Assembly (NCBI GenBank): GCA_002256245.1
Contig: NKIU01000003.1
Span: forward strand, 496,001 to 560,000
Origin: Pseudorhodobacter sp. PARRP1
Lineage (GTDB): Bacteria; Pseudomonadota; Alphaproteobacteria; Rhodobacterales; Rhodobacteraceae
Direction of reading: 5' to 3'
DNA: 64,000 nt
The notes under the pieces were generated by a model. That model was given only the letters and a program-made list of their open reading frames with translations, ran no database searches and had not been told where the DNA came from. Shown piece after piece: positions 1-64,000 of this stretch; position 1 is the stretch's first letter, and each line of letters starts with the position of its first letter. A program made the position numbers and the translations under genes.

Positions 1-986
1 TTGGCAGCTTCGGCGTCAGCGCCTTTGTCGCCAAATTCGGCCGCGATCACAGCACCATTGCAGACATAGTAGTTAACGTAAGAGGACACAAAATCCGGGC
101 TGTCTACCCGGATGTCATAAGGCTCGGGCAGCGTCACGAGGTCAAGCTTGCGCCCCTCGGCGTCGGTCGCGTTGGCAAGAATGTCACGGGTTTCAAAGGC
201 GGACACCGACCAAGGATCGCTTGGGTCAACCTCTTCCCCCATCTGGATCAGCACCTGTCCGGGCTTCACGAACCGCGCCAAGGCGTCGATGTGGTAGTCG
301 GTGATATCGGCGCCCTTGATGCCCGGCGCCCAGATCATCTTCCGCGCGCCCATCGTGTCCAGAAGCATCGCCTCTACCTCGGCCTTGCTGCCCTTGTTGC
401 GGTTGGGGTTCACCCAACTGCTTTCGTGCGCGATCAGCGTGCCATGGCCGTCGGTTTCCACCCCGCCAGCCTCGCCGACTAGGCCCACATCGAACACCGA
501 AAGGCCCAGCTTTTCGGCCACCCGTGCGGCAATCTGGCCGTCGTTGCCGTGCACCTGCTTGGCCCCCCAGCCATTGAAGTTGAACTGCGTCAGCGCCAGC
601 CCACCCTTGCCATCGACAACAAACGAAGGCCCGCTATCGCGCGCCCAAAGGTCATCGGTGGGGATGTCCCAGAGTTCGACATTGCTGGAGACCCGCTTTC
701 TGATCGCCTTGTGATACTTGGCCGCGGCCAGCATCACGACCGGTTCAAACGCGGCAATCGTGCTGGCTATGTCTGCGATGGTGCCTTGCAGATCAAACAG
801 AAAATCCGGGTCATCATGCACGGCGGGGTTCACCGGCCACTGCATGAAGGTCCGCTCGTGCGGATCGGTTTCTTCGGGATACCAAAAGCCCGAGGGTCCA
901 GCGCCAGCCGCAAAGGCCCCGCGCGGCAAAAGGGACATGCCACCGGCAGCGGCGGCAGAACGAAAGAGGGAGCGGCGGGTCATCAT
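1..986 (-). CDS. agmatine deiminase family protein with Tat signal (partial)
   Basis: The gene reads leftward off the window edge; about 328 N-terminal residues are visible. Family enzymes hydrolyse agmatine to N-carbamoylputrescine with a C-terminal cysteine, which lies outside the window. The protein opens MMTRRSLFRSAAAAGG, a twin-arginine signal, so it should work in the periplasm, unlike usual family members. Substrate-site blocks are present: DDLWARDSGPSF near residue 112 and TDYHID where the common form is TDGHVD. It starts 10 bases after the LuxR-type gene and is probably co-transcribed with it and with the cytoplasmic paralogue. Export and the Gly-to-Tyr change leave the true guanidino substrate uncertain. 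Confidence 0.85.
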   Translation of the reverse strand, partial: MMTRRSLFRSAAAAGGMSLLPRGAFAAGAGPSGFWYPEETDPHERTFMQWPVNPAVHDDPDFLFDLQGTIADIASTIAAFEPVVMLAAAKYHKAIRKRVSSNVELWDIPTDDLWARDSGPSFVVDGKGGLALTQFNFNGWGAKQVHGNDGQIAARVAEKLGLSVFDVGLVGEAGGVETDGHGTLIAHESSWVNPNRNKGSKAEVEAMLLDTMGARKMIWAPGIKGADITDYHIDALARFVKPGQVLIQMGEEVDPSDPWSVSAFETRDILANATDAEGRKLDLVTLPEPYDIRVDSPDFVSSYVNYYVCNGAVIAAEFGDKGADAEAA

Positions 987-996
987 GAACAAGGCC

Positions 997-1314
997 TCAG
1001 TTCAGGTGGATCAAAGGGTCGTCGGTAGAACCATGCGGCGCTGCACAGAGCGCCGCAAGAAAGAGCGAGAACAGCTCTGCCGAAGTCGCAAGACCCAGCT
1101 TGGTATGGATGCGCTTGCGAAACACCTTCACGGTCTCGGGGCTGTTGCCCAGCATCCGCGCGATGACCTTGGACGAATGGCCCTGCAGGATCAACTGCGC
1201 CACCTCGGCCTCGCGCTCTGACAGCCGCGAGGTGCCGAAATGCGCCATTGCGGCCATGACATGCAGTCCCATGCTGCCATGCGCAGTAAAGGCATTGGGG
1301 GGAAGTGCGGTCAT
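997..1314 (-). CDS. small LuxR-type helix-turn-helix regulator
   Basis: This 105-residue protein consists almost only of a GerE/LuxR DNA-binding domain at about residues 30-85, with the typical LSEREAEVAQLILQG start and a recognition helix around SPETVKVFRKRIHTKLG. No receiver or autoinducer domain is attached, so the input signal is not visible. The ATG overlaps the TGA of the upstream agmatine deiminase gene (ATGA), which implies translational coupling, and the exported deiminase follows after 10 bases. A regulator lodged between two deiminase paralogues probably controls guanidine or polyamine metabolism, but its targets are inferred from position only. Confidence 0.8.
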   Translation of the reverse strand: MTALPPNAFTAHGSMGLHVMAAMAHFGTSRLSEREAEVAQLILQGHSSKVIARMLGNSPETVKVFRKRIHTKLGLATSAELFSLFLAALCAAPHGSTDDPLIHLN

Positions 1315-2345
1315 GCGGGCTCCTGCTGGGTGATGCAGTGGATGCCGCCGCCGCCCAGGCAGATGTTGGGGATACGCACGCCGCGGATGCGGTAGGACGG
1401 GAACAACGACTGAAAGATGTCGCGGGCGATGGCGTCGTTGGGCGTGCCGTATTCGGGCATGATGACCCCGCCATTGACGAAATAGCAGTTGACGTAGGAA
1501 CGGCAGAATTTCTCGCCGATGATGCAGCTTTCCTCGGCTTCGGGGATGGTCACCATGCGGATCTCGCGGCCCTGTGCATCGGTCTGACCGCGCAGGGCGT
1601 CGATGTTCGCCTGCTTGATGTGACGCCAGGGATCGGTCGGATCATCTGCCCCTTCGATCAGCACCACGCCGGGGGCCACGAACACCGCGATACCATCGAC
1701 ATGGCCGTCGGTCTCGGTTTCGTCCGCATTGCCGGGCAGCCAGATCACCTTTTCGCCGCCAAGTGTTTCCAAGAGTTCCTGCGTGACATCTTCCCGCGTC
1801 CAGGTCGGGTTGCGGTTGGGGTTCAGAAAACAGGTGTCGGTGGTGATGATGGTGCCTTGGCCATCCACGGTCACGCCGCCACCTTCGGCCAAGAGCGGCG
1901 ATTTGAAGGCCCGCATCCCCTCACGCGCCGCCACCGCTGTGCCAAAGGCTGCGTCCTTGTCAAACGGAGCATATTTGTGCCCCCAGGCGGAAAATGTGAA
2001 CAGGCTGGCGGCCTTGTTGCCTTTTGCGTCCACCACGAAATTCGGCCCGGCGTCGCGGGCCCAACTGTCATCCAACGGCACCTCGAACAGTTCGATCCCG
2101 CTGCCCAGCAGGCTGTGCGCCTCGGCGGCATCCTCAGGACGCACGGCCATACACATCGGCTCGAACTCGGCAATCGCCTGCGCCACCAGGGCATAGTCGC
2201 GCTTGGTCGCCGCCATGTCCGGCCAGACCTCGGCGCGGGTTGGCCACATCATCCATGTGCGCTTGTGGGGGGCGTATTCGGCGGGCATGTGAAACCCAAG
2301 TGATTTCGGGCTGGCGGGGCGCAATGCCGGGTCTTGGCGGGTCAT
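1311..2345 (-). CDS. aguA: agmatine deiminase
   Basis: A 344-residue cytoplasmic enzyme that converts agmatine to N-carbamoylputrescine and ammonia in arginine-to-putrescine metabolism. Conserved blocks are LDDSWARDAGPNF (about residues 91-103), TDGHVDG (about 212-218) and the C-terminal GGGGIHCITQQEP with the nucleophilic cysteine near residue 337. Length fits the family. The chosen ATG has GAGG about six bases upstream; an in-frame ATG 33 bases earlier (2378) lacks that spacing. It is first in a leftward operon with the LuxR-type gene and the Tat-exported paralogue, and is divergent from a LysR gene that may regulate it. Confidence 0.92.
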   Translation of the reverse strand: MTRQDPALRPASPKSLGFHMPAEYAPHKRTWMMWPTRAEVWPDMAATKRDYALVAQAIAEFEPMCMAVRPEDAAEAHSLLGSGIELFEVPLDDSWARDAGPNFVVDAKGNKAASLFTFSAWGHKYAPFDKDAAFGTAVAAREGMRAFKSPLLAEGGGVTVDGQGTIITTDTCFLNPNRNPTWTREDVTQELLETLGGEKVIWLPGNADETETDGHVDGIAVFVAPGVVLIEGADDPTDPWRHIKQANIDALRGQTDAQGREIRMVTIPEAEESCIIGEKFCRSYVNCYFVNGGVIMPEYGTPNDAIARDIFQSLFPSYRIRGVRIPNICLGGGGIHCITQQEPA

Positions 2346-2440
2346 GGAATCCTCGGAGCAAAAGGGTATGGACCGCATGATATGATGAGCATTACACTGG
2401 TCAAAACGCCAATTTCTTATCCATTCAATAGAAATAACTC
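2346..2440. promoter_or_regulatory. divergent promoter region aguA / lysR
   Basis: This 95-base AT-richer gap separates two outward-reading genes and must hold both promoters. LysR proteins usually bind such gaps, but I could not fix one convincing T-N11-A box, so no operator is claimed. Confidence 0.45.
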
Positions 2441-3394
2441 ATGAGCACCTATCGTAACCTGCCCCCGCTCTCGACGCTGATCGGTTTTGAAGCCGCCGCC
2501 CGGCTGCAAAGCTTTTCCCGCGCGGCCGAGGAGTTGAACATCACCCAATCCGCTATCAGCCATCAGGTGCGGGTGCTGGAAGATCACCTTGGCCAGCCTA
2601 TGTTTCGGCGTATCGGGCGGCGTATCGAACTGGTCGATGCCGGGCGCGACTTTCTGATCACCGCGCAATCCGCGCTGGAGGAGCTGCGCCATGGCGTCCG
2701 CCGTCTGAACGCCTATTCCAAGCCGGGATCGGTCATCGTGATGATGCCTGCCGCCCTTGCTTCAGGCTGGTTCCTGCCCTTGTTGGCAGATCTGCGCGAC
2801 ACTCACCCTTGGATCGACCCTTGGGTCCATACCTCGGACCAGACCGAGGTGCCCGAGGAGGCCGAGATCGACATTGTTCTGGGCCCGCGGCCTTGGCCCG
2901 CTGAGGGGGCGCAGTCGCTGCTTTTGGCCGAGGATGCGCTGATCCCTTTGTGTGCGCCGGCGCTTGCGGCCGGTCTGCCGGATGTGCCGGACCGTCAAAG
3001 GCTTGATGCCGCGCCGCTGTTGCATGACGAGACGCTGAACGACTGGCAATCGTGGTTCACGGCCGCGGGCTCTGCCCGGACCGAGTTCTCGCGGGGCTAC
3101 AATTTCTCGGACACGGGCCAGATGCTGCAAGCGGCGGAACTTGGCCTTGGGGTTTGTCTGGCAACGGCGCGCGAGGCTGATCGGGCCCTGAGGGATGGCC
3201 ACCTGGTGCAGGCCTGCCAGTCCGCTCTGACGAAGACCGTGCCGCTCTACATGTCCTGCTGGACCCGCAACTTCACGCGACCGCCTGTCCAGGCACTTTG
3301 GGATTGGCTGCGATTGAGGAGCGATCCAGAGGGCCGGCAAACACAGCAGGGCAACCGTTTGACCACTGCGAATTCAGAGACGCCGGTGAAATAG
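2441..3394 (+). CDS. LysR family transcriptional regulator (GcvA-like)
   Basis: A 317-residue LysR-type regulator. The N-terminal winged HTH covers about residues 8-66, with FEAAARLQSFSRAAEELN and ITQSAISHQVRVLEDHLG as the recognition region and LFRR-type wing (MFRRIGRRIELVDAG). The remainder is a LysR substrate-binding domain that should sense a small effector. It is divergent from the agmatine deiminase operon, the usual arrangement for a LysR activator and its target, so control of that operon is likely but inferred. The C-terminal tail runs close to a decayed mobile element that begins just downstream. Confidence 0.88.
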   Translation: MSTYRNLPPLSTLIGFEAAARLQSFSRAAEELNITQSAISHQVRVLEDHLGQPMFRRIGRRIELVDAGRDFLITAQSALEELRHGVRRLNAYSKPGSVIVMMPAALASGWFLPLLADLRDTHPWIDPWVHTSDQTEVPEEAEIDIVLGPRPWPAEGAQSLLLAEDALIPLCAPALAAGLPDVPDRQRLDAAPLLHDETLNDWQSWFTAAGSARTEFSRGYNFSDTGQMLQAAELGLGVCLATAREADRALRDGHLVQACQSALTKTVPLYMSCWTRNFTRPPVQALWDWLRLRSDPEGRQTQQGNRLTTANSETPVK

Positions 3395-3428
3395 GCTGAT
3401 GTGCTTTCCCACGATCGACGATAGATGG

Positions 3429-3710
3429 CTATGCACCTTCCGCGCGGATCCACATGTCGCGCGGGTTCACGACCCGACGCTGCTTCAGCTTGAACGATAC
3501 CTTTGCGAAAACATTGTTGCCGATGTATTTTTCATTGGTCAGCACCTGATGGACGATCGCCCGCGCCCAGAGGCGGTCAAGGTCGGTGCGGTGCCCTTCG
3601 GCATTCAGTATCTCCGCGATTTCTCTTCCTATCACGTCGAGTTGGTTCTCGGTGGAGTATTTCTGGTGATCGGTCGACATCCGGACATAGACGACCTCTG
3701 GCACATCCAT
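3429..3710 (-). pseudogene. decayed large serine recombinase
   Basis: The 93-codon frame joins two distant parts of one family. It begins with the N-terminal resolvase motif YVRMSTDHQKYSTENQLDVI, which holds the catalytic-serine region, and after about 25 residues jumps into the Recombinase domain (VLTNEKYIGNNVFAKVS, NPRDMWIRAEGA). Most of the catalytic domain and linker is missing, which indicates an internal deletion. An in-frame TAG at 3429-3431 ends the frame, yet the codons beyond it still read PSIVDR, typical of the intact protein, so the stop is a later lesion. The protein cannot be a working recombinase. Intact family members run to about 500 residues or more. Confidence 0.8.
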
Positions 3711-3855
3711 CTCTGGCGCGCTCTCGCTCTTGCCCGAATTGGTCACCAATCGACCGCTCACACATCCATCTCCACGGTATCTCTGGCAAATCCATCCGAA
3801 CCGCCTGAAGCCAGGGCTGAATCCCTCGCATGCATTAAAATAGAGGGAGGTCGGA

Positions 3856-4254
3856 ATGTCGTTTCCGAAAAAGGGCAAGTTCTTTCCGAAGACAAACGGG
3901 TATGTTGGCAACGGCCAGCACGCGCCAGACAAAGTGTTTGCCGTCGAGATCGCGGCAGCGCTTCGCAGATCCCTTGGGGACAGCAACGCGGGTGCGAAGG
4001 TCGTCGCGTCCTGGACCGGGGCGAACGAGAAGACGGTGAAGAACTGGTTCGCTGGCAAATACGGCCCCAGCGGCGAACACCTCGTCTCGCTGGTCAGGCA
4101 CTCCGATGAGGCGCTGGGGACGTTGCTCGCGCTGGCGGGACGGCAGGACCTGATGGCGGCCGTGAAGCTCGCCGCCGCGGAGCAGGCGATTGAGGACCTT
4201 CTGACGGCTGTGCGCCAGTTGGGCGCGCGCGGTAAGGACGGCCTGTCAGAATAG
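3856..4254 (+). CDS. recombinase-associated small HTH protein
   Basis: A 132-residue protein preceded by a strong AGGGAGG ribosome site. The central part, AKVVASWTGANEKTVKNWFAG followed by GPSGEHLVSLVRHSDE, looks like a helix-turn-helix of the kind found next to serine recombinases in alphaproteobacterial mobile elements. I recognise the type from that setting but know no established function; a control or accessory role in element mobility is an inference. It faces away from the decayed recombinase at 3429-3710, and its own frame is intact. Confidence 0.6.
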   Translation: MSFPKKGKFFPKTNGYVGNGQHAPDKVFAVEIAAALRRSLGDSNAGAKVVASWTGANEKTVKNWFAGKYGPSGEHLVSLVRHSDEALGTLLALAGRQDLMAAVKLAAAEQAIEDLLTAVRQLGARGKDGLSE

Positions 4255-4935
4255 TACCGAGTAACTGTCCGCCTGTAATGCGCAGGATTTCGCGGTGATC
4301 TCGTGCCGAAGTCACTGGCACGGGAGAGAGTTGTGCGTCTGCCGCACTCCCTCCGCCAAATACCATTGAAATCATTTATTAATTCACTGATCCCATCGGT
4401 CTCCCGCCCTCACATTGACCCAGCTTGCAATCTCGCCTTACCTGCACCGATGCAGGCGGGCTGGCGATGCTCTGGTTTGGCGCGACGCGGCGGCCCGTCT
4501 GTCTATCCGTTGCGCACTCAGTGACGCGTTTTCCCATCTTTTGCCGGGCGTGAATTTGCGCGAAGAAATGCCGGGAAACATAATGAAACCAGAGGATTAA
4601 GGAGCGGTTTAGAACCGACTGCCAACGGTGATTGATATGCCGCACTTATGCGCGCCAAGGGCGCAGGCGCGTTGATCTGGGGGCTGGTTTCCTCGTCGGG
4701 ATGCAGGCGATTTCAACCGGTTCGTGCGCCTGTGTCTGTGGAAAACGCCGGGCGGCAGGTTACGCGCTTGGGGTGTTCTTGCCGCGTTGTTTGATCACTT
4801 TGCGCAAGAAATACTCCGGCAACTTCACGCAATGAGCGCATGTGGCCCCAAGCATTGTCAAGCGAATTTCGCTGCACCTTGGGCGTTGGGGGAAGGCTGA
4901 TTTATGTAAATCTGCCATCTAACCATGAAGTTATT
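4255..4935. other. 681-base gene-poor stretch next to tRNA-Tyr
   Basis: No frame here has family motifs or a good ribosome site; the best candidate (4632-4835, 67 codons, Cys-rich and basic) is unsupported. The stretch is probably left over from the mobile element on its left. I looked for a repeat of the tRNA 3' end and saw none. Confidence 0.5.
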
Positions 4936-5019
4936 TGGTGGGCGATCTTGGAATCGAACCAAGCATGAGTCGCCTCGGCGGAGTTACAGTCCGCTGCCGC
5001 ACCTTGCAGCATATCGCCC
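4936..5019 (-). tRNA. tRNA-Tyr (anticodon GTA)
   Basis: Read on the minus strand, the 84 bases fold as a class II tRNA. The acceptor is GGGCGAT/ATCGCCC followed by discriminator A and an encoded CCA. The D stem is GCTG/CGGC, the anticodon stem GCGGA/TCCGC around loop CTGTAAC, the variable arm has a GAG/CTC stem, and the T arm is CTTGG-TTCGATT-CCAAG. The GTA anticodon and long variable arm both fit bacterial tyrosine tRNA. The 3' end faces the decayed element. Confidence 0.93.
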
Positions 5020-5161
5020 ACTGCGGCGGTGATTACCGAAGCCCGCCGGGGGCGTCAAGGGTGGATCGCCGGGTTATCTTCGGATTTTTCAAAGCTTTCG
5101 CCTTGCACCCAAACCCGCCAGCCCGCATTGTCTGGGCCGCATGATATGGGGCTGAAACGCG

Positions 5162-5947
5162 ATGTCGGGTGACAAAAAACCGTCCTGGGTGGTGGATAAA
5201 GAACGCAATCGCCGGGCCGAGGCGCGCGAGACCGTCTGGCTGTTCGGCCTGCACGCGGTGCGCGATGCGTTGATGAACCCAAGCCGCGAGAAAATCCGGC
5301 TGGTTGTCACCAAGAACGCGCTCGACAAGCTGGAAGAGGCGGTTGCGTTCTCGGGGATGGCGCCTGAATTGTCCGATCCGCGGCATTTCTCGGTGCCGAT
5401 CGACGAAGGTTCGGTGCATCAGGGGGCGGCGCTTGAGGTCAAGGCGCTGAACTGGGGCAAGCTTGCGGATGTGGCGATTTCGGGGGCGGGTGAGCCGCTG
5501 ATCGTGCTGTTGGACCGTGTGACTGACCCGCATAACGTCGGCGCGATCCTGCGCTCTGCCGAGGTGTTTGGCGCGCGTGCCGTGGTCGCACCGCGCCACC
5601 ATTCGGCGCCCGAAACCGGGGCGCTCGCGAAAACCGCCAGTGGCGCGCTGGAGCGCCAGCCCTATTTGAAGGTCACCAATCTGGCCGAGGCGATGGTCGA
5701 ATTGAAGGCGATGGGCTACACGTTGATCGGGCTGGATGGCGATGGCACGGTCGAGCTTTCGGCCGCCATGGCGCAGGTGGGCAAGCGCCCTGTGGCGTTG
5801 GTTTTGGGTGCCGAAGGCCCCGGTCTGCGCGATAAAACCCGTGAAACCTGCGATGTGATCGCCCGCATTCCGTTTGTGGGTGAGTTTGGCAGCCTGAACG
5901 TGTCGAACGCGGCAGCGGTGGGTCTTTACGCGGCGGCGACTCGCTAA
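5162..5947 (+). CDS. rlmB: 23S rRNA (guanosine-2'-O-)-methyltransferase RlmB
   Basis: A 261-residue SpoU-family (SPOUT) methyltransferase that 2'-O-methylates G2251 in the 23S rRNA peptidyl-transferase loop. The three SpoU motifs are present: TDPHNVGAILRSAE (residues 121-134), LVLGAEGPGLR (213-223) and IPFVGEFGSLNVSNAAAV (236-253), which together form the trefoil-knot SAM site. An N-terminal substrate-binding domain (FGLHAVRDAL) precedes the catalytic part. Length is normal. It stands alone beside tRNA-Tyr, and a GC-rich hairpin follows the stop codon. Confidence 0.93.
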   Translation: MSGDKKPSWVVDKERNRRAEARETVWLFGLHAVRDALMNPSREKIRLVVTKNALDKLEEAVAFSGMAPELSDPRHFSVPIDEGSVHQGAALEVKALNWGKLADVAISGAGEPLIVLLDRVTDPHNVGAILRSAEVFGARAVVAPRHHSAPETGALAKTASGALERQPYLKVTNLAEAMVELKAMGYTLIGLDGDGTVELSAAMAQVGKRPVALVLGAEGPGLRDKTRETCDVIARIPFVGEFGSLNVSNAAAVGLYAAATR

Positions 5948-5973
5948 AGCCTCGCCAAGGCTTTTCACCTGTT

Positions 5974-6007
5974 CCTAAATATCCTGGGGGTTTGGGGGCT
6001 AGCCCCC
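5974..6007. repeat. intergenic repeat remnant with GGGGGCTAGCCCCC palindrome
   Basis: CTAAATATCC followed by a G-rich tract and a perfect 14-base palindrome (5994-6007) lies about 27 bases after rlmB. CTAAATATCC matches one end of the family seen at 14149, 21807 and 57723. It may end rlmB transcripts, though no T run follows. Confidence 0.5.
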
Positions 6008-6147
6008 AATTCCACCGCAAGCTTGCCGCAGGTGCAGCATCACAAAATCGCGACCGGCTCTTAAATTCCCACTTGTGGCATCCATATCATAGTGACGCGA
6101 GCCGGAACTCTCGCGTTGCCTGTTTACTGTCCCTCGTTCCACACCTT

Positions 6148-6191
6148 GACGTCCGGCTCGCGGGTTGATCCTGTGCCCCGGACGTCTTTTT
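6148..6191 (+). terminator. rho-independent terminator upstream of the CoA-binding gene
   Basis: GACGTCCGG (6148-6156) pairs perfectly with CCGGACGTC (6178-6186) around a 21-base loop, followed by five T. It lies about 200 bases after rlmB and 43 bases before the next gene, so it ends either a long rlmB 3' region or a short separate transcript. Confidence 0.65.
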
Positions 6192-6234
6192 ATGTGCCCC
6201 CTTCCACCGCCGCCAGTTTGACCCGAGGCTTGCC

Positions 6235-6669
6235 ATGCACACCAACACCGATGCCGAAATCCGCGCCATTCTCGAACGCGCCCGCACCATTGCGGTCGTT
6301 GGCTGGTCGCCAAAGCCCGACCGCCCCAGCCATGGTGTCGCGCGCTATCTGGCGCAGCAGGGCTACCGCGTGATTCCGGTCAATCCGGGGCAGGCGGGGC
6401 AGGTGGCGTTGGGTGAAGTGGTGCGCGCCAGCCTGTCCGAGATCGAGGGCGGCGTTGATATGGTTGACATTTTCCGCCGATCAGAAGAAGCGGGGGCCGT
6501 GGTGGATGAGGCGTTGGCGGCGTTTCCAGGGCTGCAAGCGGTGTGGATGCAGCTTGGTGTGACAGATGAGGCTGCGGCGCAGCGGGCGGCTGATCGGGGC
6601 GTGGCTGCGGTGATGAACCGCTGCCCTGCGATTGAAATTCCCCGCCTTGGGATTGTTCGCAAGGCTTGA
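6235..6669 (+). CDS. CoA-binding protein (YccU-like)
   Basis: A 144-residue single-domain protein of the CoA-binding family, a Rossmann fold related to the nucleotide-binding part of succinyl-CoA synthetase. The opening AVVGWSPKPDRPSHGVARYL carries the loop that replaces the usual glycine-rich turn, and GYRVIPVNPG and VDIFRR follow at the expected spacing. Family members such as E. coli YccU bind CoA in the cytoplasm, but their role is not established. It has its own upstream terminator and appears monocistronic; the next genes are on the other strand. Confidence 0.88.
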   Translation: MHTNTDAEIRAILERARTIAVVGWSPKPDRPSHGVARYLAQQGYRVIPVNPGQAGQVALGEVVRASLSEIEGGVDMVDIFRRSEEAGAVVDEALAAFPGLQAVWMQLGVTDEAAAQRAADRGVAAVMNRCPAIEIPRLGIVRKA

Positions 6670-6708
6670 TCGGCGGCAGGTGCCTGTTGACCAGCGATTG
6701 ATACTAGA

Positions 6709-6945
6709 TCACCGGGCGCCAGCGTCGCGCGCAGCACATCGCTTGCAGCGGCGATAGCCGCAGGCCTCGGCCGCGGCGATGTTTTCAAAAATCCGCAGGT
6801 TTTGCCGCAGCGGCGGGCGCGACGGGCAGCCGAAATCGCAACAGATGCCTGTGCTTGTCACGCCATAGACGCCAGCGCGTGCGGCCCTTGCCAGCAGATC
6901 CTGCCAATCCTGATCTGTAGGCGCGCGGCCCCCCGTCACAGCCAT
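6709..6945 (-). CDS. stand-alone Ada-type metal-binding domain protein
   Basis: A 78-residue protein that is only the N-terminal zinc domain of Ada. GVYGVTSTGICCDFGCPSR and GYRRCKRC supply four cysteines at the Ada spacing. In Ada one of these cysteines accepts the methyl group from DNA methylphosphotriesters, so a similar small repair or sensing role is plausible, but the DNA-binding and methylguanine-repair domains are absent. Its ATG overlaps the end of the EamA transporter gene by ten bases, which suggests translational coupling. An unusual zinc-finger protein is the alternative. Confidence 0.8.
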   Translation of the reverse strand: MAVTGGRAPTDQDWQDLLARAARAGVYGVTSTGICCDFGCPSRPPLRQNLRIFENIAAAEACGYRRCKRCAARDAGAR

Positions 6946-7808
6946 TTCAACACCCGTCCATCCAGCGCCACCAATCCCAAGGCGATCAGGCCAAACCCGG
7001 CAAGCTGGCGGGCCACAATCGGCTCGGCCAGAAATACAGCGCCCAGCAGGCAGGCTGAAACCGGCACAAGAAACGTCACCAACAAAAGGTTACTTGGCCC
7101 GGCTGATGCCAGCAGGCGGAAGTAGATCAGATAGGCCAAGGCGGTGGAAAACGCGGCAATCGCCAGCACCGCGGCGATCACCTCCAGCGGCGGCAAGGCC
7201 AGATGCCACGGCTGATCAACCACCAGCCACAAAGGCAACAACAGCGCCGTCGCCGAGGCCACTTGCCCAAAGGCGGTGGCGAGTGGCGCCACATCAAGGG
7301 CGCGAAACCGCCGCCCCCAGACCCCCGCCAAGCCATAGGAAAACGCAGCCCCAAGGCAGGCAAGGCTGGCCCAGACATCGCCAAGTGCCGCACCGCCCAT
7401 CATCACCACCACTCCGGCAAAGCCGCAGGCCAGTCCCGCCAGCTTTGGCAGCGTGATCTTTTCGTCGGTCAGCAGATGCGCCAGCACCACCCCCCACAGC
7501 GGCGTGGTGGCGTTCAGGATCGAGGCCATGCCGCCGGAAATCCGCCCCTGTGCCAGCACGAACAGCGTAAACGGCACCGCGTTGTTCAAAAGCCCCATCC
7601 CCAGCAGCGCCCGCCACACCCGCGCGCCGCGCGGAAACGCCGTGCCGCTGATCCACAAAGCCAGCGCCAGAAACCCCGCGCCCAAACCTACACGCGCCCA
7701 GACCACGCTGAGCGTCGGTAGGCCGCGCAACGCCACCGCCACAAAGAAAAACGAGCCGCCCCACAAAAGGGACAGGCTCGCCAGACGTATCCAATCTTTA
7801 CCCGACAT
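6936..7808 (-). CDS. EamA/DMT-superfamily transporter
   Basis: A 290-residue integral membrane protein with about ten hydrophobic segments in two repeated EamA halves. Typical features are the opening WGGSFFFVAVALRGLP and the repeat-end motif FSTALAYLIYF. The family exports amino acids, metabolites or related small molecules across the inner membrane; the substrate cannot be read from sequence. It overlaps the Ada-domain gene by ten bases on its 3' side. Upstream lies a DUF2147 gene on the same strand after a 63-base gap, which need not be in the same transcript. Confidence 0.88.
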   Translation of the reverse strand: MSGKDWIRLASLSLLWGGSFFFVAVALRGLPTLSVVWARVGLGAGFLALALWISGTAFPRGARVWRALLGMGLLNNAVPFTLFVLAQGRISGGMASILNATTPLWGVVLAHLLTDEKITLPKLAGLACGFAGVVVMMGGAALGDVWASLACLGAAFSYGLAGVWGRRFRALDVAPLATAFGQVASATALLLPLWLVVDQPWHLALPPLEVIAAVLAIAAFSTALAYLIYFRLLASAGPSNLLLVTFLVPVSACLLGAVFLAEPIVARQLAGFGLIALGLVALDGRVLKWL

Positions 7809-7871
7809 CGGCGGCTCCTGCTGTGGCCGCCAGATAAACCGGGTCGCCCGGCAAAGGCGACCCGGATTGTG

Positions 7872-8264
7872 CTATTTCACCCGCGTCCAGGTGCCACCAT
7901 CGCGGCAAATCCCGATCACGCAGCCGCGCACCGACAGCTTGTTGCCCGCCAGTGTCATATCCGAGTTGTAGGTCTTGTCGCGGTCGGGCGACCAGATCTG
8001 GCCATCGTCATAAAGCCCGTCCGGGTAGGCGACCATATCCCAGACGATCTTTTTGCCGACGTTTTCGCTGGCCTTTTCCTTGCCATCCGCGCCAAACGCC
8101 TTGATCAGCGTGCCGCAGAACATGGTCCCGCAGGGCTTGATCTGCACATAGCCGAAATTGCCGTTGTCGTCAGGCTTGGTTTTCCAAACCCCCTCCACCG
8201 GGTCGGCCAGTGCGGCGGTGGCACCCATCGTCAGCACGGCGGCGAGTAGCAGTTTCTTGATCAT
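7872..8264 (-). CDS. DUF2147 periplasmic protein
   Basis: A 130-residue protein with a Sec signal peptide (MIKKLLLAAVLTMGATAALA, cleavage after ALA) and a DUF2147 domain: EGVWKTKPDDNGNFGYVQI near the start and IWSPDRDKTYNSDMTLAGN in the middle, with paired cysteines CGTMFC and CVIGIC. The domain is common in proteobacterial periplasms and lacks an established function. The ATG at 8264 is chosen because GGAGG lies six bases upstream; the ATG at 8270 abuts that site. It is divergent from hisA, with a 132-base shared promoter gap. Confidence 0.88.
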   Translation of the reverse strand: MIKKLLLAAVLTMGATAALADPVEGVWKTKPDDNGNFGYVQIKPCGTMFCGTLIKAFGADGKEKASENVGKKIVWDMVAYPDGLYDDGQIWSPDRDKTYNSDMTLAGNKLSVRGCVIGICRDGGTWTRVK

Positions 8265-8396
8265 GGTCATCCTCCCTCAAGGTCTGCGCCAAGCTTGCGC
8301 GCAATTTACGCCAAATCAACACTGACGTCGGGTCGCGCGGGTCTTGGCAATCGCGGCCATGCGCCCTAAAGCCTGTCGCAACAGAGGGAGGCGGCG

Positions 8397-9116
8397 ATGA
8401 TCCTATATCCGGCGATTGACCTGAAAGACGGCCAATGTGTGCGGCTGCTGCGCGGCGAGATGGCGGCGGCGACGGTGTTTGGCGATGACCCGGCGGCACA
8501 GGCGTTGAAATTTCAGGACGCGGGCTGCGCATGGCTGCATCTGGTTGATCTGAACGGCGCGTTTGCAGGCGCTCCGGTGAATGCGGCGGCGGTCGAGGCT
8601 ATTCTGGCCGCGGTCAAGGTGCCTGCACAGTTGGGCGGCGGCATCCGCGACATGGCGACGATTGCGATGTGGCTGGAAAAGGGCCTGTCGCGGGTGATCC
8701 TGGGCACCGTGGCGGTGGAGAATCCGGGCCTTGTGCGCGAGGCGTCAAAGGCGTTCCCCGGCAAGGTCGCCGTGGGGATTGATGCGCGCAAGGGCATGGT
8801 GGCCACCAAGGGCTGGGCGGTGGAAACCACGGTGAAAGTCACCGATCTTGCGCGGTCTTTCGAGGATGCTGGCGTCGCTGCGATCATCTACACCGACATT
8901 GACCGCGACGGCGCGATGCAGGGGCCGAACCTTGAAGCGACCGAGGCCCTCGCGCGGGCGGTCTCGATCCCGGTGATCGCCAGCGGTGGGGTCAGCAGGA
9001 TGGAGGACCTGCTGGCCCTGCGCGACACAGGCGTCATTGCCGGCGCGATTTCCGGCCGTGCGCTCTATGACGGTGCGATTGATCTGGCGGCGGCATTGAA
9101 AGCGCTGCAAGGCTAG
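8397..9116 (+). CDS. hisA: ProFAR isomerase HisA
   Basis: A 239-residue (beta-alpha)8 barrel that isomerises ProFAR to PRFAR, the fourth step of histidine synthesis. The catalytic aspartates sit in [12 protein letters not shown] (about residue 8) and [14 protein letters not shown] (about 130). The phosphate-binding loops LGGGIRD and [11 protein letters not shown] are intact, so both half-barrel phosphate sites are present. The start follows a GGGAGG ribosome site. It is first in the plus-strand hisA-hisF-hisE set; a 100-base gap containing a strong hairpin separates it from hisF. Confidence 0.95.
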
Positions 9117-9142
9117 GCCATCCTGCGCCTGCCATTGCCCAC

Positions 9143-9188
9143 GGGGGTGAGGCGGCAGCCGAGGGGGCGGGAACGCCCCCTCACCCCC
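9143..9188. repeat. hairpin between hisA and hisF
   Basis: GAGGGGGCG (9161-9169) and CGCCCCCTC (9174-9182) form a perfect nine-pair stem with a GGAA tetraloop. An outer pairing GGGGGTGA/TCACCCCC (9143-9150 with 9181-9188) competes with it. There is no T run, so it may trim or stabilise the mRNA rather than terminate it. Confidence 0.55.
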
Positions 9189-9216
9189 ACCGGCCCCTTC
9201 TTGCCAAGGTTTGCAA

Positions 9217-9978
9217 ATGCTGAAAACCCGCCTGATCCCCTGCCTTGATGTTGCCGATGGCCGTGTGGTCAAGGGCGTGAATTTTGTGTCCTTGCGCGAT
9301 GCTGGCGACCCGGTGGAAGCCGCGCGGGCCTATGATGCGGCGGGGGCGGATGAGTTGTGTTTTCTGGATATCCACGCCACCCACGAAAACCGCGGCACGA
9401 TGTTTGATCTGGTGACCCGCACGGCTGAGGCCTGCTTCATGCCATTGACGGTGGGCGGCGGGGTGCGCACGCATGAAGACGTGCGGGCGCTGTTGCTTGC
9501 GGGTGCGGACAAGGTGTCGTTCAACTCGGCGGCGGTGGCGAACCCCGATGTGGTAGCGGAAGCAGCCGATCGGTTTGGCAGCCAGTGCATCGTGGTGGCG
9601 ATTGACGCGAAGACCGTCGCGCCGGGAAAGTGGGAGATTTTCACCCATGGCGGGCGTAAGGCGACCGGGATTGATGCGGTGGAATTTGCAAAGCTGGTGG
9701 TCGCCAAGGGCGCGGGGGAAATCCTGCTGACCTCGATGGACCGCGACGGCACCAAGGCCGGGTTCAACCTGGGCCTGACGCGGGCGGTGTCGGATGCGGT
9801 CCCGGTGCCGGTGATTGCATCGGGTGGGGTGGGGACGCTGGAACATCTGGTCGAGGGTGTCACCAAGGGTGGCGCGTCTGCCGTGCTGGCGGCGTCGATC
9901 TTTCACTTTGGCGAGTTTACTGTGGGCGAGGCCAAGCACTATATGGCGGCGGCGGGTATTCCGATGAGGTTGACATGA
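9217..9978 (+). CDS. hisF: imidazole glycerol phosphate synthase cyclase subunit HisF
   Basis: A 253-residue barrel that, with HisH, converts PRFAR and ammonia into imidazole glycerol phosphate and AICAR. The general acid/base aspartates lie in [16 protein letters not shown] (about residue 11) and VVAIDAKTV (about 130). The phosphate loops [10 protein letters not shown] and [12 protein letters not shown] are present. Ammonia arrives through the barrel from HisH, whose gene lies about 1.4 kb away on the other strand. The ATG overlaps none of hisA, and hisE overlaps the hisF stop by four bases. Confidence 0.95.
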
Positions 9979-10283
9979 ACGCGTTGCAGCGGTTGAGCGA
10001 GACGATTTTGGCCCGCAAATCGGCGGACCCGGAGAGTTCGTGGACGGCGAAATTGCTGGCCAAGGGGCCGGAGAAATGTGCGGAGAAGTTCGGGGAAGAG
10101 GCCGTTGAGGCGATCATCGAGGCGGTGAAGGGGGACCGGGCCAAGCTGACCGCTGAGGCGGCGGATGTGGTTTACCATCTGCTGGTGATGCTGGCCGCGC
10201 GCGATGTCAGTTGGGGGGATGTGGTGGCCGAATTGGAGCGCCGGGAAGGTGTTTCGGGGATTGCCGAGAAAGCGTCGCGGTAG
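9975..10283 (+). CDS. hisE: phosphoribosyl-ATP pyrophosphatase HisE
   Basis: A 102-residue all-alpha MazG-like pyrophosphatase that turns PR-ATP into PR-AMP, the second histidine step. The metal-binding helices are clear: [17 protein letters not shown] and [18 protein letters not shown], with the expected glutamates and aspartate. It is a single-function protein, not fused to HisI. The ATG overlaps the hisF stop codon (ATGA), so the two are translationally coupled. A GGTCCC/GGGACC hairpin starts two bases after the stop. Confidence 0.95.
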
Positions 10284-10284
10284 T

Positions 10285-10301
10285 GGTCCCGAGTTGGGAC
10301 C
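10285..10301. repeat. GGTCCC-GAGTT-GGGACC hairpin after hisE
   Basis: A six-pair stem with a five-base loop follows the hisE stop. No T run follows on either strand. The identical 17-base element, inverted, is a convincing terminator after iorB at 42227. Confidence 0.5.
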
Positions 10302-10382
10302 GCGCACAGGCTGAGCGATATCAGTGGGTTACGCGCGCAATTTAAGGAAATTTTAACGATTGCGCGGGTTTTGGCCGGGGAA

Positions 10383-10414
10383 GCCTCCGGCGGGGATATT
10401 TAAGAACGGATGAA
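10383..10414 (+). repeat. GCCTCCGG-type intergenic repeat, single unit
   Basis: The unit GCCTCCGGCGGGGATATT continues TAAGAACGGATGAAA. It lies between convergent hisE and glsA and is the same family as the inverted pairs at 14149-14234 and 57723-57780. Confidence 0.75.
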
Positions 10415-10435
10415 ATTGTGCGGTGATTGCGCGCA

Positions 10436-11341
10436 TTAACCGAACACCGACCAGCCCATGCCGCGGGCGAGTTTCTCGATGGCGATGGAGCCGAGTTTCG
10501 AGTTGCCGTTGGCGTTCAGGCCCGGCGACCAGACTGCGATGCTGGCTTTGCCGGGCGCGATGGCGAGGATGCCGCCGCCGACGCCGGATTTGCCGGGCAG
10601 GCCCACGCGGTAGGCAAATTCACCCGAGGCATCGTAGTGGCCGCAGGTCATCATCAGCGCATTGATGCGGCGGATGCGGGCGATGGACACCAGACGCGGC
10701 GCACCCGGCGCGCCCAGCAGAAAGCGGCCGGCGCGGGCGAGTTGGGTGGTGGTCATCTCGACCGCGCATTGATGCACATAGGTGCCGATGGCAAGGGCGG
10801 TCGGGTTGCGCAGGTTGCCCATGGCGGCCATGAATTCGGCCAAGGCGATGTTGCGGTGGGCGGTGGCCTGTTCGGATTTTGCCACCGCCTGATTGATGCT
10901 GATGCTGTCGTCTTCGGCGGCGGCTTGGATAAAGCGCAACAACTCGGCCAGAACTTCGCGCGGTTGGCGGCCTTGCAGGATGGCGTCAGTGACGGCGATG
11001 GCCCCGGCATTGACAAACGGATTGCGCGGGATGCCGTTTTCTTGTTCCAACTGAAGGATCGAGTTGAACGCAAGGCCAGAGGGTTCGCGGCCCACGCGGG
11101 TCCAGATTTGATCACCCAAGCGGCCCAAGGCGATGGCGAGGGTGAAGACCTTCGAGATAGACTGGATCGAGAACGGGGTGGCGGCGTCGCCTGCGCTGTA
11201 AACCTCGCCCGAGGGCAATGCCACGGCGATGGCGAAGTGCTGCGGGTCAATTTTTGCCAGTTCGGGGATGTAGCTTGCGACGCGGCCGCGATCTGTGGCC
11301 GTGGCCATTTCCGCCGCGATCTGGTCGAGCAGGGCTTGCAC
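10436..11341 (-). CDS. glsA: glutaminase
   Basis: A 301-residue serine-dependent glutaminase (glutamine to glutamate plus ammonia), close to the usual length of about 308. The catalytic Ser-x-x-Lys lies in [18 protein letters not shown] near residue 60-70; [16 protein letters not shown], the [20 protein letters not shown] stretch and [20 protein letters not shown] are further family blocks. Translation starts at a GTG placed directly after the hisH stop codon, so the gene is co-transcribed and probably coupled to hisH. The adjacency of a free glutaminase to a HisH glutaminase is unusual. Confidence 0.93.
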
Positions 11342-11980
11342 TTACGGCTTCCACGCCAGGAAATTGCCGATCAGGCGCAGGCCGGTGGCTTGCGATTTTT
11401 CCGGGTGAAACTGCATGCCGATCATCGTATCGCGCCCGATGATGGCGGTGATGTCGCCCGCATAATCGACATGGGCGAGGCGCTCGGCGGGATTTTCGAC
11501 GCGGAAATGGAAGGAATGCACGAAATAGGCGTGATCCCCGGTTTGGATGCCTGCCAACACCGGATGCGGGTGATCTATGATCAGATCATTCCAGCCCATA
11601 TGCGGCACTTTCAGGCTTGGGTCGGTGGGGGTGATTTTGACCACCTCGCCCGGTATCCACGCGAAGCCTTTGGTGTCTTCATATTCGCGGCCCCAGGTTG
11701 CCATCATCTGCATGCCGACGCAGATGCCAAGGAAGGGGCGGGCGCGGGCGGTGACGGCTTCTTCGATGGCTTCAAACAAGCCGCCATAGCTGCCGAGGGC
11801 GCGCCGACACGCGGGAAAGGCCCCATCGCCCGGCAGCACGATGCGGTCGGCGCGGGCAACGTCCTCGGGGCGGGAGGAGACGAGGATCTCGCCCGCGTCG
11901 GTTTCCAAGGCCATGCGTTGAAAGGCTTTTTCTGCCGAGTGCAGGTTGCCGGAATCGTAATCGACGAGGACGGTGAGCAT
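11342..11980 (-). CDS. hisH: imidazole glycerol phosphate synthase glutaminase subunit HisH
   Basis: A 212-residue class I glutamine amidotransferase that releases ammonia from glutamine for HisF. The nucleophile elbow is FLGICVGMQMM (Cys near residue 84), and the His-Glu pair is in MIGMQFHPEKSQATG near the C-terminus; the oxyanion segment LPGDGAFPACRRAL is also present. It lies between hisB upstream and glsA directly downstream. The gap to hisB (67 bases) contains a GCCTCCGG-type repeat. Its partner hisF is on the opposite strand, so the two subunits come from separate transcripts. Confidence 0.95.
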   Translation of the reverse strand: MLTVLVDYDSGNLHSAEKAFQRMALETDAGEILVSSRPEDVARADRIVLPGDGAFPACRRALGSYGGLFEAIEEAVTARARPFLGICVGMQMMATWGREYEDTKGFAWIPGEVVKITPTDPSLKVPHMGWNDLIIDHPHPVLAGIQTGDHAYFVHSFHFRVENPAERLAHVDYAGDITAIIGRDTMIGMQFHPEKSQATGLRLIGNFLAWKP

Positions 11981-12012
11981 CTTGGAGCGCCTGTATTGCC
12001 GGGGGCGTCGGA

Positions 12013-12045
12013 GCCTCCGGCGGGGATATTTGAGCAGAGAGGATG
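12013..12045 (+). repeat. GCCTCCGG-type intergenic repeat between hisB and hisH
   Basis: GCCTCCGGCGGGGATATTTG followed by AGCAGAGAGGATG fills most of the 67-base gap. Unlike other copies, it sits inside a same-strand gene pair rather than between convergent genes. Confidence 0.7.
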
Positions 12046-12047
12046 GG

Positions 12048-12635
12048 CTAGAGCGCGCCCTTGGTCGAGGGCAGCTGGCCTGCCATGCGGGGATCAGGTT
12101 CGACCGCTTCGCGCAGGGCGCGGGCGACGGCTTTGAACGCCGCTTCGGCGATGTGGTGGCTGTTGAGGCCGTGGATCAGATCGACATGCAGGGTGATGCC
12201 GCCGTGGGTGGCCAGCGCCTGGAAGAATTCGCGCACGAGTTCGGTGTCAAACGTGCCGATTTTGGCGGCGGTGAAGGGGACTTGCCAGACCAGATAGGGG
12301 CGGGCGGACAGATCAAGCGCGCAGGCGACTTGAGTGTCATCCATCGCCAGACGGAAATGGCCGTAGCGGCGGATGCCCTTTTTGTCGCCCAAAGCGCGGG
12401 TCAGGGCCTGACCGAGGGCGATGCCGGTATCCTCAACCGTGTGGTGATCGTCGATGTGCAGATCGCCGCTGGCCTGAACGGTCAGGTCAATCAGCGCATG
12501 GCGGGCGAGTTGATCGAGCATATGGTCGAAAAAGCCAACGCCGGTTTTGATCTCGCTGCGGCCAGTGCCGTCAAGATTGATGGCGACGGCGATGCGGGTC
12601 TCGTTGGTGTTGCGGGTGTTCTCGGCTGTGCGCAT
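12048..12635 (-). CDS. hisB: imidazoleglycerol-phosphate dehydratase HisB
   Basis: A 195-residue Mn-dependent dehydratase that makes imidazole acetol phosphate in histidine synthesis. The duplicated metal-binding segments are [16 protein letters not shown] with [18 protein letters not shown], and later [20 protein letters not shown]; the histidine-rich DDHH and NSHH pairs mark the metal sites. It is single-function, without the phosphatase domain found in enterobacterial HisB. It leads the minus-strand hisB-hisH-glsA set, which converges on hisA-hisF-hisE. Confidence 0.95.
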
Positions 12636-12764
12636 CGCGGGCTCCGGTGTCTGGGGTTGCGGCCTTATAGGGCGGGGGGGGCGGTTTGGGAAGGCTTTGG
12701 CTGCTGGACCTTTGCCGCCGGATGCCTATTGTGGCGCGGATATTTCGCGGCAATCTGGTGAGAC

Positions 12765-14138
12765 ATGACAACCTATACCTGCTTCAAGGCCTATGACATT
12801 CGCGGCAAACTGGGGGACGAGCTGAACGCGGGTATTGCGCGGCGGATCGGGCGGGCGTTTGCCGAAGGTCTGGGGGCGAAGCGCGTGGTGCTGGGGCAGG
12901 ATTGCCGGGCGTCCTCGGCGGAACTGGCGCAGGCAGTGGCTGAGGGGTTGGTCGCGGCGGGGGTCGAGGTGCTGGATCTGGGCCTGTGCGGCACCGAGGA
13001 GATGTATTTTGCCACCACGGCGCTGGATGCTGATGGCGGCATCGAGGTGACGGCCTCGCATAATCCGATGGATTACAATGGGATGAAGATGGTGCGGCGC
13101 GGGTCTGCTCCGCTGGATGCAGGCTCGGGGCTGGCGCGGATCAAGGACTTGGCGGAAAGCGGCGCGTTTGCGGCGGATCAGGCCGGGGGCTGCGTGGTGG
13201 ATGCGGCGGCGGTGCGGGCGGGGTTTGTCGAGCGGGTGCTGTCGTTTGTCGATATCGGCGCGCTGCGGCCTTTGAAGATTGTGGTGAATGCCGGCAATGG
13301 CGCTGCGGGGCCGACGTTTGATGCGATTGCGGCAGGCTTGGCCGCGGCAGGCGCTCCGCTGGAGTTTGTGCGGATGCATCATCAGCCGGACGGCAGTTTT
13401 CCGAACGGCATCCCGAACCCGCTGTTGCCGGAAAATCAGCCCGTGACGGCCGAGGCTGTGGTTGCGGCGGGCGCGGATATGGGTGTGGCGTGGGACGGCG
13501 ATTTCGACCGCTGCTTCCTGTTTGATGCCTCGGGCGGCTTTGTGGCGGGGGAATATCTGGTTGGGCTTTTGGCCGAAGTGTTTCTGGCCAAAGAGCCGGG
13601 GGCTGTGATCATCCACGATCCGCGCGTGGTGTGGAACACGCAGGATGTGGTGGCGCGCGCAGGCGGGCGGACGGTGGCGGCCAAGACCGGCCATGCGTTT
13701 CTGAAGCAAGCCCTGCGCGACACCGGGGCGGTTTATGGCGGCGAGATGTCGGCGCATCACTATTTCCGCGATTTCATGGCCTGCGATTCCGGCATGATCC
13801 CGTGGCTGCTGGTGGCCGAGTTGATGGGACGGTCGGGGTTGTCTTTGGCGGACCTGCTGGCGGCGCGCAGGGCGGCGTTTCCGTCTTCGGGTGAGATCAA
13901 TTTCCGCGTCAAGGATGCGCGGGCGGTCGTGGCGCGGATTGAGGCGGCCTATGCGCCCAAAGCCGTGGGCCGCGATGATCTGGACGGGTTGTCGCTCGAT
14001 TTTGGCGATTGGCGGTTCAACTTGCGCTCGTCCAACACCGAGCCGTTGTTGCGCCTGAACGTGGAATCGCGGGGGCGGGTTGATCTGGTGGAGCAGGCTG
14101 TGGCCGAAATCTCGGCCCTGATCCGCGCCGAGGCCTGA
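12765..14138 (+). CDS. manB: phosphomannomutase/phosphoglucomutase
   Basis: A 457-residue alpha-D-phosphohexomutase that interconverts hexose 1- and 6-phosphates for nucleotide-sugar and envelope polysaccharide synthesis. The four domains show their active-site loops in order: TASHNPMDYNGMK with the phosphoserine near residue 98, the Mg-binding DGDFDR near 245, the sugar loop GGEMSAHHYF near 325, and the phosphate loop RSSNTEPLLRLN near 425. Length fits the PMM/PGM subgroup. The start is 129 bases from divergent hisB. Whether mannose or glucose phosphate is preferred cannot be told from sequence. Confidence 0.9.
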   Translation: MTTYTCFKAYDIRGKLGDELNAGIARRIGRAFAEGLGAKRVVLGQDCRASSAELAQAVAEGLVAAGVEVLDLGLCGTEEMYFATTALDADGGIEVTASHNPMDYNGMKMVRRGSAPLDAGSGLARIKDLAESGAFAADQAGGCVVDAAAVRAGFVERVLSFVDIGALRPLKIVVNAGNGAAGPTFDAIAAGLAAAGAPLEFVRMHHQPDGSFPNGIPNPLLPENQPVTAEAVVAAGADMGVAWDGDFDRCFLFDASGGFVAGEYLVGLLAEVFLAKEPGAVIIHDPRVVWNTQDVVARAGGRTVAAKTGHAFLKQALRDTGAVYGGEMSAHHYFRDFMACDSGMIPWLLVAELMGRSGLSLADLLAARRAAFPSSGEINFRVKDARAVVARIEAAYAPKAVGRDDLDGLSLDFGDWRFNLRSSNTEPLLRLNVESRGRVDLVEQAVAEISALIRAEA

Positions 14139-14148
14139 TCTGTCGGAT

Positions 14149-14234
14149 GCCTCCGGCGGGGATATTTAAGAACGGGTGAAATCAGAAGCGCGCCTCTGGT
14201 TCATCCTCTCTGCTTAAATATCCCCGCCGGAGGC
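14149..14234. repeat. 22-base inverted repeat, GCCTCCGG family
   Basis: A 22-base arm (14149-14170, GCCTCCGG through TTTAAG) is perfectly inverted at 14213-14234, with 42 bases between. It fills the gap between convergent manB and the altronate dehydratase gene, and could act as a two-way transcript end. Confidence 0.85.
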
Positions 14235-14255
14235 TTCGAGATTGATGCAGGGTGC

Positions 14256-15779
14256 CTACATCACAGCCCCAATCTGCCATGGCACGAACTCGGCGCCGCC
14301 GAAGCCCAACTCTTCCGAGAAGGTGCGCTGACCGGACGCCACTGCGATGACTTTCTCAAGGATTTCAGCGCCTTTTGCGGCGATGCTCACCCCGTTTGTG
14401 AGGATGTCGCCGCAGTTGATGTCCATGTCTTCGGCCATGCGGTTATACATCTCGGTGTTGGTGGCGAGTTTGATGCAGGGGCTGGGTTTGTAGCCCGAGA
14501 CTGATCCGCGCCCGGTGGTGAAGATGATCATTGTGGCCCCGGAGGCGATTTGGCCAGTGACGGAACAGGGATCGTAGCCGGGGCTGTCCATATAGGTGAA
14601 GCCGGGGGTGGTGATGGGTTCGGCGAATTTATAGACGCCGACCAAGGGGGCGGTGCCGCCTTTGGCAACCGCGCCGAGCGATTTTTCTAAGATCGTGGTC
14701 AGGCCACCCTTTTTGTTACCGGGGGATGGGTTGTTGTCCATCTCGCCGCCGTTGCGGGCGGTGTAGTCTTCCCACCACTGGATGCGCTCTAGCAGTTTTT
14801 CACCAATCTCGGCAGAGACGGCGCGGCGGGTCAGCAGGTGTTCGGCGCCGTAAATTTCCGGCGTTTCCGACAGGATTGTGGTGCCGCCCATCTGCACCAG
14901 CAAGTCGGACATATGTCCGAGTGCCGGATTGGCGGTGATGCCGGAGTAACCATCCGAGCCGCCGCATTGCAGGCCGATCATCAGCTTGGACACTGGCGCG
15001 GGGGCGCGGGCGGTCTGGCTGGCAACCTCTGCCATCTCGCGCAGAACCTTCAGGCCAGCGGCAATCGTGGCACGCGTGCCGCCGGTTTGCTGGATGGTCA
15101 TGTAGCGGAAATTGCCATCTGGGCGCAGCCGGCCCTGGCCGACCAGATCGGGCACTTGCATGACTTCGCAGCCCAAGCCGACCAGCAGGATGCCGCCGAA
15201 ATTGGCGTTGCGGGCATAGCCTTTCAGGGTGCGCATCAGGGTGTCGTAGCCTTCATTCACCCCCGACATGCCGCAGCCGGTGTTGTGCACGATGGGCACA
15301 AAGCCGTCGATGTTCGGCATCGACGACAGCACGGGGTCTTTCTCGGCCGCCTCGGCGATGAAGCGGGCGACCGAGCCAGAGCAGTTCACCGATGTCAGAA
15401 TCCCGATGTAGTTGCGGGTGCCGACCTGCCCATCAGCGCGGTGATAGCCCATGAATTCGCGCGGGGCGATGCTGGGCAGGGGATGGCATTCCGCGCCTAT
15501 GGCGTAATCGTCGGTATGCGGCCCCATGCCAAGGTTGTGGCTGTGGATATGCGCGCCGGGGGCAATGTCACAGGTGGCTTCGCCGATGATCTGGCCATAG
15601 CGGATCACCTGCTCGCCCGCAGCAATCGGACGGGTGGCGATTTTGTGGCCACGGGGAATCGCTTGGGTGGTGGCGACATCAAGCCCGCCCGGCTGTGCTC
15701 CGGCAGGCAGATCGACCAAGGCGATCACCAGATTATCGGCTGAATTCAAGCGTATCACGTTCTGATTGCTTTGTAACAT
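14256..15779 (-). CDS. uxaA: altronate dehydratase family protein (UxaA)
   Basis: A 507-residue UxaA-family dehydratase. An N-terminal SAF domain (about residues 10-90, including HKIATRPIAAGEQVIRYG) precedes the large catalytic domain with FMGYHRADGQVGTRNYIGIL, VHNTGCGMSG, LQCGGSDGYSGITANPALG and TTGRGSVSGYKPSPCIKLA; the conserved cysteines are probable iron-binding residues. The family removes water from altronate, galactarate or related sugar acids, giving 2-keto-3-deoxy acids. It is divergent from a GntR-FCD gene with a palindromic operator in the 52-base gap, so GntR control is likely. The exact sugar acid is open. Confidence 0.88.
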   Translation of the reverse strand: MLQSNQNVIRLNSADNLVIALVDLPAGAQPGGLDVATTQAIPRGHKIATRPIAAGEQVIRYGQIIGEATCDIAPGAHIHSHNLGMGPHTDDYAIGAECHPLPSIAPREFMGYHRADGQVGTRNYIGILTSVNCSGSVARFIAEAAEKDPVLSSMPNIDGFVPIVHNTGCGMSGVNEGYDTLMRTLKGYARNANFGGILLVGLGCEVMQVPDLVGQGRLRPDGNFRYMTIQQTGGTRATIAAGLKVLREMAEVASQTARAPAPVSKLMIGLQCGGSDGYSGITANPALGHMSDLLVQMGGTTILSETPEIYGAEHLLTRRAVSAEIGEKLLERIQWWEDYTARNGGEMDNNPSPGNKKGGLTTILEKSLGAVAKGGTAPLVGVYKFAEPITTPGFTYMDSPGYDPCSVTGQIASGATMIIFTTGRGSVSGYKPSPCIKLATNTEMYNRMAEDMDINCGDILTNGVSIAAKGAEILEKVIAVASGQRTFSEELGFGGAEFVPWQIGAVM

Positions 15780-15818
15780 TTTGCTGCGGCCTTTGCTTGA
15801 TCCCGAGGCATGGCTCGG

Positions 15819-15837
15819 CTAACATGTTAGCATGTTA
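15819..15837. promoter_or_regulatory. palindromic operator between uxaA and gntR
   Basis: CTAACATGTTAG is a perfect 12-base palindrome (15819-15830). It continues as TAACATG-TTAG-CATGTTA, a seven-base inverted repeat with a four-base spacer (15820-15837). It overlaps the first possible ATG of the GntR gene. The same palindrome recurs at 24469-24480. Confidence 0.7.
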
Positions 15838-16563
15838 CAGTCCGAAGATGCCTTCTCACAAGACCCGATCGCGGCCAATCACCGCCTGCGCCCGCTTGAT
15901 ATGTTCGCCGGTTCGCTGGGCTCAAAAGTCTATCAGACGCTGCGGCAGGCGATCTTGTCGCTTAGCTACCGCCCCGGCGAAATCCTGCGCAAGCCCGAGA
16001 TTTGCGCCGAACTGGGGGTGTCGCGCAGCCCGGTGTCGGATGCGGTGGCGCGGCTGGCGTCGGAAGGCTTGGTTGATGTGGTGCCACAGGCGGGCACCTA
16101 TGTGGCGCGGTTTTCGATGGATGAAATCCGCGAAGGCGCGTTTGTGCGCGAGGCGATCGAGTTGCAGGCGATTGAGCGGGTGGCCGAAACCATCACCGAC
16201 GAGCAGTTGGTGACGCTGCGGCGCAACATCACGGTGCAGGCGGCGTTGCTGGCCGATGGCGATTTTCCGGGTTTTTACCAGTTGGACGGCGAGATGCACG
16301 AGTTGATCCGCAGCTTTACCGGCTATCGCAAGCTGTCGGTGGTGGCGGAAACCGCTTGGGTGCATGTGGAGCGCGCGCGGCGGTTGGTGCTGCCGGTGGA
16401 TGGCCGGGTGCAGGCGACGCTGGACGAACACCGTGCTATTCTGGCCGCCGTTGAGGCGCGCGATCCGCAGGCGGCACGGGCGGCGATGCGGGTGCATCTG
16501 AGCAAGCTGCTGACCTATCTGGAGCCGCTGGAGCGCAGCCATCCGGAGTTGTTCAACCCGTAA
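15832..16563 (+). CDS. GntR family regulator, FCD subgroup
   Basis: A 243-residue regulator. The winged HTH spans about residues 30-95 (LRQAILSLSYRPGEILRK, ELGVSRSPVSDAVARLASEG), followed by an all-helical FCD ligand domain with the metal/ligand residues in REAIELQAIERVAE and LDGEMHELIRSFTG. FCD regulators usually respond to sugar acids or related organic acids and repress neighbouring genes. The first ATG overlaps the palindromic operator, so the start may be the in-frame ATG at 15901. It is divergent from uxaA and probably controls the wider cluster to 28.9 kb, where related operator sequences occur. Confidence 0.88.
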   Translation: MLQSEDAFSQDPIAANHRLRPLDMFAGSLGSKVYQTLRQAILSLSYRPGEILRKPEICAELGVSRSPVSDAVARLASEGLVDVVPQAGTYVARFSMDEIREGAFVREAIELQAIERVAETITDEQLVTLRRNITVQAALLADGDFPGFYQLDGEMHELIRSFTGYRKLSVVAETAWVHVERARRLVLPVDGRVQATLDEHRAILAAVEARDPQAARAAMRVHLSKLLTYLEPLERSHPELFNP

Positions 16564-16659
16564 ACGGTGGCGGTGCGGGCCGTGTCGGATTGCGGCACAG
16601 CCGTGGTTTTCTCCGCCTTGGGCCTCGCACAGAAGATGTCACTTTTAGCCCGTATCTGG

Positions 16660-17679
16660 TCAAATCGGCGCATCGGGGTGCAGCAGGCCTTGGGCCTTCA
16701 GATCGGCCCAGAGGGCGGCCGGAATATCCGCGTTTGCGGCGCGCGCGTTGCTGTCCATCTCGGCCACCCCCTGACCGCCGGGGATGATCGACACCACCGC
16801 CGGGTGGCGCAGCGGAAACTGGAAGGCGGCATCGACAAGGCGCGCGCCATGGGCCTCGCACGCGGTTTGCAGGGCGGCGGTGCGGGCAAGGATGTGGTCG
16901 GGCGCGGGGTCGTAGTTGTAGAACGCGCCGGGTTTTGGGCCGGTGGCAAGCACGCCGGAATTGTAGGGCCCGCCGATGATGATACCCACACCGCGCCGCT
17001 GCGCGAGGGGCAGAAAGCTGTCGAGGGCCGCTTGTTCGAGCAGCGTGTAGCGCCCGGCAAGCAGAAACAGGTCGAAATCGCCGCGTTCCAGCAGCCATTG
17101 GCAGGGCTCCCACGCGTTCACGCCCGCGCCGAAGGCCTTGATCACGCCTTGGTTGCGCAACTCCAGCAGGGCGCGGTAGCCGCCTGACATGAATTCGTTC
17201 AGCCGCGCGTCAAGAGCAGATGGGCTGTGGTGGTTGGCAAGGTCAAGATCGTGGGCATAGAGGATATCGACGCGGTCAAGCCCGGTGCGCTGCAGGCTGG
17301 CATCAAGGCTGCGCAACACGCCGTCATAGCTGTAGTCGTATTCCTCGCGCCGGGCAGGCACGTCGAACCACTTGCCAATCCCGTCGCGCTGATCGGGCGG
17401 GCAGGGGCGCAGGTGGCGGCCGATCTTGGTGGAAATCACATAGGCATCGCGTGGCTTGTCGCGCAGGAAATGGTTCAGCCGGGTTTCCGACAGGCCCAGC
17501 CCATAAAGCGGCGCGGTGTCGAAATAGCGCACGCCTGCGGCCCAGGCGCGGGCCAGCACGGCTTGGGCATCTGCTTCGGAAATCGCGCGGTAAAGGTTGG
17601 CGATCGGGGCCGCGCCAAAGCCGAGTTCGGTGAAATCGAGGCCGCCGTTGCCCAAGCGATCCCAATGTCTGATGCGCAT
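16660..17679 (-). CDS. aldo/keto reductase, L-fucose/D-threo-aldose dehydrogenase type
   Basis: A 339-residue NAD(P)-dependent oxidoreductase of the aldo/keto reductase fold. The active-site segment YFDTAPLYGLGLSETRL holds the catalytic aspartate and tyrosine, with the lysine in VISTKIGRHL and the histidine position in ILYAHDLDL. The overall pattern resembles D-threo-aldose 1-dehydrogenase, L-fucose dehydrogenase and pyridoxal 4-dehydrogenase, which oxidise C1 of an aldose to a lactone. Such a lactone would give the sugar acid that a UxaA-type dehydratase uses, which fits its neighbours. It is divergent from the BtpA operon with an operator-like site between. The substrate is inferred. Confidence 0.85.
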   Translation of the reverse strand: MRIRHWDRLGNGGLDFTELGFGAAPIANLYRAISEADAQAVLARAWAAGVRYFDTAPLYGLGLSETRLNHFLRDKPRDAYVISTKIGRHLRPCPPDQRDGIGKWFDVPARREEYDYSYDGVLRSLDASLQRTGLDRVDILYAHDLDLANHHSPSALDARLNEFMSGGYRALLELRNQGVIKAFGAGVNAWEPCQWLLERGDFDLFLLAGRYTLLEQAALDSFLPLAQRRGVGIIIGGPYNSGVLATGPKPGAFYNYDPAPDHILARTAALQTACEAHGARLVDAAFQFPLRHPAVVSIIPGGQGVAEMDSNARAANADIPAALWADLKAQGLLHPDAPI

Positions 17680-17698
17680 GTCTGCCCCCTGCTTTTCA

Positions 17699-17710
17699 CT
17701 GACATGCTAG
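17699..17710. promoter_or_regulatory. diverged copy of the CTAACATGTTAG operator
   Basis: CTGACATGCTAG differs from the perfect palindromes at 15819 and 24469 at two positions. It is flanked by CACT/AGTG, which adds dyad symmetry, and lies midway between the divergent aldo/keto reductase and BtpA genes. Confidence 0.5.
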
Positions 17711-17772
17711 TGTGTTCTCGCTTTCCAGCCAATCGCTTTCGCCTTAGCCTGCCGCAAAACGGGAGGGTTTTT

Positions 17773-18582
17773 ATGACACGGTTTGCGCAGGTGTTTGGGG
17801 CAAAAAAGCCGGTGATTGCGATGGTGCATCTGGGGGCGATGCCGGGCACGCCGCTGCATGATGCCGATGCCGGGGTCGAGGGCATCATTGCGGGCGCTGC
17901 GGCCGATCTGGCCGCTTTGCAGGCAGCGGGCTTTGATGCGGTGATGTTTGGCAATGAAAACGACCGGCCCTATGAGTTGAAGGTCGATGCGGCTTCGACA
18001 GTGACGATGGGCTATGTGATTGGCCGCCTGCGCGGCCAGATTGCGGTGCCGTTCGGGGTGAATGTGCTGTGGGACCCGATGGCGACGATGGCCTTGGCGG
18101 CGGCGACGGGTGCGCAGTTTGTGCGCGAGATTTTCACCGGCACTTATGCGTCCGACATGGGCGTCTGGGCGCCGGATGCGGGGGCGGCTTTGCGCTATGG
18201 CCAGCGCATTGGCGCGGGCGGGGTTGCGAAATTGTACAACGTTTCGGCAGAGTTCGCAGGCTCACTTGATCCGCGCAGCTTGCCGGACCGGGCGCGCTCG
18301 GCGGTGTTTTCCTCGATCCCCGATGCCGTGCTGGTGTCGGGGGCGATCACTGGCGAGGCCGCGCGGATGGTTGATCTTGAAGCGGTGAAGCGGGTGCTGC
18401 CGAATACGCCCGTGCTGGCCAACACCGGCGTCAAGCATGACACCGTGGCGGAAGTGCTGCGGGTGGCGGACGGCTGTATTGTTGGCTCGGCGCTTAAACA
18501 CGGCGGCGACACTTGGGCGGCGGTGGACCCCGCCCGCGCGCGTGATTTCATGGACCGCGTGCGGGCAGTCAGGGGGGCATGA
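17773..18582 (+). CDS. BtpA/SgcQ family protein
   Basis: A 269-residue TIM-barrel-like protein of the BtpA family, which includes E. coli SgcQ. Typical blocks are PVIAMVHLGAMPGTPLHD, MFGNENDRPYELKVD, VPFGVNVLWDP, FVREIFTGTYASDMGVW and the C-terminal VANTGVKHDT-like LANTGVKHDTVAEVL with GCIVGSALKHGG. The biochemical activity of the family is not established; BtpA was named for a photosystem I assembly role in cyanobacteria, while SgcQ lies in a sugar operon. The ATG follows GGGAGGG. It begins an operon in which each next start overlaps or nearly overlaps the previous stop, as in sgc loci. Confidence 0.85.
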   Translation: MTRFAQVFGAKKPVIAMVHLGAMPGTPLHDADAGVEGIIAGAAADLAALQAAGFDAVMFGNENDRPYELKVDAASTVTMGYVIGRLRGQIAVPFGVNVLWDPMATMALAAATGAQFVREIFTGTYASDMGVWAPDAGAALRYGQRIGAGGVAKLYNVSAEFAGSLDPRSLPDRARSAVFSSIPDAVLVSGAITGEAARMVDLEAVKRVLPNTPVLANTGVKHDTVAEVLRVADGCIVGSALKHGGDTWAAVDPARARDFMDRVRAVRGA

Positions 18583-19667
18583 TGCGGGATTTGCTGACGG
18601 AACTGATGCTGATACCGGGCCTGTCGGGCTATGAAGAGCGCGTCGCGGGCTGCATCGCGCGCCATCTTGACGGCTTGGGGATCGCGCATCGCTCTGATCG
18701 CTTGGGCAATCTGATCGCGACGATTCCCGGTGATGCCACGGCACCTTCGGTGATGGTGTTCACCCATATGGACCAGTTAGGCTTTATCATCCGCAAGGTC
18801 GAAGACTCGGGCCTCGTGCGGCTGGAACGCTTGGGCGGCGTGCCCGAGCGTGCCTTGGCGGCGCAAGCGGTGCTGATCTGCACCGAAAACGGTGATCTGC
18901 CGGGGCTGATCGCCAACAAAAGCCACCACGCCACCACGCCGGACGAGAAATATCGCGTCGTCCCCTATGCCGAGCTTTACGTCGATGCGGGTTTCGCCAG
19001 CCGGGCCGAGGCCGAGGCGGCGGGGGTGCGCATCGGCTGCCCGGTGGTCTATCTGCCGCGCGTGATCGACCTTGCTGGCGAGCGTTTGGCGGGCACTTCG
19101 GTGGATGATCGTGCCGGCTGTGCGGCGCTGATTGATCTGGCGCGGCGGCTGAACGGGCGCACCGCTGGCCCCACGGTGCATCTGGTCTGGTCGGTGCAAG
19201 AGGAATACAACCTGCGCGGCGTGCTACCTGCGGCGACGGCTTGCGCGCCCGATATCGCCTTGCAGATTGATCTGCTGCTGGCCTGCGACACCCCCGACAT
19301 GACCCAGCGCGGCGAGGTGACTTTGGGCGGCGGGCCGGGGATATCGCTTTATTCTTTCCACGGGCGCGGCACGTTGAACGGGGTGATCCCGCATCCGGCG
19401 CTTGTGCGGTTGTTTGAGGCCGCAGCGGCGGCGCGGGGGTTGCCGCTGCAACGCTCCGCCCATACCGGGGCGCTGACTGACCTGTCTTATATCCAGTTCA
19501 TGGGGGCCGAAGGCGTGGCCTGCCTCGATGTCGGCTTTCCGATGCGCTACAGCCATTCCGCGCTTGAGGTGCTGGACATGCGCGACCTTACAGGCATGGT
19601 TGATCTGCTGGAACAGGCGCTGTCGCAGATCGGCCCCGGCTTTGATCTGTCGCGGAGCCCGCGATGA
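18579..19667 (+). CDS. M42 family metallopeptidase (SgcX/FrvX-like)
   Basis: A 362-residue two-metal aminopeptidase-like protein. Metal ligands appear in order: VFTHMDQLGF (His, about residue 66), SVDDRAGCAAL (Asp, about 175), SVQEEYNLRG (Glu-Glu, about 207), LLACDTPD (Asp, about 230) and MRYSHSALEV near the C-terminus (His). Family members are cytoplasmic aminopeptidases; some were called endoglucanases. In E. coli sgcX and frvX also sit in sugar operons, so a deacylase or glycoside role cannot be excluded. It overlaps the BtpA gene (ATGA) and the following kinase gene by four bases each. Confidence 0.87.
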   Translation: MMRDLLTELMLIPGLSGYEERVAGCIARHLDGLGIAHRSDRLGNLIATIPGDATAPSVMVFTHMDQLGFIIRKVEDSGLVRLERLGGVPERALAAQAVLICTENGDLPGLIANKSHHATTPDEKYRVVPYAELYVDAGFASRAEAEAAGVRIGCPVVYLPRVIDLAGERLAGTSVDDRAGCAALIDLARRLNGRTAGPTVHLVWSVQEEYNLRGVLPAATACAPDIALQIDLLLACDTPDMTQRGEVTLGGGPGISLYSFHGRGTLNGVIPHPALVRLFEAAAAARGLPLQRSAHTGALTDLSYIQFMGAEGVACLDVGFPMRYSHSALEVLDMRDLTGMVDLLEQALSQIGPGFDLSRSPR

Positions 19668-21157
19668 GCTACACCCTTGGTGTCGATATCGGCACGTTTG
19701 AGACCAAGGGTGTCTTGGTGGATGGCACGGGCGTGATTGTCGCCCAAGCCACAAGGTCGCACAAGATGCTGGTGCCGCAATCGGGCTGGGCAGAGCATCG
19801 CGCCGAAGAAGACTGGTGGGGTGATTTTGTTCATGTCACCAAGGCGTTGCTGCGCGATGCTCAGGTAAAGTCTGAAGATATTCTGGCGGTGGCTTGCTCG
19901 GCCATCGGCCCTTGTATGCTGCCGGTGGATGCGCAGGGTGTGCCCTTGATGAACGGCGTGCTTTACGGTGTCGATACGCGGGCTGCGGTGCAGATTGCCG
20001 CGTTGACGGAAAGCATCGGCGCGGATGTGATCATGGATCGCTGCGGCAATGCGCTGACCTCGCAATCGGTGGGGCCCAAGATTTTGTGGCTGAAACAGCA
20101 GCGCCCCGAGATTTACGCGCAAACCGCGATGGTGCTGTCGGCCACGCCGTATCTGACGTGGAAGCTGACCGGGGAATATGTGATCGACCACTATACGGCG
20201 GCGAATTTCTCGCCACTGTATGACGTGAACCGGCTGGCTTGGACGGATGAGATGGCGGGGGGTATCTTGCCGCTGAACCGCCTGCCGCGCCTTGCGTGGA
20301 GCACGGAAATCGCCGGTCACGTGACGGCGCAGGCGGCGGCAGAAACCGGGCTTTCGGTGGGCACTCCGGTGACGGTGGGCACGATTGATGCGGCAGCCGA
20401 GGCGGTGTCGGTTGGGGTGCGCGACGCGGGCGAGATGATGATGATGTATGGCTCGACCATCTTCATCATCCAGTTGACGGCGCTGCCGGTGCGCGATGCG
20501 CGGATGTGGTATGCGCCTTGGCTTTATCCGGGCCAACATGCCTCGATGGCTGGATTGGCGACATCGGGCACGCTGACGCATTGGTTCCGCGACCAGTTCG
20601 CGCGGGAATTGAGAGATGGCGCATTCGGGATTTTGGCCGCCGAAGCGGCGGCCAGCCCGAAGGGGGCGAAGGGCCTGCTGTGCCTGCCGTATTTCTCGGG
20701 CGAGCGCACGCCGATCCATGATCCGGGCGCGGTGGGGGCGTTCTTTGGGCTGAACCTGACGCATGATCGGGGCGACATGTTCCGCGCGGTGCTGGAGGGG
20801 ATCGCTGCGGGGACCGCGCATGTGATGGAGGTTTGTCGCGCACTGGGGGCCGAGCCTGTGCGCGTGCTTGCGGTGGGCGGCGGCACCAAGAACGCGGTCT
20901 GGATGCAGGCGACGTCCGATCTGGGCGGGGTGCCGCAGATCGTGGCCGAGAAAACCATCGGGGCCAGTTATGGCGATGCGTTTCTGGCGGCGGTGGCGGT
21001 GGGGGCGGTGCTGCCCGACGAGATCAGCGAATGGAACCCGGTGGCGCGGGTGGTGCAGCCGGTGGCCGAGCCGGTCTATGCGCGGCAATATCCGCTGTGG
21101 AAACGGCTTTACAGCCAGACGCGCGATATTGCGCATGGATTGGGGGGCGGGGTTTGA
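19664..21157 (+). CDS. FGGY-family carbohydrate kinase
   Basis: A 497-residue sugar kinase with both FGGY domains. The N-terminal phosphate loop is GVDIGTFETKGVLVD; the catalytic Asp region is PLMNGVLYGVDTRAA; the C-terminal half contains VGTIDAAAEAVSVGV, MMYGSTIFI and the FGGY signature-like VLAVGGGTKNAVWMQATSD. The family phosphorylates xylulose, ribulose, fuculose, gluconate and similar open-chain sugars; closest substrate class here cannot be read. It overlaps the M42 gene by four bases and is followed after eight bases by a SIS-domain gene, which fits kinase then isomerase order. Confidence 0.88.
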   Translation: MSYTLGVDIGTFETKGVLVDGTGVIVAQATRSHKMLVPQSGWAEHRAEEDWWGDFVHVTKALLRDAQVKSEDILAVACSAIGPCMLPVDAQGVPLMNGVLYGVDTRAAVQIAALTESIGADVIMDRCGNALTSQSVGPKILWLKQQRPEIYAQTAMVLSATPYLTWKLTGEYVIDHYTAANFSPLYDVNRLAWTDEMAGGILPLNRLPRLAWSTEIAGHVTAQAAAETGLSVGTPVTVGTIDAAAEAVSVGVRDAGEMMMMYGSTIFIIQLTALPVRDARMWYAPWLYPGQHASMAGLATSGTLTHWFRDQFARELRDGAFGILAAEAAASPKGAKGLLCLPYFSGERTPIHDPGAVGAFFGLNLTHDRGDMFRAVLEGIAAGTAHVMEVCRALGAEPVRVLAVGGGTKNAVWMQATSDLGGVPQIVAEKTIGASYGDAFLAAVAVGAVLPDEISEWNPVARVVQPVAEPVYARQYPLWKRLYSQTRDIAHGLGGGV

Positions 21158-21165
21158 AGGATTTG

Positions 21166-21702
21166 ATGCGGGGGGCGCTGGCAGAACTGGCGGCTGTGGC
21201 GGACCGGATGGACGCAGCTGCGGTAGAGGCCGCCTGCGCGCGGATTTTGGGCGCGCGTCGGGTGATGCTTTACGGTTGCGGGCGCGAGGGGCTGATGATG
21301 CGCGCGCTTGCGATGCGGCTTTATCATCTGGGCATCGCGGTTTCGATGCAGGGTGATCTGACCGCGCCGCCCATGCAAGCGGGCGATCTGTTCTTCGCCG
21401 CCTGCGGGCCGGGGGATCTGGCGACGGTCACGGCTTTGGCAGGTGTGGCGCGGGCTGCGGGGGCGGGCGTGTTGATGGTGACGGCAGAGGTTGCCGGGCC
21501 GTCTTTGGCGCTGGCGGATCAGGTTTTGCTGATCCCGGCGCAGACGATGGCGCGCGATGTGGGCGGCGCGTCGGTGCTGCCGATGGGGTCGCTGTTTGAG
21601 GGCGCGATGTTTCTGGTGTTTGAGATCATGGTGCTGCGCCTGCGCGATCTGAAGGGCGAAGCGGTAGGGGATATGCGGGCGCGGCACACCAATATGGAAT
21701 GA
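21166..21702 (+). CDS. SIS-domain sugar-phosphate isomerase-like protein
   Basis: A 178-residue single SIS-domain protein, resembling 6-phospho-3-hexuloisomerase and related enzymes. The opening repeats AAAVEAACARILGARRVMLYG, and YGCGREGLMMRALAMRLYHL with ACGPGDLATV take the place of the usual Gly-Ser-Gly phosphate loop, so phosphate binding may differ. The C-terminal RHTNME matches the isomerase end motif. The ATG at 21166 has AAGGA four bases before it; a TTG at 21154 overlapping the kinase stop is an alternative start. It closes the BtpA-M42-kinase operon; an inverted repeat follows. Confidence 0.82.
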   Translation: MRGALAELAAVADRMDAAAVEAACARILGARRVMLYGCGREGLMMRALAMRLYHLGIAVSMQGDLTAPPMQAGDLFFAACGPGDLATVTALAGVARAAGAGVLMVTAEVAGPSLALADQVLLIPAQTMARDVGGASVLPMGSLFEGAMFLVFEIMVLRLRDLKGEAVGDMRARHTNME

Positions 21703-21806
21703 GGTCCCGATGCGGGCCTGCAAATGCTGGCTTTGAAATCAATGGCTTGGTGTGGCTCAGTAGGGGTTTGTTCACTTTGAAACCTGCGCGCGCGGTCCGT
21801 GTGGAA

Positions 21807-21886
21807 GCCTCCGGCGGGAGTATTTGGACCAAGGTGAAGCTGCGGGTGTTTCGACTTCACTTTGGCCTAAATACTCCCTGCGGAGC
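21807..21886. repeat. imperfect inverted repeat, GCCTCCGG family variant
   Basis: GCCTCCGGCGGGAGTATTTG through AAGGTGAAG (21807-21840) is matched in inverse, imperfectly, by CTTCACTTTGG through CTGCGGAGC (21855-21886). It lies between the convergent SIS and ribokinase genes and probably ends both transcripts. Confidence 0.7.
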
Positions 21887-21914
21887 ATTCCGAACCAGAC
21901 ATCCTCGGGCGCTT

Positions 21915-22847
21915 TCAGGAATTCGCCAGCAGCGCGTCGATCTCGGCACGTGACGGCATCGACGGGGCGGTGCCTGCGCGGGTGACGGAAATGCCTGCGG
22001 TGGCGCAGCCAAAGCGCACAGCGTCAATCACATCGCGGCCTTCCGAGAGTGCGACGGCAAAACCGCCGTTGAACGCATCACCCGCGCCGGTGGTTTCCAC
22101 CACTTTGCCCGCCGAGATCACCGGCACATGCACCGAGCGGGTGCGGTCACGGTAAAGCGCGCCCTTGTCGCCCAAGGTCATCACCACCGCCCCCACGCCG
22201 CGCGCGAGCAGCGCGTCGGCGGCGATTTCTGCTTCAGAAATCGTGGTGACGGGCAGGCCGGTCAGGGCCTCGGTCTCGGATTCGTTGGGGGTGACGTAGT
22301 CGCACAGCGCCAGAATGTCATCGCCAAGTGTTGCAGCGGGGGCGGGGTTCAGGATGGTGGTAACGCCTGCCGCGCGCGCGATTTCCAGCCCGTGTTTGGC
22401 GGCGGGGATCGGTTGTTCCAACTGCGTGATGAACACCGCAGCCGAGCGGATCAGATCGGCTTTTTCCGCCACATCCGCCACCGAAACCCGGCCAGCGGCA
22501 CCGGGCGAGACGATGATTGCATTGTTGCCGGTGGCGTCTTCCAGAAAGATGAACGCCGCCCCGGTGTAGCTTTCAGCGTCGATCTTCACCTCGGGGATCA
22601 CGCCAGCCTTGGCCCAAGTCGCCCGCGCGATATCGGCGAAGGCATCATCGCCCAAACGAGTGATGAAATGCGTTTTGCCCCCCGCCATCGCCGAGGCGAC
22701 GGATTGGTTTGACCCCTTGCCGCCCGGCCCCAGCACGAAGGATTTGCCAAGAATGGTTTCGCCCATCTTCGGCATCCGGTCGGCGCGATAGGCGGTGTCG
22801 GCGACGAAAATTCCAAGGTTTACAATAGGTTTGGTGGCGTTGCTCAT
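21915..22847 (-). CDS. rbsK: ribokinase-like PfkB sugar kinase
   Basis: A 310-residue PfkB-family kinase. The first signature is VLGPGGKGSNQSVASAMAG near residue 40 and the second, with the catalytic aspartate, is VETTGAGDAFNGGFAVAL near residue 255; TPNESETEALTGL is a further ribokinase block. It should phosphorylate ribose or a related pentose or hexose at the 5- or 6-position in the cytoplasm. It begins one base after the FucU/RbsD gene, giving the classic rbsD-rbsK type pairing, and both are downstream of the ABC ATPase gene on the same strand. Confidence 0.88.
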   Translation of the reverse strand: MSNATKPIVNLGIFVADTAYRADRMPKMGETILGKSFVLGPGGKGSNQSVASAMAGGKTHFITRLGDDAFADIARATWAKAGVIPEVKIDAESYTGAAFIFLEDATGNNAIIVSPGAAGRVSVADVAEKADLIRSAAVFITQLEQPIPAAKHGLEIARAAGVTTILNPAPAATLGDDILALCDYVTPNESETEALTGLPVTTISEAEIAADALLARGVGAVVMTLGDKGALYRDRTRSVHVPVISAGKVVETTGAGDAFNGGFAVALSEGRDVIDAVRFGCATAGISVTRAGTAPSMPSRAEIDALLANS

Positions 22848-22848
22848 G

Positions 22849-23304
22849 TTATTTGGCCTCTGGCGGCACGACGCCTTTGCGCAGCATGAAGCAGCCGTAG
22901 AAGCGACGCTCGCCGGTCTGGATCACCGCATAGGCGGTGCGCGCCATGTCGTAGAAGGCAAACCGCTCGATCGAGATCATCGGCCGCACGCCGCCTTCGG
23001 CCGCGTTGATTTCGGCCTGCACTTCGCCTTGCACGGGCGGGATTTCATCGGGGGCGCCGACCACTTCCATGCGGCCTGCAAAGTCGGGCACAAAGGTATC
23101 CAAAGGATAAACCGACAGGATCGCCTGCGCGGCTTCGGCGCTGGTAAGGTTGTCCATCCGCAGCAGTTTGCCCGTCACCGTGGCGCGGGCGACCGAGTCG
23201 GACGGAAAGTTGGTGTCAGCCAAGATCAACACATCACCGTGGCCCATCGCGCGCAGGCAATGCAGCACTTCCGCGTTCAAGCGCGGGTCAATTCCTTTGA
23301 GCAT
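22849..23304 (-). CDS. FucU/RbsD family sugar mutarotase
   Basis: A 151-residue protein of the RbsD/FucU family, which speeds the change between anomers or pyranose and furanose forms of sugars entering the cell. The catalytic His is at residue 22 in AMGHGDVLILADTNFP, and the C-terminal FYGCFMLRKGV block is typical of FucU. It lies between the ABC ATPase (45 bases upstream) and the ribokinase (one base downstream). A paralogue of identical length closes the divergent permease operon at 28427, so the cluster has one mutarotase on each arm. Confidence 0.9.
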   Translation of the reverse strand: MLKGIDPRLNAEVLHCLRAMGHGDVLILADTNFPSDSVARATVTGKLLRMDNLTSAEAAQAILSVYPLDTFVPDFAGRMEVVGAPDEIPPVQGEVQAEINAAEGGVRPMISIERFAFYDMARTAYAVIQTGERRFYGCFMLRKGVVPPEAK

Positions 23305-23348
23305 GATGCCCTCCCTTTTGGGTTACTGTGCTGGATTTGCGCGAAGCG

Positions 23349-24401
23349 TCAAGAGATGCGCTGGCCCGTGGCCTTGTCGAACAGATGCGCTTTGCTGGCA
23401 TCCGGCGCGAGAGTGACGCCGTCACCGGGGCGAAAGCTGACGCGGTCGCGGAACACGGCGGTGACTTCGCGTGCGCCCAACCGCACGATGACATGGGTTT
23501 CCGATCCGGTCGGTTCGACCACGGCGATGGTGCCTGCCAAGCCTTCGGCCGCGGCGCTGAAGGTCTCGGGGCGCACGCCGTAAACCACTTGCTGGCCTTC
23601 GCTGGCGGTTGATCCCGGCGGCAGCGCCAAGCGCGCGCCGTCCACATCAACCATGCCGCCCTTCACCACGCCGTCGATCAGGTTCATCGAGGGCGAGCCG
23701 ATGAAGGTGGCGACAAACACATTGGCGGGGCGGTCGTAGAGTTCCAAGGGCGCGCCGACCTGTTCGATGCGCCCGCCTTGCAGGACGACAATCTTGTCGG
23801 CCATGGTCATAGCCTCGATCTGATCATGGGTGACATAGACCGTGGTGGTTTTCAGGCGCTGGTGCAACTCTTTGATTTCGGCGCGCATTTGCACGCGCAG
23901 TTTGGCGTCGAGGTTCGAGAGCGGCTCGTCAAACAGGAAGACTTTCGGATCGCGCACGATGGCGCGGCCCATGGCGACGCGTTGGCGCTGGCCACCCGAA
24001 AGTGCGCGCGGGAAGCGATCGAGATAGGGGGTGAGGCCCAGAATTTCGCCGGCGCGCTCGACTTTGGTGCGAATCGCCGACGGCTCCATCCCGCGCATTT
24101 TCAGCGCAAACCCCATGTTGGCGGCGACGGTTTTATGCGGGTAAAGCGCGTAGTTCTGAAACACCATGGCGATGTCACGCTCGGACGGTGGGAGATTGTT
24201 CACACGCGCCGCACCGATGTTGATGTCGCCGCCGGTGATTTCCTCCAATCCCGCCAGCATCCGCAGCAGGGTGGATTTGCCGCACCCCGAGGGGCCGACC
24301 AGCACGACAAACTCGCCGTCCTTGATATCAAGGTTCAGGCCGCTGATCACTTGCACCCCGCCATAAGACTTGCGCAGATCGCGGATTGTGACTTCGGCCA
24401 T
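23349..24401 (-). CDS. ABC sugar transporter ATPase (MalK/UgpC type)
   Basis: A 350-residue ATPase: Walker [12 protein letters not shown] near residue 36, Q-loop [14 protein letters not shown], signature [14 protein letters not shown], Walker [14 protein letters not shown], switch histidine [12 protein letters not shown], then a C-terminal TOBE-type regulatory domain from about residue 235. It energises the two MalF/MalG-type permeases encoded on the other strand from the shared control region. The chosen ATG follows GGGGGG about six bases upstream; an earlier in-frame start at 24425 is less likely. FucU and ribokinase genes follow in the same direction. Confidence 0.92.
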
Positions 24402-24468
24402 GTGTTTCCCCCCAGTTGTTGCCACAAGAATAGTCAGGCCGGGGGGCGCTGTCTATCTGCTGATCATA

Positions 24469-24480
24469 CTAACATGTTAG
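24469..24480. promoter_or_regulatory. perfect CTAACATGTTAG operator in transporter control region
   Basis: The 12-base perfect palindrome is identical to the core at 15819-15830 upstream of uxaA/gntR. It sits 68 bases upstream of the ATPase gene and 180 bases upstream of the binding-protein gene, so it can serve both arms. Confidence 0.7.
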
Positions 24481-24659
24481 AATCTTGACAGGGGCTTTGG
24501 CAGAGGCCAAGCTACGGCCAAGGAATGGGACCGCAGCAGGAGGGGAGGCCTGTTTGCCCGGCGTGATCAAGCGGTTTGTCATGCTCATTCTACAGCGATT
24601 TCGGCAAAACAACAGCCCAGCGGCGTTTGCTGCGCAAGGGCACCAAGGGAGGAGACGTC

Positions 24660-26297
24660 TTGAAAGTAGAACTTTATCAGGCCGCAGTTCAGGCCACACT
24701 CAGCCGCCGTCGCATGTTGCAGGGCGCGACCGCCCTGACCGCATTGGCGCTGATGCCGAAGGTGATGGGCTACGGCCCGGCGATGGCGCAAGATTCGGTG
24801 CGCGCGCAGATCCTGCAAATTCCGGGCGTGGGCAAAGGCAGCCCCACGGATGCCGATTGGCAAAAAGTGGGCGAGATGTGCCTCGACAGCACCAAGGCCA
24901 ACGTCGCCGAGGGCGAGTTTGCCGGGGTTGAGCTGACGTTCTTTGGCATCAACAACAACGGCTTGCACAACATCCTGTTCCGCGGGTTGCTGAAAGGCTG
25001 GGAGACTTATACCGGCGCCAAGATCAACTGGATCGACCTTGCGCAGGCCGATTACAACGGCCGCTTGCAGCAAAGCATCGCCACCGGGACGGTCGATTTC
25101 GACATTCTGGCGATGGGTGCTCCGCTGGAGGGCGACACCGCCAGCAAGGGCCTGCTGGATGAGATGCCGGATTGGGTGAAAACCCAGATCGACATGGACG
25201 ATTACGTGAACTACCTCAAAGCCCCGGTCGGCACGTGGGATGGCAAGACCTACCGCATCTCGATCGATGGCGATTGCCACACCTTCGCGTATCGGACCGA
25301 TTACTTCGGTGACGGCGCTATTTCCGGCATGGCAGAGCCGCCCAAGACCTGGCAAGAGGTCAACGCCTATTCCAAATCCATCGTTGGCAAGACCGACCCG
25401 CTGACCGGCCAGCCCGCGATTGGCTATCTGGACCCGCTGAAGGGCTGGGGTGGCTTTGGCTTCTACTTCCTGGAAAACCGCGCGACCGCCTATGTCAAGC
25501 ATCCGTCCGATCCGGCTTGGCTGTTTGACCCGGACACGATGAAACCGCGCGTCAACAACCCGGGTTGGGTGCAGGCCATCCAAGACGTGATGGACCTGAT
25601 CGCCACCCCCGGCGCCTATCCGGCAGACCAGATCAACGCCGATCCGGGCACCACGGCGTTCTCGCAGTTCCTGGCGGGCACCGGTTCCAGCCTGATGTGG
25701 TGGGGCGATGTGGGCTCGAACGCGCGCACGTCCGATACTTCTGTGGTGGGCGACGTGGTGGGCTTTGGCATCAACCGCGGCTCGGACAAGGTGTATAACT
25801 CGAAAACCGCGGCTTGGGAGGAGACTTACAACGAATCCCCCAACATGGCCTTCCTTGGCTGGGGCGTTTATGTGACCAACCGCGTCTCGGCGGATGAGAA
25901 AAAGCGCAAGGCGGCTTGGTCGGCGGCGGCGCATCTGGGTGGCAAGGATATCTCGCTGTGGATGGCGGCCTATCCGTCGGGCTTCCAACCCTACCGCAAC
26001 AGCCAGTTCCAATACGACGAATGGGTGGCCGCAGGCTATGACAAGGCGTTCATCGAGGATTACCTCGGCTCGAACCTTGACAGCTACAACCACCCCAACG
26101 CCGCAATTGAACCGCGTATCCCCGGCATCTTCCAATACTATTCGGTCGCCGAGGACGAATTGGCCAAGGGCTATTCCGGCCAATACAAATCGGCACAGGA
26201 AACCGCCGATGCGATTGCCGCGGCTTGGGAGAAGATCACCGATCAGATCGGGCGGGATGCGCAGATCAAGCTGTATAAGGCCAGCTTGGGGATGTGA
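24660..26297 (+). CDS. ABC transporter solute-binding protein (family 1, Tat-exported)
   Basis: About 545 residues, large for a family 1 sugar-binding protein. A TTG start is chosen because AGGGAGGAG lies about six bases upstream; no in-frame ATG has such a site. The N-terminus holds SRRRMLQGATALTALALMP ending AMAQ, a twin-arginine signal, so the protein folds before export to the periplasm. WIDLAQADYNGRLQQSIATG and LMWWGDVGSN resemble family 1 sugar binders. It supplies the MalFGK-type importer encoded here. A REP-like inverted repeat separates it from the first permease. The ligand is unknown but probably a sugar handled by the nearby kinases. Confidence 0.85.
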   Translation: MKVELYQAAVQATLSRRRMLQGATALTALALMPKVMGYGPAMAQDSVRAQILQIPGVGKGSPTDADWQKVGEMCLDSTKANVAEGEFAGVELTFFGINNNGLHNILFRGLLKGWETYTGAKINWIDLAQADYNGRLQQSIATGTVDFDILAMGAPLEGDTASKGLLDEMPDWVKTQIDMDDYVNYLKAPVGTWDGKTYRISIDGDCHTFAYRTDYFGDGAISGMAEPPKTWQEVNAYSKSIVGKTDPLTGQPAIGYLDPLKGWGGFGFYFLENRATAYVKHPSDPAWLFDPDTMKPRVNNPGWVQAIQDVMDLIATPGAYPADQINADPGTTAFSQFLAGTGSSLMWWGDVGSNARTSDTSVVGDVVGFGINRGSDKVYNSKTAAWEETYNESPNMAFLGWGVYVTNRVSADEKKRKAAWSAAAHLGGKDISLWMAAYPSGFQPYRNSQFQYDEWVAAGYDKAFIEDYLGSNLDSYNHPNAAIEPRIPGIFQYYSVAEDELAKGYSGQYKSAQETADAIAAAWEKITDQIGRDAQIKLYKASLGM

Positions 26298-26305
26298 TCC
26301 TGCTG

Positions 26306-26362
26306 GGTGCGTGAAATCACGCACCCTACAATGACACCGTAGGGTGCGTGATTTCACGCACC
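26306..26362. repeat. REP doublet (two palindromic arms, inverted)
   Basis: Arm 26306-26329 (GGTGCGTGAAATCACGCACC then CTAC) is the exact reverse complement of arm 26339-26362, with a nine-base spacer. Each arm also folds on itself as GGTGCGTGA/TCACGCACC. This is a BIME-like REP pair of a different family from the GCCTCCGG elements, placed between the binding-protein and permease genes. Confidence 0.9.
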
Positions 26363-26388
26363 TTACTTTTCTCGGACGGGGCATTACC

Positions 26389-27495
26389 TTGAGCGGTTCA
26401 GGCGATCTTTTACACGTTGTCAGCAATGACAACATCTCGGATCAGCGCCGCGCGCTGGGGCGGGGCATCATCTGGGGTTCGGCCGCGCTGATGCTGGCGG
26501 TGGCTTGCGCGCAGGTATTGCAACTGCAAGGTGTGCATGACTTTGGCCTGACCAGTTGGCGCCCGACGCTGTATGCCTATATCCTGTGGGCGATTTGCCT
26601 GAGTTGGGGGCAGGTTTTGCTGCATGGCGAGCATGGCAAGCGCACGCTTTTCGTGCTGCCTGCGGCGCTGTTTGTGATCTCGCTGACGGTTTTTCCGCTG
26701 CTGTTTGGCCTTGTGATCGCGTTTTCCGACTGGAATCTGTCCAGCCCCGATGGGCGGCAATTCAACGGGCTGACCAACGTGCGGCAAATGTGGGCCGACC
26801 CGTTCTACTGGAACGCATTGCTGAACATGCTGTGGTATGTGCTTGCGATCCTTGTGGAATATACGATTGCCTTTGGCCTGGCGCTGGCGCTGAACGCCGA
26901 GATCCGGGCGCGGAAATTCTTTCGGGTGGCGTTTTTGCTGCCCTTGATGCTGTCGCCGGTGGCGGTCAGTTGGATGATCGGCAAGTCGATGCTTGAGGCC
27001 CGTTTTGGCCCCGTCGCACGGCTGGCGCGGTTCTTTGGCTGGGAGACGCCGTCGTTCTTCGGCACCCCCGGAGTGGCCAAGGCCACGATCATGCTGATGG
27101 ACGCCTGGACGTTCATTCCGTTTATGATGATCATGATTTTGGCGGGCTTGCAGGCGATCCCGAAAGAGTTGAACGAGGCTGCCAAGGTTGATGGCGCGAA
27201 CGGCTGGCGGGCGTTTTGGGAGGTGACTTTTCCGATGATGCTGCCGGTGTCGATCACCGCCATCCTGATCCGGATTATCTTCAAATTGAAGCTGGCCGAT
27301 ATCGTGATCGCGGTCACATCCGGCGGGCCGGGCGGGGCGACCGATACGGTGACCTCGTTCATTTTCCGCGAGTATCGCGATCGGTCTAACGTCGGTTACG
27401 GCACGCTTTTGGCGATGTTTTACTTGCTGGTCATCATCATTTTCATGACGATTTTGATGAAGCTTGCGGATCGGTTTGCGAGGCCCAGAACATGA
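26389..27495 (+). CDS. ABC transporter permease (MalF type)
   Basis: An integral membrane protein of about 368 residues with roughly eight membrane segments. The cytoplasmic EAA loop that contacts the ATPase is ELNEAAKVDGANGWRAFWEV near residue 250. The N-terminus adds two membrane spans before the core, as in longer MalF-type proteins. The start is a TTG just beyond the REP doublet; no ATG follows within a plausible distance, and earlier codons lie inside the REP arm. It pairs with the MalG-type permease, whose ATG overlaps its stop by four bases. Confidence 0.85.
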   Translation: MSGSGDLLHVVSNDNISDQRRALGRGIIWGSAALMLAVACAQVLQLQGVHDFGLTSWRPTLYAYILWAICLSWGQVLLHGEHGKRTLFVLPAALFVISLTVFPLLFGLVIAFSDWNLSSPDGRQFNGLTNVRQMWADPFYWNALLNMLWYVLAILVEYTIAFGLALALNAEIRARKFFRVAFLLPLMLSPVAVSWMIGKSMLEARFGPVARLARFFGWETPSFFGTPGVAKATIMLMDAWTFIPFMMIMILAGLQAIPKELNEAAKVDGANGWRAFWEVTFPMMLPVSITAILIRIIFKLKLADIVIAVTSGGPGGATDTVTSFIFREYRDRSNVGYGTLLAMFYLLVIIIFMTILMKLADRFARPRT

Positions 27496-28427
27496 GTAAA
27501 GCTGACATGAGCGATGTGCAGATTTTCAAGGATTCCGCCGCCGACCGCAGCTTTCGCCCCAAGTGGTTTACAGCACGGCTGTTTGTCTATGCGCTGCTGC
27601 TGCTGTGGGCGTTTATCTGTTTGTTTCCAATCTATTGGACGCTGACCACCAGCTTCAAGATGGCGCCCGATGTGATGAAGGGCAATCTGGTGCCGTGGTG
27701 GGATTTCACCCCGAAATGGCTGGGCTGGAAATCGCTTGGCCTGTCGCCCGACACGATTGGCGCCGAAAGCACGGTGCGGGATGAGTTTTTGAAGCGGTTC
27801 GCCAATTCGGCGATCACTTCGGTGACATCGTCTGTGTTGGCGGTGATGCTGGGGTCGCTGGCGGCTTATGGGCTGAGCCGGTTCAACTATAAATTCCTGT
27901 GGATGCGCAACAGCGACATTTCGTTCTTTTTCCTAAGCCAACTGATCCTGCCTCCGGTGGTTTTGGCGCTGCCGATGCTGGTGCTGTATAAGGAACTCGC
28001 CCTGCTGGACACCCGTATCGGCTTGATTTTGCTTTACACTTTGTCGGTGCTGCCGATTGTGATCTGGATCATGCGCGATCAGTTTTCCTCGATCCCGACC
28101 GAGTTGGAAGAGGCGGCTTTGGTCGATGGCCTGTCGATCTGGGGCGCGTTCATCACCATCATTCTGCCGATTGCGTTGCCGGGGATGGTGGCTGCGTTCA
28201 TTCTGTCGCTGGTGCTGACGTGGAACGAGTATTTCTTCGCGGCGCTGCTGACCTCGACCCATGCCAACACTTTGCCGGTGATGGTGGCGTCGCAGACCGG
28301 AAGCCAAGGGATTTCGTGGTGGTCGATGGCGGCGCTGTCTTGGGCGGCGATCTTGCCGTTGATCGTGATTGGTGTGGTGCTGGAACGCTATATTATCAAG
28401 GGCATGGCGGCGGGGGCGATCAAGTAA
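27492..28427 (+). CDS. ABC transporter permease (MalG type)
   Basis: A 311-residue membrane protein with six predicted spans (first LFVYALLLLWAFICLFPIYW). The EAA loop is TELEEAALVDGLSIWGAFIT near residue 205, and the end LERYIIKGMAAGAIK is typical of MalG-type subunits. With the MalF-type permease and the ATPase at 23349-24401 it forms the inner-membrane importer. It overlaps the upstream permease gene by four bases, and its TAA shares one base with the ATG of the FucU-like gene that follows. Confidence 0.9.
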   Translation: MSKADMSDVQIFKDSAADRSFRPKWFTARLFVYALLLLWAFICLFPIYWTLTTSFKMAPDVMKGNLVPWWDFTPKWLGWKSLGLSPDTIGAESTVRDEFLKRFANSAITSVTSSVLAVMLGSLAAYGLSRFNYKFLWMRNSDISFFFLSQLILPPVVLALPMLVLYKELALLDTRIGLILLYTLSVLPIVIWIMRDQFSSIPTELEEAALVDGLSIWGAFITIILPIALPGMVAAFILSLVLTWNEYFFAALLTSTHANTLPVMVASQTGSQGISWWSMAALSWAAILPLIVIGVVLERYIIKGMAAGAIK

Positions 28428-28882
28428 TGCTGAAGGGAATTGATCGGCACCTGTCGGCGGAACTGGTGCATGTGCTGATGCTGATGGGGCATGGCGATAC
28501 GATGGTGATCTGTGATGTGAACCATCCGGCGGCGACGATTGCCGCCAAAACGACCCATGGCCGGCTGGTGGATATGGTGGGCTGCGATATTCCCACCGGG
28601 TTGGCCGCGATATTGACACTGATGCCGCTGGATACCTTTGTCGATGCCCCCGTCGCGCGGATGCAGGTGGTGGGCAATCCGGGCGCGCAGGTGCCGGTGT
28701 TTGGGCTGGTGCAGGCGGTGGTGGATGCCGCCGAAGGCCGCGCAATCACGGTCGAAGCGTTGGAGCGGTTCGCGTTTTATGAGGCGGCAGGGCGGGCCTT
28801 TGCCATCGTGCGCACCTCTGATCCGGGGCCTTATGGCTGCTTCATTGTGAAAAAGGGCGTGGTGGAGTTGCCGCGGCTTTAA
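28427..28882 (+). CDS. FucU/RbsD family sugar mutarotase, second copy
   Basis: A 151-residue mutarotase, identical in length to the copy at 22849-23304 but clearly diverged. The catalytic His is again residue 22 (MLMGHGDTMVICDVNHP), and the end reads YGCFIVKKGVVELP. Its ATG overlaps the permease stop (TAATG), so it is translated with the importer. Two mutarotases on opposite arms could serve two anomeric steps or two sugars. Its 3' end overlaps the convergent Dpp-type ATPase gene by four bases, leaving no room for a terminator. Confidence 0.88.
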   Translation: MLKGIDRHLSAELVHVLMLMGHGDTMVICDVNHPAATIAAKTTHGRLVDMVGCDIPTGLAAILTLMPLDTFVDAPVARMQVVGNPGAQVPVFGLVQAVVDAAEGRAITVEALERFAFYEAAGRAFAIVRTSDPGPYGCFIVKKGVVELPRL

Positions 28883-29694
28883 GCCCAGACCTGGTTCGGG
28901 TCTGGCAGCGGGATCGCATCCAGCAACTCGCGGGTATAGGTGGCTTGCGGATTGGCGAACAGATCGGCGGTGGCCGCGTTTTCCACGATCTGGCCTTGGT
29001 GCAGCACAAGGATGCGCGTGCACAGGCGGCGGATCACGCTGAGATCGTGGCTGATGAAGGCAAGCGTCAGGCCAAGGTCTTTCACCAGCGTTTCCAGCAG
29101 GTTAAGCACTTGGGCTTGGGAAGACACATCCAAACCCGAGACGATTTCATCTGCCAGAATGAAATCGGGCTTTAGGGCAATCGCCCGCGCGATGCCGATG
29201 CGCTGACGTTGGCCGCCCGACAATTCATGCGGGTAGCGGGCGGCGAATGTGCGCGGCAGGCCTACGTGATCCAGTGCTTCCAGCGCGCGCTGCTTTGGGT
29301 TCGACAGCCCGTGCAGGCTGAGGGGGGCTGCGATGATCTGGCCAACCCGGTGGCGCGGATTAAGGCTGCTCATCGGGTCTTGAAAGATCATCTGAAAGCG
29401 ACGGCGCAAGCCGCGCAGCGCGGATTCCGGCAGATGCGTTATGTCCTGACCGTCGAATTTCATTGTGCCGCCAGAGGGTTCCAGCAGGCGCACCAAAGCC
29501 CGCCCCAGCGTGGATTTCCCTGAACCCGAGCCCCCGACGATGCCTAGAATCTCGCCCTTCGGGATGTTGAAGCTAAGCCCTTTCAGAATTTCCAGCCGGG
29601 GTGCTGCACCAATCAGCGGCTTGCGGGTCATATCCGCCAAAGACAGCCGCAGATTATCAATTTGGTAAAGGTTTGCAGCAAGAGTGTCAGACAT
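28879..29694 (-). CDS. Dpp/Opp-type ABC transporter ATPase (DppF position)
   Basis: A 271-residue ATPase with Walker A GGSGSGKSTLGRAL, Q-loop MIFQDPMSSLNPRHR, signature [14 protein letters not shown], and Walker B FILADEIVSGLDVS, in which Ile replaces the usual Pro of DEP. The switch histidine is in FISHDLSVIRRL. The ATG at 29694 overlaps the previous ATPase gene by eight bases and has GGAG seven bases before it; an ATG at 29709 is an alternative. It is last in the leftward operon FAD oxidoreductase, binding protein, two permeases, two ATPases. Ligand class (peptide or other small molecule) is not fixed by the ATPase. Confidence 0.88.
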   Translation of the reverse strand: MSDTLAANLYQIDNLRLSLADMTRKPLIGAAPRLEILKGLSFNIPKGEILGIVGGSGSGKSTLGRALVRLLEPSGGTMKFDGQDITHLPESALRGLRRRFQMIFQDPMSSLNPRHRVGQIIAAPLSLHGLSNPKQRALEALDHVGLPRTFAARYPHELSGGQRQRIGIARAIALKPDFILADEIVSGLDVSSQAQVLNLLETLVKDLGLTLAFISHDLSVIRRLCTRILVLHQGQIVENAATADLFANPQATYTRELLDAIPLPDPNQVWA

Positions 29695-30556
29695 GTGCGC
29701 TCCGGTCACTGGCTTCGACTTCGGCGCGCGTGGCGGCGATCACGGCATCGGGCACGGGTGTCAGGCTGCCGTCGGGGTCGGTGTATTTTGGCGTCGCCTG
29801 CAGCAGGGCGCGGGAATAGGGGTGTTTCGGGGCGGCAAAGAAATCAGGGATCGTGCTGTCCTCGAGCACCATGCCGGCATAAAGCACCGACAGGCTTTGG
29901 CAAACCTTGCTGACCACGCCCAGATCATGCGTGACAAACAAAAGTGCTGTGCCATGGCGGGCCTGCATCGCGGCGATCAGCTTCAGGATCTGCTTTTGCA
30001 CGGTGACATCCAGCGCCGTGGTCGGCTCATCCGCGATGATCAGCTTTGGTTCGGCCGCGAAGGCGCTGGCAATCAGGATGCGCTGGCGCATGCCGCCGGA
30101 AAGTTCATGCGGATAGCAGCGCATCACCCGCGCGGGGTCGGGGATCTGCACCTCGGCCAACAGATTCAGCGCGCGCTTTTCGGCATCACTCCGGCTCCAG
30201 CCCAGAATATCAACCAAACGGTTGGTGATCTGCGGCCCGATCCGGCGCGAGGGGTTGAGTGCGGTCAGCGGGTCTTGCGGGATCAGCGCGCATTTCGCAC
30301 CGATCAGGCGGCGGCGTTGCGCGGGCGGCAGGGCAAGCAGATCAGTGCCATCCAAGATGATCTGACCGCCGCTGATCTCGACCGAGTTTGGCAGGGTTCC
30401 CAGAATAGCCTTTCCGATCATCGACTTACCGGCACCCGACTCGCCCACCAGCCCGCGCACTTCACCCGCCGCCACCTGCAGCGACACACGGCGCAAGATT
30501 TGGTCGGGGCGGCCTTTCAGGCGGGCCGACAGGTTGTGAATGGTCAGAAAACTCAT
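29687..30556 (-). CDS. Dpp/Opp-type ABC transporter ATPase (DppD position)
   Basis: A 289-residue ATPase of the DppD/OppD group. Walker A is GESGAGKSMIGKAILG, the signature LSGGMRQRILIASAFA, Walker B LIIADEPTTALDVT, and the switch histidine LFVTHDLGVVSK. The Q-loop region CALIPQDPLTALNPSRR is normal, and the C-terminal HPYSRALLQATPK block is the group's extra motif. The expected iron-sulfur cysteines of some DppD proteins are not obvious. It overlaps the DppC-type permease gene by four bases and the DppF-type ATPase gene by eight, so the transporter is tightly co-translated. Confidence 0.9.
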   Translation of the reverse strand: MSFLTIHNLSARLKGRPDQILRRVSLQVAAGEVRGLVGESGAGKSMIGKAILGTLPNSVEISGGQIILDGTDLLALPPAQRRRLIGAKCALIPQDPLTALNPSRRIGPQITNRLVDILGWSRSDAEKRALNLLAEVQIPDPARVMRCYPHELSGGMRQRILIASAFAAEPKLIIADEPTTALDVTVQKQILKLIAAMQARHGTALLFVTHDLGVVSKVCQSLSVLYAGMVLEDSTIPDFFAAPKHPYSRALLQATPKYTDPDGSLTPVPDAVIAATRAEVEASDRSAHV

Positions 30557-31404
30557 CGCAGCACCGGATCAAAGCGGTCTTTCAAGCCTTCGCCCAGTTG
30601 CGAAAAGCTGAGCACGGTCAGGAACAGGGTGATCAGCGGGAACACCAACACCCACCATGTCTGGTGGATGCTGGCGCGGCCTTCGGCGATCATGCCGCCC
30701 CATGTCGGGTCGTCGGTCGAGATTGAGAGGTTTACGAACGACAAGATGGCCTCGACGATGATGGCGATGCCCATTTCCAGCGTCAAAAGCACGGTGATGG
30801 TGGGCAGCACGTTGGGCAAAATCTCGGTCAGCATGGTGGACACTCGGCTGCGCCCGGCGATCTGGGCGGATGCGACGTAATCCATAGCACCCTGGCTCAT
30901 CGCCTCGGCCCGGATCACGCGGGCAAAGCGGGTCCAGTCGATCACCACGATGGCGATGATGATCGAGGTCAGGCTGGGGCCGAGCACGGCGATGAGCAGG
31001 ATGGAGAACAGCACGGGCGGAAAAGCCATCCAGATATCAATCGCGCGGCTGATCACGATATCAACCCAGCCGCGCAGAAACCCGGCCAGCAGCCCCATGG
31101 TGGCGCCGATGATACAGGTGATGCTGCCCGCGATCAGCGCCACGGTCAGTGCCAGCCGCGCGCCGTAAAGAATGCGCGACAGCACATCGCGGCCCAGCGA
31201 GTCGGTGCCCAGAAGGTAGCCCGGCTCGTGCCCCTGCACCCAGAATGGCGGCAATTGACCCAGAAACAGGTCTTGCGCCAGCGGGTCGAACGGCGCGATG
31301 CGCGGCGCGCAGATGGCGGCAATTGCCAGCAAAATCAACCAACTGGCCGATAGAACCAGCCGTGTGGGCAGTTTGCGTTTGATCTGGCTGCGTCCGTCAA
31401 GCAT
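30553..31404 (-). CDS. Dpp/Opp-type ABC transporter permease (DppC position)
   Basis: A 283-residue inner-membrane permease with about six spans, the first being LVLSASWLILLAIAAICAP. The extracellular-facing LLGTDSLGRDVLSRILYGAR block is the hallmark of DppC/OppC proteins. The EAA-like loop lies around ARVIRAEAMSQGAMDYVASA. It overlaps the DppB-type gene by eight bases and the DppD-type gene by four bases. It should pair with the DppB-type subunit to form the membrane channel for the ligand delivered by the binding protein at 32504-34024. Confidence 0.9.
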   Translation of the reverse strand: MLDGRSQIKRKLPTRLVLSASWLILLAIAAICAPRIAPFDPLAQDLFLGQLPPFWVQGHEPGYLLGTDSLGRDVLSRILYGARLALTVALIAGSITCIIGATMGLLAGFLRGWVDIVISRAIDIWMAFPPVLFSILLIAVLGPSLTSIIIAIVVIDWTRFARVIRAEAMSQGAMDYVASAQIAGRSRVSTMLTEILPNVLPTITVLLTLEMGIAIIVEAILSFVNLSISTDDPTWGGMIAEGRASIHQTWWVLVFPLITLFLTVLSFSQLGEGLKDRFDPVLR

Positions 31405-32407
31405 GGCGCAACCTCGGGTTCAGCGCGGCATAGGTCAGGTCCACCAGCAGGTTCACCCCCGTGAAAATCACCGCGAACAGGATCACGATGCCTTGGATCA
31501 GCGGCAAATCCCGGTTGATCACCGCATCAATCGCCATGTTGCCAAGCCCCTCGTAGGAAAACAGCCGCTCGATGATCACCGTGCCCCCGATCAGAAAGGT
31601 GAACTGCACCCCCACCAGCGTCAGCGTCGGCAGGATGGCATTCGGCAACGCCTCGCGCAGGATGACATGGGTTTCGCCGTAACCCTTGGTGCGCGCAAGC
31701 GTGACATAGTCGAGATGCATGGTTTCCTTCAGCGATTGTTTCAGAAGTTGGCCGATGATGGCTGCCAGCGGGATCGCAAGGGCAAGCGCAGGCATGAACA
31801 TATGCGCTGCGATATCCAGCCACAGATCAAACCGCAGGCGAAGGAGGGACTCGGTCAGGTAGAAATTGCTGGTGAACGGAAGCGCAAGCGATGGCGTCAC
31901 GCGGCCCGAGATGTGGAAAATCGGGATCAGCACGCCAAAGGCCAGGATCAGGATCAAGCCCCACAGAAAATCCGGGATCGACAGCGCCATGCCGTTGCCG
32001 ACATCAATCGCGGCCTCGGTCTTGGTGCCGCGCTGGCGGGTGCCCGTCAGCGCCATGATGCCGCCGATGACAATGGCGATGCTCAGCGCCATCACCGACA
32101 GTTCCAGCGTCGCGGGCAGGCGGCTGAGCACAAGTTGCAGCACCGGCTGTTTGGTGGTGATCGACGTGCCGAAATCACCGTGCAGCACACCCGACAGCCA
32201 GATCACAAACTGCTGGGGGATGGGTTTGTCCAAGCCATAAAGTGCTGTCAGCCGTGCGACATCCGCCTCGGTCGCGCCGGGGGGCAGCATCATCGCAATC
32301 GGGTTGCCCGGCACCACGCGGACGGTGAAAAACACGATCACCGCCACGCCGATCAGGGTGATCAAGGTGGTGCACACCCGTATGATAACCGATTGAAGAA
32401 ATTGCAT
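31397..32407 (-). CDS. Dpp/Opp-type ABC transporter permease (DppB position)
   Basis: A 336-residue permease with six predicted spans; the opening LQSVIIRVCTTLITLIGVAV and the RVVPGNPIAMMLPPGA block are typical of DppB/OppB. The cytoplasmic loop around LDYVTLARTKGYGETHVILR carries the EAA-equivalent contact for the ATPases. It is separated from the binding-protein gene by 96 bases that hold a strong GC hairpin, while its 3' end overlaps the DppC-type gene by eight bases. Confidence 0.9.
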   Translation of the reverse strand: MQFLQSVIIRVCTTLITLIGVAVIVFFTVRVVPGNPIAMMLPPGATEADVARLTALYGLDKPIPQQFVIWLSGVLHGDFGTSITTKQPVLQLVLSRLPATLELSVMALSIAIVIGGIMALTGTRQRGTKTEAAIDVGNGMALSIPDFLWGLILILAFGVLIPIFHISGRVTPSLALPFTSNFYLTESLLRLRFDLWLDIAAHMFMPALALAIPLAAIIGQLLKQSLKETMHLDYVTLARTKGYGETHVILREALPNAILPTLTLVGVQFTFLIGGTVIIERLFSYEGLGNMAIDAVINRDLPLIQGIVILFAVIFTGVNLLVDLTYAALNPRLRHA

Positions 32408-32470
32408 ATAACGGCACCCAGCGCGCCCGCGGCGGCTGCTTTCATCTGTTCATAAATATCCCACGGTGGT

Positions 32471-32491
32471 CCGGGGGTGTGAAACCCCCGG
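32471..32491. repeat. hairpin between binding protein and DppB-type genes
   Basis: CCGGGGGT (32471-32478) pairs with ACCCCCGG (32484-32491) across a five-base loop. AAATATCCC just to its left is a fragment of the GCCTCCGG-type repeat family. No T run follows on the transcribed strand. Confidence 0.6.
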
Positions 32492-32503
32492 CCTTTGTGG
32501 CAC

Positions 32504-34024
32504 TCAGGCCCGCTTCATCAGATGCGGCAACAGCGCGCCCGAGGCATGCGGCGTCACCACCACGCCCTTGGCCGACAGGATCGGTTGCACATATTGCAAC
32601 AGCGGGATCACCAGCGCGTTTTCGGCGATGAAGGCATCCACCTTTTTCCAGCCGTCGATGCGCTTGGCCTCGTCCTTTTCGCCCCACAAAGGCCCGATCA
32701 TGTCGATCAGATCCTTGCCGTCCCACACCGAATGCGGCGAGGGGCCGAACATCGCAAAGCCGGTCGAAGTGGTCGGATCGCCCACCGAATTGCCCCAGTT
32801 GTAGAAGGCGGCGGGGGCAAGCTGGTCGGCGGCGCGCAGCTCGTAATGCTTGGCGATCTCGTAAACTTCGATCTCGGCCTCAATCCCCACCTTGCGCCAC
32901 AGGCCAACGATGGCCTGGATCATCTCGTAATCCTTGGGCTTGAATCCCTTGGTGGTCTGGATTTTGAATTTCACCGGATTATCAACCGAATAGCCGGAAT
33001 CGGCCAGCAGTTTCACCGCCAGATCAGGATCATAGGGCACCTTGATGCTGGCGTCGTAGGCGTCGTATTGCGCCGTCTCCAGCGTATCAATCGCCACGCC
33101 GTAGCCCTTCAAAAGCCGGTCGATGATGGTTTGCTTGTCGATGGCATGGGCCGCGGCCTTGCGCACGTTCGGGTCCAGCATCACGTCGATATCGTTCAGG
33201 AAGATCATGCCGATGTCAGAAATCGGCGTCGCGGTGCCGGTCAGCGTGGCTTTCAGGCGGTCGTATTCCTCATAGGGCACTTCCAGCGTGACATGCGCGT
33301 TGCCGGATTCCACTTCGGCCACGCGGGCGGCGGCGTCGGTCACAAATTTGATGGTGACGGTTTCAAAATCGGGTTTGCCGCCCCAGTAATTCGCGTTGGC
33401 CTTCAGGCGCACGAAGGCGTCACGCTCAAACTTCTCAACCATATAGGGGCCGGAGCCAATCGGGGCGGCCTCAAAACCCTCGGCGCCGACCTTCGTGTAA
33501 TAGGCCTTCGGCAGCACATAACCGGTCAGGAAATACATCCATTTGAAGATGGTGGGGTCGAATTGCACGACATCGGCCAGCACCTTGTTGCCCTCAACCC
33601 GGTGATTGCTCAGGGTGCCCCAGACGAACTGGATCGGGCTGCCGGTGGCGGGGTCGGCGACGCGGGCCAAGCTCCACGCCACATCCTCGGCGGTCAGGGC
33701 CGAGCCGTCGTGCCAGGTCACGCCCTCGCGGACGGTCATCCAGACTTGGGTTTTATCGTCGTTCCAGCCCCATTCGGTCAGAATGCCGGGGGCGGGTTTC
33801 AGATCGGGCTGTTGCAGGATGAACTGATCGAACACCGATTGGTAAATGCCTTGAATCGTCGGGTTTACCGCGCTCGGGCCGGTAGTCGGGTCCCATGCGG
33901 GCAGGTTGACGTTGTAGGCGATCACCAATTCTTCAATGGCTTGCGCGCGGGCGGGCAGGCCAAGGGCTGCCACCGCTATGGTGGCCCCGGAAAGTTGCAG
34001 TAAGGCGCGACGATTAAGTTTCAT
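32504..34024 (-). CDS. ABC transporter solute-binding protein (family 5)
   Basis: A 506-residue SBP_bac_5 protein. The N-terminus NRRALLQLSGATIAVAALGL ending ARAQA looks like a twin-arginine or Sec signal. Typical family blocks are ILTEWGWNDDKTQVWMTVRE followed by TWHDGSALTAEDVAWSLAR, and PIGSGPYMVEKFERDAFVRL. It delivers its ligand to the DppBCDF-type importer downstream. Family 5 proteins bind peptides but also many other small molecules. The gene starts 33 bases after the CrtI-like flavoprotein gene, so import and oxidation are probably co-expressed; the ligand is unknown and may be aromatic. Confidence 0.87.
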   Translation of the reverse strand: MKLNRRALLQLSGATIAVAALGLPARAQAIEELVIAYNVNLPAWDPTTGPSAVNPTIQGIYQSVFDQFILQQPDLKPAPGILTEWGWNDDKTQVWMTVREGVTWHDGSALTAEDVAWSLARVADPATGSPIQFVWGTLSNHRVEGNKVLADVVQFDPTIFKWMYFLTGYVLPKAYYTKVGAEGFEAAPIGSGPYMVEKFERDAFVRLKANANYWGGKPDFETVTIKFVTDAAARVAEVESGNAHVTLEVPYEEYDRLKATLTGTATPISDIGMIFLNDIDVMLDPNVRKAAAHAIDKQTIIDRLLKGYGVAIDTLETAQYDAYDASIKVPYDPDLAVKLLADSGYSVDNPVKFKIQTTKGFKPKDYEMIQAIVGLWRKVGIEAEIEVYEIAKHYELRAADQLAPAAFYNWGNSVGDPTTSTGFAMFGPSPHSVWDGKDLIDMIGPLWGEKDEAKRIDGWKKVDAFIAENALVIPLLQYVQPILSAKGVVVTPHASGALLPHLMKRA

Positions 34025-34057
34025 AACGTTTCCCTGTGGTTAAGATGAATGCCGGAG

Positions 34058-35623
34058 TTATTTTCCGGTCAGTTTTTGTGCGAGAAGATAGCCCGAGCCC
34101 GCCCCAAGCCCGGCGCCGGGCCAAACGGCAGCCCCGGTCAGGTGCAGGTTCTGGATCGGCGTTGCCCCATCGGCATGGCCACGCAGCGGGCGGAACAGAA
34201 AGTTTTGCGACAGGTGATGGCTGCCGCAAATCTGATCGCCGCCGACCAGATTGGGGTTGTCGGATTCAAGCTCGGTGGGCGGCACGATACGCTGGCCAAG
34301 GATTTTGGCGCGGGTGCCGGGCGCGTAGGATTCCAGAATATCCAGCGCGCGGGCGGCGAAGGGTTCAGCGGCATCGCGCCAGTTGGTCGCAGCGATTTCG
34401 CCCTTCGCGTCGCCGTTGATCTCTCCGGGTGCCATGCGCACCTGCAACCAAAGTGTGTGCTGGCCTGCGGGCGCGCGGCTGGGGTCAACGGTGGTGGGTT
34501 GCCCCACGACCAATATCGGCTCATCCGGCAGAAGCCCCGCCTTGGCCTGCTGATAGGTGCGCGCCATCTGATCAAGGCTGGGGGCGAGATGCACATAGGC
34601 AAATGATTTCAAGGCGTTGCCCGCCGTCCAATCCGGCAGATCCGACAGGGCGAGATGGATCATCATCGTGCCCGGCGCATGGGCAAAGGCGTTCAGTTTG
34701 GCATCAAAATCGCTGGCTGTGCCGGTGAGACGCGGAAGATTGCGCGGCGCGACATTGGCGATCACAGCGCGGCGGGCGGATATTTCCCGCCCATCGGCCA
34801 ACTGGATGCCGGTCGCCTTGCCCGCCGTATGCAGGATGCGCGTGACGTTTTGGCCGGTTTCAATCCGCCCGCCACGCGCCGTGATCGCGCCGCAAAGCGC
34901 GCGGATGATGGTATCCGCGCCGCCCTTGCCCAGCACCATGCCAAAGGCTTGCCCCGCCATCCCCTCCAGATAGGGAAACAGCGCGCCGCCCGCGACATCG
35001 GGGGCGAAATCCAGATGCATGCCCCAAGCCCCCAGCATCGCCTGCACCTTTGGCGACGTGAAGGTTTGCGTCAGCCACTGGCGCGGCGATTGCAGCAGAA
35101 ACTGCGCCATATCCAGCGTGCCGCTCATCCCCTTGGCGCGGAGTGTTTTGAACCCGAAATATGCAAGCGCACGCAATTTCATCCGCGCACCCAAAAGGCC
35201 GAACAGGTGAGGAGCCTCCGCGCCAAAGCTGGCGCAAAGCCTGTCCCATGTGGCGGCATCGGCCTCGGACAGGGCCGCGATTCGCGCCCGGGTGGCAGCA
35301 GCGTCGGTGGACACGCCGCACCATGTGCCGTCGGGGAACACGCTTGCAAAGGGTTGCGCCACCGGCACAAATTCCAGCCCGTTTTGCGCCAATTCCGCGC
35401 CATACGTCTTCATAAACGCCGAACCTGCGAACAAAGACAGGTTCATCGCCGCCCAATCGTGCTGAAAACCCGGCAGCGTATAGGCCCCGGATTTCACCGC
35501 ACCCCCTGCCACCGACGCCTGTTCAAACACCGCAACCTTCCAGCCCGAGGCCGCCAGATGCAGCGCAGAAGCGAGGCTGTTATGGCCCGCACCAACAAAG
35601 ACTGCATCATAGGTGTCGGACAT
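34058..35623 (-). CDS. FAD-dependent oxidoreductase, CrtI/phytoene-dehydrogenase-like (copy 1)
   Basis: A 521-residue flavoprotein. The FAD dinucleotide fold opens DAVFVGAGHNSLASALHL and continues VAVFEQASVAGGAVKSG; a second FAD contact near the C-terminus is PIQNLHLTGAAVWPGAGLGA. The family oxidises or isomerises carotenoids, amines or other hydrophobic substrates; the actual reaction is not readable. The ATG has CGGAG eight bases before it; upstream in-frame codons extend to 35662. It is first in the leftward transporter operon and divergent from the cyclase gene. Together with copy 2 at 36515 it marks this island. Confidence 0.85.
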   Translation of the reverse strand: MSDTYDAVFVGAGHNSLASALHLAASGWKVAVFEQASVAGGAVKSGAYTLPGFQHDWAAMNLSLFAGSAFMKTYGAELAQNGLEFVPVAQPFASVFPDGTWCGVSTDAAATRARIAALSEADAATWDRLCASFGAEAPHLFGLLGARMKLRALAYFGFKTLRAKGMSGTLDMAQFLLQSPRQWLTQTFTSPKVQAMLGAWGMHLDFAPDVAGGALFPYLEGMAGQAFGMVLGKGGADTIIRALCGAITARGGRIETGQNVTRILHTAGKATGIQLADGREISARRAVIANVAPRNLPRLTGTASDFDAKLNAFAHAPGTMMIHLALSDLPDWTAGNALKSFAYVHLAPSLDQMARTYQQAKAGLLPDEPILVVGQPTTVDPSRAPAGQHTLWLQVRMAPGEINGDAKGEIAATNWRDAAEPFAARALDILESYAPGTRAKILGQRIVPPTELESDNPNLVGGDQICGSHHLSQNFLFRPLRGHADGATPIQNLHLTGAAVWPGAGLGAGSGYLLAQKLTGK

Positions 35624-35648
35624 ATTTCGCTCCGGTTGACGTAGGGAT

Positions 35649-35658
35649 ATTTGCAAAT
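35649..35658. promoter_or_regulatory. ATTTGCAAAT palindrome in the divergent control region
   Basis: A perfect ten-base palindrome lies in the AT-rich part of the 99-base gap between the divergent flavoprotein and cyclase genes. MarR-type regulators bind such short palindromes, and one is encoded at 38083, so it is a reasonable operator candidate. Confidence 0.45.
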
Positions 35659-35722
35659 GCATTTAATTATGTCTAGTCTGATTCCGTAAGGCGGGACAGC
35701 CGCCGCAATCAGGGAGATCGCG

Positions 35723-36511
35723 ATGAGTTCAACGGATGTGTTGGCCAATCTGGCCGGGATGCTCGCTTCGGGGGGCGTGGAAGTGGTCGATTGCACCGGC
35801 GTGCTGGGGCCGAAAACCCCGCTTTTGAAACTGCCGCCAGATTTCGCCAAGGACACGCCGGCGATCGAGATTCACCGGATTTCGGAATACGATGCCGATG
35901 GGCCTTTCTGGGCGTGGAACTGGCTGAAAGTCGGCGAACACTCGGGCACGCATTTCGACGCGCCGCACCATTGGATCACCGGGAAGGACTATGCCGACGG
36001 CTACACCGACACGCTGCCGGTGCAGCGTTTGGTCGCCCCCGTTAACGTTTTGGATTTCGCGGCAGAATGCGGGGCGAACCCGGATTTCCTGCTGACCATC
36101 GACCACGTCAAGGCGTGGGAGGCCAAGCATGGCGCGATTGGCGCGGGCGAATGGGTGGTTTTGCGGTCTGATTGGGACAAGCGCAGCCATGACGAGGCGC
36201 TGTTTCTGAACGCCAACGAAACCGGGCCGCACACGCCGGGGCCAACTGCCGAAGTCATCGAGTATCTGATTTCAAAGGGAATTGTCGGTTGGGGCAGCCA
36301 GTGCATCGGCACTGATGCGGGGCAGGCCGGGGGGATGACGCCGCCATTCCCGGCGCATAACCTTTTGCACAAGAACAACTGCTACGGTCTGGCTAGCCTT
36401 GCCAATCTGGACCGTCTGCCGGCCAAGGGCGCGATCCTGATAGCGGCACCGTTGAAGATTGAGAACGGCACGGGCTCGCCCATTCGGGCCTTGGCGCTGG
36501 TGGCGCGTTAA
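35723..36511 (+). CDS. cyclase family metal hydrolase, isatin-hydrolase-like
   Basis: A 262-residue protein of the cyclase/kynurenine-formamidase family. The metal motif is GEHSGTHFDAPHHW near residues 72-85, with a further ligand region in IVGWGSQCIGTDAGQ and PFPAHNLLH. These enzymes hydrolyse amide or lactam bonds with Mn or Zn. The overall pattern, including the FWAWNWLKVGEH stretch, strongly recalls the isatin hydrolase of Labrenzia as I remember it, which opens isatin to isatinate; kynurenine formamidase is the alternative. Its start has GGGAG upstream. The neighbouring indolepyruvate oxidoreductase genes fit an indolic substrate. Confidence 0.82.
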   Translation: MSSTDVLANLAGMLASGGVEVVDCTGVLGPKTPLLKLPPDFAKDTPAIEIHRISEYDADGPFWAWNWLKVGEHSGTHFDAPHHWITGKDYADGYTDTLPVQRLVAPVNVLDFAAECGANPDFLLTIDHVKAWEAKHGAIGAGEWVVLRSDWDKRSHDEALFLNANETGPHTPGPTAEVIEYLISKGIVGWGSQCIGTDAGQAGGMTPPFPAHNLLHKNNCYGLASLANLDRLPAKGAILIAAPLKIENGTGSPIRALALVAR

Positions 36512-36514
36512 CCA

Positions 36515-38086
36515 ATGGCCGCCGACCCGGGGAAATTCGACCACATCATCATCGGCTCGGGGGTAAACGGGCTGGTGGCGGCCAGCATGCTGGCGCTGAA
36601 AGGCGCGCGGGTGCTGGTGTTGGAGCGCGAGGACCGGATCGGCGGCTGCCTTTATACCGACGAAATCACGCTGCCGGGGTTCCGGCATGATGTGATGGCG
36701 GCGACGTTCGTGCTGTTCATGACCTCGCCTGCGGGGGCTGTTTTGGGGCCGCATCTGGCAAAGCATGGCTTTGAGTATTGCCACAGCCCGCATCCGACGG
36801 CGGTGCTGCGACCCGACGGCAGCGCGCTGGCTCTGACGATGGATCAGGCGAAAAATATCAGTGCGTTCAATGCTTTGGCGGCGGGCGATGGCGATCAACA
36901 CGCGCGGGATGTTGGGCAGATTGCAGCGGATGCACCGTTTTTGTTTGCGCTTTTGGGCGGCAATCTGTGGTCTTGGGGCACGGCGAAACTGCTGTTCGGC
37001 CAAGTGCGCAAGCGTGGATTGCGCGGCCTTGCGGCTTGGATGGGCAGCGCTTTGGCCCCGGCGCGCGGTTGGCTGGAGGCCAATTATCAAAGCCCCTTGG
37101 TGCAGGCACTTTGGGCCCCGTGGGTGCTGCATTGTGGGTTGACGCCCGAATCCGCCTATTCGGCGCAGATGGGCAAGGTGATTGCTTTCGCGTTGGAAGC
37201 GGCGGGTGCGCCGATTGCCAAGGGCGGCGCGGGGCAGGCGGCGGCGGCGTTTCGCGGCTTGATCGAAGCACACGGTGGGGTGATCCGCACCCGCGCGGAT
37301 GTGGCGAAAATCACCACGCGCGATGGTCGCGTGACAGGGGTGCGGCTGGTGGGGGGCAAGGAAATTGCGAGCGCTTCGGTGCTGGCCTCGGTTGCTCCGG
37401 GCCAGCTATACGGGCGGCTGTTAGATGTGAACCTGCCGGAAGACAAGGCGGCGGTGCGGCAGTTCCGACGTGGGCGCGGCAACTTCCAGTTGCATTACGC
37501 ACTCGACCGCGCGCCGGAATGGTTAACGCCCGGCTTGGAGGATGTGGCGCTGATCCACCTTTCCGATGGCGTGGATTCGGTGTCGAAATCCGCCAATGAG
37601 GCAGAGCGCGGGATGCTGCCTGCCGTGCCCACGATCTGCGTCGGCCAACCCAGCCGTCTGGACCCAAGCCGTTGCCCGGACGGCAAAGCGATACTGTGGT
37701 TGCAAATCCCCGATGCGCCGCGCGTGATCAAAGGCGATGCGGCGGGCGAGATCGTGGCGACTGATTGGAAGGATGCGCGCGAGGCTTTTGCTGACCGGCT
37801 TGAGTCGGTTTTATCGTGTCATATCAAGGATTTCGACCAGATCAAACTGGCTCGGAAAGCCTATTCTCCCGCCGATCTGGAGCGGATGAATTGCAACCTT
37901 GTGGGGGGCGACCCCTATGGCGGGGCGTGCAGTCTTGACCAGTTCTTTATCTGGCGGCCGTTCGCGCATTCGACCAATGGCATGGGCCCGGTGCGGGGCC
38001 TTATCCATATCGGGGCCTCGACGCATCCCGGTCCGGGGCTTGGCGGTGGGTCGGGCTTTAACGCGGCAAAGAGGCTGGGCGCATGA
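36515..38086 (+). CDS. FAD-dependent oxidoreductase, CrtI-like (copy 2)
   Basis: A 523-residue flavoprotein related to copy 1 at 34058. The N-terminal FAD fold is HIIIGSGVNGLVAASMLALK followed by VLVLEREDRIGGCLYTDE, and the C-terminal FAD site is GLIHIGASTHPGPGLGGGSG. It begins three bases after the cyclase stop and overlaps the MarR gene by four bases, so all are one operon. Two such proteins on divergent arms could form a two-step oxidation or a heteromer. No substrate is known. Confidence 0.86.
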   Translation: MAADPGKFDHIIIGSGVNGLVAASMLALKGARVLVLEREDRIGGCLYTDEITLPGFRHDVMAATFVLFMTSPAGAVLGPHLAKHGFEYCHSPHPTAVLRPDGSALALTMDQAKNISAFNALAAGDGDQHARDVGQIAADAPFLFALLGGNLWSWGTAKLLFGQVRKRGLRGLAAWMGSALAPARGWLEANYQSPLVQALWAPWVLHCGLTPESAYSAQMGKVIAFALEAAGAPIAKGGAGQAAAAFRGLIEAHGGVIRTRADVAKITTRDGRVTGVRLVGGKEIASASVLASVAPGQLYGRLLDVNLPEDKAAVRQFRRGRGNFQLHYALDRAPEWLTPGLEDVALIHLSDGVDSVSKSANEAERGMLPAVPTICVGQPSRLDPSRCPDGKAILWLQIPDAPRVIKGDAAGEIVATDWKDAREAFADRLESVLSCHIKDFDQIKLARKAYSPADLERMNCNLVGGDPYGGACSLDQFFIWRPFAHSTNGMGPVRGLIHIGASTHPGPGLGGGSGFNAAKRLGA

Positions 38087-38553
38087 ACGATGAAACCCCA
38101 CCCGTGCCGCGTTTGGGCGAGATTGGGTTAACCAATTTCGCCCCCTATCTGATGAACCGCATCATGGGCCGCTACAACGCCAGCTTGCGCGAAGAGATGG
38201 CCGAGCAGGGGCTTTCGACGCCGAAAATGCGCGCCCTCGCGGTGCTTTCGGTGGTTGAAGGGCCGCTGATCCGCGAATTGGCGGTGTTTACCGTGGTTGA
38301 TCCCTCGACCCTCAGCCGATCATTGGATCAGTTGCAGGCTGATGGCCTGATCCGGCGCGAAGCCGACAGCACCGACAGCCGCGCGGTGCGGGTGTTCATC
38401 ACCGACGCCGGGCGCAGCACGTTTGAGGCGCTGTGGCCGCATATGGCCAAGGCCCAAGCCCGGATGTTTCGCGGCATCCCCGAGGCCGAGCGGTTGGCCT
38501 TCACCGCTACCCTTCAGAAAATGCTGACAAATATCAGAAAGCACGAGATTTAG
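38083..38553 (+). CDS. MarR family transcriptional regulator
   Basis: A 156-residue winged-helix regulator. The DNA-binding region is about residues 45-110: STPKMRALAVLSVVEGPLIR, ELAVFTVVDPSTLSRSLDQL and the wing READSTDSRAVRVFI. N- and C-terminal helices would form the dimer interface that binds an aromatic ligand in many MarR proteins. It overlaps the flavoprotein gene by four bases and its TAG abuts the iorA ATG. As part of the operon it probably represses the divergent control region at 35.6-35.7 kb, where an ATTTGCAAAT palindrome lies. Confidence 0.88.
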   Translation: MNDETPPVPRLGEIGLTNFAPYLMNRIMGRYNASLREEMAEQGLSTPKMRALAVLSVVEGPLIRELAVFTVVDPSTLSRSLDQLQADGLIRREADSTDSRAVRVFITDAGRSTFEALWPHMAKAQARMFRGIPEAERLAFTATLQKMLTNIRKHEI

Positions 38554-40698
38554 ATGGCAGAGCGTTCTTTCAAGGCCGAAGTCGAAGACCTGCGTTTGGG
38601 CGCGGGCGAAACCTTCACCGGCGAGGGGATTCTGGCGCTGACCAAGGCGCTTTTGGAGAACGGTGTGGCCTATGTTGGCGGCTATCAGGGCGCGCCGATT
38701 TCGCATCTGATGGACGTTCTCGCCGATGCGCAGGACCTGTTGGGCGAGTTGGGCGTGCGGTTTGAGGCCAACGCCAACGAGGCGGCGGCGGCGGCGATGC
38801 TGGCCGCATCGGTGCATTATCCGATGCGGGGTGCTGTGACGTTCAAAGGCTCGGTCGGGGTGAATGTGGCCTCGGATGCGCTGGCAAATCTGGCGTCGTC
38901 GGGCGTGACGGGCGGCGCTTTGGTGATCGTGGGCGAGGATTACGGCGAGGGATCGTCGATCATGCAAGAGCGGACGCATGCTTTTGCGATGAAATCGCAG
39001 TTCTGGCTGCTGGACCCGCGCCCGAACCTGCCCAGCATTGTGCAGGCGGTTTCAGACGGGTTTGAGCTGTCGGAGGTTTCGAACACCCCGGTGATGCTGA
39101 TGGTGCGGATCAGGTCTTGTCATGTGACGGGCAGTTTCCAAACGCGCGACAATCAGCGCCCGAAACTGACGGTGAAAGAGGCGTTGTCGAACCCGCGCAG
39201 CGATTTCGCGCGGGTGGTTTTGCCGCCGATGTCCTTTGCGCATGAGCAGGACAAGGTGAAAAACCGCTGGCCTGCGGCCGAGAAATTCATCCGCGAGCGC
39301 GGTTTGAATGAGGTGTTCGGGCCGAAAGCGGGCTTTGGCATCGTGGTGCAGGGCGGCATGTATAACGGCTTGATCCGGGCTTTGCAGCGGCTGGGTCTGG
39401 CGGATATCTACGGCGGCTCATCGGTGCCGATCTATGTGTTGAACGTGACTTACCCCTTGATTTCGGCTGAGTTTCTGGAGTTCTGCGAGGCGAAGGATCA
39501 TGTGCTGGTGATCGAGGAAGGCCAGCCCGAGTTTATCGAAACCCAGCTTGGCAGTTTCCTCTATCGCGCGGAATCAAGTGTGAAGCTGCACGGCAAGGGG
39601 CTGTTCCCGCTGGCCGGGGAATACACCGGGGCGGTGATGCTGGAGGCGGTGACGGGCTTTCTGAAAACCGCAGCGCCCGAGATGTTGGCGGCCCAGGTGC
39701 GCGCGCCCAACATCGACCGCCCGGCGATTCCGGATCTTTCCAAAACCGTGCCAATCCGTCCGCCGGGGTTCTGCACGGGTTGCCCAGAGCGGCCAATTTT
39801 CTCGGCGATGAAGCTGGTGGAAAAGGAACTTGGCAAGCATCAGATTGCCGCCGACATCGGCTGTCATCTGTTCGCCAGCCTGCCGCCGTTCGAAATTGGC
39901 GGCGCTACGATGGGCTATGGTCTGGGGCCAGCGGCGAATGCGGCGTTTGACGGCGGCGGCGAGCGGCGTCCGGTCGCGATCATCGGTGATGGTGGGTTTT
40001 GGCACAACGGGTTGAGCAGCTCGTTTACCAACATGGCGTTCAATAAATCCGACGGCGTGGCGATTGTGGTGGACAATTTCTACTCGGCGGCGACGGGCGG
40101 GCAGGATGTGATGTCCAGCCGCGCCGACAATGCGACCAAGGCCACCAAGAACCCGATTTCCAAGGCGCTGGCGGGCATCGGCATTGATTGGGTGCGCCAG
40201 ATTGACCGCACTTATGATGTGAAAAAGATGCGCGACACCATCCGCGAGGCGCTGACCACCGATGCGCCGGGGCCGAAGGTGATCGTGGCCTCAAGTGAGT
40301 GTATGCTGAACAAACAGCGCCGCGAAAAGCCGCTGCGGGCGGCGGCGATCAAGGAAGGGCGGCGGGTGGATGTGCCGCGTTTTGGCATTGATGAGGCGGT
40401 CTGCACCGGCGATCACGCTTGTATCCGGCTGTCAGGATGCCCGTCGTTGTCGTTGAAAAGATTGGATGATCCGCTGCGCGATGATCCGGTGGCGTCGATT
40501 GACCAATCCTGCGTCGGCTGTGGCAACTGTGGCGAGGTCGCCGATGCCGCCGTGCTGTGCCCCAGCTTTTACCGCGCGGATGTCGTGCACAACCCCTCCG
40601 CCTTTGAAACCCGCATGGCCGGGTTTCGCGCCCGCGTGATCGGCTGGTTGCAGCGCAGACGCGATGCCAAACGGTTGGTGTTCGGGGGGGCGGCATGA
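38554..40698 (+). CDS. iorA: indolepyruvate ferredoxin oxidoreductase alpha subunit
   Basis: A 714-residue subunit that oxidatively decarboxylates aryl 2-oxo acids such as indolepyruvate to the acyl-CoA with thiamine diphosphate. The pyrimidine-binding N-terminal domain (GVAYVGGYQGAPISHLMD) is followed near residue 477 by the diphosphate motif GDGGFWHNG with NFYSAATGGQ. Two iron-sulfur regions end the protein: CTGDHACIRLSGCPSL (about 616) and CVGCGNCGEVADAAVLCP (about 652). The first is looser than in archaeal IorA. It is coupled to the MarR gene and overlaps iorB by four bases. Substrate range is inferred from family and context. Confidence 0.9.
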   Translation: MAERSFKAEVEDLRLGAGETFTGEGILALTKALLENGVAYVGGYQGAPISHLMDVLADAQDLLGELGVRFEANANEAAAAAMLAASVHYPMRGAVTFKGSVGVNVASDALANLASSGVTGGALVIVGEDYGEGSSIMQERTHAFAMKSQFWLLDPRPNLPSIVQAVSDGFELSEVSNTPVMLMVRIRSCHVTGSFQTRDNQRPKLTVKEALSNPRSDFARVVLPPMSFAHEQDKVKNRWPAAEKFIRERGLNEVFGPKAGFGIVVQGGMYNGLIRALQRLGLADIYGGSSVPIYVLNVTYPLISAEFLEFCEAKDHVLVIEEGQPEFIETQLGSFLYRAESSVKLHGKGLFPLAGEYTGAVMLEAVTGFLKTAAPEMLAAQVRAPNIDRPAIPDLSKTVPIRPPGFCTGCPERPIFSAMKLVEKELGKHQIAADIGCHLFASLPPFEIGGATMGYGLGPAANAAFDGGGERRPVAIIGDGGFWHNGLSSSFTNMAFNKSDGVAIVVDNFYSAATGGQDVMSSRADNATKATKNPISKALAGIGIDWVRQIDRTYDVKKMRDTIREALTTDAPGPKVIVASSECMLNKQRREKPLRAAAIKEGRRVDVPRFGIDEAVCTGDHACIRLSGCPSLSLKRLDDPLRDDPVASIDQSCVGCGNCGEVADAAVLCPSFYRADVVHNPSAFETRMAGFRARVIGWLQRRRDAKRLVFGGAA

Positions 40699-42221
40699 GT
40701 TTGCATCAGGCGATTCCGGCGGGCGGGCCGGGCATGGACGGCGTGATCAAGCTGGCACTTTTGGCCGTCGGCGGGCAGGGCGGCGGAGTGCTGACGGCTT
40801 GGATCGAGGCGGTGGCGCGGGCGAATGGTTATGTTTGTCAGGCGACGAGCGTGGCGGGCGTGGCGCAGCGCACCGGGGCGACCGTTTACTATATCGAGAT
40901 GGCTCCGGCTGGCCCGCGCGCGCCAGTATTCTCGCTGATGCCTGCGGCGGGCGATGTCGATATCATGGTGACGGCGGAAATGATGGAGGCCGGGCGCTCG
41001 ATTATCCGGGGGTTTGTGACGCCGGATCGGACGACCCTGATCACCTCGACTCACCGCGCGTTGGCGGTTTCGGAAAAGATGGTGCCGGGGGATGGCATTG
41101 CGTCATCCGAGGAGGTGATTGCGGCGGCGGAAGTGGCGGCGCGCCGGTTTATCGCGGCGGATTTCGATGCGCTGGCGATCGCGCAGGGCTCGGTCATATC
41201 GGCCAGCCTGTTTGGAGCGCTGGCGGGGGCCGAGGTGTTGCCGTTCCCGCGTGCGGCGTTTGAGGCGGCGATCAAGTCGGGCGGCAAGGGGGCAGAGGCC
41301 TCGCTGCGGGCGTTTGCGGCGGGGTTTGCGGCGGCGCAAGGGCCGGTGAGTTTGCCGAAGGTCGCGGTGGCCGAGGTGGCCGCGCCGCGCGGGTCGGCGC
41401 GGTTGCTGGCGGAATGGCAGGGGCTGGCGGATCGGGCGGGGCGGATGCCGGCTGCGGTGGCCGAAATGGCGGTGCTGGGGCTGCGCAAGGTGGTGGAGTT
41501 TCAGGACTTGGGCTATGGCGCGGCCTATCTGGCGCGGGTGGAGGCGGTTTTGGCGCGGGATCGCGCGCCGTTTGAACTCTCCAGACAGGCGGCGAAATAT
41601 ATTGCCAATGCGATGGCCTATGATGATGTGATCCGGGTGGCCGATCTGAAAACCCGGGCGGGGCGGGCGGAGCGGATTGCGGCTGAGATGGGGGCGAAGC
41701 CCGGCAATGTGGTGCAGCTGACCGAGTTTCTGCATCCTCGGGCGGAAGAAATCGTGGGGCTGTTTCCGGCGAAGCTGGGCGCAAGGGTTGAGGCCAGCCC
41801 GGCGTGGATGGCGCGGCTGGATCGCTGGTTCAACAAGGGGCGGCGGATGCGGACGGATAGCCTGCGCGCCTATCTGATGCTTTACGTTCTGGGGGGGATG
41901 AAGCGGCGGCGGTTGGGGTCGCTGCGGCATGCCCAAGAGGTGGCGCATCTGGAGGCTTGGCTGGCGCGGGCGATGGGGTATCTGGACCGGGATTATGATC
42001 TGGCGGTCGAGGTGATCCGGTGTCGGCGGCTGGTGAAGGGCTATTCGGACACCCATGCGCGGGGGCTTTCCAAATTTGACCGGGTGCTGGAGGGTGTCGC
42101 CTTGGTGGCGGGGCGGTCTGATGCGGCGGATTGGGCGCGACGGCTGCGCGAGGCCGCGTTGAAAGACGAGGAAGGCCGGGCGCTGGAAGGGGCCTTGGCG
42201 ACCGTGCGGAGTTTTGTTTAA
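40695..42221 (+). CDS. iorB: indolepyruvate oxidoreductase beta subunit with long C-terminal extension
   Basis: A 508-residue protein. The first 190 residues are the oxidoreductase gamma-type domain (LLAVGGQGGGVLTAWIEAVA, SVAGVAQRTGATVYYIEMAP), which completes the IorAB enzyme. About 300 residues of helical sequence follow (DUF6537-like), absent from the roughly 200-residue archaeal IorB; such fused forms occur in proteobacteria. The start overlaps iorA by four bases. A clear terminator begins six bases after the stop, so this is the last gene of the plus-strand operon. Confidence 0.88.
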   Translation: MSLHQAIPAGGPGMDGVIKLALLAVGGQGGGVLTAWIEAVARANGYVCQATSVAGVAQRTGATVYYIEMAPAGPRAPVFSLMPAAGDVDIMVTAEMMEAGRSIIRGFVTPDRTTLITSTHRALAVSEKMVPGDGIASSEEVIAAAEVAARRFIAADFDALAIAQGSVISASLFGALAGAEVLPFPRAAFEAAIKSGGKGAEASLRAFAAGFAAAQGPVSLPKVAVAEVAAPRGSARLLAEWQGLADRAGRMPAAVAEMAVLGLRKVVEFQDLGYGAAYLARVEAVLARDRAPFELSRQAAKYIANAMAYDDVIRVADLKTRAGRAERIAAEMGAKPGNVVQLTEFLHPRAEEIVGLFPAKLGARVEASPAWMARLDRWFNKGRRMRTDSLRAYLMLYVLGGMKRRRLGSLRHAQEVAHLEAWLARAMGYLDRDYDLAVEVIRCRRLVKGYSDTHARGLSKFDRVLEGVALVAGRSDAADWARRLREAALKDEEGRALEGALATVRSFV

Positions 42222-42226
42222 GGAGA

Positions 42227-42250
42227 GGTCCCAACTCGGGACCTTTTTTT
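42227..42250 (+). terminator. rho-independent terminator after iorB
   Basis: GGTCCC (42227-42232) pairs with GGGACC (42238-42243) around AACTC and is followed by seven T. The stem-loop is the exact inverse of the hairpin after hisE at 10285-10301. Confidence 0.9.
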
Positions 42251-42637
42251 ATCGTTTTATTTCAATAACATGAACCTTGCGATTTAATGAATTTTTAACC
42301 TTTGGCGGCTTGAAGCCGCTTTGCGGTGCTGCAAGTGGGCTTTCGCGATCGTGCTCTGAAACGCTTTTTCACCCTGCGCCCCGGCGGGCGTTGAGGTGAT
42401 TCTTTGCGCGCGATTCTTGCCATGCCACGCGCTGCGATGCTGCGGCGCGGCGGGAAAATGCTGCATCAGCGGTGATCGCGCCGCCGCGCAAGGTTGTGTG
42501 AATTTCCAAAGGCTTGTCTTCACATTTCGCCCAAAAACCGGGCGCAAACTTGGCATTTTACATATAGTAATACTTTTGCTAGCCTCATCACAGGCCGGTG
42601 AGGGAAGACACCTGCCACAAAATCCTAGGGAGGGATC
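42251..42637. promoter_or_regulatory. control region upstream of ytfQ
   Basis: This 387-base gap holds no supported gene. Its right third is AT-rich and contains TAGTAATACTT (42565-42575), whose GTA-A-TAC core (AGTAATACT dyad at 42566-42574) fits the usual operator of FadR-type GntR regulators; one is encoded at 47196 in the same operon. A strong GGGAGGG ribosome site precedes ytfQ. Confidence 0.5.
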
Positions 42638-43606
42638 ATGTCCATTATCAAAAAACTCGCGCTGGCCGCGGGTGTCAGCGCGCTGTTGTCTTCGGCTGCC
42701 TATGCAGACCTTTCGGGCAAAGTGATCGGCTTTTCGCAGATCGGGTCCGAGTCGGGCTGGCGGGCGGCTGAGACTTCGGTGACGAAATCTGAAGCTGAAA
42801 AGCTGGGGATTGATCTGAAATTCGCCGACGCGCAGCAAAAGCAGGAAAACCAGATCAAGGCGATCCGCGGCTTTATCGCACAGGGCGTGGCGGCTATCCT
42901 GATCGCTCCGGTGGTGGCGACCGGTTGGGAAGAAGTGCTGACCGAGGCCAAGGAAGCCAACATTCCGGTGATCTTGCTGGACCGTGGCATTGATGCGCCG
43001 CAGGATCTTTACCTGACTTCGGTGGCATCCGATCAGGTCAAGGAAGGCCGCGTTGCGGGCGAATGGCTGGTGGGCGCGGTTGGCGACAAAGACTGCAAAA
43101 TCGTGGAACTTCAAGGCACTGTGGGCTCGTCACCCGCAATCAACCGCAAGCAGGGCTTTGAGGAAGGCATCAAGGATCACGCCAACCTGTCGATCATCCG
43201 CAGCCAGACCGGCGACTTTACCCGCGCCAAGGGCAAGGAAGTTATGGAAGGTTTCCTGAAGGCCGAAGACGGCGGCAAGGGCATCTGCGCGGTTTATGCG
43301 CATAACGACGACATGGCGGTGGGGGCCATTCAGGCGATCAAGGATGCCGGTTTGAAGCCGGGCAGCGATATTCTGGTGGTGTCGATTGACGGCGTGCCGG
43401 ATATTTTCCAAGCCATGGTGGCGGGCGAGGCCAATGCCACGGTGGAGTTGACACCGAACATGGCAGGCCCGGCTTTCGCGGCGCTGGATGCCTATCTGAC
43501 CGACGGCACGCAGCCTGAGAAGTTCATCATCACCGAGTCGAAGCTTTACACGCCCGCCGATGATGCGCAGGGCGAATACGACCGCCGCAAGGGTCTCGGT
43601 TATTGA
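42638..43606 (+). CDS. ytfQ: galactofuranose-type sugar-binding protein YtfQ
   Basis: A 322-residue periplasmic sugar-binding protein. A Sec signal (MSIIKKLALAAGVSALLSSA, ending AYA) precedes a type I binding fold: IGFSQIGSESGWRAAETSVT, LLDRGIDAP, TVGSSPAINRKQGFEEGIK and AVYAHNDDMAVGAIQAIKDA. These match YtfQ, which binds galactofuranose in E. coli; arabinose-type sugars are alternatives. It heads the ytfQ-ytfR-ytfT-yjfF operon. An 11-pair hairpin follows its stop codon. Confidence 0.9.
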   Translation: MSIIKKLALAAGVSALLSSAAYADLSGKVIGFSQIGSESGWRAAETSVTKSEAEKLGIDLKFADAQQKQENQIKAIRGFIAQGVAAILIAPVVATGWEEVLTEAKEANIPVILLDRGIDAPQDLYLTSVASDQVKEGRVAGEWLVGAVGDKDCKIVELQGTVGSSPAINRKQGFEEGIKDHANLSIIRSQTGDFTRAKGKEVMEGFLKAEDGGKGICAVYAHNDDMAVGAIQAIKDAGLKPGSDILVVSIDGVPDIFQAMVAGEANATVELTPNMAGPAFAALDAYLTDGTQPEKFIITESKLYTPADDAQGEYDRRKGLGY

Positions 43607-43623
43607 TTTAGCCTGAGGTTTGG

Positions 43624-43649
43624 CATCGGCCAGAGCGATCTGGCCGATG
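43624..43649. repeat. hairpin between ytfQ and ytfR
   Basis: CATCGGCCAGA (43624-43634) and TCTGGCCGATG (43639-43649) pair perfectly over a GCGA tetraloop, 17 bases after the ytfQ stop. No T run follows, so it most likely protects the ytfQ mRNA end or damps read-through. Confidence 0.75.
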
Positions 43650-43704
43650 TTGCTTTATCTGGGCTTTCGCGCAGAGTGAGCCGCAGGAATTTGGGGAGCA
43701 GGCG

Positions 43705-45222
43705 ATGGTGGTGGGCGCAGAGCCAGTCGTGCAAGCGCGCGGCATTGTGAAGATTTTTGGCCAGCACCGGGCTTTGGACGGGGTGGATTTTAGCGTGCGC
43801 CCCGGCGAGGTGCATGCACTTCTGGGCGAGAATGGTGCCGGAAAATCCACACTTATCAAGATATTGACCGGGGCCTATCAACCGGACGGCGGCGAGGTGA
43901 TACTGGACGGGGCGGCGGTGCGGTTTTCTGATCCGCTGGATGCGCAGCGCCACGGCATCGGCACGGTGTATCAGGAAGTGAACCTGCTGCCCAACCGCTC
44001 GGTGGCTGAAAATCTTTTTCTGGGCCATCAGCCGACGCGGTTTGGCATCGTGCAGCGTCGCGTGATCGAGGCGCGGGCGCGTGAATTGCTGGCGGGTTAC
44101 GGGCTGGAAATTGACGTGCGGGCGGAACTGGGCAGCTATTCGGTGGCGGTGCAGCAGATCGTGGCGATTGCGCGGGCGGTGGAATTGTCGGGCAAGGTGC
44201 TGGTGCTGGACGAGCCGACGGCCAGCCTTGACCGCAACGAAGTCGCCAAGATGTTCGAGGTGGTGGCGCGGCTGAAGGCGCGCGGTTTGGGGATTATTTT
44301 CATCACGCATTTTCTCGATCAGGTGTTTGAGATCGCCGACCGGGTGACGATTTTGCGCAATGGCAAGTTGATCGGCACCAAGGCGCTGTCAGAGGTGACG
44401 GCGACGGATGTGGTGCGGATGATGCTGGGCAAGGATCTGGCGTTTGATCATGGCGGCGTGGGCGTGGCCGAAGCGGTGCAGGGGCCGGTGCGGGTCGAGT
44501 TCAAGTCGTTGGGGCGGCAGGGAAAAGTTGCTCCGTTTTCATTGGCACTGCACGAGGGTGAGGTCGTGGGGGTGGCGGGCTTGCTGGGCTCGGGGCGGAC
44601 AGAGATGGCGCGGCTGATGTTTGGCGTGGACAGCGCGGATGGCGGCGAGATTTCGGTGGGCGGCAAGGTCGTCAGCATCCGCAATCCGGCGCAGGCGGTG
44701 GCGGCTGGGTTTGGCTTTTGCCCGGAGGATCGCAAACTTGACGGGATTTTTGGCGAATTGTCGGTGCGCGAGAATATCATCATCGCGTTGCAGGCCAAAC
44801 TGGGCTGGTTCCGCGCGCTGAACCGCGATGAGCAGAACGAGATTGCCGGCAGCTATGCCGAGGCTTTGGACATTCGCGCGGCGGATTACGAGATGCCGGT
44901 GAAGCTGTTGTCGGGCGGCAATCAGCAAAAGGCGATTCTGGCGCGGTGGTTGGCGATTGATCCGAATTTCCTGATCCTGGACGAGCCGACGCGGGGTATT
45001 GATGTGGGCGCACATGCGGAAATTGTGCGCACGATCAACCGCTTGCGCGAGGAGGGGTTGGCTTTGTTGGTGATCTCGTCGGAGCTGGATGAGGTGGTGG
45101 CCTATTCCAACCGCATCGTGGTGATGCGCGATCGCGCGATGGTGGCGGAACTGAGCGGGGCGGATATCGCGCCCTCGGTGATCGTGGCGGCGATTGCGGA
45201 AAACCAAGGGGGGCGGGCATGA
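43705..45222 (+). CDS. ytfR: sugar ABC transporter ATPase YtfR, two-domain
   Basis: A 505-residue ATPase with two fused nucleotide-binding domains. The first has an intact Walker A ([19 protein letters not shown]), Walker B KVLVLDEPTASLD and a switch histidine in IIFITHFLDQ. The second has the degenerate Walker A GLLGSGRTEMARLMFG but an intact signature LLSGGNQQKAILARWLA and Walker B FLILDEPTRGID, normal for CUT2 transporters. GGAG lies six bases before the ATG. It drives the YtfT/YjfF permease pair and overlaps ytfT by four bases. Confidence 0.9.
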   Translation: MVVGAEPVVQARGIVKIFGQHRALDGVDFSVRPGEVHALLGENGAGKSTLIKILTGAYQPDGGEVILDGAAVRFSDPLDAQRHGIGTVYQEVNLLPNRSVAENLFLGHQPTRFGIVQRRVIEARARELLAGYGLEIDVRAELGSYSVAVQQIVAIARAVELSGKVLVLDEPTASLDRNEVAKMFEVVARLKARGLGIIFITHFLDQVFEIADRVTILRNGKLIGTKALSEVTATDVVRMMLGKDLAFDHGGVGVAEAVQGPVRVEFKSLGRQGKVAPFSLALHEGEVVGVAGLLGSGRTEMARLMFGVDSADGGEISVGGKVVSIRNPAQAVAAGFGFCPEDRKLDGIFGELSVRENIIIALQAKLGWFRALNRDEQNEIAGSYAEALDIRAADYEMPVKLLSGGNQQKAILARWLAIDPNFLILDEPTRGIDVGAHAEIVRTINRLREEGLALLVISSELDEVVAYSNRIVVMRDRAMVAELSGADIAPSVIVAAIAENQGGRA

Positions 45223-46217
45223 AGCGGGTGCATTGGAAGGCGCTTTTGCTGCGGCCGCAGTTTTTTGCGTTGGCGGCGGTGTTGCTGATCAACTGGCTGC
45301 TGTTTCCGGGGTTTTTCGACATCACTTTGCAGGATGGCCGGCTGTTTGGCAGCGTGATTGACGTGCTGAACCGTGGCGCGCCGGTGGCGATTTTGGCGAT
45401 TGGCATGACGGCGGTGATCGCGACCAAGGGGGTGGATCTGTCGGTGGGTGCGGTGATGGCGATTGCGGGGGCGGTTGCGGCGGTGCTGGTGACGGGGGGC
45501 GCTTCGGCGGTGGTGGCGGTGGCTGCGGCGCTGGCGGTGGGGGTTTTGTGCGGGCTGTGGAATGGCGTGCTGGTGACCTATCTGGAGATTCAGCCGATTA
45601 TCGCGACGCTTGTGCTGATGGTGGCGGGGCGGGGGCTTGCGCAACTGGTCACCGAAGGGTCAATCGTGACGTTTTCCGATCCGGTGCTGATTTTCATCGG
45701 CACGGGGGCGGTTCTGGGCATGCCGATGCCGATTGTGATCGCAAGCGTGTTGGCGATTGGCGCGACCCTGATCGTGCGGAAAACTGCGCTGGGGCTGTTG
45801 ATCGAGGCGGTGGGCGTGAACCGCTCGGCTGCCAGATTTGCGGGGATTTCCAGTGGCTTGCTGCTGATGGTGGTCTATACCTTCGCAGGCTTTTGCGCGG
45901 CCACATCGGGGCTGATCGTGGCCGGGGACATTCGCGGCGCCGATGCCAATAACGCCGGCCTTTGGCTGGAGTTGGACGCGATCCTGGCGGTGGTGATTGG
46001 TGGCACATCGCTGCTGGGCGGGCGGTTTTCGATCCCGATGTCGGTGGTGGGGGCGTTGATCATTCAGGCGATGAACACGGGCATCCTGATCTCGGGCTTC
46101 TCGCCAGAGTTCAATCTGGTGGTGAAATCCGGGGTGATCATCCTGATTTTGGTGCTGCAAGCGCCGATGGTGGCGCAAAGCCTGCGCAAGCGATTTACGG
46201 CGGAAAGGAAAGCCTGA
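45219..46217 (+). CDS. ytfT: sugar ABC transporter permease YtfT
   Basis: A 332-residue CUT2-type permease with about eight to ten spans. The block MTAVIATKGVDLSVGAVMAI is the family hallmark, and the later NNAGLWLELDAILAVVIGGT precedes LLGGRFSIPMSVVGALII. It should form a heteromeric channel with YjfF. Its ATG overlaps ytfR by four bases and its stop shares one base with the yjfF start, so the four transporter genes are tightly linked. Confidence 0.9.
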   Translation: MKRVHWKALLLRPQFFALAAVLLINWLLFPGFFDITLQDGRLFGSVIDVLNRGAPVAILAIGMTAVIATKGVDLSVGAVMAIAGAVAAVLVTGGASAVVAVAAALAVGVLCGLWNGVLVTYLEIQPIIATLVLMVAGRGLAQLVTEGSIVTFSDPVLIFIGTGAVLGMPMPIVIASVLAIGATLIVRKTALGLLIEAVGVNRSAARFAGISSGLLLMVVYTFAGFCAATSGLIVAGDIRGADANNAGLWLELDAILAVVIGGTSLLGGRFSIPMSVVGALIIQAMNTGILISGFSPEFNLVVKSGVIILILVLQAPMVAQSLRKRFTAERKA

Positions 46218-47194
46218 TGAACCGCGCTTTACGGCCCCTTGTGGCCACGACGGCGATCTTTGCCTTGGCCTATCTTGCTGCAGTTGTGCAATTTCCGGCG
46301 ATGTTTTCGACGCGGGTGATGGGCAATTTCCTGACCGACAACGCCTTTCTTGGCATCGCGGCGGTGGGGATGACGTTTGTGATCATCTCGGGCGGGATTG
46401 ATCTGTCGGTGGGGGCGGTGATTGGCTTTACCACGGTGCTGAACGCGGTGCTGATCATGTGGCTGGGGCTGCATCCGCTGCTGGCTTTCGCGATTTCGCT
46501 GGGTGTTGCGGCGGCTTTTGGGGCGGTGATGGGGGCGGCGATTCACTACCTGAAAGTGCCGAGTTTCATCGTCACATTGGCGGGGATGTTTCTGGCGCGG
46601 GGTGGGGCCTCGGTTTTGTCGCCCGATAGTATCGGCATCAAGCACGAGCTTTATACAACGATATCAAAAAGCTACATCCTGTTGCCGGGCGGCGGGCGGT
46701 TGACGGTGATCGGGATGATCATGCTGCTGGTGTTCGCATTCGGCATCGTTCTGGCGCATCGTACGCGGTTTGGCAGCTATGTTTATGCCCTGGGCGGATC
46801 TGAGGTTTCGGCGGGGCTGATGGGGGTGCCTGTCGCGCGGACGACGATTTTGATCTATACGCTGTCGGCCACTTTGGCGGGGCTGGCGGGGATTGTGTTC
46901 TCGCTTTACACCTCGGCGGGGTATTCGCTGTCGGCCTTGGGGGTGGAGTTGGACGCGATTGCGGCGGTGGTGATTGGCGGCACGCTGCTGACCGGGGGCT
47001 ATGGCTTTATCGCGGGCACGTTTATTGGCGTGATGCTGCAGGGGCTGGTGCAAACCTACATCGTGTTTGATGGCACGCTTTCCAGTTGGTGGACCAAAAT
47101 CGTCATCGGCGGCTTGCTTTTCCTGTTCATTCTGTTGCAAAGGCTGGTGTTCTCGGCGGCAGCCCCACGCAGGAAAGTGTTTTGGAAAACCTAG
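46217..47194 (+). CDS. yjfF: sugar ABC transporter permease YjfF
   Basis: A 325-residue CUT2-type permease. GMTFVIISGGIDLSVGAVIG and LGVELDAIAAVVIGGTLLTG are the conserved blocks; the sequence pairs with YtfT rather than duplicating it. GGAAAGG precedes the ATG, which overlaps the ytfT stop (TGATG). The GntR regulator gene begins one base after the TAG stop. Together with YtfQ, YtfR and YtfT it makes a complete galactofuranose-type importer. Confidence 0.9.
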   Translation: MNRALRPLVATTAIFALAYLAAVVQFPAMFSTRVMGNFLTDNAFLGIAAVGMTFVIISGGIDLSVGAVIGFTTVLNAVLIMWLGLHPLLAFAISLGVAAAFGAVMGAAIHYLKVPSFIVTLAGMFLARGGASVLSPDSIGIKHELYTTISKSYILLPGGGRLTVIGMIMLLVFAFGIVLAHRTRFGSYVYALGGSEVSAGLMGVPVARTTILIYTLSATLAGLAGIVFSLYTSAGYSLSALGVELDAIAAVVIGGTLLTGGYGFIAGTFIGVMLQGLVQTYIVFDGTLSSWWTKIVIGGLLFLFILLQRLVFSAAAPRRKVFWKT

Positions 47195-47195
47195 C

Positions 47196-47930
47196 ATGAG
47201 CGAACCCGGCAGCCTCGTCCGTGCGCTGTCCGGGCGGCAGGTGGCGCGCAATTTCCATTCTTATGTGATCAGCGAAATCGGGATTGGGATCGCTGCGGGG
47301 CGGCATGCGGTGGGCTCGATCCTGCCGAATGATGCCGAGATGATGGACCGCTACAACGTCTCGCGCACGGTGCTGCGTGAGGCGCTGAAAACGCTGGAGG
47401 CCAAGGGGCTGGTCGAGGCGCGCGCCAAGGTCGGCACCCGGGTGTTGTCGCGCAGCCGCTGGAATCTGTATGATCGTCAAGTGCTTGGCTGGATTCAAGA
47501 GGCGGGGCCAGAGCCTGCTTTCCTGCAGTCTTACGTCGAATTGCGCGACACGATTGAGATGCAGACGGCGCGGCTTGCGGCGCAGCGGCGCTCGGCCGAG
47601 CAGTTGCGGATGCTGCTGTATTGGTTGCAGCAGCGCAGCATGACGGCGGCGCTGGTCGAGCCGTTTGCGCTGGCCGAGTTCGAGTTTCACCGGATTTTGT
47701 GCGAGGCCAGCCAGAATCCGTTTCTGCGTGCGGCGCAGGCGTTGGTGGAATTTGGCGTGGTGCAGGCGATTGCGCCGCAGATCGCGGCGGGGGTTGCGGA
47801 TTTCGCGGGCGAGAAGGCGGCGATGTATCAGGCCTTGGCGGATGCGGTGGCGCAGGGCGCGGCAGAGGCTGCGGGGGCCGCGATGGGCGCTATTCTGACG
47901 GTGGATCGGGCGTGGATTTTGGGGGTGTAG
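47196..47930 (+). CDS. GntR family regulator, FadR/FCD type
   Basis: A 244-residue regulator. The winged HTH is about residues 20-85 (GSILPNDAEMMDRYNVSRTV, REALKTLEAKGLVEARAKVG), followed by an FCD ligand domain with YVELRDTIEMQTARLAAQRR and FEFHRILCEASQNPF. It sits inside the ytf-type operon, one base after yjfF and two bases before galM, so it is likely an autoregulated repressor of the sugar operon; the GTA-A-TAC site near 42565 is a fitting operator. The effector is probably the imported sugar or a product of it. Confidence 0.87.
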   Translation: MSEPGSLVRALSGRQVARNFHSYVISEIGIGIAAGRHAVGSILPNDAEMMDRYNVSRTVLREALKTLEAKGLVEARAKVGTRVLSRSRWNLYDRQVLGWIQEAGPEPAFLQSYVELRDTIEMQTARLAAQRRSAEQLRMLLYWLQQRSMTAALVEPFALAEFEFHRILCEASQNPFLRAAQALVEFGVVQAIAPQIAAGVADFAGEKAAMYQALADAVAQGAAEAAGAAMGAILTVDRAWILGV

Positions 47931-47932
47931 CA

Positions 47933-48913
47933 ATGGATGGATCGGTTTTCACGATCAGCGATGGCGCGGATTGTTCTGCGGTTGTCGGGGCTTATGGCGC
48001 GCGGTTGATGCAGTTGTGGGTGCCGGGGCGCGACGGGGTTTCGGGCGATATCGTGCTGGGGCATGATGATGTGCAGGGCTATGTGGACCATCCGGCGACG
48101 TATTTTGGCGCGACTTGTGGGCGGTATGCCAACCGGATTGCGGGTGGGCGGTTTGTGCTGAACGGGGCTGCGGTGCAACTGGATTGCAACGAGGGCGCGA
48201 ACCATCTGCATGGCGGGGCGCAGGGGTTTGACAAGAAGCTGTGGCAGGTGGAGCGGAGCGACGCGCGCGGCGTGACGTTTGGCCTGCACAGCCCGGATGG
48301 CGAGATGGGGTTTCCGGGCGCGCTGGAGGCGACAGCGCGCTATGAGTTTGTAGCACCAGGGCAGTTGCAGATCACGATGACGGCGCGGGCGGCGGCGGAT
48401 ACTGTGGTTAATCTGGTGAACCACGCCTATTTCAACATGGCCGGGCAGGGCAGCGGGGTGGTGGACGGCCAGATGCTGCAAATCGCGGCGGATCGCTATT
48501 TGCCGGTTGATGCCGCGCTGCTGCCGCTGGGGTCTGCGGTGGATGTGACGGGAACACCGTTTGATTTCAGAGAGTTGCGTGCGCTGGATGCTGCGGTGCC
48601 TGCGGGCGGGTTTGATCACAACCTGTGCCTGAATGGCGGCGAGGGGCCTGCGGTGGTGGCGGTTGATCCGGCCTCGGGGCGGGGAATGCGGCTGTTTACA
48701 GATCAGCCAGGGGTGCAGCTTTACACCGGGTCGTATCTGCCCGAGGGGCTGGCGGGCAAGGCGGGGGCGGTTTACGGCGCGCGGGCGGGCTTCACGCTTG
48801 AGACGCAAAAGTGGCCAGATAGCCCGAACCATGCCGATTACCCCTCGGCTGTGGTCCGCGCCGGGTCGGAGTATCGGCACCGGATGGATTTTGCGTTTTT
48901 CGTGGCCGATTAG
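47933..48913 (+). CDS. galM: aldose 1-epimerase (galactose mutarotase)
   Basis: A 326-residue beta-sandwich mutarotase that interconverts alpha and beta anomers of galactose or similar aldoses. Catalytic histidine regions are NEGANHLHGGAQGFDKKLW (about residue 96) and VVNLVNHAYFNMAGQ (about 170), and the base glutamate is in GFTLETQKWPDSPNH near residue 300. It ends the ytf-type operon, fitting a role in preparing the imported sugar. The stop lies within a tandem 16-base duplication shared with the end of the convergent CRTAC1-type gene. Confidence 0.92.
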   Translation: MDGSVFTISDGADCSAVVGAYGARLMQLWVPGRDGVSGDIVLGHDDVQGYVDHPATYFGATCGRYANRIAGGRFVLNGAAVQLDCNEGANHLHGGAQGFDKKLWQVERSDARGVTFGLHSPDGEMGFPGALEATARYEFVAPGQLQITMTARAAADTVVNLVNHAYFNMAGQGSGVVDGQMLQIAADRYLPVDAALLPLGSAVDVTGTPFDFRELRALDAAVPAGGFDHNLCLNGGEGPAVVAVDPASGRGMRLFTDQPGVQLYTGSYLPEGLAGKAGAVYGARAGFTLETQKWPDSPNHADYPSAVVRAGSEYRHRMDFAFFVAD

Positions 48914-48925
48914 GGTTTTTGCAGG

Positions 48926-50473
48926 CTAGGGTTTTTGCAGCCGGTAGGCGGCGTCGGCTGTCAGCATTTGCCACGCGCCTTCGCTGCCATCGGGCCAGAT
49001 CACCCGCACCTCGGCCTGCTGCTGATCGCCCAGACCGAAATGCACCGCGCCAAGGTTGCCGCCCGCTTGACCGCCGCCGATGGTGATCTCGCGGCGTTGG
49101 GTGTGGCCGTGCATCTTCACCTCGACCCAAGCGCCGATGGCATCGGTGTTGGGGGCGGGCTGGGTCAGGGTCAGGGTCAGCCAGTGGTTCGCGCTTTTGG
49201 TGGTGTTGCGCCAGATTTGCACAGGTTCGCGGCGGTTGACCACGACCAGATCCATCAGGCCATCGGCGTTCAGATCGGCAAGGGCTGCGCCGCGCGACAG
49301 GCCGGTGGCGGCCACACCGGCGCGGTCGCCTGCTTCCTGAAACGTGCCGTCGGGGCGTTGCAGCAGCAGGTTGTTGGGGTCTTTCAGGGCGAAATCGGGC
49401 ATCGCATCGACGTTGCCCTTGGCGATGAACAGATCAGCAAGGCCGTCGTTGTTCACATCCTCAAACTGGGCATGCCAGCCGGTGGAGGGGTTCAGATCGG
49501 TGCCGGTATAGGGGCGCTGTGCGATGGCGCCTTTGGCGAAAGCCACATCCTTGAAGGTGGCGGATTTGGTTTCGGGATTGGCCATGGTTTGCAGCTTGTT
49601 ATCGGCCATCGAGGTTACGAAATACTCAGGGTAGCCGTCGAAATTCAGATCATAACTGGCAAGGCCCATGCCCCAGATGCGCAGGCGTTTCCAGCCCTCG
49701 GCCTCGGTGTATAGCCGTGGGTCTTGCCCCGGTTCGACGTGCCAGAGTTGTTCCTGACCGCCCTTGTAATACTCGCGGTCGTTGGCCACGCGCAGGGAGG
49801 GGGTGCCAGAGCGGTTCCAGTCGGAAAACAGCATGGAAAGCGCGCAAAAGCTGGGTTTCAAGGGCGTGGGCGCGGCGAATTTATCGCCATCGGGGCGGTG
49901 CAGCCAGTTGTCGGTGCAAGACCCCCACGGGAACATGTCTTGCGTGACGTCGATATAGTTGCCGATGGCGAGGGTGGGCCAGCTTTGGCCCTTTTCCCAT
50001 GTGGCTGCGAAGGCGGCGGACCACGCGTTGCCGCCATCAAGGCCCCAAGCGGCGTTGGCGGGTTCGAACTTGCAGTTGCCAAGGCCGCGCATCACCTGGT
50101 TTTCGCCCTGCCGCAGCAGGACGATGTCGGGGACGCCGTCGCTGTCGATGTCGATGGGGTAGGCGCCGAGGACGCCGGTCTGCTCGACCCCGCTTTGCGC
50201 CTCGGTGAAGGCCAGATCGCCGCCGGGCGTGCTTTGGTTGACGAACAGTTTCGCCGGATTGGTGCCGCCTGCGATGATCAGATCGGGGCGGGCATCGGCG
50301 TTGCAGTCGAAGGTTGAAACCCCGCCGCCGACCATATATTCCCAATCGCCCGCGTAGATCTGGCGCACGCCTGCGGTGGCGGTTTGTTCGGTGAAGCTGG
50401 GCACCAAGGGGGCGGCGGTTTCGGCCACGGCTGCCGCAGGCAACAGCAAAAGGCCAAGGGCGAGGTATTTCAT
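48926..50473 (-). CDS. CRTAC1-type FG-GAP/ASPIC repeat protein
   Basis: A 515-residue secreted protein with a signal peptide (MKYLALGLLLLPAAAVAETA). It contains at least five FG-GAP/VCBS-type repeats with calcium loops of the form DxNxDGxxD: DCNADARPD, DIDSDGVPD, DLNFDGYPE, DVNNDGLAD and DLNADGLMD. It ends in an ASPIC/UnbV domain (NTDAIGAWVEVKMHGHTQRR, VIWPDGSEGAWQ). The repeats should form a beta-propeller. It begins three bases after the haloperoxidase stop and is co-transcribed with it, so it may be a partner or scaffold for that enzyme; no activity is established. Confidence 0.87.
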   Translation of the reverse strand: MKYLALGLLLLPAAAVAETAAPLVPSFTEQTATAGVRQIYAGDWEYMVGGGVSTFDCNADARPDLIIAGGTNPAKLFVNQSTPGGDLAFTEAQSGVEQTGVLGAYPIDIDSDGVPDIVLLRQGENQVMRGLGNCKFEPANAAWGLDGGNAWSAAFAATWEKGQSWPTLAIGNYIDVTQDMFPWGSCTDNWLHRPDGDKFAAPTPLKPSFCALSMLFSDWNRSGTPSLRVANDREYYKGGQEQLWHVEPGQDPRLYTEAEGWKRLRIWGMGLASYDLNFDGYPEYFVTSMADNKLQTMANPETKSATFKDVAFAKGAIAQRPYTGTDLNPSTGWHAQFEDVNNDGLADLFIAKGNVDAMPDFALKDPNNLLLQRPDGTFQEAGDRAGVAATGLSRGAALADLNADGLMDLVVVNRREPVQIWRNTTKSANHWLTLTLTQPAPNTDAIGAWVEVKMHGHTQRREITIGGGQAGGNLGAVHFGLGDQQQAEVRVIWPDGSEGAWQMLTADAAYRLQKP

Positions 50474-50476
50474 CTC

Positions 50477-51775
50477 TTACGCCAGCGTTTTCAAGGCGTT
50501 GATATAGCTTCCAACTTCGGCCCCTTGGCGCAGACCGTTTTCGTTGGCGGCGCGAAAGTGGATGCCGCCGTAAAGCCGCGAGATTGCGGCCTCTTGGGCG
50601 GCGGCGTTGAAATCGGCGTAGTGGCGCGGCGCAATACCATCGTCGGCGTGGGTGGCGTCGTCAAAGGCGAAGCCTTGGCCAAACACCTGCGCCAGCACGC
50701 TTGCCGCCGCACCCGATTGGGTGGAATGGCCCGAGGGATACTCGGCAAACGGCGGCGTGATCAGCAACGGCTCCCATGTCTTGTCGATCACCCGCTTGAT
50801 GTAAGTGACGGGGCGCAGGCGGTTGTAGTGAATCTTGTCGCTCCAGCAGGCGATGAAGGCGTCGTTGATGCCCATGCCAAGGCGCGCCAAAGCGTCGGCT
50901 GCGTGCAGCGCATCGGTGCCGTCGCGGTGCAGGATTTGCAGGGTGATCGACACCCAATGGCCGGGCGGAGTGGGCGACAGCATCGGATCATCCGACCAGA
51001 ACCGGGCGATGGCCTTTTGATCGTCGGTCAGGGTTTTTGATGTCTCATAAACCTCGATCGCCTGTTTGTAGAATTCGGAGGCGGGGTCTTCGGAATAGGC
51101 GGGCGGATCGCCTGCGGGGCAGGGCGCACCGACGGGCATCGCGAAGGGGCGGTTGGTGCCCCATTCGGGCAGCAAGGGCGCTTGTTGCTGCACGATCAGG
51201 CTGGTCGGCACCCAGTATTCCGGGCCCTTTTGCAATGTCCATTGCATCGGGAAGCCCATGTTCTGCACATCATGGCCGCCATCGGATTTGCTGTAGTCTT
51301 CAATGTGTTGGGCGACGGCGAGACCGTAAGCGGCAGAGCGGGCGGCAATGTCATCGGCCACGCCCTGCGATAGTTTCGCGCCCAGTTTATCGCGCATCGC
51401 GGCCATGGCGCGCTGGCCGGTGGGGCCGGTGTTGCCAAAGAAGGTCTCGACTGCTTCGGACAGCACGGCGTGCAGGACAAGGGATTCATCGTAAGCGCCC
51501 GCGGGGCGGGGTGGCAGCGCGGTCAGGCCGTTGATCTGGCCTGCAAGGCTGCGGGCATTGGTTGCCGAGGCGAGCGACTCGTAAGCCGCGATGCCCATGT
51601 AGCCAAAGGCGCGGGCGGCGACGGGGGGCGAGTAGGTGGCGGTGTGGCGCACAAGTTCCAGCACCAGTTTATACCATGTCAGCAGGGTATCGCTGGGGGT
51701 GGTGGCCGCATGCAGGGGCAGGCTGGGCAAGGCAAACGCGGCCCCGGTCAAGGCAAGGAATTGGCGGCGGTGCAT
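50477..51775 (-). CDS. vanadium-dependent haloperoxidase, Tat-exported
   Basis: A 432-residue enzyme of the vanadium haloperoxidase/PAP2 phosphatase superfamily. The complete vanadate-binding triad is visible: KIHYNRLRP (about residue 314), EYPSGHSTQ (about 347-350) and SRLYGGIHF (about 399-406). A twin-arginine signal (MHRRQFLALTGAAFALPSLP) sends it to the periplasm. The start follows GGAG seven bases before; upstream in-frame codons reach 51805. It would oxidise halide with H2O2 to hypohalous acid; a phosphatase role is the alternative. It lies 61 bases after the xylose ATPase gene and leads into the CRTAC1-type gene. Confidence 0.88.
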   Translation of the reverse strand: MHRRQFLALTGAAFALPSLPLHAATTPSDTLLTWYKLVLELVRHTATYSPPVAARAFGYMGIAAYESLASATNARSLAGQINGLTALPPRPAGAYDESLVLHAVLSEAVETFFGNTGPTGQRAMAAMRDKLGAKLSQGVADDIAARSAAYGLAVAQHIEDYSKSDGGHDVQNMGFPMQWTLQKGPEYWVPTSLIVQQQAPLLPEWGTNRPFAMPVGAPCPAGDPPAYSEDPASEFYKQAIEVYETSKTLTDDQKAIARFWSDDPMLSPTPPGHWVSITLQILHRDGTDALHAADALARLGMGINDAFIACWSDKIHYNRLRPVTYIKRVIDKTWEPLLITPPFAEYPSGHSTQSGAAASVLAQVFGQGFAFDDATHADDGIAPRHYADFNAAAQEAAISRLYGGIHFRAANENGLRQGAEVGSYINALKTLA

Positions 51776-51836
51776 GGCGGCTCCTGCTTGGGAGGTTTTG
51801 GACAAAGGGCGCGCGGTTGCCCGCGCGCCCGATGGG

Positions 51837-52595
51837 TTACACCGCTTGCGGTGGTTTCTTGCCCATGATGATCATGCCGAGGATGTCTTCATCGGTGACT
51901 TCGCCCACGTTCACCGTGCCGACACGCTGGCCGTTTTTCATCACCACGGCGCGGTCACACAGATCCATCACGGCGTGAATATCGTGTTCGATCAGGAAGA
52001 TACCAAGGCCCTGCTTTTTCAGCTCTTGAATAAGCTCGGCCACCATCTGGGTTTCTTGCGGGCCCAAGGCGGCGGTCGGCTCGTCCATGATCAGGATTTT
52101 GGCGTTGAAATACACCGCGCGGGCGATGGCCACCGATTGGCGCTGACCGCCCGACAACGCACTGACCGGCACGTTGAATTTGCGGAAGTTCGGGTTCAAC
52201 CGCGCCATGATCTTGCGGGTTTCAGCCTCCATCGCGGAATCATCCAGAAAGCCGCCCGCGCCGACGATCTCACGCCCCAGAAACAGGTTTGAGGCGGCGT
52301 TGAGGTTATCGGCAAGGGCAAGGGTCTGGTAGATCGTCTCGATGTTATACTCGCGCGCGTCGCGGGGGTTGCTGATCTCGGCCTTGGCACCGTTGATGTA
52401 GATCTCGCCCGCATCGGCCTTGTAGGCACCCGAGAGGCATTTGATCAGCGTGGATTTTCCCGCACCGTTGTGGCCCAACAGGCCCACGACTTCGCCCGGA
52501 TGCAGATCAATCGAGACGTGATCCACGGCCTTGATGCCGCCGAACGCGATGGAGATGTCGCGCATCTCGACCAGAGGCGTTCCATTGTTAGCCAT
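51837..52595 (-). CDS. xylG: xylose-type ABC transporter ATPase, single domain
   Basis: A 252-residue ATPase of the CUT2 sugar group: Walker [20 protein letters not shown], signature [15 protein letters not shown], Walker [15 protein letters not shown] and switch histidine [13 protein letters not shown]. Classical XylG has two fused domains of about 510 residues; this one has a single domain and should act as a homodimer. The ATG has GAGGAG eight bases upstream; a GTG at 52604 is less likely. It is last in xylF-xylH-xylG, and the haloperoxidase gene follows after 61 bases. Confidence 0.87.
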
Positions 52596-52607
52596 TGCGC
52601 ACACTCC

Positions 52608-53933
52608 TCACTTGATTTTCTTGCGGTAGAGAATGTCGAGATAGACCGCCAGAACCAGCGCCACACCGACCACGATCTTGCGGTAAGACCCGTCGCCAAA
52701 GCCGATCAGCACCATGCCGGTCTGCAAGGATTGGATCACCAAGGTGCCGATGATCGCGCCGTAGATGGTGCCGACACCGCCCGCAAGCGAGGTGCCGCCG
52801 ATCACGGCCGAGGCGATGACGTAAAGTTCCTCAAGATCGCCCAAGGCGTTGGTGGCCGAGGTCAGACGCGCCGAGGCGACAACGGCTGCAAGGCCCGACA
52901 GCAGCCCCATCAGCGCGAAGATCTTGACCGTCATCCATTTGGTGTCGATGCCCGACAGCGCGGCTGCTTCGGGGTTGCCGCCGATGGCAAACACATAGCG
53001 GCCAAAGCGGGTGCGGGTCATCAGGATGGTCATCAGGATGGCGACACCGGCAAGGATCAGCACCGGGATGGCAAAGCCGTGGCTGATGAACAGCTCTTCC
53101 GGTGGGGTGGTGATGTTGTTGGCGGCGGCGTAGGATTTCACGATGCCGATGGGCCAGGGATAGGAATTGACCACCAGAACCGTGCCCAAAAGCACGCCGC
53201 AAGCCAGTGCGGCCACGGTGGTTTCCGCCCAGACCGGGCGCTTGGAGAAGCCGTGTTTGCTGCGGGCTTTGCGGCCACGATACATCATCAGCAGGATCAC
53301 CGCGCAGCCGACCACGCCGACAATCCAGCTGCCGGTGGAACCGATGGCGCCGTAAGGCCCGCCGCCCAGCAGCGCGAAGGTGGAATCGACGGGCGAGATG
53401 GTCTTGCCATCCGCCACCAGAAACGCCGCACCGCGCCACACCAGCATACCGCCCAGCGTGACGATGAACGACGGGATCGCGCGGTAGGCGGTCAGCCAGC
53501 CGTGGAATGCGCCGATACATGCGCCCAGCACGATGCCGACGATCACGGTGATGATCCAGATCAGCGGATGGCCAAGGCCCAGATACTGCGGCAGGATGTT
53601 GACTTGCAGCACGCCCATGATCATGCCGGTGAAGCCCACGATCGAGCCCACAGAAAGGTCGATGTTGCGGGTGATGATCACCAGCACCATGCCGGTTGCC
53701 ATGATGCCCGTCACGGCGGTTTGCACCGACAGGTTCCACAGGTTGCGGGCTGTCAGAAAGCTGCCGCCGTCTTTGAAGAACACGCCATACAGATGGAAGC
53801 CGAACCAGATCAGCAGCAAAGCGCCGACCATGCCGATCATCCGGGTGTCAAGTTCGGTGTCGCGCACAAAGCGGGCAACGGGCCCGAGTTTTGCATCGCT
53901 GCCTTGAGGGGCGTGGGTGGGGGTGTCTGTCAT
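52608..53933 (-). CDS. xylH: xylose-type ABC transporter permease
   Basis: A 441-residue CUT2 permease, longer than most relatives. VLVIITRNIDLSVGSIVGFT is the family hallmark, with IPSFIVTLGGMLVWRGAAFL in the middle and GDLEELYVIASAVIGGTSLA near the end. About ten membrane spans are predicted. The ATG has GAGG close upstream and is preferred over an earlier in-frame codon at 54011. It lies 194 bases after xylF, a gap with a strong hairpin, and 12 bases before xylG. Confidence 0.9.
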   Translation of the reverse strand: MTDTPTHAPQGSDAKLGPVARFVRDTELDTRMIGMVGALLLIWFGFHLYGVFFKDGGSFLTARNLWNLSVQTAVTGIMATGMVLVIITRNIDLSVGSIVGFTGMIMGVLQVNILPQYLGLGHPLIWIITVIVGIVLGACIGAFHGWLTAYRAIPSFIVTLGGMLVWRGAAFLVADGKTISPVDSTFALLGGGPYGAIGSTGSWIVGVVGCAVILLMMYRGRKARSKHGFSKRPVWAETTVAALACGVLLGTVLVVNSYPWPIGIVKSYAAANNITTPPEELFISHGFAIPVLILAGVAILMTILMTRTRFGRYVFAIGGNPEAAALSGIDTKWMTVKIFALMGLLSGLAAVVASARLTSATNALGDLEELYVIASAVIGGTSLAGGVGTIYGAIIGTLVIQSLQTGMVLIGFGDGSYRKIVVGVALVLAVYLDILYRKKIK

Positions 53934-54043
53934 GTCCTCGTCCGGCTTGTGAGAGGGGAAACGCGCATGGCCTGTGGGGCCTTTGACCTGTCCAAATCGG
54001 CAAACGGTCACAGGGATGAGGGGCGCTTTGCGTTAGGGAAAGC

Positions 54044-54070
54044 CCGACGCCAGCACAAGGCTGACGCCGG
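54044..54070. repeat. hairpin between xylF and xylH
   Basis: On the transcribed strand CCGGCGTCAGC and GCTGGCGTCGG pair over an eleven-base stem (G-U pairs allowed) with a five-base loop. It lies about 57 bases after the xylF stop and resembles the hairpin after ytfQ in position. Confidence 0.65.
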
Positions 54071-54127
54071 ACCATTCATTCGGTGCGTGTGCCGACCTGC
54101 GCAGGGCAGCTCAGCCTGCTGTGCCTG

Positions 54128-55153
54128 TTACTGGCAGGCAGCAACGCCTTCCATTGCGCCTTCGCAGGCTTCGGCTTTGCTGATGTGGCCACCATCAATC
54201 GCCAGGTTCAGCGTGTCTTTGGTGATCGCGGTCGGGGTCAGCAGGATCGCGTTCATCTCGACGCCTTTTTCGCCGCCGTTGAACTTGGTCGCACCAGCAA
54301 TCGCATCAAGGGCGGTGCCGCCTGCCAAAGCTGCGGCGATTTCGCCAGCGGCTTTGCCAAGTTGACGCGAGTCTTTCCACACCGAAACGGTCTGGGTGCC
54401 ACGTGCCACACGGTTGATCGCTGCCAGATCGCCGTCTTGGCCGCCGACCGGAACCACAAGGCCCTGTGCCGACAAAGCTGCCACGACGCCGCCCGCCATA
54501 CCGTCGTTTTCAGCCAGAACGGCATCGACAGCGTTGTTGTTGGCGGTCAGGATCTGCTCCATGTTCTTCTGAGCATTTTCCGGCTTCCAGCCATCCGAGT
54601 TGGCCTCGCCGACGATCTTGATGGTGCCGGCTTTGACAGCATCGCCGATCACTTCTTCCATGCCTTCACGCAGGAAAGCTGCGTTCGGATCGCCGGGGTC
54701 GCCCAGAATGATCGCGAAGTTGCCATCGGGTTTCACCTTGGTGACTTCTTCAGCGATGATCTTGCCAACGCCTTTGTTGTCGAAGGTCAGATAGAAGGTG
54801 CGCGCATCTTCGATCAGACGGTCGTAGCCGACAACCGGAATGCCTTCAGCAGCGGCCTTTTCAATGGCCGGACCGATGGCGTCTTTGTCCCAGGCGTTGA
54901 TGATCAGCGCGTTCGCGCCCTGTGCAATCAGCGCGTCCACGTCGGACAACTGCTTTTCAGCCGAGGACTGAGCATCTGCCGAGATATACTCGTCGCCTGC
55001 CGCTTCAATGGCGGCTTTCATGGCGGCTTCGTCGATCTTCCAACGCTCTTCCTGGAAGCTGGCCCAAGACACGCCAATTTTTTTGCCTTCTGCCAAAGCA
55101 GCCGACGAGAAACCTGCTGCGGCGATGACCGCAAGCATAATGACCTTACGCAT
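54128..55153 (-). CDS. xylF: D-xylose-binding periplasmic protein
   Basis: A 341-residue sugar-binding protein with a Sec signal (MRKVIMLAVIAAAGFSSAAL, cleavage after ALA). XylF-type blocks are GVSWASFQEERWKIDE, LIINAWDKDAIGPAIEKAA, VVGYDRLIEDARTFYLTFDN and LAENDGMAGGVVAALSAQG; the tryptophans and acidic residues that stack on xylose in XylF are conserved. It heads xylF-xylH-xylG and is divergent from a ROK regulator. No xylose isomerase or xylulokinase gene lies nearby. Confidence 0.91.
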   Translation of the reverse strand: MRKVIMLAVIAAAGFSSAALAEGKKIGVSWASFQEERWKIDEAAMKAAIEAAGDEYISADAQSSAEKQLSDVDALIAQGANALIINAWDKDAIGPAIEKAAAEGIPVVGYDRLIEDARTFYLTFDNKGVGKIIAEEVTKVKPDGNFAIILGDPGDPNAAFLREGMEEVIGDAVKAGTIKIVGEANSDGWKPENAQKNMEQILTANNNAVDAVLAENDGMAGGVVAALSAQGLVVPVGGQDGDLAAINRVARGTQTVSVWKDSRQLGKAAGEIAAALAGGTALDAIAGATKFNGGEKGVEMNAILLTPTAITKDTLNLAIDGGHISKAEACEGAMEGVAACQ

Positions 55154-55202
55154 TTTTATCCTCCCTATGGATTCGGCCAGCGTATGACCTGTTCCGCAGA
55201 TT

Positions 55203-55296
55203 CGCCAGAACTGGCGGAAAATTGCCGCGAATAAATTCAGTTGTCAAAATAAAACTGATGCGCGAGAACAAGAGAGCTAGAATTTCTTGCAAATTC
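55203..55296. promoter_or_regulatory. three dyads in the xylF / ROK divergent region
   Basis: CGCCAG-aa-CTGGCG (55203-55216), TCAGTT-N10-AACTGA (55237-55258) and GAATTT-CTTGC-AAATTC (55280-55296) are perfect inverted repeats in the 213-base gap. The last two lie in AT-rich sequence suited to promoters and ROK-type operators. Confidence 0.5.
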
Positions 55297-55366
55297 TCGC
55301 TGCATTGCAGCAATAAAAGCTTGTGTAAGAACAAACCTGCCGGTTTTTTATTCGGGGATCAAATAA

Positions 55367-56644
55367 ATGCCAGGTTTTGGCGCGGCGGATGAGGCAGAAA
55401 TGGGGACGCGCGGCTGTGGCCCGCTGATTCCCCCCTTGTCCGAATCGATGCGCCCGCTGCGCCAGCAGGTGTTTGAGAGGGTGCGCGCCTCGGGGTTGAT
55501 CCCGCGGGTGCAGGTGGCCAAGGATCTGGGGGTTTCCCCGGCCTCGGTGACGACGATCACTTCGGAGTTGATCGAGGCGGGGCTGATCGAGGAGGTCAGT
55601 GCGCCGCGCGATCCTGAATTGGGGCGGGGGCGGCCTGCGGTGGCGCTGGGGGTGCGCGCACAGGCGCATATGGTGGCGGGTATGAAGATGTCTGACCGCG
55701 AACATTCGGCGGTGATCGTCGATTTCGCGGGCAATCTGCTGGCCAATGAGGTGGTGCCGCGCCGGCCGGGGCCGATGCCGCTTGCGGAAATGCTGGATGC
55801 GATGGCCTTGCTGCTGGACCGCGTTTGCGACAACGCAGGCATCGCGCGTGCGGCTTTGTCGGGCGTCGGGGTGGGGCTGCCGGGGTTTGTCGATCAGGCC
55901 GAGGGCGTGGTGCTGTGGTCCTCGACGCTGACCGAGCGTGCGGTGCCCTTGGCCGAGGCCGCACAGGCGCGGCTTGGCCTGCCTGTCAGCATCGACAACG
56001 ATGCCAATCTGGTGGCCTTGGCCGAGTTGTGGTTTGGCGCGGGCCGCAGTCTGGCAGATTTCGCGGTGGTGACGTTCGAGCACGGCGTCGGAATGGGTTT
56101 TGTGATGAACCACAAGATCTATCGTGGCTCGCAGCGATTGGGGATGGAGTTGGGACATACCAAGGTGCAACTGGATGGGGCGCTGTGTCGCTGCGGTCAG
56201 CGCGGCTGTCTGGAAGCCTATGTCGCCGACTATGCCTTGGCGCGCGAGGCCACCACGGCGCTGAATTGGGGGCACCGCGAGGGGCAGTCGATCTCGGTGC
56301 TGCTGGAAAGCCTGTATGAGCACGCGCAATCGGGCGATGCCACCGCGCGCAGCATTTTCCGCCGTGCCGGGCGCTATCTGGCGGTGGGGTTGGCGAATGT
56401 GGTCAACCTGTTCGACCCCGCGCTGATCATCCTGTCGGGCGAGCGGTTGAAGTTCGACTATCTTTATGCCGCCGAGACTTTGGCTGAGATGGACAATCTG
56501 GTGATCAACACCGGGCGGCCGCGCCCGCCCATAGAAATCCACGCCTGGGGGGATCTGCTGTGGGCGCATGGCGCGGCGGCGCTGGCGCTGTCGGCGGTGA
56601 CAGAACGGATTCTGATGGCCCCGCGCGAGATGGCCGCGCAGTAG
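55367..56644 (+). CDS. ROK family transcriptional regulator (XylR-type)
   Basis: A 425-residue repressor. The N-terminal HTH (about residues 30-80, VQVAKDLGVSPASVTTITSE) is followed by a ROK sugar-binding domain with an ATP-like motif ILVDNDAN-type SIDNDANLVALAELWFGAG, GVGMGFVMNHKIYRGSQRLG and the zinc motif CRCGQRGCLEAYV. It is divergent from the xylF operon and probably represses it in the absence of xylose. The long N-terminus means the true start may be a later ATG. A bidirectional terminator follows its stop. Confidence 0.88.
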   Translation: MPGFGAADEAEMGTRGCGPLIPPLSESMRPLRQQVFERVRASGLIPRVQVAKDLGVSPASVTTITSELIEAGLIEEVSAPRDPELGRGRPAVALGVRAQAHMVAGMKMSDREHSAVIVDFAGNLLANEVVPRRPGPMPLAEMLDAMALLLDRVCDNAGIARAALSGVGVGLPGFVDQAEGVVLWSSTLTERAVPLAEAAQARLGLPVSIDNDANLVALAELWFGAGRSLADFAVVTFEHGVGMGFVMNHKIYRGSQRLGMELGHTKVQLDGALCRCGQRGCLEAYVADYALAREATTALNWGHREGQSISVLLESLYEHAQSGDATARSIFRRAGRYLAVGLANVVNLFDPALIILSGERLKFDYLYAAETLAEMDNLVINTGRPRPPIEIHAWGDLLWAHGAAALALSAVTERILMAPREMAAQ

Positions 56645-56669
56645 GGCCGCGCATGAAGCCCCGCATGAA

Positions 56670-56696
56670 AAAGGCAGGCCACGATGGCCTGCCTTT
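56670..56696. terminator. bidirectional terminator
   Basis: AAAGGCAGGCCA pairs with TGGCCTGCCTTT around a CGA loop: a 12-pair stem flanked by A and T runs. It lies between the ROK gene (+) and the small membrane protein gene (-), whose 3' ends face each other. Confidence 0.85.
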
Positions 56697-56725
56697 GTCG
56701 AACGGTTGTGGACGCTGTGGTTCGG

Positions 56726-56884
56726 CTATTCGGTGGTTTGGGCCGAAACGCCTGCGTTGCGGCTGGAGAGGCTGCCCTCGGGGGCGAAGATGATCGCCAT
56801 CACACCAAGGTAGGCCAGACCAAACACCACTAAAGCAACATAAGTGGCGCGCCGTGTCGGGCGCTGTGACAACATTTGTGACAT
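56726..56884 (-). CDS. small single-span membrane protein
   Basis: A 52-residue protein with a basic N-terminus (SQRPTRRATY) and one membrane helix (VALVVFGLAYLGVMAIIFA), then a polar C-terminus. AGGA lies seven bases before the ATG, and a terminator follows after 30 bases, so the gene looks real though short. The positive-inside rule places the N-terminus in the cytoplasm. I do not recognise a family and assign no function. It is divergent from the Rrf2 regulator gene after 288 bases, so that regulator may be related, but this is only position. Confidence 0.6.
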   Translation of the reverse strand: MSQMLSQRPTRRATYVALVVFGLAYLGVMAIIFAPEGSLSSRNAGVSAQTTE

Positions 56885-57172
56885 ATGAGCATCCTGTGCA
56901 GCTTTGGATGGATCGTGTCATCACGGTATCAAGCTTTTGTGAGTCGCGAAAGGATTATTAATCTACCAAATATATCGTGATTGATTCGGCTGCGGTCAAA
57001 GCGGGATTTCGCAAGAATTTCTGGGGTTTCGGCACCGCACAGGCATCGGCGGTTGTCAGCCTGTGGCGCTAACGGGCGGCTGGCGCAGGCGCGGCGGCAT
57101 CTGTGTCAAGATTTTTCGCAATCGCCGTTCGCGCGGATTGATTCCTTTTTGCGCGCCAGTTAGGTCTTGGAC

Positions 57173-57637
57173 ATGATTACACAAAAGATGAAATATGCCT
57201 TGAAGGCGCTGTTGGTGCTGGCGGATGCGGCGGCACAACCCGCGCCGGAAGCCTTGACGATCGAAGCGATCGCCAAACGCTCGGGCACGCCGAAGCGGTT
57301 TCTTGAGCATATTTTGCTGGAAGTGCGCAACGCGGGCATCATCGCCTCGACCCGCGGGCGGTCGGGCGGGTATCAGTTGATCAAACCCCCGGCAGAGATT
57401 TCGATCTCGGAACTGCTGCGGCTGATCGACGGGCCGATTGCCCCGTTGCCGTGCCTGTCGCGCCGCGCCTATCAGCGCTGCGAGGATTGCGTTGATGAGG
57501 AAAGCTGCCGCATCCGCAAGGTGTTTGCCGATATCTTCTGGTCTTACCTGCTGCTGATTGAATCGCTGACCTTGGCGGATATGCTGCGCTCGGGGGCTGT
57601 GGCGGCACAGGTGTTGACGGAACCGCTGGCGTCCTGA
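57173..57637 (+). CDS. Rrf2 family transcriptional regulator
   Basis: A 154-residue winged-helix regulator. The N-terminal HTH MITQKMKYALKALLVLAD with EAIAKRSGTPKRFLEHILLE and the wing ASTRGRSGGYQLIKPP is the Rrf2 pattern. Four cysteines follow: CLSRRAYQRCEDCVDEESC (about residues 99-117), which suit an iron-sulfur cluster as in IscR or NsrR, although the spacing differs from IscR. A redox, nitric oxide or iron-sulfur signal is therefore likely. It stands alone between two intergenic repeats; targets are not evident. Confidence 0.87.
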   Translation: MITQKMKYALKALLVLADAAAQPAPEALTIEAIAKRSGTPKRFLEHILLEVRNAGIIASTRGRSGGYQLIKPPAEISISELLRLIDGPIAPLPCLSRRAYQRCEDCVDEESCRIRKVFADIFWSYLLLIESLTLADMLRSGAVAAQVLTEPLAS

Positions 57638-57722
57638 GTTTCCAGATCAAGATTTTGCGTCCCGCTCCAGCGGCCTCGCCCCTTCGGGTCTTGGCCGCTG
57701 CTTTGGTGGATCCTCTCTGTCT

Positions 57723-57780
57723 AAATATCCCCGCCGGAGGCATCTGCGGCTTATGTCGGATGCCTCCGGCGGGGATATTT
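57723..57780. repeat. 21-base inverted repeat, GCCTCCGG family
   Basis: A 21-base arm (57723-57743, AAATATCCCC through GGCAT) is perfectly inverted at 57760-57780 with a 16-base spacer. The order of arms is the opposite of that at 14149. It lies between convergent genes. Confidence 0.85.
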
Positions 57781-57809
57781 AAGAACGGATGAAACCACGA
57801 GGGCGGCGC

Positions 57810-59873
57810 CTAGTCTTGCAAGGCAGTGATTTCGCGGCGGAAGGGCAGGGCGTCGCCGATGTCGGGCATGTCCAACTCGCGTGCATAGCGGTGGCCGGCG
57901 TAGGTGGCCCAGGCGATGGGGCCGGGGGCGTTGGCGTCGCCGATCAGTTTGACCGAGAGGATGCCAGCGTCGGCCCAATCGGCGGCGCGGGCTTGCAGAT
58001 CGCGGTAGAGTTGATCTTGCGCGATGCGGCTGGCGACCATCACCACGGCGTCGGCCTCGGTTTGCGATTGCGCCCCGGTATAGACGCAAGCGGTGGTCAG
58101 GCTGTCCGGGTGCATCGCGGTCAGCAGGGTGTTCAGCACGATCTTGACGCCCGCCGCGGCAAGCCTGCGGTGGATTGCGCCTTGTTCGAGGGTGTTGAGC
58201 GTCCAGTCCGAGACATAGGCGGAGGGCGTGACCAGCGTCACGTCGCAGCCCTGTTGTGCCAGAAGTTCGGCGAGCACCCCGCCCATGTAGTAGTGATCAT
58301 CGTCAAACACCGTGACGCGGCCGGTGAGCCGCTTGCCAGCCATCAGATCATCGGGGGTAAAGACTGGCATGGCGTGATGCGGGATGGGTTCGACATGCGC
58401 GCGCGCCACGCCATCGGCCCGCCACAGCGCACCCGTGGCGATGGCGATATGTTGGAAGCCAAATTCGAGGATGTTTTCGGCGCTCAGGCGGCTGTCGAAA
58501 TAGGTTTCCACATTCGGGCGCTGGCTGATCTGATAGGCGCGGTAATCGGCGACGCGGCCCCAAGCGGAAAGGCCCGGCAGCAGGCGTTCCTTGGCCACAC
58601 GACCGCCGAGGGTGGTTCCGGCCTCGGCCAGCGCCACATCATAGCCGCGTAAGCTGAGCGCGCGGGTGGCCTCTAGGCCTGCGGGGCCTGCGCCCACGAT
58701 CAGCACGTTCTGGCTGGGGCCTTTGGCGTTCATCTTCTCGGGGTGCCAGCCCTTGCGCCATTCCTCCATGAAGGTGGGGTTCTGGGTGCAGCGCGAGATG
58801 CTTTGCGTCATGTCGCCGCTGACGCAGATGTTGCAGCCGATACATTCACGGATGTCTTCGATCCGGCCTTCTTCGATCTTTTTCGGCAGGAACGGATCGG
58901 CGATGGAGGGGCGCGCGCAGCCGATGAAATCGAGCGTGCCTTGGCGGATCATCCTGGCCATCACATCGGGCGAGGTGAAGCGGCCGACGCCCACCACGGG
59001 GCGGGTGGTGAGGTCTCGGATGCCTTGCACAAGGGTTTGCTGGGCGGCTTCTTCCTTGAAACGGCTGGGGCCAGAGCAATCTTCCCAGGTGCCTTGTGCG
59101 AGATCCCAAAGATCGGGCAGATCGCCATTCATCGCGATGAAATCGCGCAACTCGGCGTTGGAAAAGCCAAGGTTGCCGATGTTTTCATCCAATGAGACGC
59201 GCATGGTCAGCGCCATCGTGTCGCCCACGGCGTCGCGCATGTCGGCGATGACTTCGCGGGCGAAGCGCGAGCGGTTTTCCAGACTGCCGCCGTATTCATC
59301 GCTGCGCTGGTTGGTGGCGCGGGACAGGAAATGTTGAAAGATGCCAAAGCCATGCGCGCCGTAAAGGCAGATCAGATCAAAGCCCGCCAGTTTGCTGCGG
59401 CGGGCCGCGTTCACGAACCAGCGGCGCAGATTTTTGATATCGGTCTTGTCAAGCCCGCGCGCCTGCACCGGATCGTTGGTGAAGGTGCGGATCGGGCCGG
59501 GCGACACCGCCATCGGCACTTCCTTGGTGTAGAAATTCGGGCCGTTGATGCCGGAATAGGCCAATTGGATGCCCGCAAGGCCCCCGTGGGTTTTCATCGC
59601 GGCGGCCATTTTGGCGATGGCGGGGATGTCTTGATCCTCCCACAGCCGCAACTCGATGAAGGGGGTGATTTCCGAGGTGTGGTGCATCTCGGTCTGCTCA
59701 GTAAAGATCACGCCCCAACCGCCTTCGGCCTTGATGCCGCGCATGGCGGCGGCGGCGGACGGGTCGCGGTAGCCGGCACCATTGCAATGCGGCACCTGAT
59801 AAAACCGGTTTTTGGCTGTCAGCGGGCCGATCTGTTGCGGTTGAAACAGAATGTCATAGCGGGGATCGCGCAC
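57810..59873 (-). CDS. TMADH/N-methylproline-demethylase-like flavoprotein
   Basis: A 687-residue protein of the trimethylamine/dimethylamine dehydrogenase type: an old-yellow-enzyme-like FMN barrel (about 1-340), a [4Fe-4S] site with Cys344, 347, 350 and 362 (CIGCNICVSGDMTQSISRC), and a C-terminal dinucleotide-binding module (VLIVGAGPAGLEATRALSL near 388). Relatives N-demethylate methylated amines or N-methylproline in betaine breakdown, while others reduce enoates. Start is GTG with GAAAGG upstream. It lies after the LysR gene and near a Rieske oxygenase gene, which supports an N-demethylation role; the substrate is inferred. Confidence 0.83.
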   Translation of the reverse strand: MRDPRYDILFQPQQIGPLTAKNRFYQVPHCNGAGYRDPSAAAAMRGIKAEGGWGVIFTEQTEMHHTSEITPFIELRLWEDQDIPAIAKMAAAMKTHGGLAGIQLAYSGINGPNFYTKEVPMAVSPGPIRTFTNDPVQARGLDKTDIKNLRRWFVNAARRSKLAGFDLICLYGAHGFGIFQHFLSRATNQRSDEYGGSLENRSRFAREVIADMRDAVGDTMALTMRVSLDENIGNLGFSNAELRDFIAMNGDLPDLWDLAQGTWEDCSGPSRFKEEAAQQTLVQGIRDLTTRPVVGVGRFTSPDVMARMIRQGTLDFIGCARPSIADPFLPKKIEEGRIEDIRECIGCNICVSGDMTQSISRCTQNPTFMEEWRKGWHPEKMNAKGPSQNVLIVGAGPAGLEATRALSLRGYDVALAEAGTTLGGRVAKERLLPGLSAWGRVADYRAYQISQRPNVETYFDSRLSAENILEFGFQHIAIATGALWRADGVARAHVEPIPHHAMPVFTPDDLMAGKRLTGRVTVFDDDHYYMGGVLAELLAQQGCDVTLVTPSAYVSDWTLNTLEQGAIHRRLAAAGVKIVLNTLLTAMHPDSLTTACVYTGAQSQTEADAVVMVASRIAQDQLYRDLQARAADWADAGILSVKLIGDANAPGPIAWATYAGHRYARELDMPDIGDALPFRREITALQD

Positions 59874-59950
59874 GGAGATGCCTTTCGGATGGGGTGGCGG
59901 CAGATTGACGCTTTGGGCTTGGGCGTAAAGGACGCGATGGCGAAGCGTGA

Positions 59951-59967
59951 CTTAGGCTTGGCCTTAG
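59951..59967. promoter_or_regulatory. CTTAGGC/CCTTAG motif upstream of the TMADH-like gene
   Basis: CTTAGGC-TTGG-CCTTAG overlaps the LysR stop and lies about 80 bases upstream of the GTG start. Related TTAGGC/GCCTAA sequences recur at 63449-63500 in front of the Rieske gene, so it is a candidate site for the LysR protein. Confidence 0.35.
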
Positions 59968-60908
59968 CTGGTGCGGGGCACGGTCAGATGCAGGCCGGGG
60001 GTAGAGTTCAGCGTGATCTCGGCGCGGGCGTGGTCGATGAAGGCCTGCACGGTTAACGAAATGCCGGCACCTTCGGCCAGTGCCAGCCCCAGTTTCATCG
60101 GGCGCACCGAGCCGGTCAGCGGGATGTAGCGCAGGCGGCGGCCATCGGGGGCGGCGTCGGTCAAAGGGCGGATGTTGGCGATGGAATAGCCAAAGCCATT
60201 GGCGACCATCGACTGCATCACCCCCATGTCGCGGGTGCGCTCGACGATATGCGGGCGCAGGGCGTTGGCGGTGAAATGCGACAGGAAGTAGTCGGACGAC
60301 AGCGGCAGATCGAGCAGGATCATCGGATGTTCGGCCAGATCGGCGGGGGTTACGGTGTCGCGCTGCGCGAGCGGATGGCTGGGCGGCATCACCGCATAGG
60401 GTGGCAGGGTGACAAGTGGGATGAAGCTAAGATCGGATGGGATATCAAGATCATAGGTCAGGGCGATGTCCAGCTTGGCCGAGCGGAGGCTGGCGAAAAT
60501 CTCGACCTGATTGTGTTCGATCTGGGTGAAATCGACCTCGGGGTAGGCTTGGATGAAGCTGTGGCGCAGTTGTGGCAGCACCATTTGCGCGAAGGTGACA
60601 AGGCAGCCGACGGAAAGCGGCCCGCGCACCTTGCCGGTGATCTGATTGGCGAGTTCGTTCAGCTTGCCCGCCTCGGTCAGCACCTGGCGGGCCTGGGCGA
60701 CGAATTGCCGCCCGCCTTGGGTCAGCGACAGGCCGTGGGCGTGTTTGCGCACGAACAGGGCGAGGCCAAACTCGGCCTCTAGCTGCGAGATCGCAGCCGA
60801 GATTGAAGGGCTGGAGACGTTAACCTTTTCGGCCGCAAGCGCGATGGAGCCGCTGTCGCCGACGGCCACAAGATATTCCAGCTGGCGCAGGGTGAATCGC
60901 AAGGGCAT
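59964..60908 (-). CDS. LysR family transcriptional regulator
   Basis: A 314-residue LysR protein. The HTH covers about residues 4-62 (LRQLEYLVAVGDSGSIALAA, NVSSPSISAAISQLEAEFGL, LFVRKHAHGLSLTQGG). The C-terminal effector domain follows (VRGPLSVGCLVTFAQMVLPQ). It is co-oriented with and 90 bases upstream of the TMADH-like gene, and downstream of DUF1028 after 76 bases; unlike the usual case it is not divergent from its likely targets. It probably senses the substrate or an intermediate of the surrounding pathway. Confidence 0.87.
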   Translation of the reverse strand: MPLRFTLRQLEYLVAVGDSGSIALAAEKVNVSSPSISAAISQLEAEFGLALFVRKHAHGLSLTQGGRQFVAQARQVLTEAGKLNELANQITGKVRGPLSVGCLVTFAQMVLPQLRHSFIQAYPEVDFTQIEHNQVEIFASLRSAKLDIALTYDLDIPSDLSFIPLVTLPPYAVMPPSHPLAQRDTVTPADLAEHPMILLDLPLSSDYFLSHFTANALRPHIVERTRDMGVMQSMVANGFGYSIANIRPLTDAAPDGRRLRYIPLTGSVRPMKLGLALAEGAGISLTVQAFIDHARAEITLNSTPGLHLTVPRTS

Positions 60909-60984
60909 TGGGCTGTTCCGGGCGTTGGATTAGGAACAGGCTAAGCATATTGCGATATCGGGCGCAAATCTATTCGCGACAGGA

Positions 60985-61656
60985 TTATGCGTCGCCGGGC
61001 ACGCCGTAGGATGGCGCTTGCGTCGGGTCTTGCGCGCGTTGGACGTAGGCGGCCATTTGCGGGCGGTAGATTTCCCAAGCGGTGGCGAGGTCTTGGATCG
61101 GGCTGTCGGACCAGTCGATGCGCAGATCGACGAGCGGCCAGTCGAGTTTGTCGGCGATCTTGAGGCCCGCGGAATGCACCGGCCCAGCCTCGCCGCCCGC
61201 CGCCTGTCCTGCGGTGAGGGCTGCGATCAGGCGGTCGCCGAGGTGGCCTGTGGCGGCCTCAAACGCGGTGATCATGGCGGTGGGGATGCTGGGGTTGGCC
61301 AGCAGATTGCCCCCTGCGGCGCAGTCCACGCCTTGGGCTTCGCCCCAGATGCCGAGGACTTGGGCGCCAGAGTGGATGGCGGTTGCCCCTTGGGCGTCAA
61401 TCACCAGAAGCTGTCTGTAATCAATATGTTGACGGTCTTTGGTGACAGATGCCAAGGCCTGATCGGCAGGCTTGCCCTGCGCCAATGCGTTGAGCAGCAG
61501 CGGGCCCAACGCGGGGTCGGTGATGTTTTGGCTGGCGACGGCCCCCACGCCCGCGCGGGTATGCGCGCAGCGGGCGGCGACGGCGGGGGAGGATGAGGAG
61601 ATCACCATGCCGAATTGGCCGGTCTTGGCGCAGCGGGCGATGAGAGAGAATGTCAT
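60985..61656 (-). CDS. DUF1028 family putative Ntn-hydrolase
   Basis: A 223-residue DUF1028 protein. The N-terminus MTFSLIARCAKTGQFGMVIS and the block GVGAVASQNITDPALGPLLL are characteristic, as is the CAAGGNLLAN region. The fold is related to Ntn hydrolases, so amide hydrolysis is plausible, but no activity is established for this group. DUF1028 genes often sit beside RidA-like genes, as here. A long inverted repeat separates the two. Confidence 0.88.
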   Translation of the reverse strand: MTFSLIARCAKTGQFGMVISSSSPAVAARCAHTRAGVGAVASQNITDPALGPLLLNALAQGKPADQALASVTKDRQHIDYRQLLVIDAQGATAIHSGAQVLGIWGEAQGVDCAAGGNLLANPSIPTAMITAFEAATGHLGDRLIAALTAGQAAGGEAGPVHSAGLKIADKLDWPLVDLRIDWSDSPIQDLATAWEIYRPQMAAYVQRAQDPTQAPSYGVPGDA

Positions 61657-61691
61657 GCTTGGCCCTTATTGGAAGCGCCGGGGGCCTTCTG

Positions 61692-61791
61692 CCCCCGGAC
61701 CCCCGAGAGTATTTTTGCCAAGATGAAGTCGGGTTTCAGCTTCATCTTGGCAGAAATACTCCACGGGGGTCCGGGGGTTTGAAACCCCCGG
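61692..61791. repeat. long inverted repeat between ridA-like and DUF1028 genes
   Basis: A left arm of about 37 bases (61692-61728, through GCCAAGATGAAG) is matched imperfectly by 61740-61777, with a GTATTT core like the variant at 21807. A second palindrome, CCGGGGGTTT-G-AAACCCCCGG, covers 61771-61791. The element lies inside a same-strand gene set and should fold strongly in the mRNA. Confidence 0.75.
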
Positions 61792-61799
61792 CTTTGCGG

Positions 61800-62216
61800 T
61801 CAATCCGGTATCACGGCGGTGGCGTCAATCTCGACCAGCCAATCGGGGCGGGCGAGGGCGACGACGGTGAGGCCGGTGCAGACCGGATGCACGCCTTTGA
61901 TATATTCACCCATCACGCGGTAAACCGGCTCGCGGTGGCGCACATCGGTGAGATAGACCACCAGTTTCACCAGATGCTCCATCCGCCCGCCGGCTTCTTC
62001 GATCATCTGTTTGATATTGCTCATCACTTTATGGGTCTGCTCGGCGGGATCGTGGCTGCCGAGGTTGACGGCGGTGTCGAGATCCTGCGGGCAGGCGCCG
62101 CGGAAATAGAGCGTGGTGCCGCCGCGGGTGGCGACGAGGTGGCAGAGGTCGTTGTCGAGGTTCTGCTCGGGGTAGGTGACTTTGGTGTTGAACTTGCGGT
62201 AGCGGGTGATGGTCAT
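61800..62216 (-). CDS. RidA-like (YjgF/YER057c/UK114) protein lacking the catalytic arginine
   Basis: A 138-residue Rid-family protein. VATRGGTTLYFRGACPQDLD and QTHKVMSNIKQMIEEAGGRM, then VVYLTDVRHREPVYRVMGEY and TVVALARPDWLVEIDATAV, give a complete fold. At the place of the RidA arginine that binds the imine substrate carboxylate my alignment reads threonine (CTGLTVVALA), so ordinary 2-aminoacrylate deaminase activity is unlikely; this suits a Rid subgroup with other functions. It lies 18 bases after the Rieske oxygenase gene and pairs with DUF1028. Confidence 0.86.
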   Translation of the reverse strand: MTITRYRKFNTKVTYPEQNLDNDLCHLVATRGGTTLYFRGACPQDLDTAVNLGSHDPAEQTHKVMSNIKQMIEEAGGRMEHLVKLVVYLTDVRHREPVYRVMGEYIKGVHPVCTGLTVVALARPDWLVEIDATAVIPD

Positions 62217-62234
62217 GCTGTTTCCTGTAGGGTG

Positions 62235-63368
62235 TTAGGCGGGGATGCGGCTGGCAAGGTATTGCGCGAACTCGTAATTTGGCCGCTCGAGATGGCTGAG
62301 CGGGCCGGGGGTTGCCATGCCCGAGAGCAGGCCGCGATAGACTTTTTCGGTGCAGCCTTTGTCTTCGATGTTCACATCGTCAAGCAGGGCTTTGACGCGG
62401 GCGAGATGCGCCGGGGCTTCGGGGTCGGCCAGCCAATCCGCGCTCATCCCCATGCCGAACAGCACATTGACGCGGCCGGGGCCGTCGGGGGTCAGCGACA
62501 GATACCAGAAATAGCCCGGCGTCAGCGTGATCAGCAGCGAGGGGTAGATCGCCAGAAGCCAGGTCTTGCGGCGGTCATCGCCTTGCAGGGTGGTGTTGGA
62601 GGGGTGGGCGAGGGCAAGGGGGACGGAGTCGTTTTTCAAAATCCAGTGGTAGTTGAAGGCGTCGGTGCCTTCGGGGCAGATCATCTCATCCAGTTTCGAC
62701 GCCCCCCCGATGGTGCCCGCATGGCACATCGGCAGGTGGTAGGATTCCATGAAATTCTCGGCCAGAACTTTCCAGTTTGTCGCCCAGTTGAAGCTTTCCT
62801 GATAGGTCTCGGTATAGGTCGCCATATCGAGATTGGGGATCAGATCGCGCACGCCTTGCAGTGCTGCTTCGGGGTCGGGTGCGCCGGGGTTCAGGCTGAC
62901 CATGATCCAGCCTTGCCAGATCTGGCAGCGGATTTGCGGCAGCGAGAGCTGGTCTTTGCAAAAGCCTTCGTTCTGGGTCATCGCGGCGGCGCCGCGCAAC
63001 GATCCATCGAGATTATACGTCCAGGCGTGATAGGGGCAGACGATGGCGCGGGTGTTGCCGCGGCCTTGCAGCAGGGTGGACATCCGGTGGCGGCAGACGT
63101 TGGACATCGCGCGGATCGCACCGTCGCGGTCGCGCAGCACGATCACCGGCTCGCCTGCGATTTGCATGGTGAGATAATCGCCGGGGTTGGCAAGGGTTTC
63201 GGCGCGGCCCGCGCAGAGCCAGTCTTGCGAGAAGATGTGTTTTTGTTCCTGCGCGAGGAAGGTCTCGCTTGTGTAGAGCGATTTCGGCATCGCATGGGCC
63301 TGATGGAACGGCACCGAGACATTGGCGTGCAGCTCGGCCGCGGCGGAATGGGGGTGGTGCTGGTTCAT
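62235..63368 (-). CDS. Rieske non-heme iron oxygenase, betaine-demethylase type
   Basis: A 377-residue oxygenase alpha subunit. The Rieske [2Fe-2S] ligands are Cys92-x-His94 and Cys111-x2-His114 (CRHRM, CPYHAW). The mononuclear iron site includes His211 and His216 in ENFMESYHLPMCH. The pattern matches the group with glycine-betaine, stachydrine and carnitine oxygenases rather than aromatic dioxygenases, so oxidative N-demethylation is the best guess. No reductase gene is in view; it may lie beyond the window. It leads the minus-strand set Rieske, RidA-like, DUF1028 and is divergent from a flavin monooxygenase gene. Confidence 0.88.
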   Translation of the reverse strand: MNQHHPHSAAAELHANVSVPFHQAHAMPKSLYTSETFLAQEQKHIFSQDWLCAGRAETLANPGDYLTMQIAGEPVIVLRDRDGAIRAMSNVCRHRMSTLLQGRGNTRAIVCPYHAWTYNLDGSLRGAAAMTQNEGFCKDQLSLPQIRCQIWQGWIMVSLNPGAPDPEAALQGVRDLIPNLDMATYTETYQESFNWATNWKVLAENFMESYHLPMCHAGTIGGASKLDEMICPEGTDAFNYHWILKNDSVPLALAHPSNTTLQGDDRRKTWLLAIYPSLLITLTPGYFWYLSLTPDGPGRVNVLFGMGMSADWLADPEAPAHLARVKALLDDVNIEDKGCTEKVYRGLLSGMATPGPLSHLERPNYEFAQYLASRIPA

Positions 63369-63448
63369 GGCGGGCTCGCGGCTGGGGTGTTCGGGGTGAA
63401 CTTTGCCCGAAAGCCGGGGCGCGGGCTATCAGTGATTTGCTCAGCTTT

Positions 63449-63500
63449 GGTTAGGCGGGGCTTAAGCCAATCTGCGGGCTTGCTTTGGGCGTAGCCTAAT
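63449..63500. promoter_or_regulatory. TTAGGC/GCCTAA motifs and GGCTTAAGCC palindrome
   Basis: GGTTAGGC (63449), the perfect palindrome GGCTTAAGCC (63459-63468) and GCCTAATC (63493-63500) lie in the 222-base gap between the divergent Rieske and monooxygenase genes. They resemble the site at 59951 and suit one LysR regulator. Confidence 0.4.
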
Positions 63501-63590
63501 CAATGCTGCATGAAATCCTTATTTGCGGGCGGTATCGACTGGCCTAAACGAGGGGCAACGGCGCTTTTGGCCACAGAAAAGGACACCGCG

Positions 63591-64000
63591 ATGACCGAAC
63601 ACGTTGACACGCTGATCATTGGCGGCGGGCAGGCTGGCCTTGCGATGAGCGCGCAGTTGAAGGAACGCGGGGTGCCGCATCTGGTGCTGGAGCGGCACCG
63701 GATTGCCGAGCGGTGGCGCAGTGAACGCTGGGATTCGCTGGTGGCGAATGGCCCGGCCTGGCACGACCGCTTCCCTATCCTGACCTTTGACGATCTGGAC
63801 CCGGATGCGTTTGCGCCGAAAGAGCGGATTGCGGCGTATTTTGAGGCGGTGGCCGAGAAGATCGCAGCGCCGATCCGCTGCGGGGTGGAGGTGACTTCGC
63901 TGGTTCAGGATGGCGCGGGTTTTGTGGCCGAAACCTCGGCTGGGCAAGTTCGGGCGCGCAACGTGGTGGTGGCGACGGGGCCGTTTCAAAAGCCGCTGAT
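63591..64000 (+). CDS. flavin-containing monooxygenase-like protein (partial)
   Basis: Only the first 136 residues are in the window. HVDTLIIGGGQAGLAMSAQL is an FAD-binding fold and ERHRIAERWRSERWDSLVAN, with the following FPILTFDDLDPDAF, fits the FMO/CzcO-like NAD(P)-dependent flavoproteins, often N- or S-oxidising enzymes. The ATG has AAGGA seven bases upstream; an in-frame ATG at 63510 is less likely. It is divergent from the Rieske gene and probably belongs to the same pathway, possibly hydroxylating an amine, but this is inferred. Confidence 0.82.
   Translation, partial: MTEHVDTLIIGGGQAGLAMSAQLKERGVPHLVLERHRIAERWRSERWDSLVANGPAWHDRFPILTFDDLDPDAFAPKERIAAYFEAVAEKIAAPIRCGVEVTSLVQDGAGFVAETSAGQVRARNVVVATGPFQKPL

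Follow-up and report, generated by a model that had tools for sequence, protein, structure and literature searches.

Bacteria can degrade L-fucose by a described nonphosphorylating pathway whose components are FucM, FucA, FucB, FucC, FucF and FucG (PMC11199699, in the part available), and an aldo/keto reductase (AKR) characterised from another bacterium takes D-arabinose, L-fucose and L-galactose as substrates, according to the accessible portion of PMC6336799. A second system, the sgc operon (sgcXBCQAER), is described for E. coli in the available parts of PMC5797941 and PMC13343008, and as late as 2026 no substrate had been assigned to it; the same gene set was also seen in a Salmonella record. 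The available part of PMC10203303 does not identify the cluster analysed here, and in the literature, as far as it was accessible, we recognised no description of it.

The cluster (Table 1) lies in a 64 kb stretch of Pseudorhodobacter sp. DNA, the whole of which is called the window below. Pfam recovered all the gene families named in the first-pass annotation, the SIS protein falling under the Pfam cut-off (21.9 against 25), and the regulator carries both a GntR helix-turn-helix and an FCD domain. Thirteen genes, including that of the regulator, lie inside 15819–28882; uxaA, which had been counted in this interval, ends 40 bases to the left of 15819 and so lies outside it. The start of the binding-protein gene was read by eye, and the search queries (24651–26297) were three codons longer.

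Table 1. Genes and operator sites of the cluster, in window positions.
Feature	Position	Strand	Evidence
UxaA/GarD-family dehydratase, 507 aa, proposed L-fuconate dehydratase	14256..15779	-	Pfam GD_AH_C 340 bits
Operator CTAACATGTTAG, exact, between uxaA and gntR; 1 base before gntR ATG	15819..15830		
GntR-FCD regulator, proposed L-fucose regulator	15832..16563	+	Pfam FCD 94, GntR 64.4 bits
AKR, proposed L-fucose 1-dehydrogenase	16660..17679	-	Pfam 143.1 bits
Operator variant CTGACATGCTAG (2 mismatches), between AKR gene and btpA	17699..17710		
BtpA/SgcQ family protein, 269 aa	17773..18582	+	NCBIfam TIGR00259 243.1 bits, cut-off 153.4; TIM-barrel model
M42 metallohydrolase, SgcX-like	18579..19667	+	Pfam 234.7 bits
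FGGY carbohydrate kinase	19664..21157	+	Pfam; best NCBIfam model XylB 282.3, below cut-off 380.25
SIS protein, HxlB-like, 182 aa	21154..21702	+	TIGR03127 143.7, below cut-off 160
PfkB-family, ribokinase-like kinase	21915..22847	-	TIGR02152 ribokinase 294.7, narrowly below cut-off 299.65
FucU/RbsD-family protein 1	22849..23304	-	Pfam 117.9 bits; PDB 2ob5 (Atu2016) E 1.2e-62
MalK/UgpC-type ABC ATPase	23349..24401	-	NF008653 493.7, cut-off 432
Operator CTAACATGTTAG, exact, between malK and binding-protein gene	24469..24480		
Large CUT1-type solute-binding protein	24660..26297	+	Pfam SBP_bac_1 39.3 bits
MalF-type permease	26344..27495	+	Pfam 58.2 bits
MalG-type permease	27492..28427	+	Pfam 58.9 bits
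FucU/RbsD-family protein 2	28430..28882	+	Pfam 107 bits

The palindromes noted in three promoter gaps are real, two of the sites being exact and one carrying two mismatches: three matches were found in the 64 kb where 0.36 would be expected, and 100 shuffles never gave as many. Exact copies occur nowhere in the 4.35 Mb genome but at the two sites of this cluster, whereas sites with up to two mismatches number 19 genome-wide compared to 52 for a reversed control pattern, so that at genome scale the exact copies alone stand out. Elsewhere in this genome, a one-mismatch site (C27:8943) lies upstream of two proteins read by eye as xylulokinase and xylose isomerase, and the surroundings of two two-mismatch sites (C3:70888 and C10:163685) showed, by eye, no sugar genes of the cluster's kind.

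Across 80 related loci (1.39 Mb) exact copies number 79, compared to a mean of 0.025 for 40 arm-permuted palindromes, and 178 copies within two mismatches, compared to 2–20 for 10 such palindromes. At this tolerance the site recurs in the gntR/uxaA gap of 41 of 41 relatives (38 exact), in the malK/binding-protein gap of 36 of 37 (29 exact) and in the AKR/btpA gap of 55 of 63 (2 exact); 11 of the 80 loci, the importer-bearing Devosia loci L062 and L081 among them, have no such site. The operator is also kept where the cluster is split. In G280 the units lie 367 kb apart, Devosia G296 has exact sites at both GntR/UxaA (L148) and the importer (L054), in Devosia G295 the former site is exact (L149) and the latter has one mismatch (L052), and G304 combines an exact site at GntR/UxaA (L150) with a one-mismatch site before btpA (L088). 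A survey of 295 genomes of the family gave 55 exact sites, 45 of them within 2.5 kb of a GntR orthologue or a binding-protein gene; the remaining 10 are near neither and come close in number to the 13 sites of the reversed control in the same listing. Regions were fetched for nine of these ten (all except G289:C3:84227). Three loci (L161, L163 and L166) have an exact site and no orthologous GntR gene beside it, and on visual inspection resemble TRAP operons that contain other GntR genes. Among the 51 genomes with a GntR orthologue, 22 contain no exact site, and the only genome of the same genus in the sample (G247) lacks the GntR gene, BtpA and a close binding protein. The proposal that these genes stand under one operator is supported, because the site is conserved in the three promoters and in genomes whose units lie apart: a single GntR-FCD regulator is predicted from sequence to span all three.

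Akin to the nonphosphorylating L-fucose pathway, the cluster has a FucU-family protein, an AKR and a UxaA-family dehydratase by the regulator, and the GntR-UxaA-AKR block of relatives encodes proteins homologous to L-fuconolactonase, L-KDF dehydrogenase and a diketo-acid hydrolase. It departs from that pathway in that the window holds no lactonase, SDR or FAH gene, and in that an importer, kinases, BtpA, M42 and SIS stand here under the common operator. The order FAH-SDR-UxaA-GntR-lactonase-AKR is found in two relatives (L043 and L046) and, apart from the missing lactonase, in two others (L063 and L085); in G089, G243, G053 and G043, UxaA, SDR and FAH surround the GntR orthologue and BtpA is absent. 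In 39 of 51 genomes a UxaA homologue (E ≤ 1e-200) is located no more than 4 kb from GntR. Three loci that lack UxaA (L015, L017 and L057) have in its place an L-fuconate dehydratase homologue (548 bits to 1yey, its third match behind 4ip4 and 4a35); G280 has both. The cluster's own UxaA scores 373.7 with the galactarate dehydratase model, under the cut-off of 730.85, the AKR finds L-galactose dehydrogenases as its best solved structures (E 1.1e-31), and the FucU proteins reach 88.4 and 65 against an L-fucose mutarotase equivalog cut-off of 141. D-altronate dehydratases are reportedly the subject family of Watanabe 2019 (Mol. Microbiol.). By clustering of open reading frames, a lactonase lies near the AKR in 26 of the 80 relatives; the copy in L048 scores 205.6 bits (cut-off 400), the only structure matched by the homologue is 4dlf, and the candidate in this genome reaches 98.1 bits. 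Judged by gene content, which is complete in relatives, the GntR/UxaA/AKR/FucU part there would be the described L-fucose operon, and for these genes the label of an undescribed sugar does not hold; for BtpA-M42-FGGY-SIS and the importer it is not contradicted.

An adjacent SDR/FAH pair does occur in this genome (G000:C10, about 590–592 kb), 31 kb downstream of the window. The SDR best matches structures of L-KDF dehydrogenase (8y11/8xwk, 316 bits); the FAH protein has PDB entry 8gsr as its best match and hits a model of an L-rhamnonate-type hydrolase (411.2, cut-off 500). However, this locus (L147) has no operator within two mismatches and contains its own dehydratase of the enolase superfamily, another SDR and a protein of the lactonase family, so that it may serve another sugar, for example L-rhamnose. 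For this reason we hold the L-fucose reading of the cluster at lower confidence.

The remaining genes invite comparison with the sgc operon. Both contain a BtpA/SgcQ gene paired with an M42/SgcX gene, the proteins here being 47.6% and 35.7% identical to their Salmonella counterparts, but the sgc operon has a PTS, a ribulose-phosphate-epimerase-like gene and a DeoR regulator where this cluster has a CUT1 importer, an FGGY kinase, an HxlB-like SIS protein and a GntR-FCD regulator; neither a PTS nor a ribulose-phosphate-epimerase (SgcE-like) family is among the cluster's Pfam hits. BtpA adjoins a kinase or PTS in other bacteria, and BtpA, FGGY and SDR occur together in Labrenzia, Shinella, Rhizobium and Thermus. 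Its AlphaFold model (pLDDT 83.3) is a barrel akin to phosphate-binding enzymes, Foldseek indicating general kinship only (KDPGal aldolase, TrpA, HisF; TM about 0.55–0.6), and PDB sequence searches with BtpA and with the binding protein gave no match. The SIS protein matches the 6-phospho-3-hexuloisomerase HxlB of the RuMP pathway near full length (NCBIfam E 5.3e-42) although its score stays below the curated cut-off, and YckF and a 3-hexulose-6-phosphate synthase entry are among its matches in the PDB; HxlA, in contrast, is absent from the cluster's families. We considered whether SIS and creatininase-family genes are interchangeable after FGGY, but the counts do not support this. In 67 loci the FGGY gene is nearly complete and is followed by 2.5 kb or more of sequence; within 2.6 kb, SIS alone is present in 6 of them, creatininase alone in 28, both in 4 and neither in 29 (the other 13 of the 80 loci could not be counted).

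The binding protein, whose AlphaFold model has a pLDDT of 41.8, is at least 69% identical in 55 of the 295 family genomes, and inserts of 0.6–3.3 kb separate malF from its gene in some relatives, the two examined (L018 and L020) encoding a large multi-spanning membrane protein and a 209 aa protein. On Rhizobium plasmids (e.g. pRLG204) importer, FucU and ribokinase stand alone with LacI; the binding protein is 79%, the permeases 65–73%, MalK 64%, FucU 59% and the kinase 57% identical to those studied here, but the regulator differs, no L-fucose genes, BtpA, M42 or FGGY are annotated alongside, and the stretch has no CTAACATGTTAG within two mismatches. The importer thus need not carry fucose. 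In Agrobacterium it occurs with FucU, ribokinase, an isomerase and a second kinase.

In relatives the neighbours split in part, as the Rhizobium importer unit and the L-fucose block without BtpA in some Rhodobacteraceae illustrate, and the data suggest one regulon built of modules that can separate, rather than an established single pathway. A single, linear, undescribed pathway dedicated to one unusual sugar or sugar acid, the sense of the first-pass annotation, would suit one regulon whose genes are tightly clustered in relatives. We consider it quite improbable, however, and reject it as our main reading: the L-fucose block is found without the other genes, and so is the importer-ribokinase block, the former being already a complete pathway in relatives by its gene content. 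We regard it as nearly an even chance that two or more sugars met together are co-regulated, e.g. L-fucose and a further monosaccharide from one and the same polysaccharide; fucose would then be burnt by the oxidative arm, and the other sugar by the importer, ribokinase, FGGY and BtpA arm. The units do occur apart in Rhizobium and Agrobacterium, as do the L-fucose block lacking BtpA and the BtpA-FGGY-SDR combination in four genera; on the other side, the operator shared by split genomes and the co-occurrence of BtpA (at least 65% identity) with the binding protein in 41 of 44 genomes suggest a functional tie. This count leaves out BtpA at 47–55% identity (6 of 50 genomes) and partial or less than 69% binding-protein matches, and among the 22 GntR genomes scored as BtpA-negative, four (G040, G068, G085 and G140) carry such a distant BtpA protein.

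A route for D-arabinose or D-ribose, with import, mutarotation, phosphorylation by the ribokinase-like kinase and isomerisation by the SIS protein, and with the oxidative arm also using that aldose by virtue of the dual specificity for L-fucose and D-arabinose that such dehydrogenases have, seems to us rather unlikely. The ribokinase model is nearly reached, the characterised AKR accepts D-arabinose as well as L-fucose and the Rhizobium unit consists, besides LacI, of importer, FucU and kinase only; yet FGGY, BtpA and M42 would be left unexplained, and a SIS gene follows FGGY in only 10 of the 67 loci counted above.

We lean slightly towards an L-fucose regulon with separable modules under a GntR-FCD repressor, a reading with which the co-regulation of two sugars overlaps, as here too the second substrate may be any of several sugars. 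From the gene content, the conserved operator and the conserved neighbours we infer repression and all reactions and substrates as follows, the oxidative steps from families and neighbours. The GntR-FCD protein is predicted to repress by binding CTAACATGTTAG. A FucU protein would interconvert the anomers of L-fucose, the AKR would oxidise the sugar to the lactone, a lactonase (next to the AKR in relatives, outside the window here) would open it, and the UxaA-family enzyme would dehydrate L-fuconate to 2-keto-3-deoxy-L-fuconate, from which an SDR together with a hydrolase of the FAH family would yield pyruvate and L-lactate; these two are probably the pair lying 31 kb beyond the window. For a second aldose, or for a sugar arriving with fucose, uptake and phosphorylation may fall to the CUT1 importer, FucU1 and the ribokinase-like kinase, and FGGY, BtpA, M42 and the HxlB-like SIS protein may form an sgc-like phosphorylative branch leading to a ketose phosphate of central metabolism. 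The roles of BtpA and M42 are the least certain part of this proposal; that BtpA/SgcQ-M42-FGGY is an undescribed phosphorylative route for an L-fucose conjugate or L-fucose-like sugar, in which BtpA and M42 process the kinase product, is a tentative suggestion that we think less likely than not.

BtpA-M42 and L-fucose genes stand under a common operator in named strains of Cypionkella, Tabrizicola, Devosia, Stappia and others; the pair is common to the E. coli sgc set and to this L-fucose-linked cluster. Because BtpA-M42 has its operator in common with what can be recognised as an L-fucose pathway, the candidate substrates of BtpA/SgcQ narrow to L-fucose, conjugates of it and sugars that are its stereochemical analogues, and the cluster supplies promoters and strains with which to test them. 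If the proposed phosphorylative route is true, the E. coli sgc operon would rest on the same BtpA-M42 chemistry.

Translation and Pfam searches recovered the gene families named in the first-pass annotation, although the end of uxaA falls 40 bases to the left of the interval it gave for them. The source genome comprises 4.35 Mb in 28 contigs, and the BtpA of the window is 96–97% identical to the Cypionkella copies. Past fucU2 lies a Dpp/Opp-type transporter on the opposite strand. The CCTCCGGCGGG inverted repeats, similar to one another, probably represent either bidirectional terminators or copies of a repeated element.

Genes, operator copies and other features of the window (AKR, aldo/keto reductase)
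Feature	Position	Strand	Basis or remark
uxaA		-	translation and Pfam
gntR		+	translation and Pfam
AKR		-	translation and Pfam
btpA-M42-FGGY-SIS		+	translation and Pfam
ribokinase-fucU1-malK		-	translation and Pfam
binding protein-malF-malG-fucU2		+	translation and Pfam
Operator CTAACATGTTAG	15819		exact
Operator variant CTGACATGCTAG	17699		two mismatches
Operator CTAACATGTTAG	24469		exact
CCTCCGGCGGG...TATTT and complement	about 14145-14240		by eye; convergent ends of phosphomannomutase/uxaA
CCTCCGGCGGG...TATTT and complement	about 21800-21895		by eye; convergent ends of SIS/ribokinase
GTGCGTGATTTCACGCAC, repeated	about 26300-26370		by eye; between binding-protein gene and malF
CUT2-type sugar importer	42638-46217		genes partly by eye
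CUT2-type sugar importer	51837-55153		genes partly by eye
ROK-family gene	55367-56644		adjoins the second CUT2-type importer

The palindromes noticed earlier in three promoter gaps are present, and the window holds three operator matches against 0.36 expected, three being reached in none of 100 shuffles. The own genome contains no exact CTAACATGTTAG beyond the two at the cluster; at up to two mismatches it has 19 places versus 52 for the reversed pattern, so that the two-mismatch copy counts by position and conservation only. The comparative genomics proposed for the palindrome was carried out on 80 loci fetched by BtpA similarity, gaps being counted only where both genes adjoin. At up to two mismatches, the operator was kept in 41 of 41 gntR/uxaA gaps (38 exact), 36 of 37 malK/binding-protein gaps (29 exact) and 55 of 63 AKR/btpA gaps (two exact, 14 with at most one mismatch). 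Over these loci (1.39 Mb), exact CTAACATGTTAG occurred 79 times versus a mean of 0.025 for 40 permuted-arm palindromes, and copies with up to two mismatches 178 times versus 2–20 for ten such palindromes; one of the matches lay within a labelled gene, and no copy within two mismatches was present in 11 of the 80 loci. Several relatives (e.g. loci L018 and L020 at 16.8–20.4 kb) carry an insert of 0.6–3.3 kb separating malF from the binding-protein gene. Of the operator copies in relatives, 17 fall in this malF/binding-protein gap, mostly directly upstream of malF, as though a new promoter had preserved the regulon.

Exact CTAACATGTTAG is found in 37 of 295 family genomes (55 sites), and 45 of the sites lie no more than 2.5 kb from the GntR orthologue or from the binding-protein gene; the ten near neither are about background, since a reversed control pattern gave 13 sites in 13 of these genomes. 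Two of the ten (genomes G158 and G180) adjoin GntR relatives scoring under the threshold used. GntR and exact site coincide in 29 genomes, while 22 have GntR without the exact site and eight the exact site without GntR at that threshold. Three of the stray sites (L161, L163, L166) appear by eye to lie near TRAP-transporter operons with different GntR genes, and CTAACATGTTAG may accordingly be common to other GntR-FCD proteins.

On balance, operator conservation makes a strong case that the two halves of the cluster form one regulon. Among genomes in which they are split, G280 has its GntR locus and its importer (CUT1-type) on the same contig at a distance of 367 kb, with an exact site at each. 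Devosia G296 has a 40% identical GntR together with uxaA and FAH (diketo-acid hydrolase family; L148) and its BtpA/importer locus elsewhere (L054), both with the exact operator; Devosia G295 is split likewise (L149 and L052), its importer-side site having one mismatch; and in G304 a GntR-UxaA-AKR locus (L150, exact site) is separate from BtpA (L088, one mismatch). The earlier proposal that the genes stand under one operator gains support from the three promoters and from these split genomes, against counter-cases in two Devosia importer loci (L062 and L081) with no copy within two mismatches and in G228, whose sole exact site is at GntR, importer and BtpA being on another contig.

A single undescribed pathway for the whole cluster, as first proposed, is unlikely. 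The importer-FucU-ribokinase unit occurs in Rhizobium without L-fucose genes, so that it is separable and its substrate may be an aldose other than L-fucose. Rhizobium plasmids carry its binding protein at 79% identity, and the operon, viewed in three of them, comprises malK, binding protein, permeases, LacI, FucU and ribokinase; a record each from Agrobacterium and R. leguminosarum has a 68% identical binding protein with FucU proteins, ribokinase and a xylose-isomerase-like protein. The operator (up to two mismatches) is absent from all five stretches. The splitting of neighbours in relatives, which was to speak against one pathway, was seen in part: units separate (the Rhizobium importer unit; L154–L157 and L169, with no BtpA in the region), but several split genomes keep the operator.

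The gene content of one arm makes L-fucose its likely substrate. The order FAH-SDR-uxaA-gntR-lactonase-AKR in L043 and L046 (SDR, L-KDF dehydrogenase-type family) agrees with the nonphosphorylating route of FucM, FucA, FucB, FucC, FucF and FucG described in PMC11199699. FAH (at least 67% identity to the L015 protein) and SDR (at least 63%) occur in 7 and 10 of the 80 loci, counts limited by loci of at most about 21 kb each. Among 20 regions picked for GntR without importer, split genomes or stray sites, GntR, its site, UxaA, SDR and FAH occur together in six (L154, with GntR placed by a separate GntR search, L155, L156, L157, L169 and L170), BtpA only in L170. By eye, two sulfatase-like proteins flank the L-fucose block of L155 (G243), which would suit L-fucose release from sulfated polysaccharides. 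SDR and FAH are also adjacent in the own genome, 31 kb past the window, with L-KDF dehydrogenase (8y11, 8xwk) and L-2,4-diketo-3-deoxyrhamnonate hydrolase (8gsr) as best solved relatives; since this locus has its own enolase-superfamily dehydratase, second SDR and lactonase-family protein, it could serve another sugar.

L015, L017 and L057 are without uxaA in the locus and have instead an enolase-superfamily protein behind an operator copy (1, 1 and 2 mismatches); the L015 copy scores 548 bits to L-fuconate dehydratase 1yey, ranked after 4ip4 and 4a35. This swap is not universal, as G280 carries both dehydratase kinds on different contigs. L-fuconate, L-galactonate, D-arabinonate and D-altronate have their C2–C4 configuration in common, which makes the swap reasonable and keeps L-galactose and D-arabinose as possible alternative substrates of the oxidative arm. 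According to PMC6336799, UxaA-family members act on D-arabinonate, with L-fuconate and L-galactonate assigned from gene context.

The other half centres on BtpA, found (at least 65% identity) in 44 of the 295 genomes, 41 of which have the binding protein. M42 accompanies it in 78 and FGGY in 73 of the 80 loci (ORF clusters, some contigs ending early); genes absent here but recurrent among these loci encode a xylose-isomerase-like protein (in 47), a creatininase-family protein (in 40), a second PfkB kinase (in 29) and a lactonase homologue (in 26). A unit that combines a CUT2-type importer with an RpiR-type regulator, the second PfkB kinase and the xylose-isomerase-like protein (L176, 16967-23431; L016, 589-6920) recurs in Agrobacterium and, judged by eye, next to the cluster in a Rhodobacter MAG. 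A Salmonella sgc operon (M42, sgcB, sgcC, sgcQ, an epimerase-family gene and DeoR) shares BtpA (47.6% identical) and M42 (35.7%), whereas the window has a GntR regulator. Labrenzia, Shinella, Rhizobium and Thermus records place BtpA with FGGY kinase, SDR and importer; M42 is not among the annotated genes of these stretches, whose gene table is incomplete. The predicted structure of BtpA is a TIM barrel that most resembles phosphate-binding enzymes, and this fold, together with the kinase or PTS neighbours, suggests that BtpA would act on a sugar phosphate. The part of the cluster worth testing is this co-regulated, orphan sgc-like branch.
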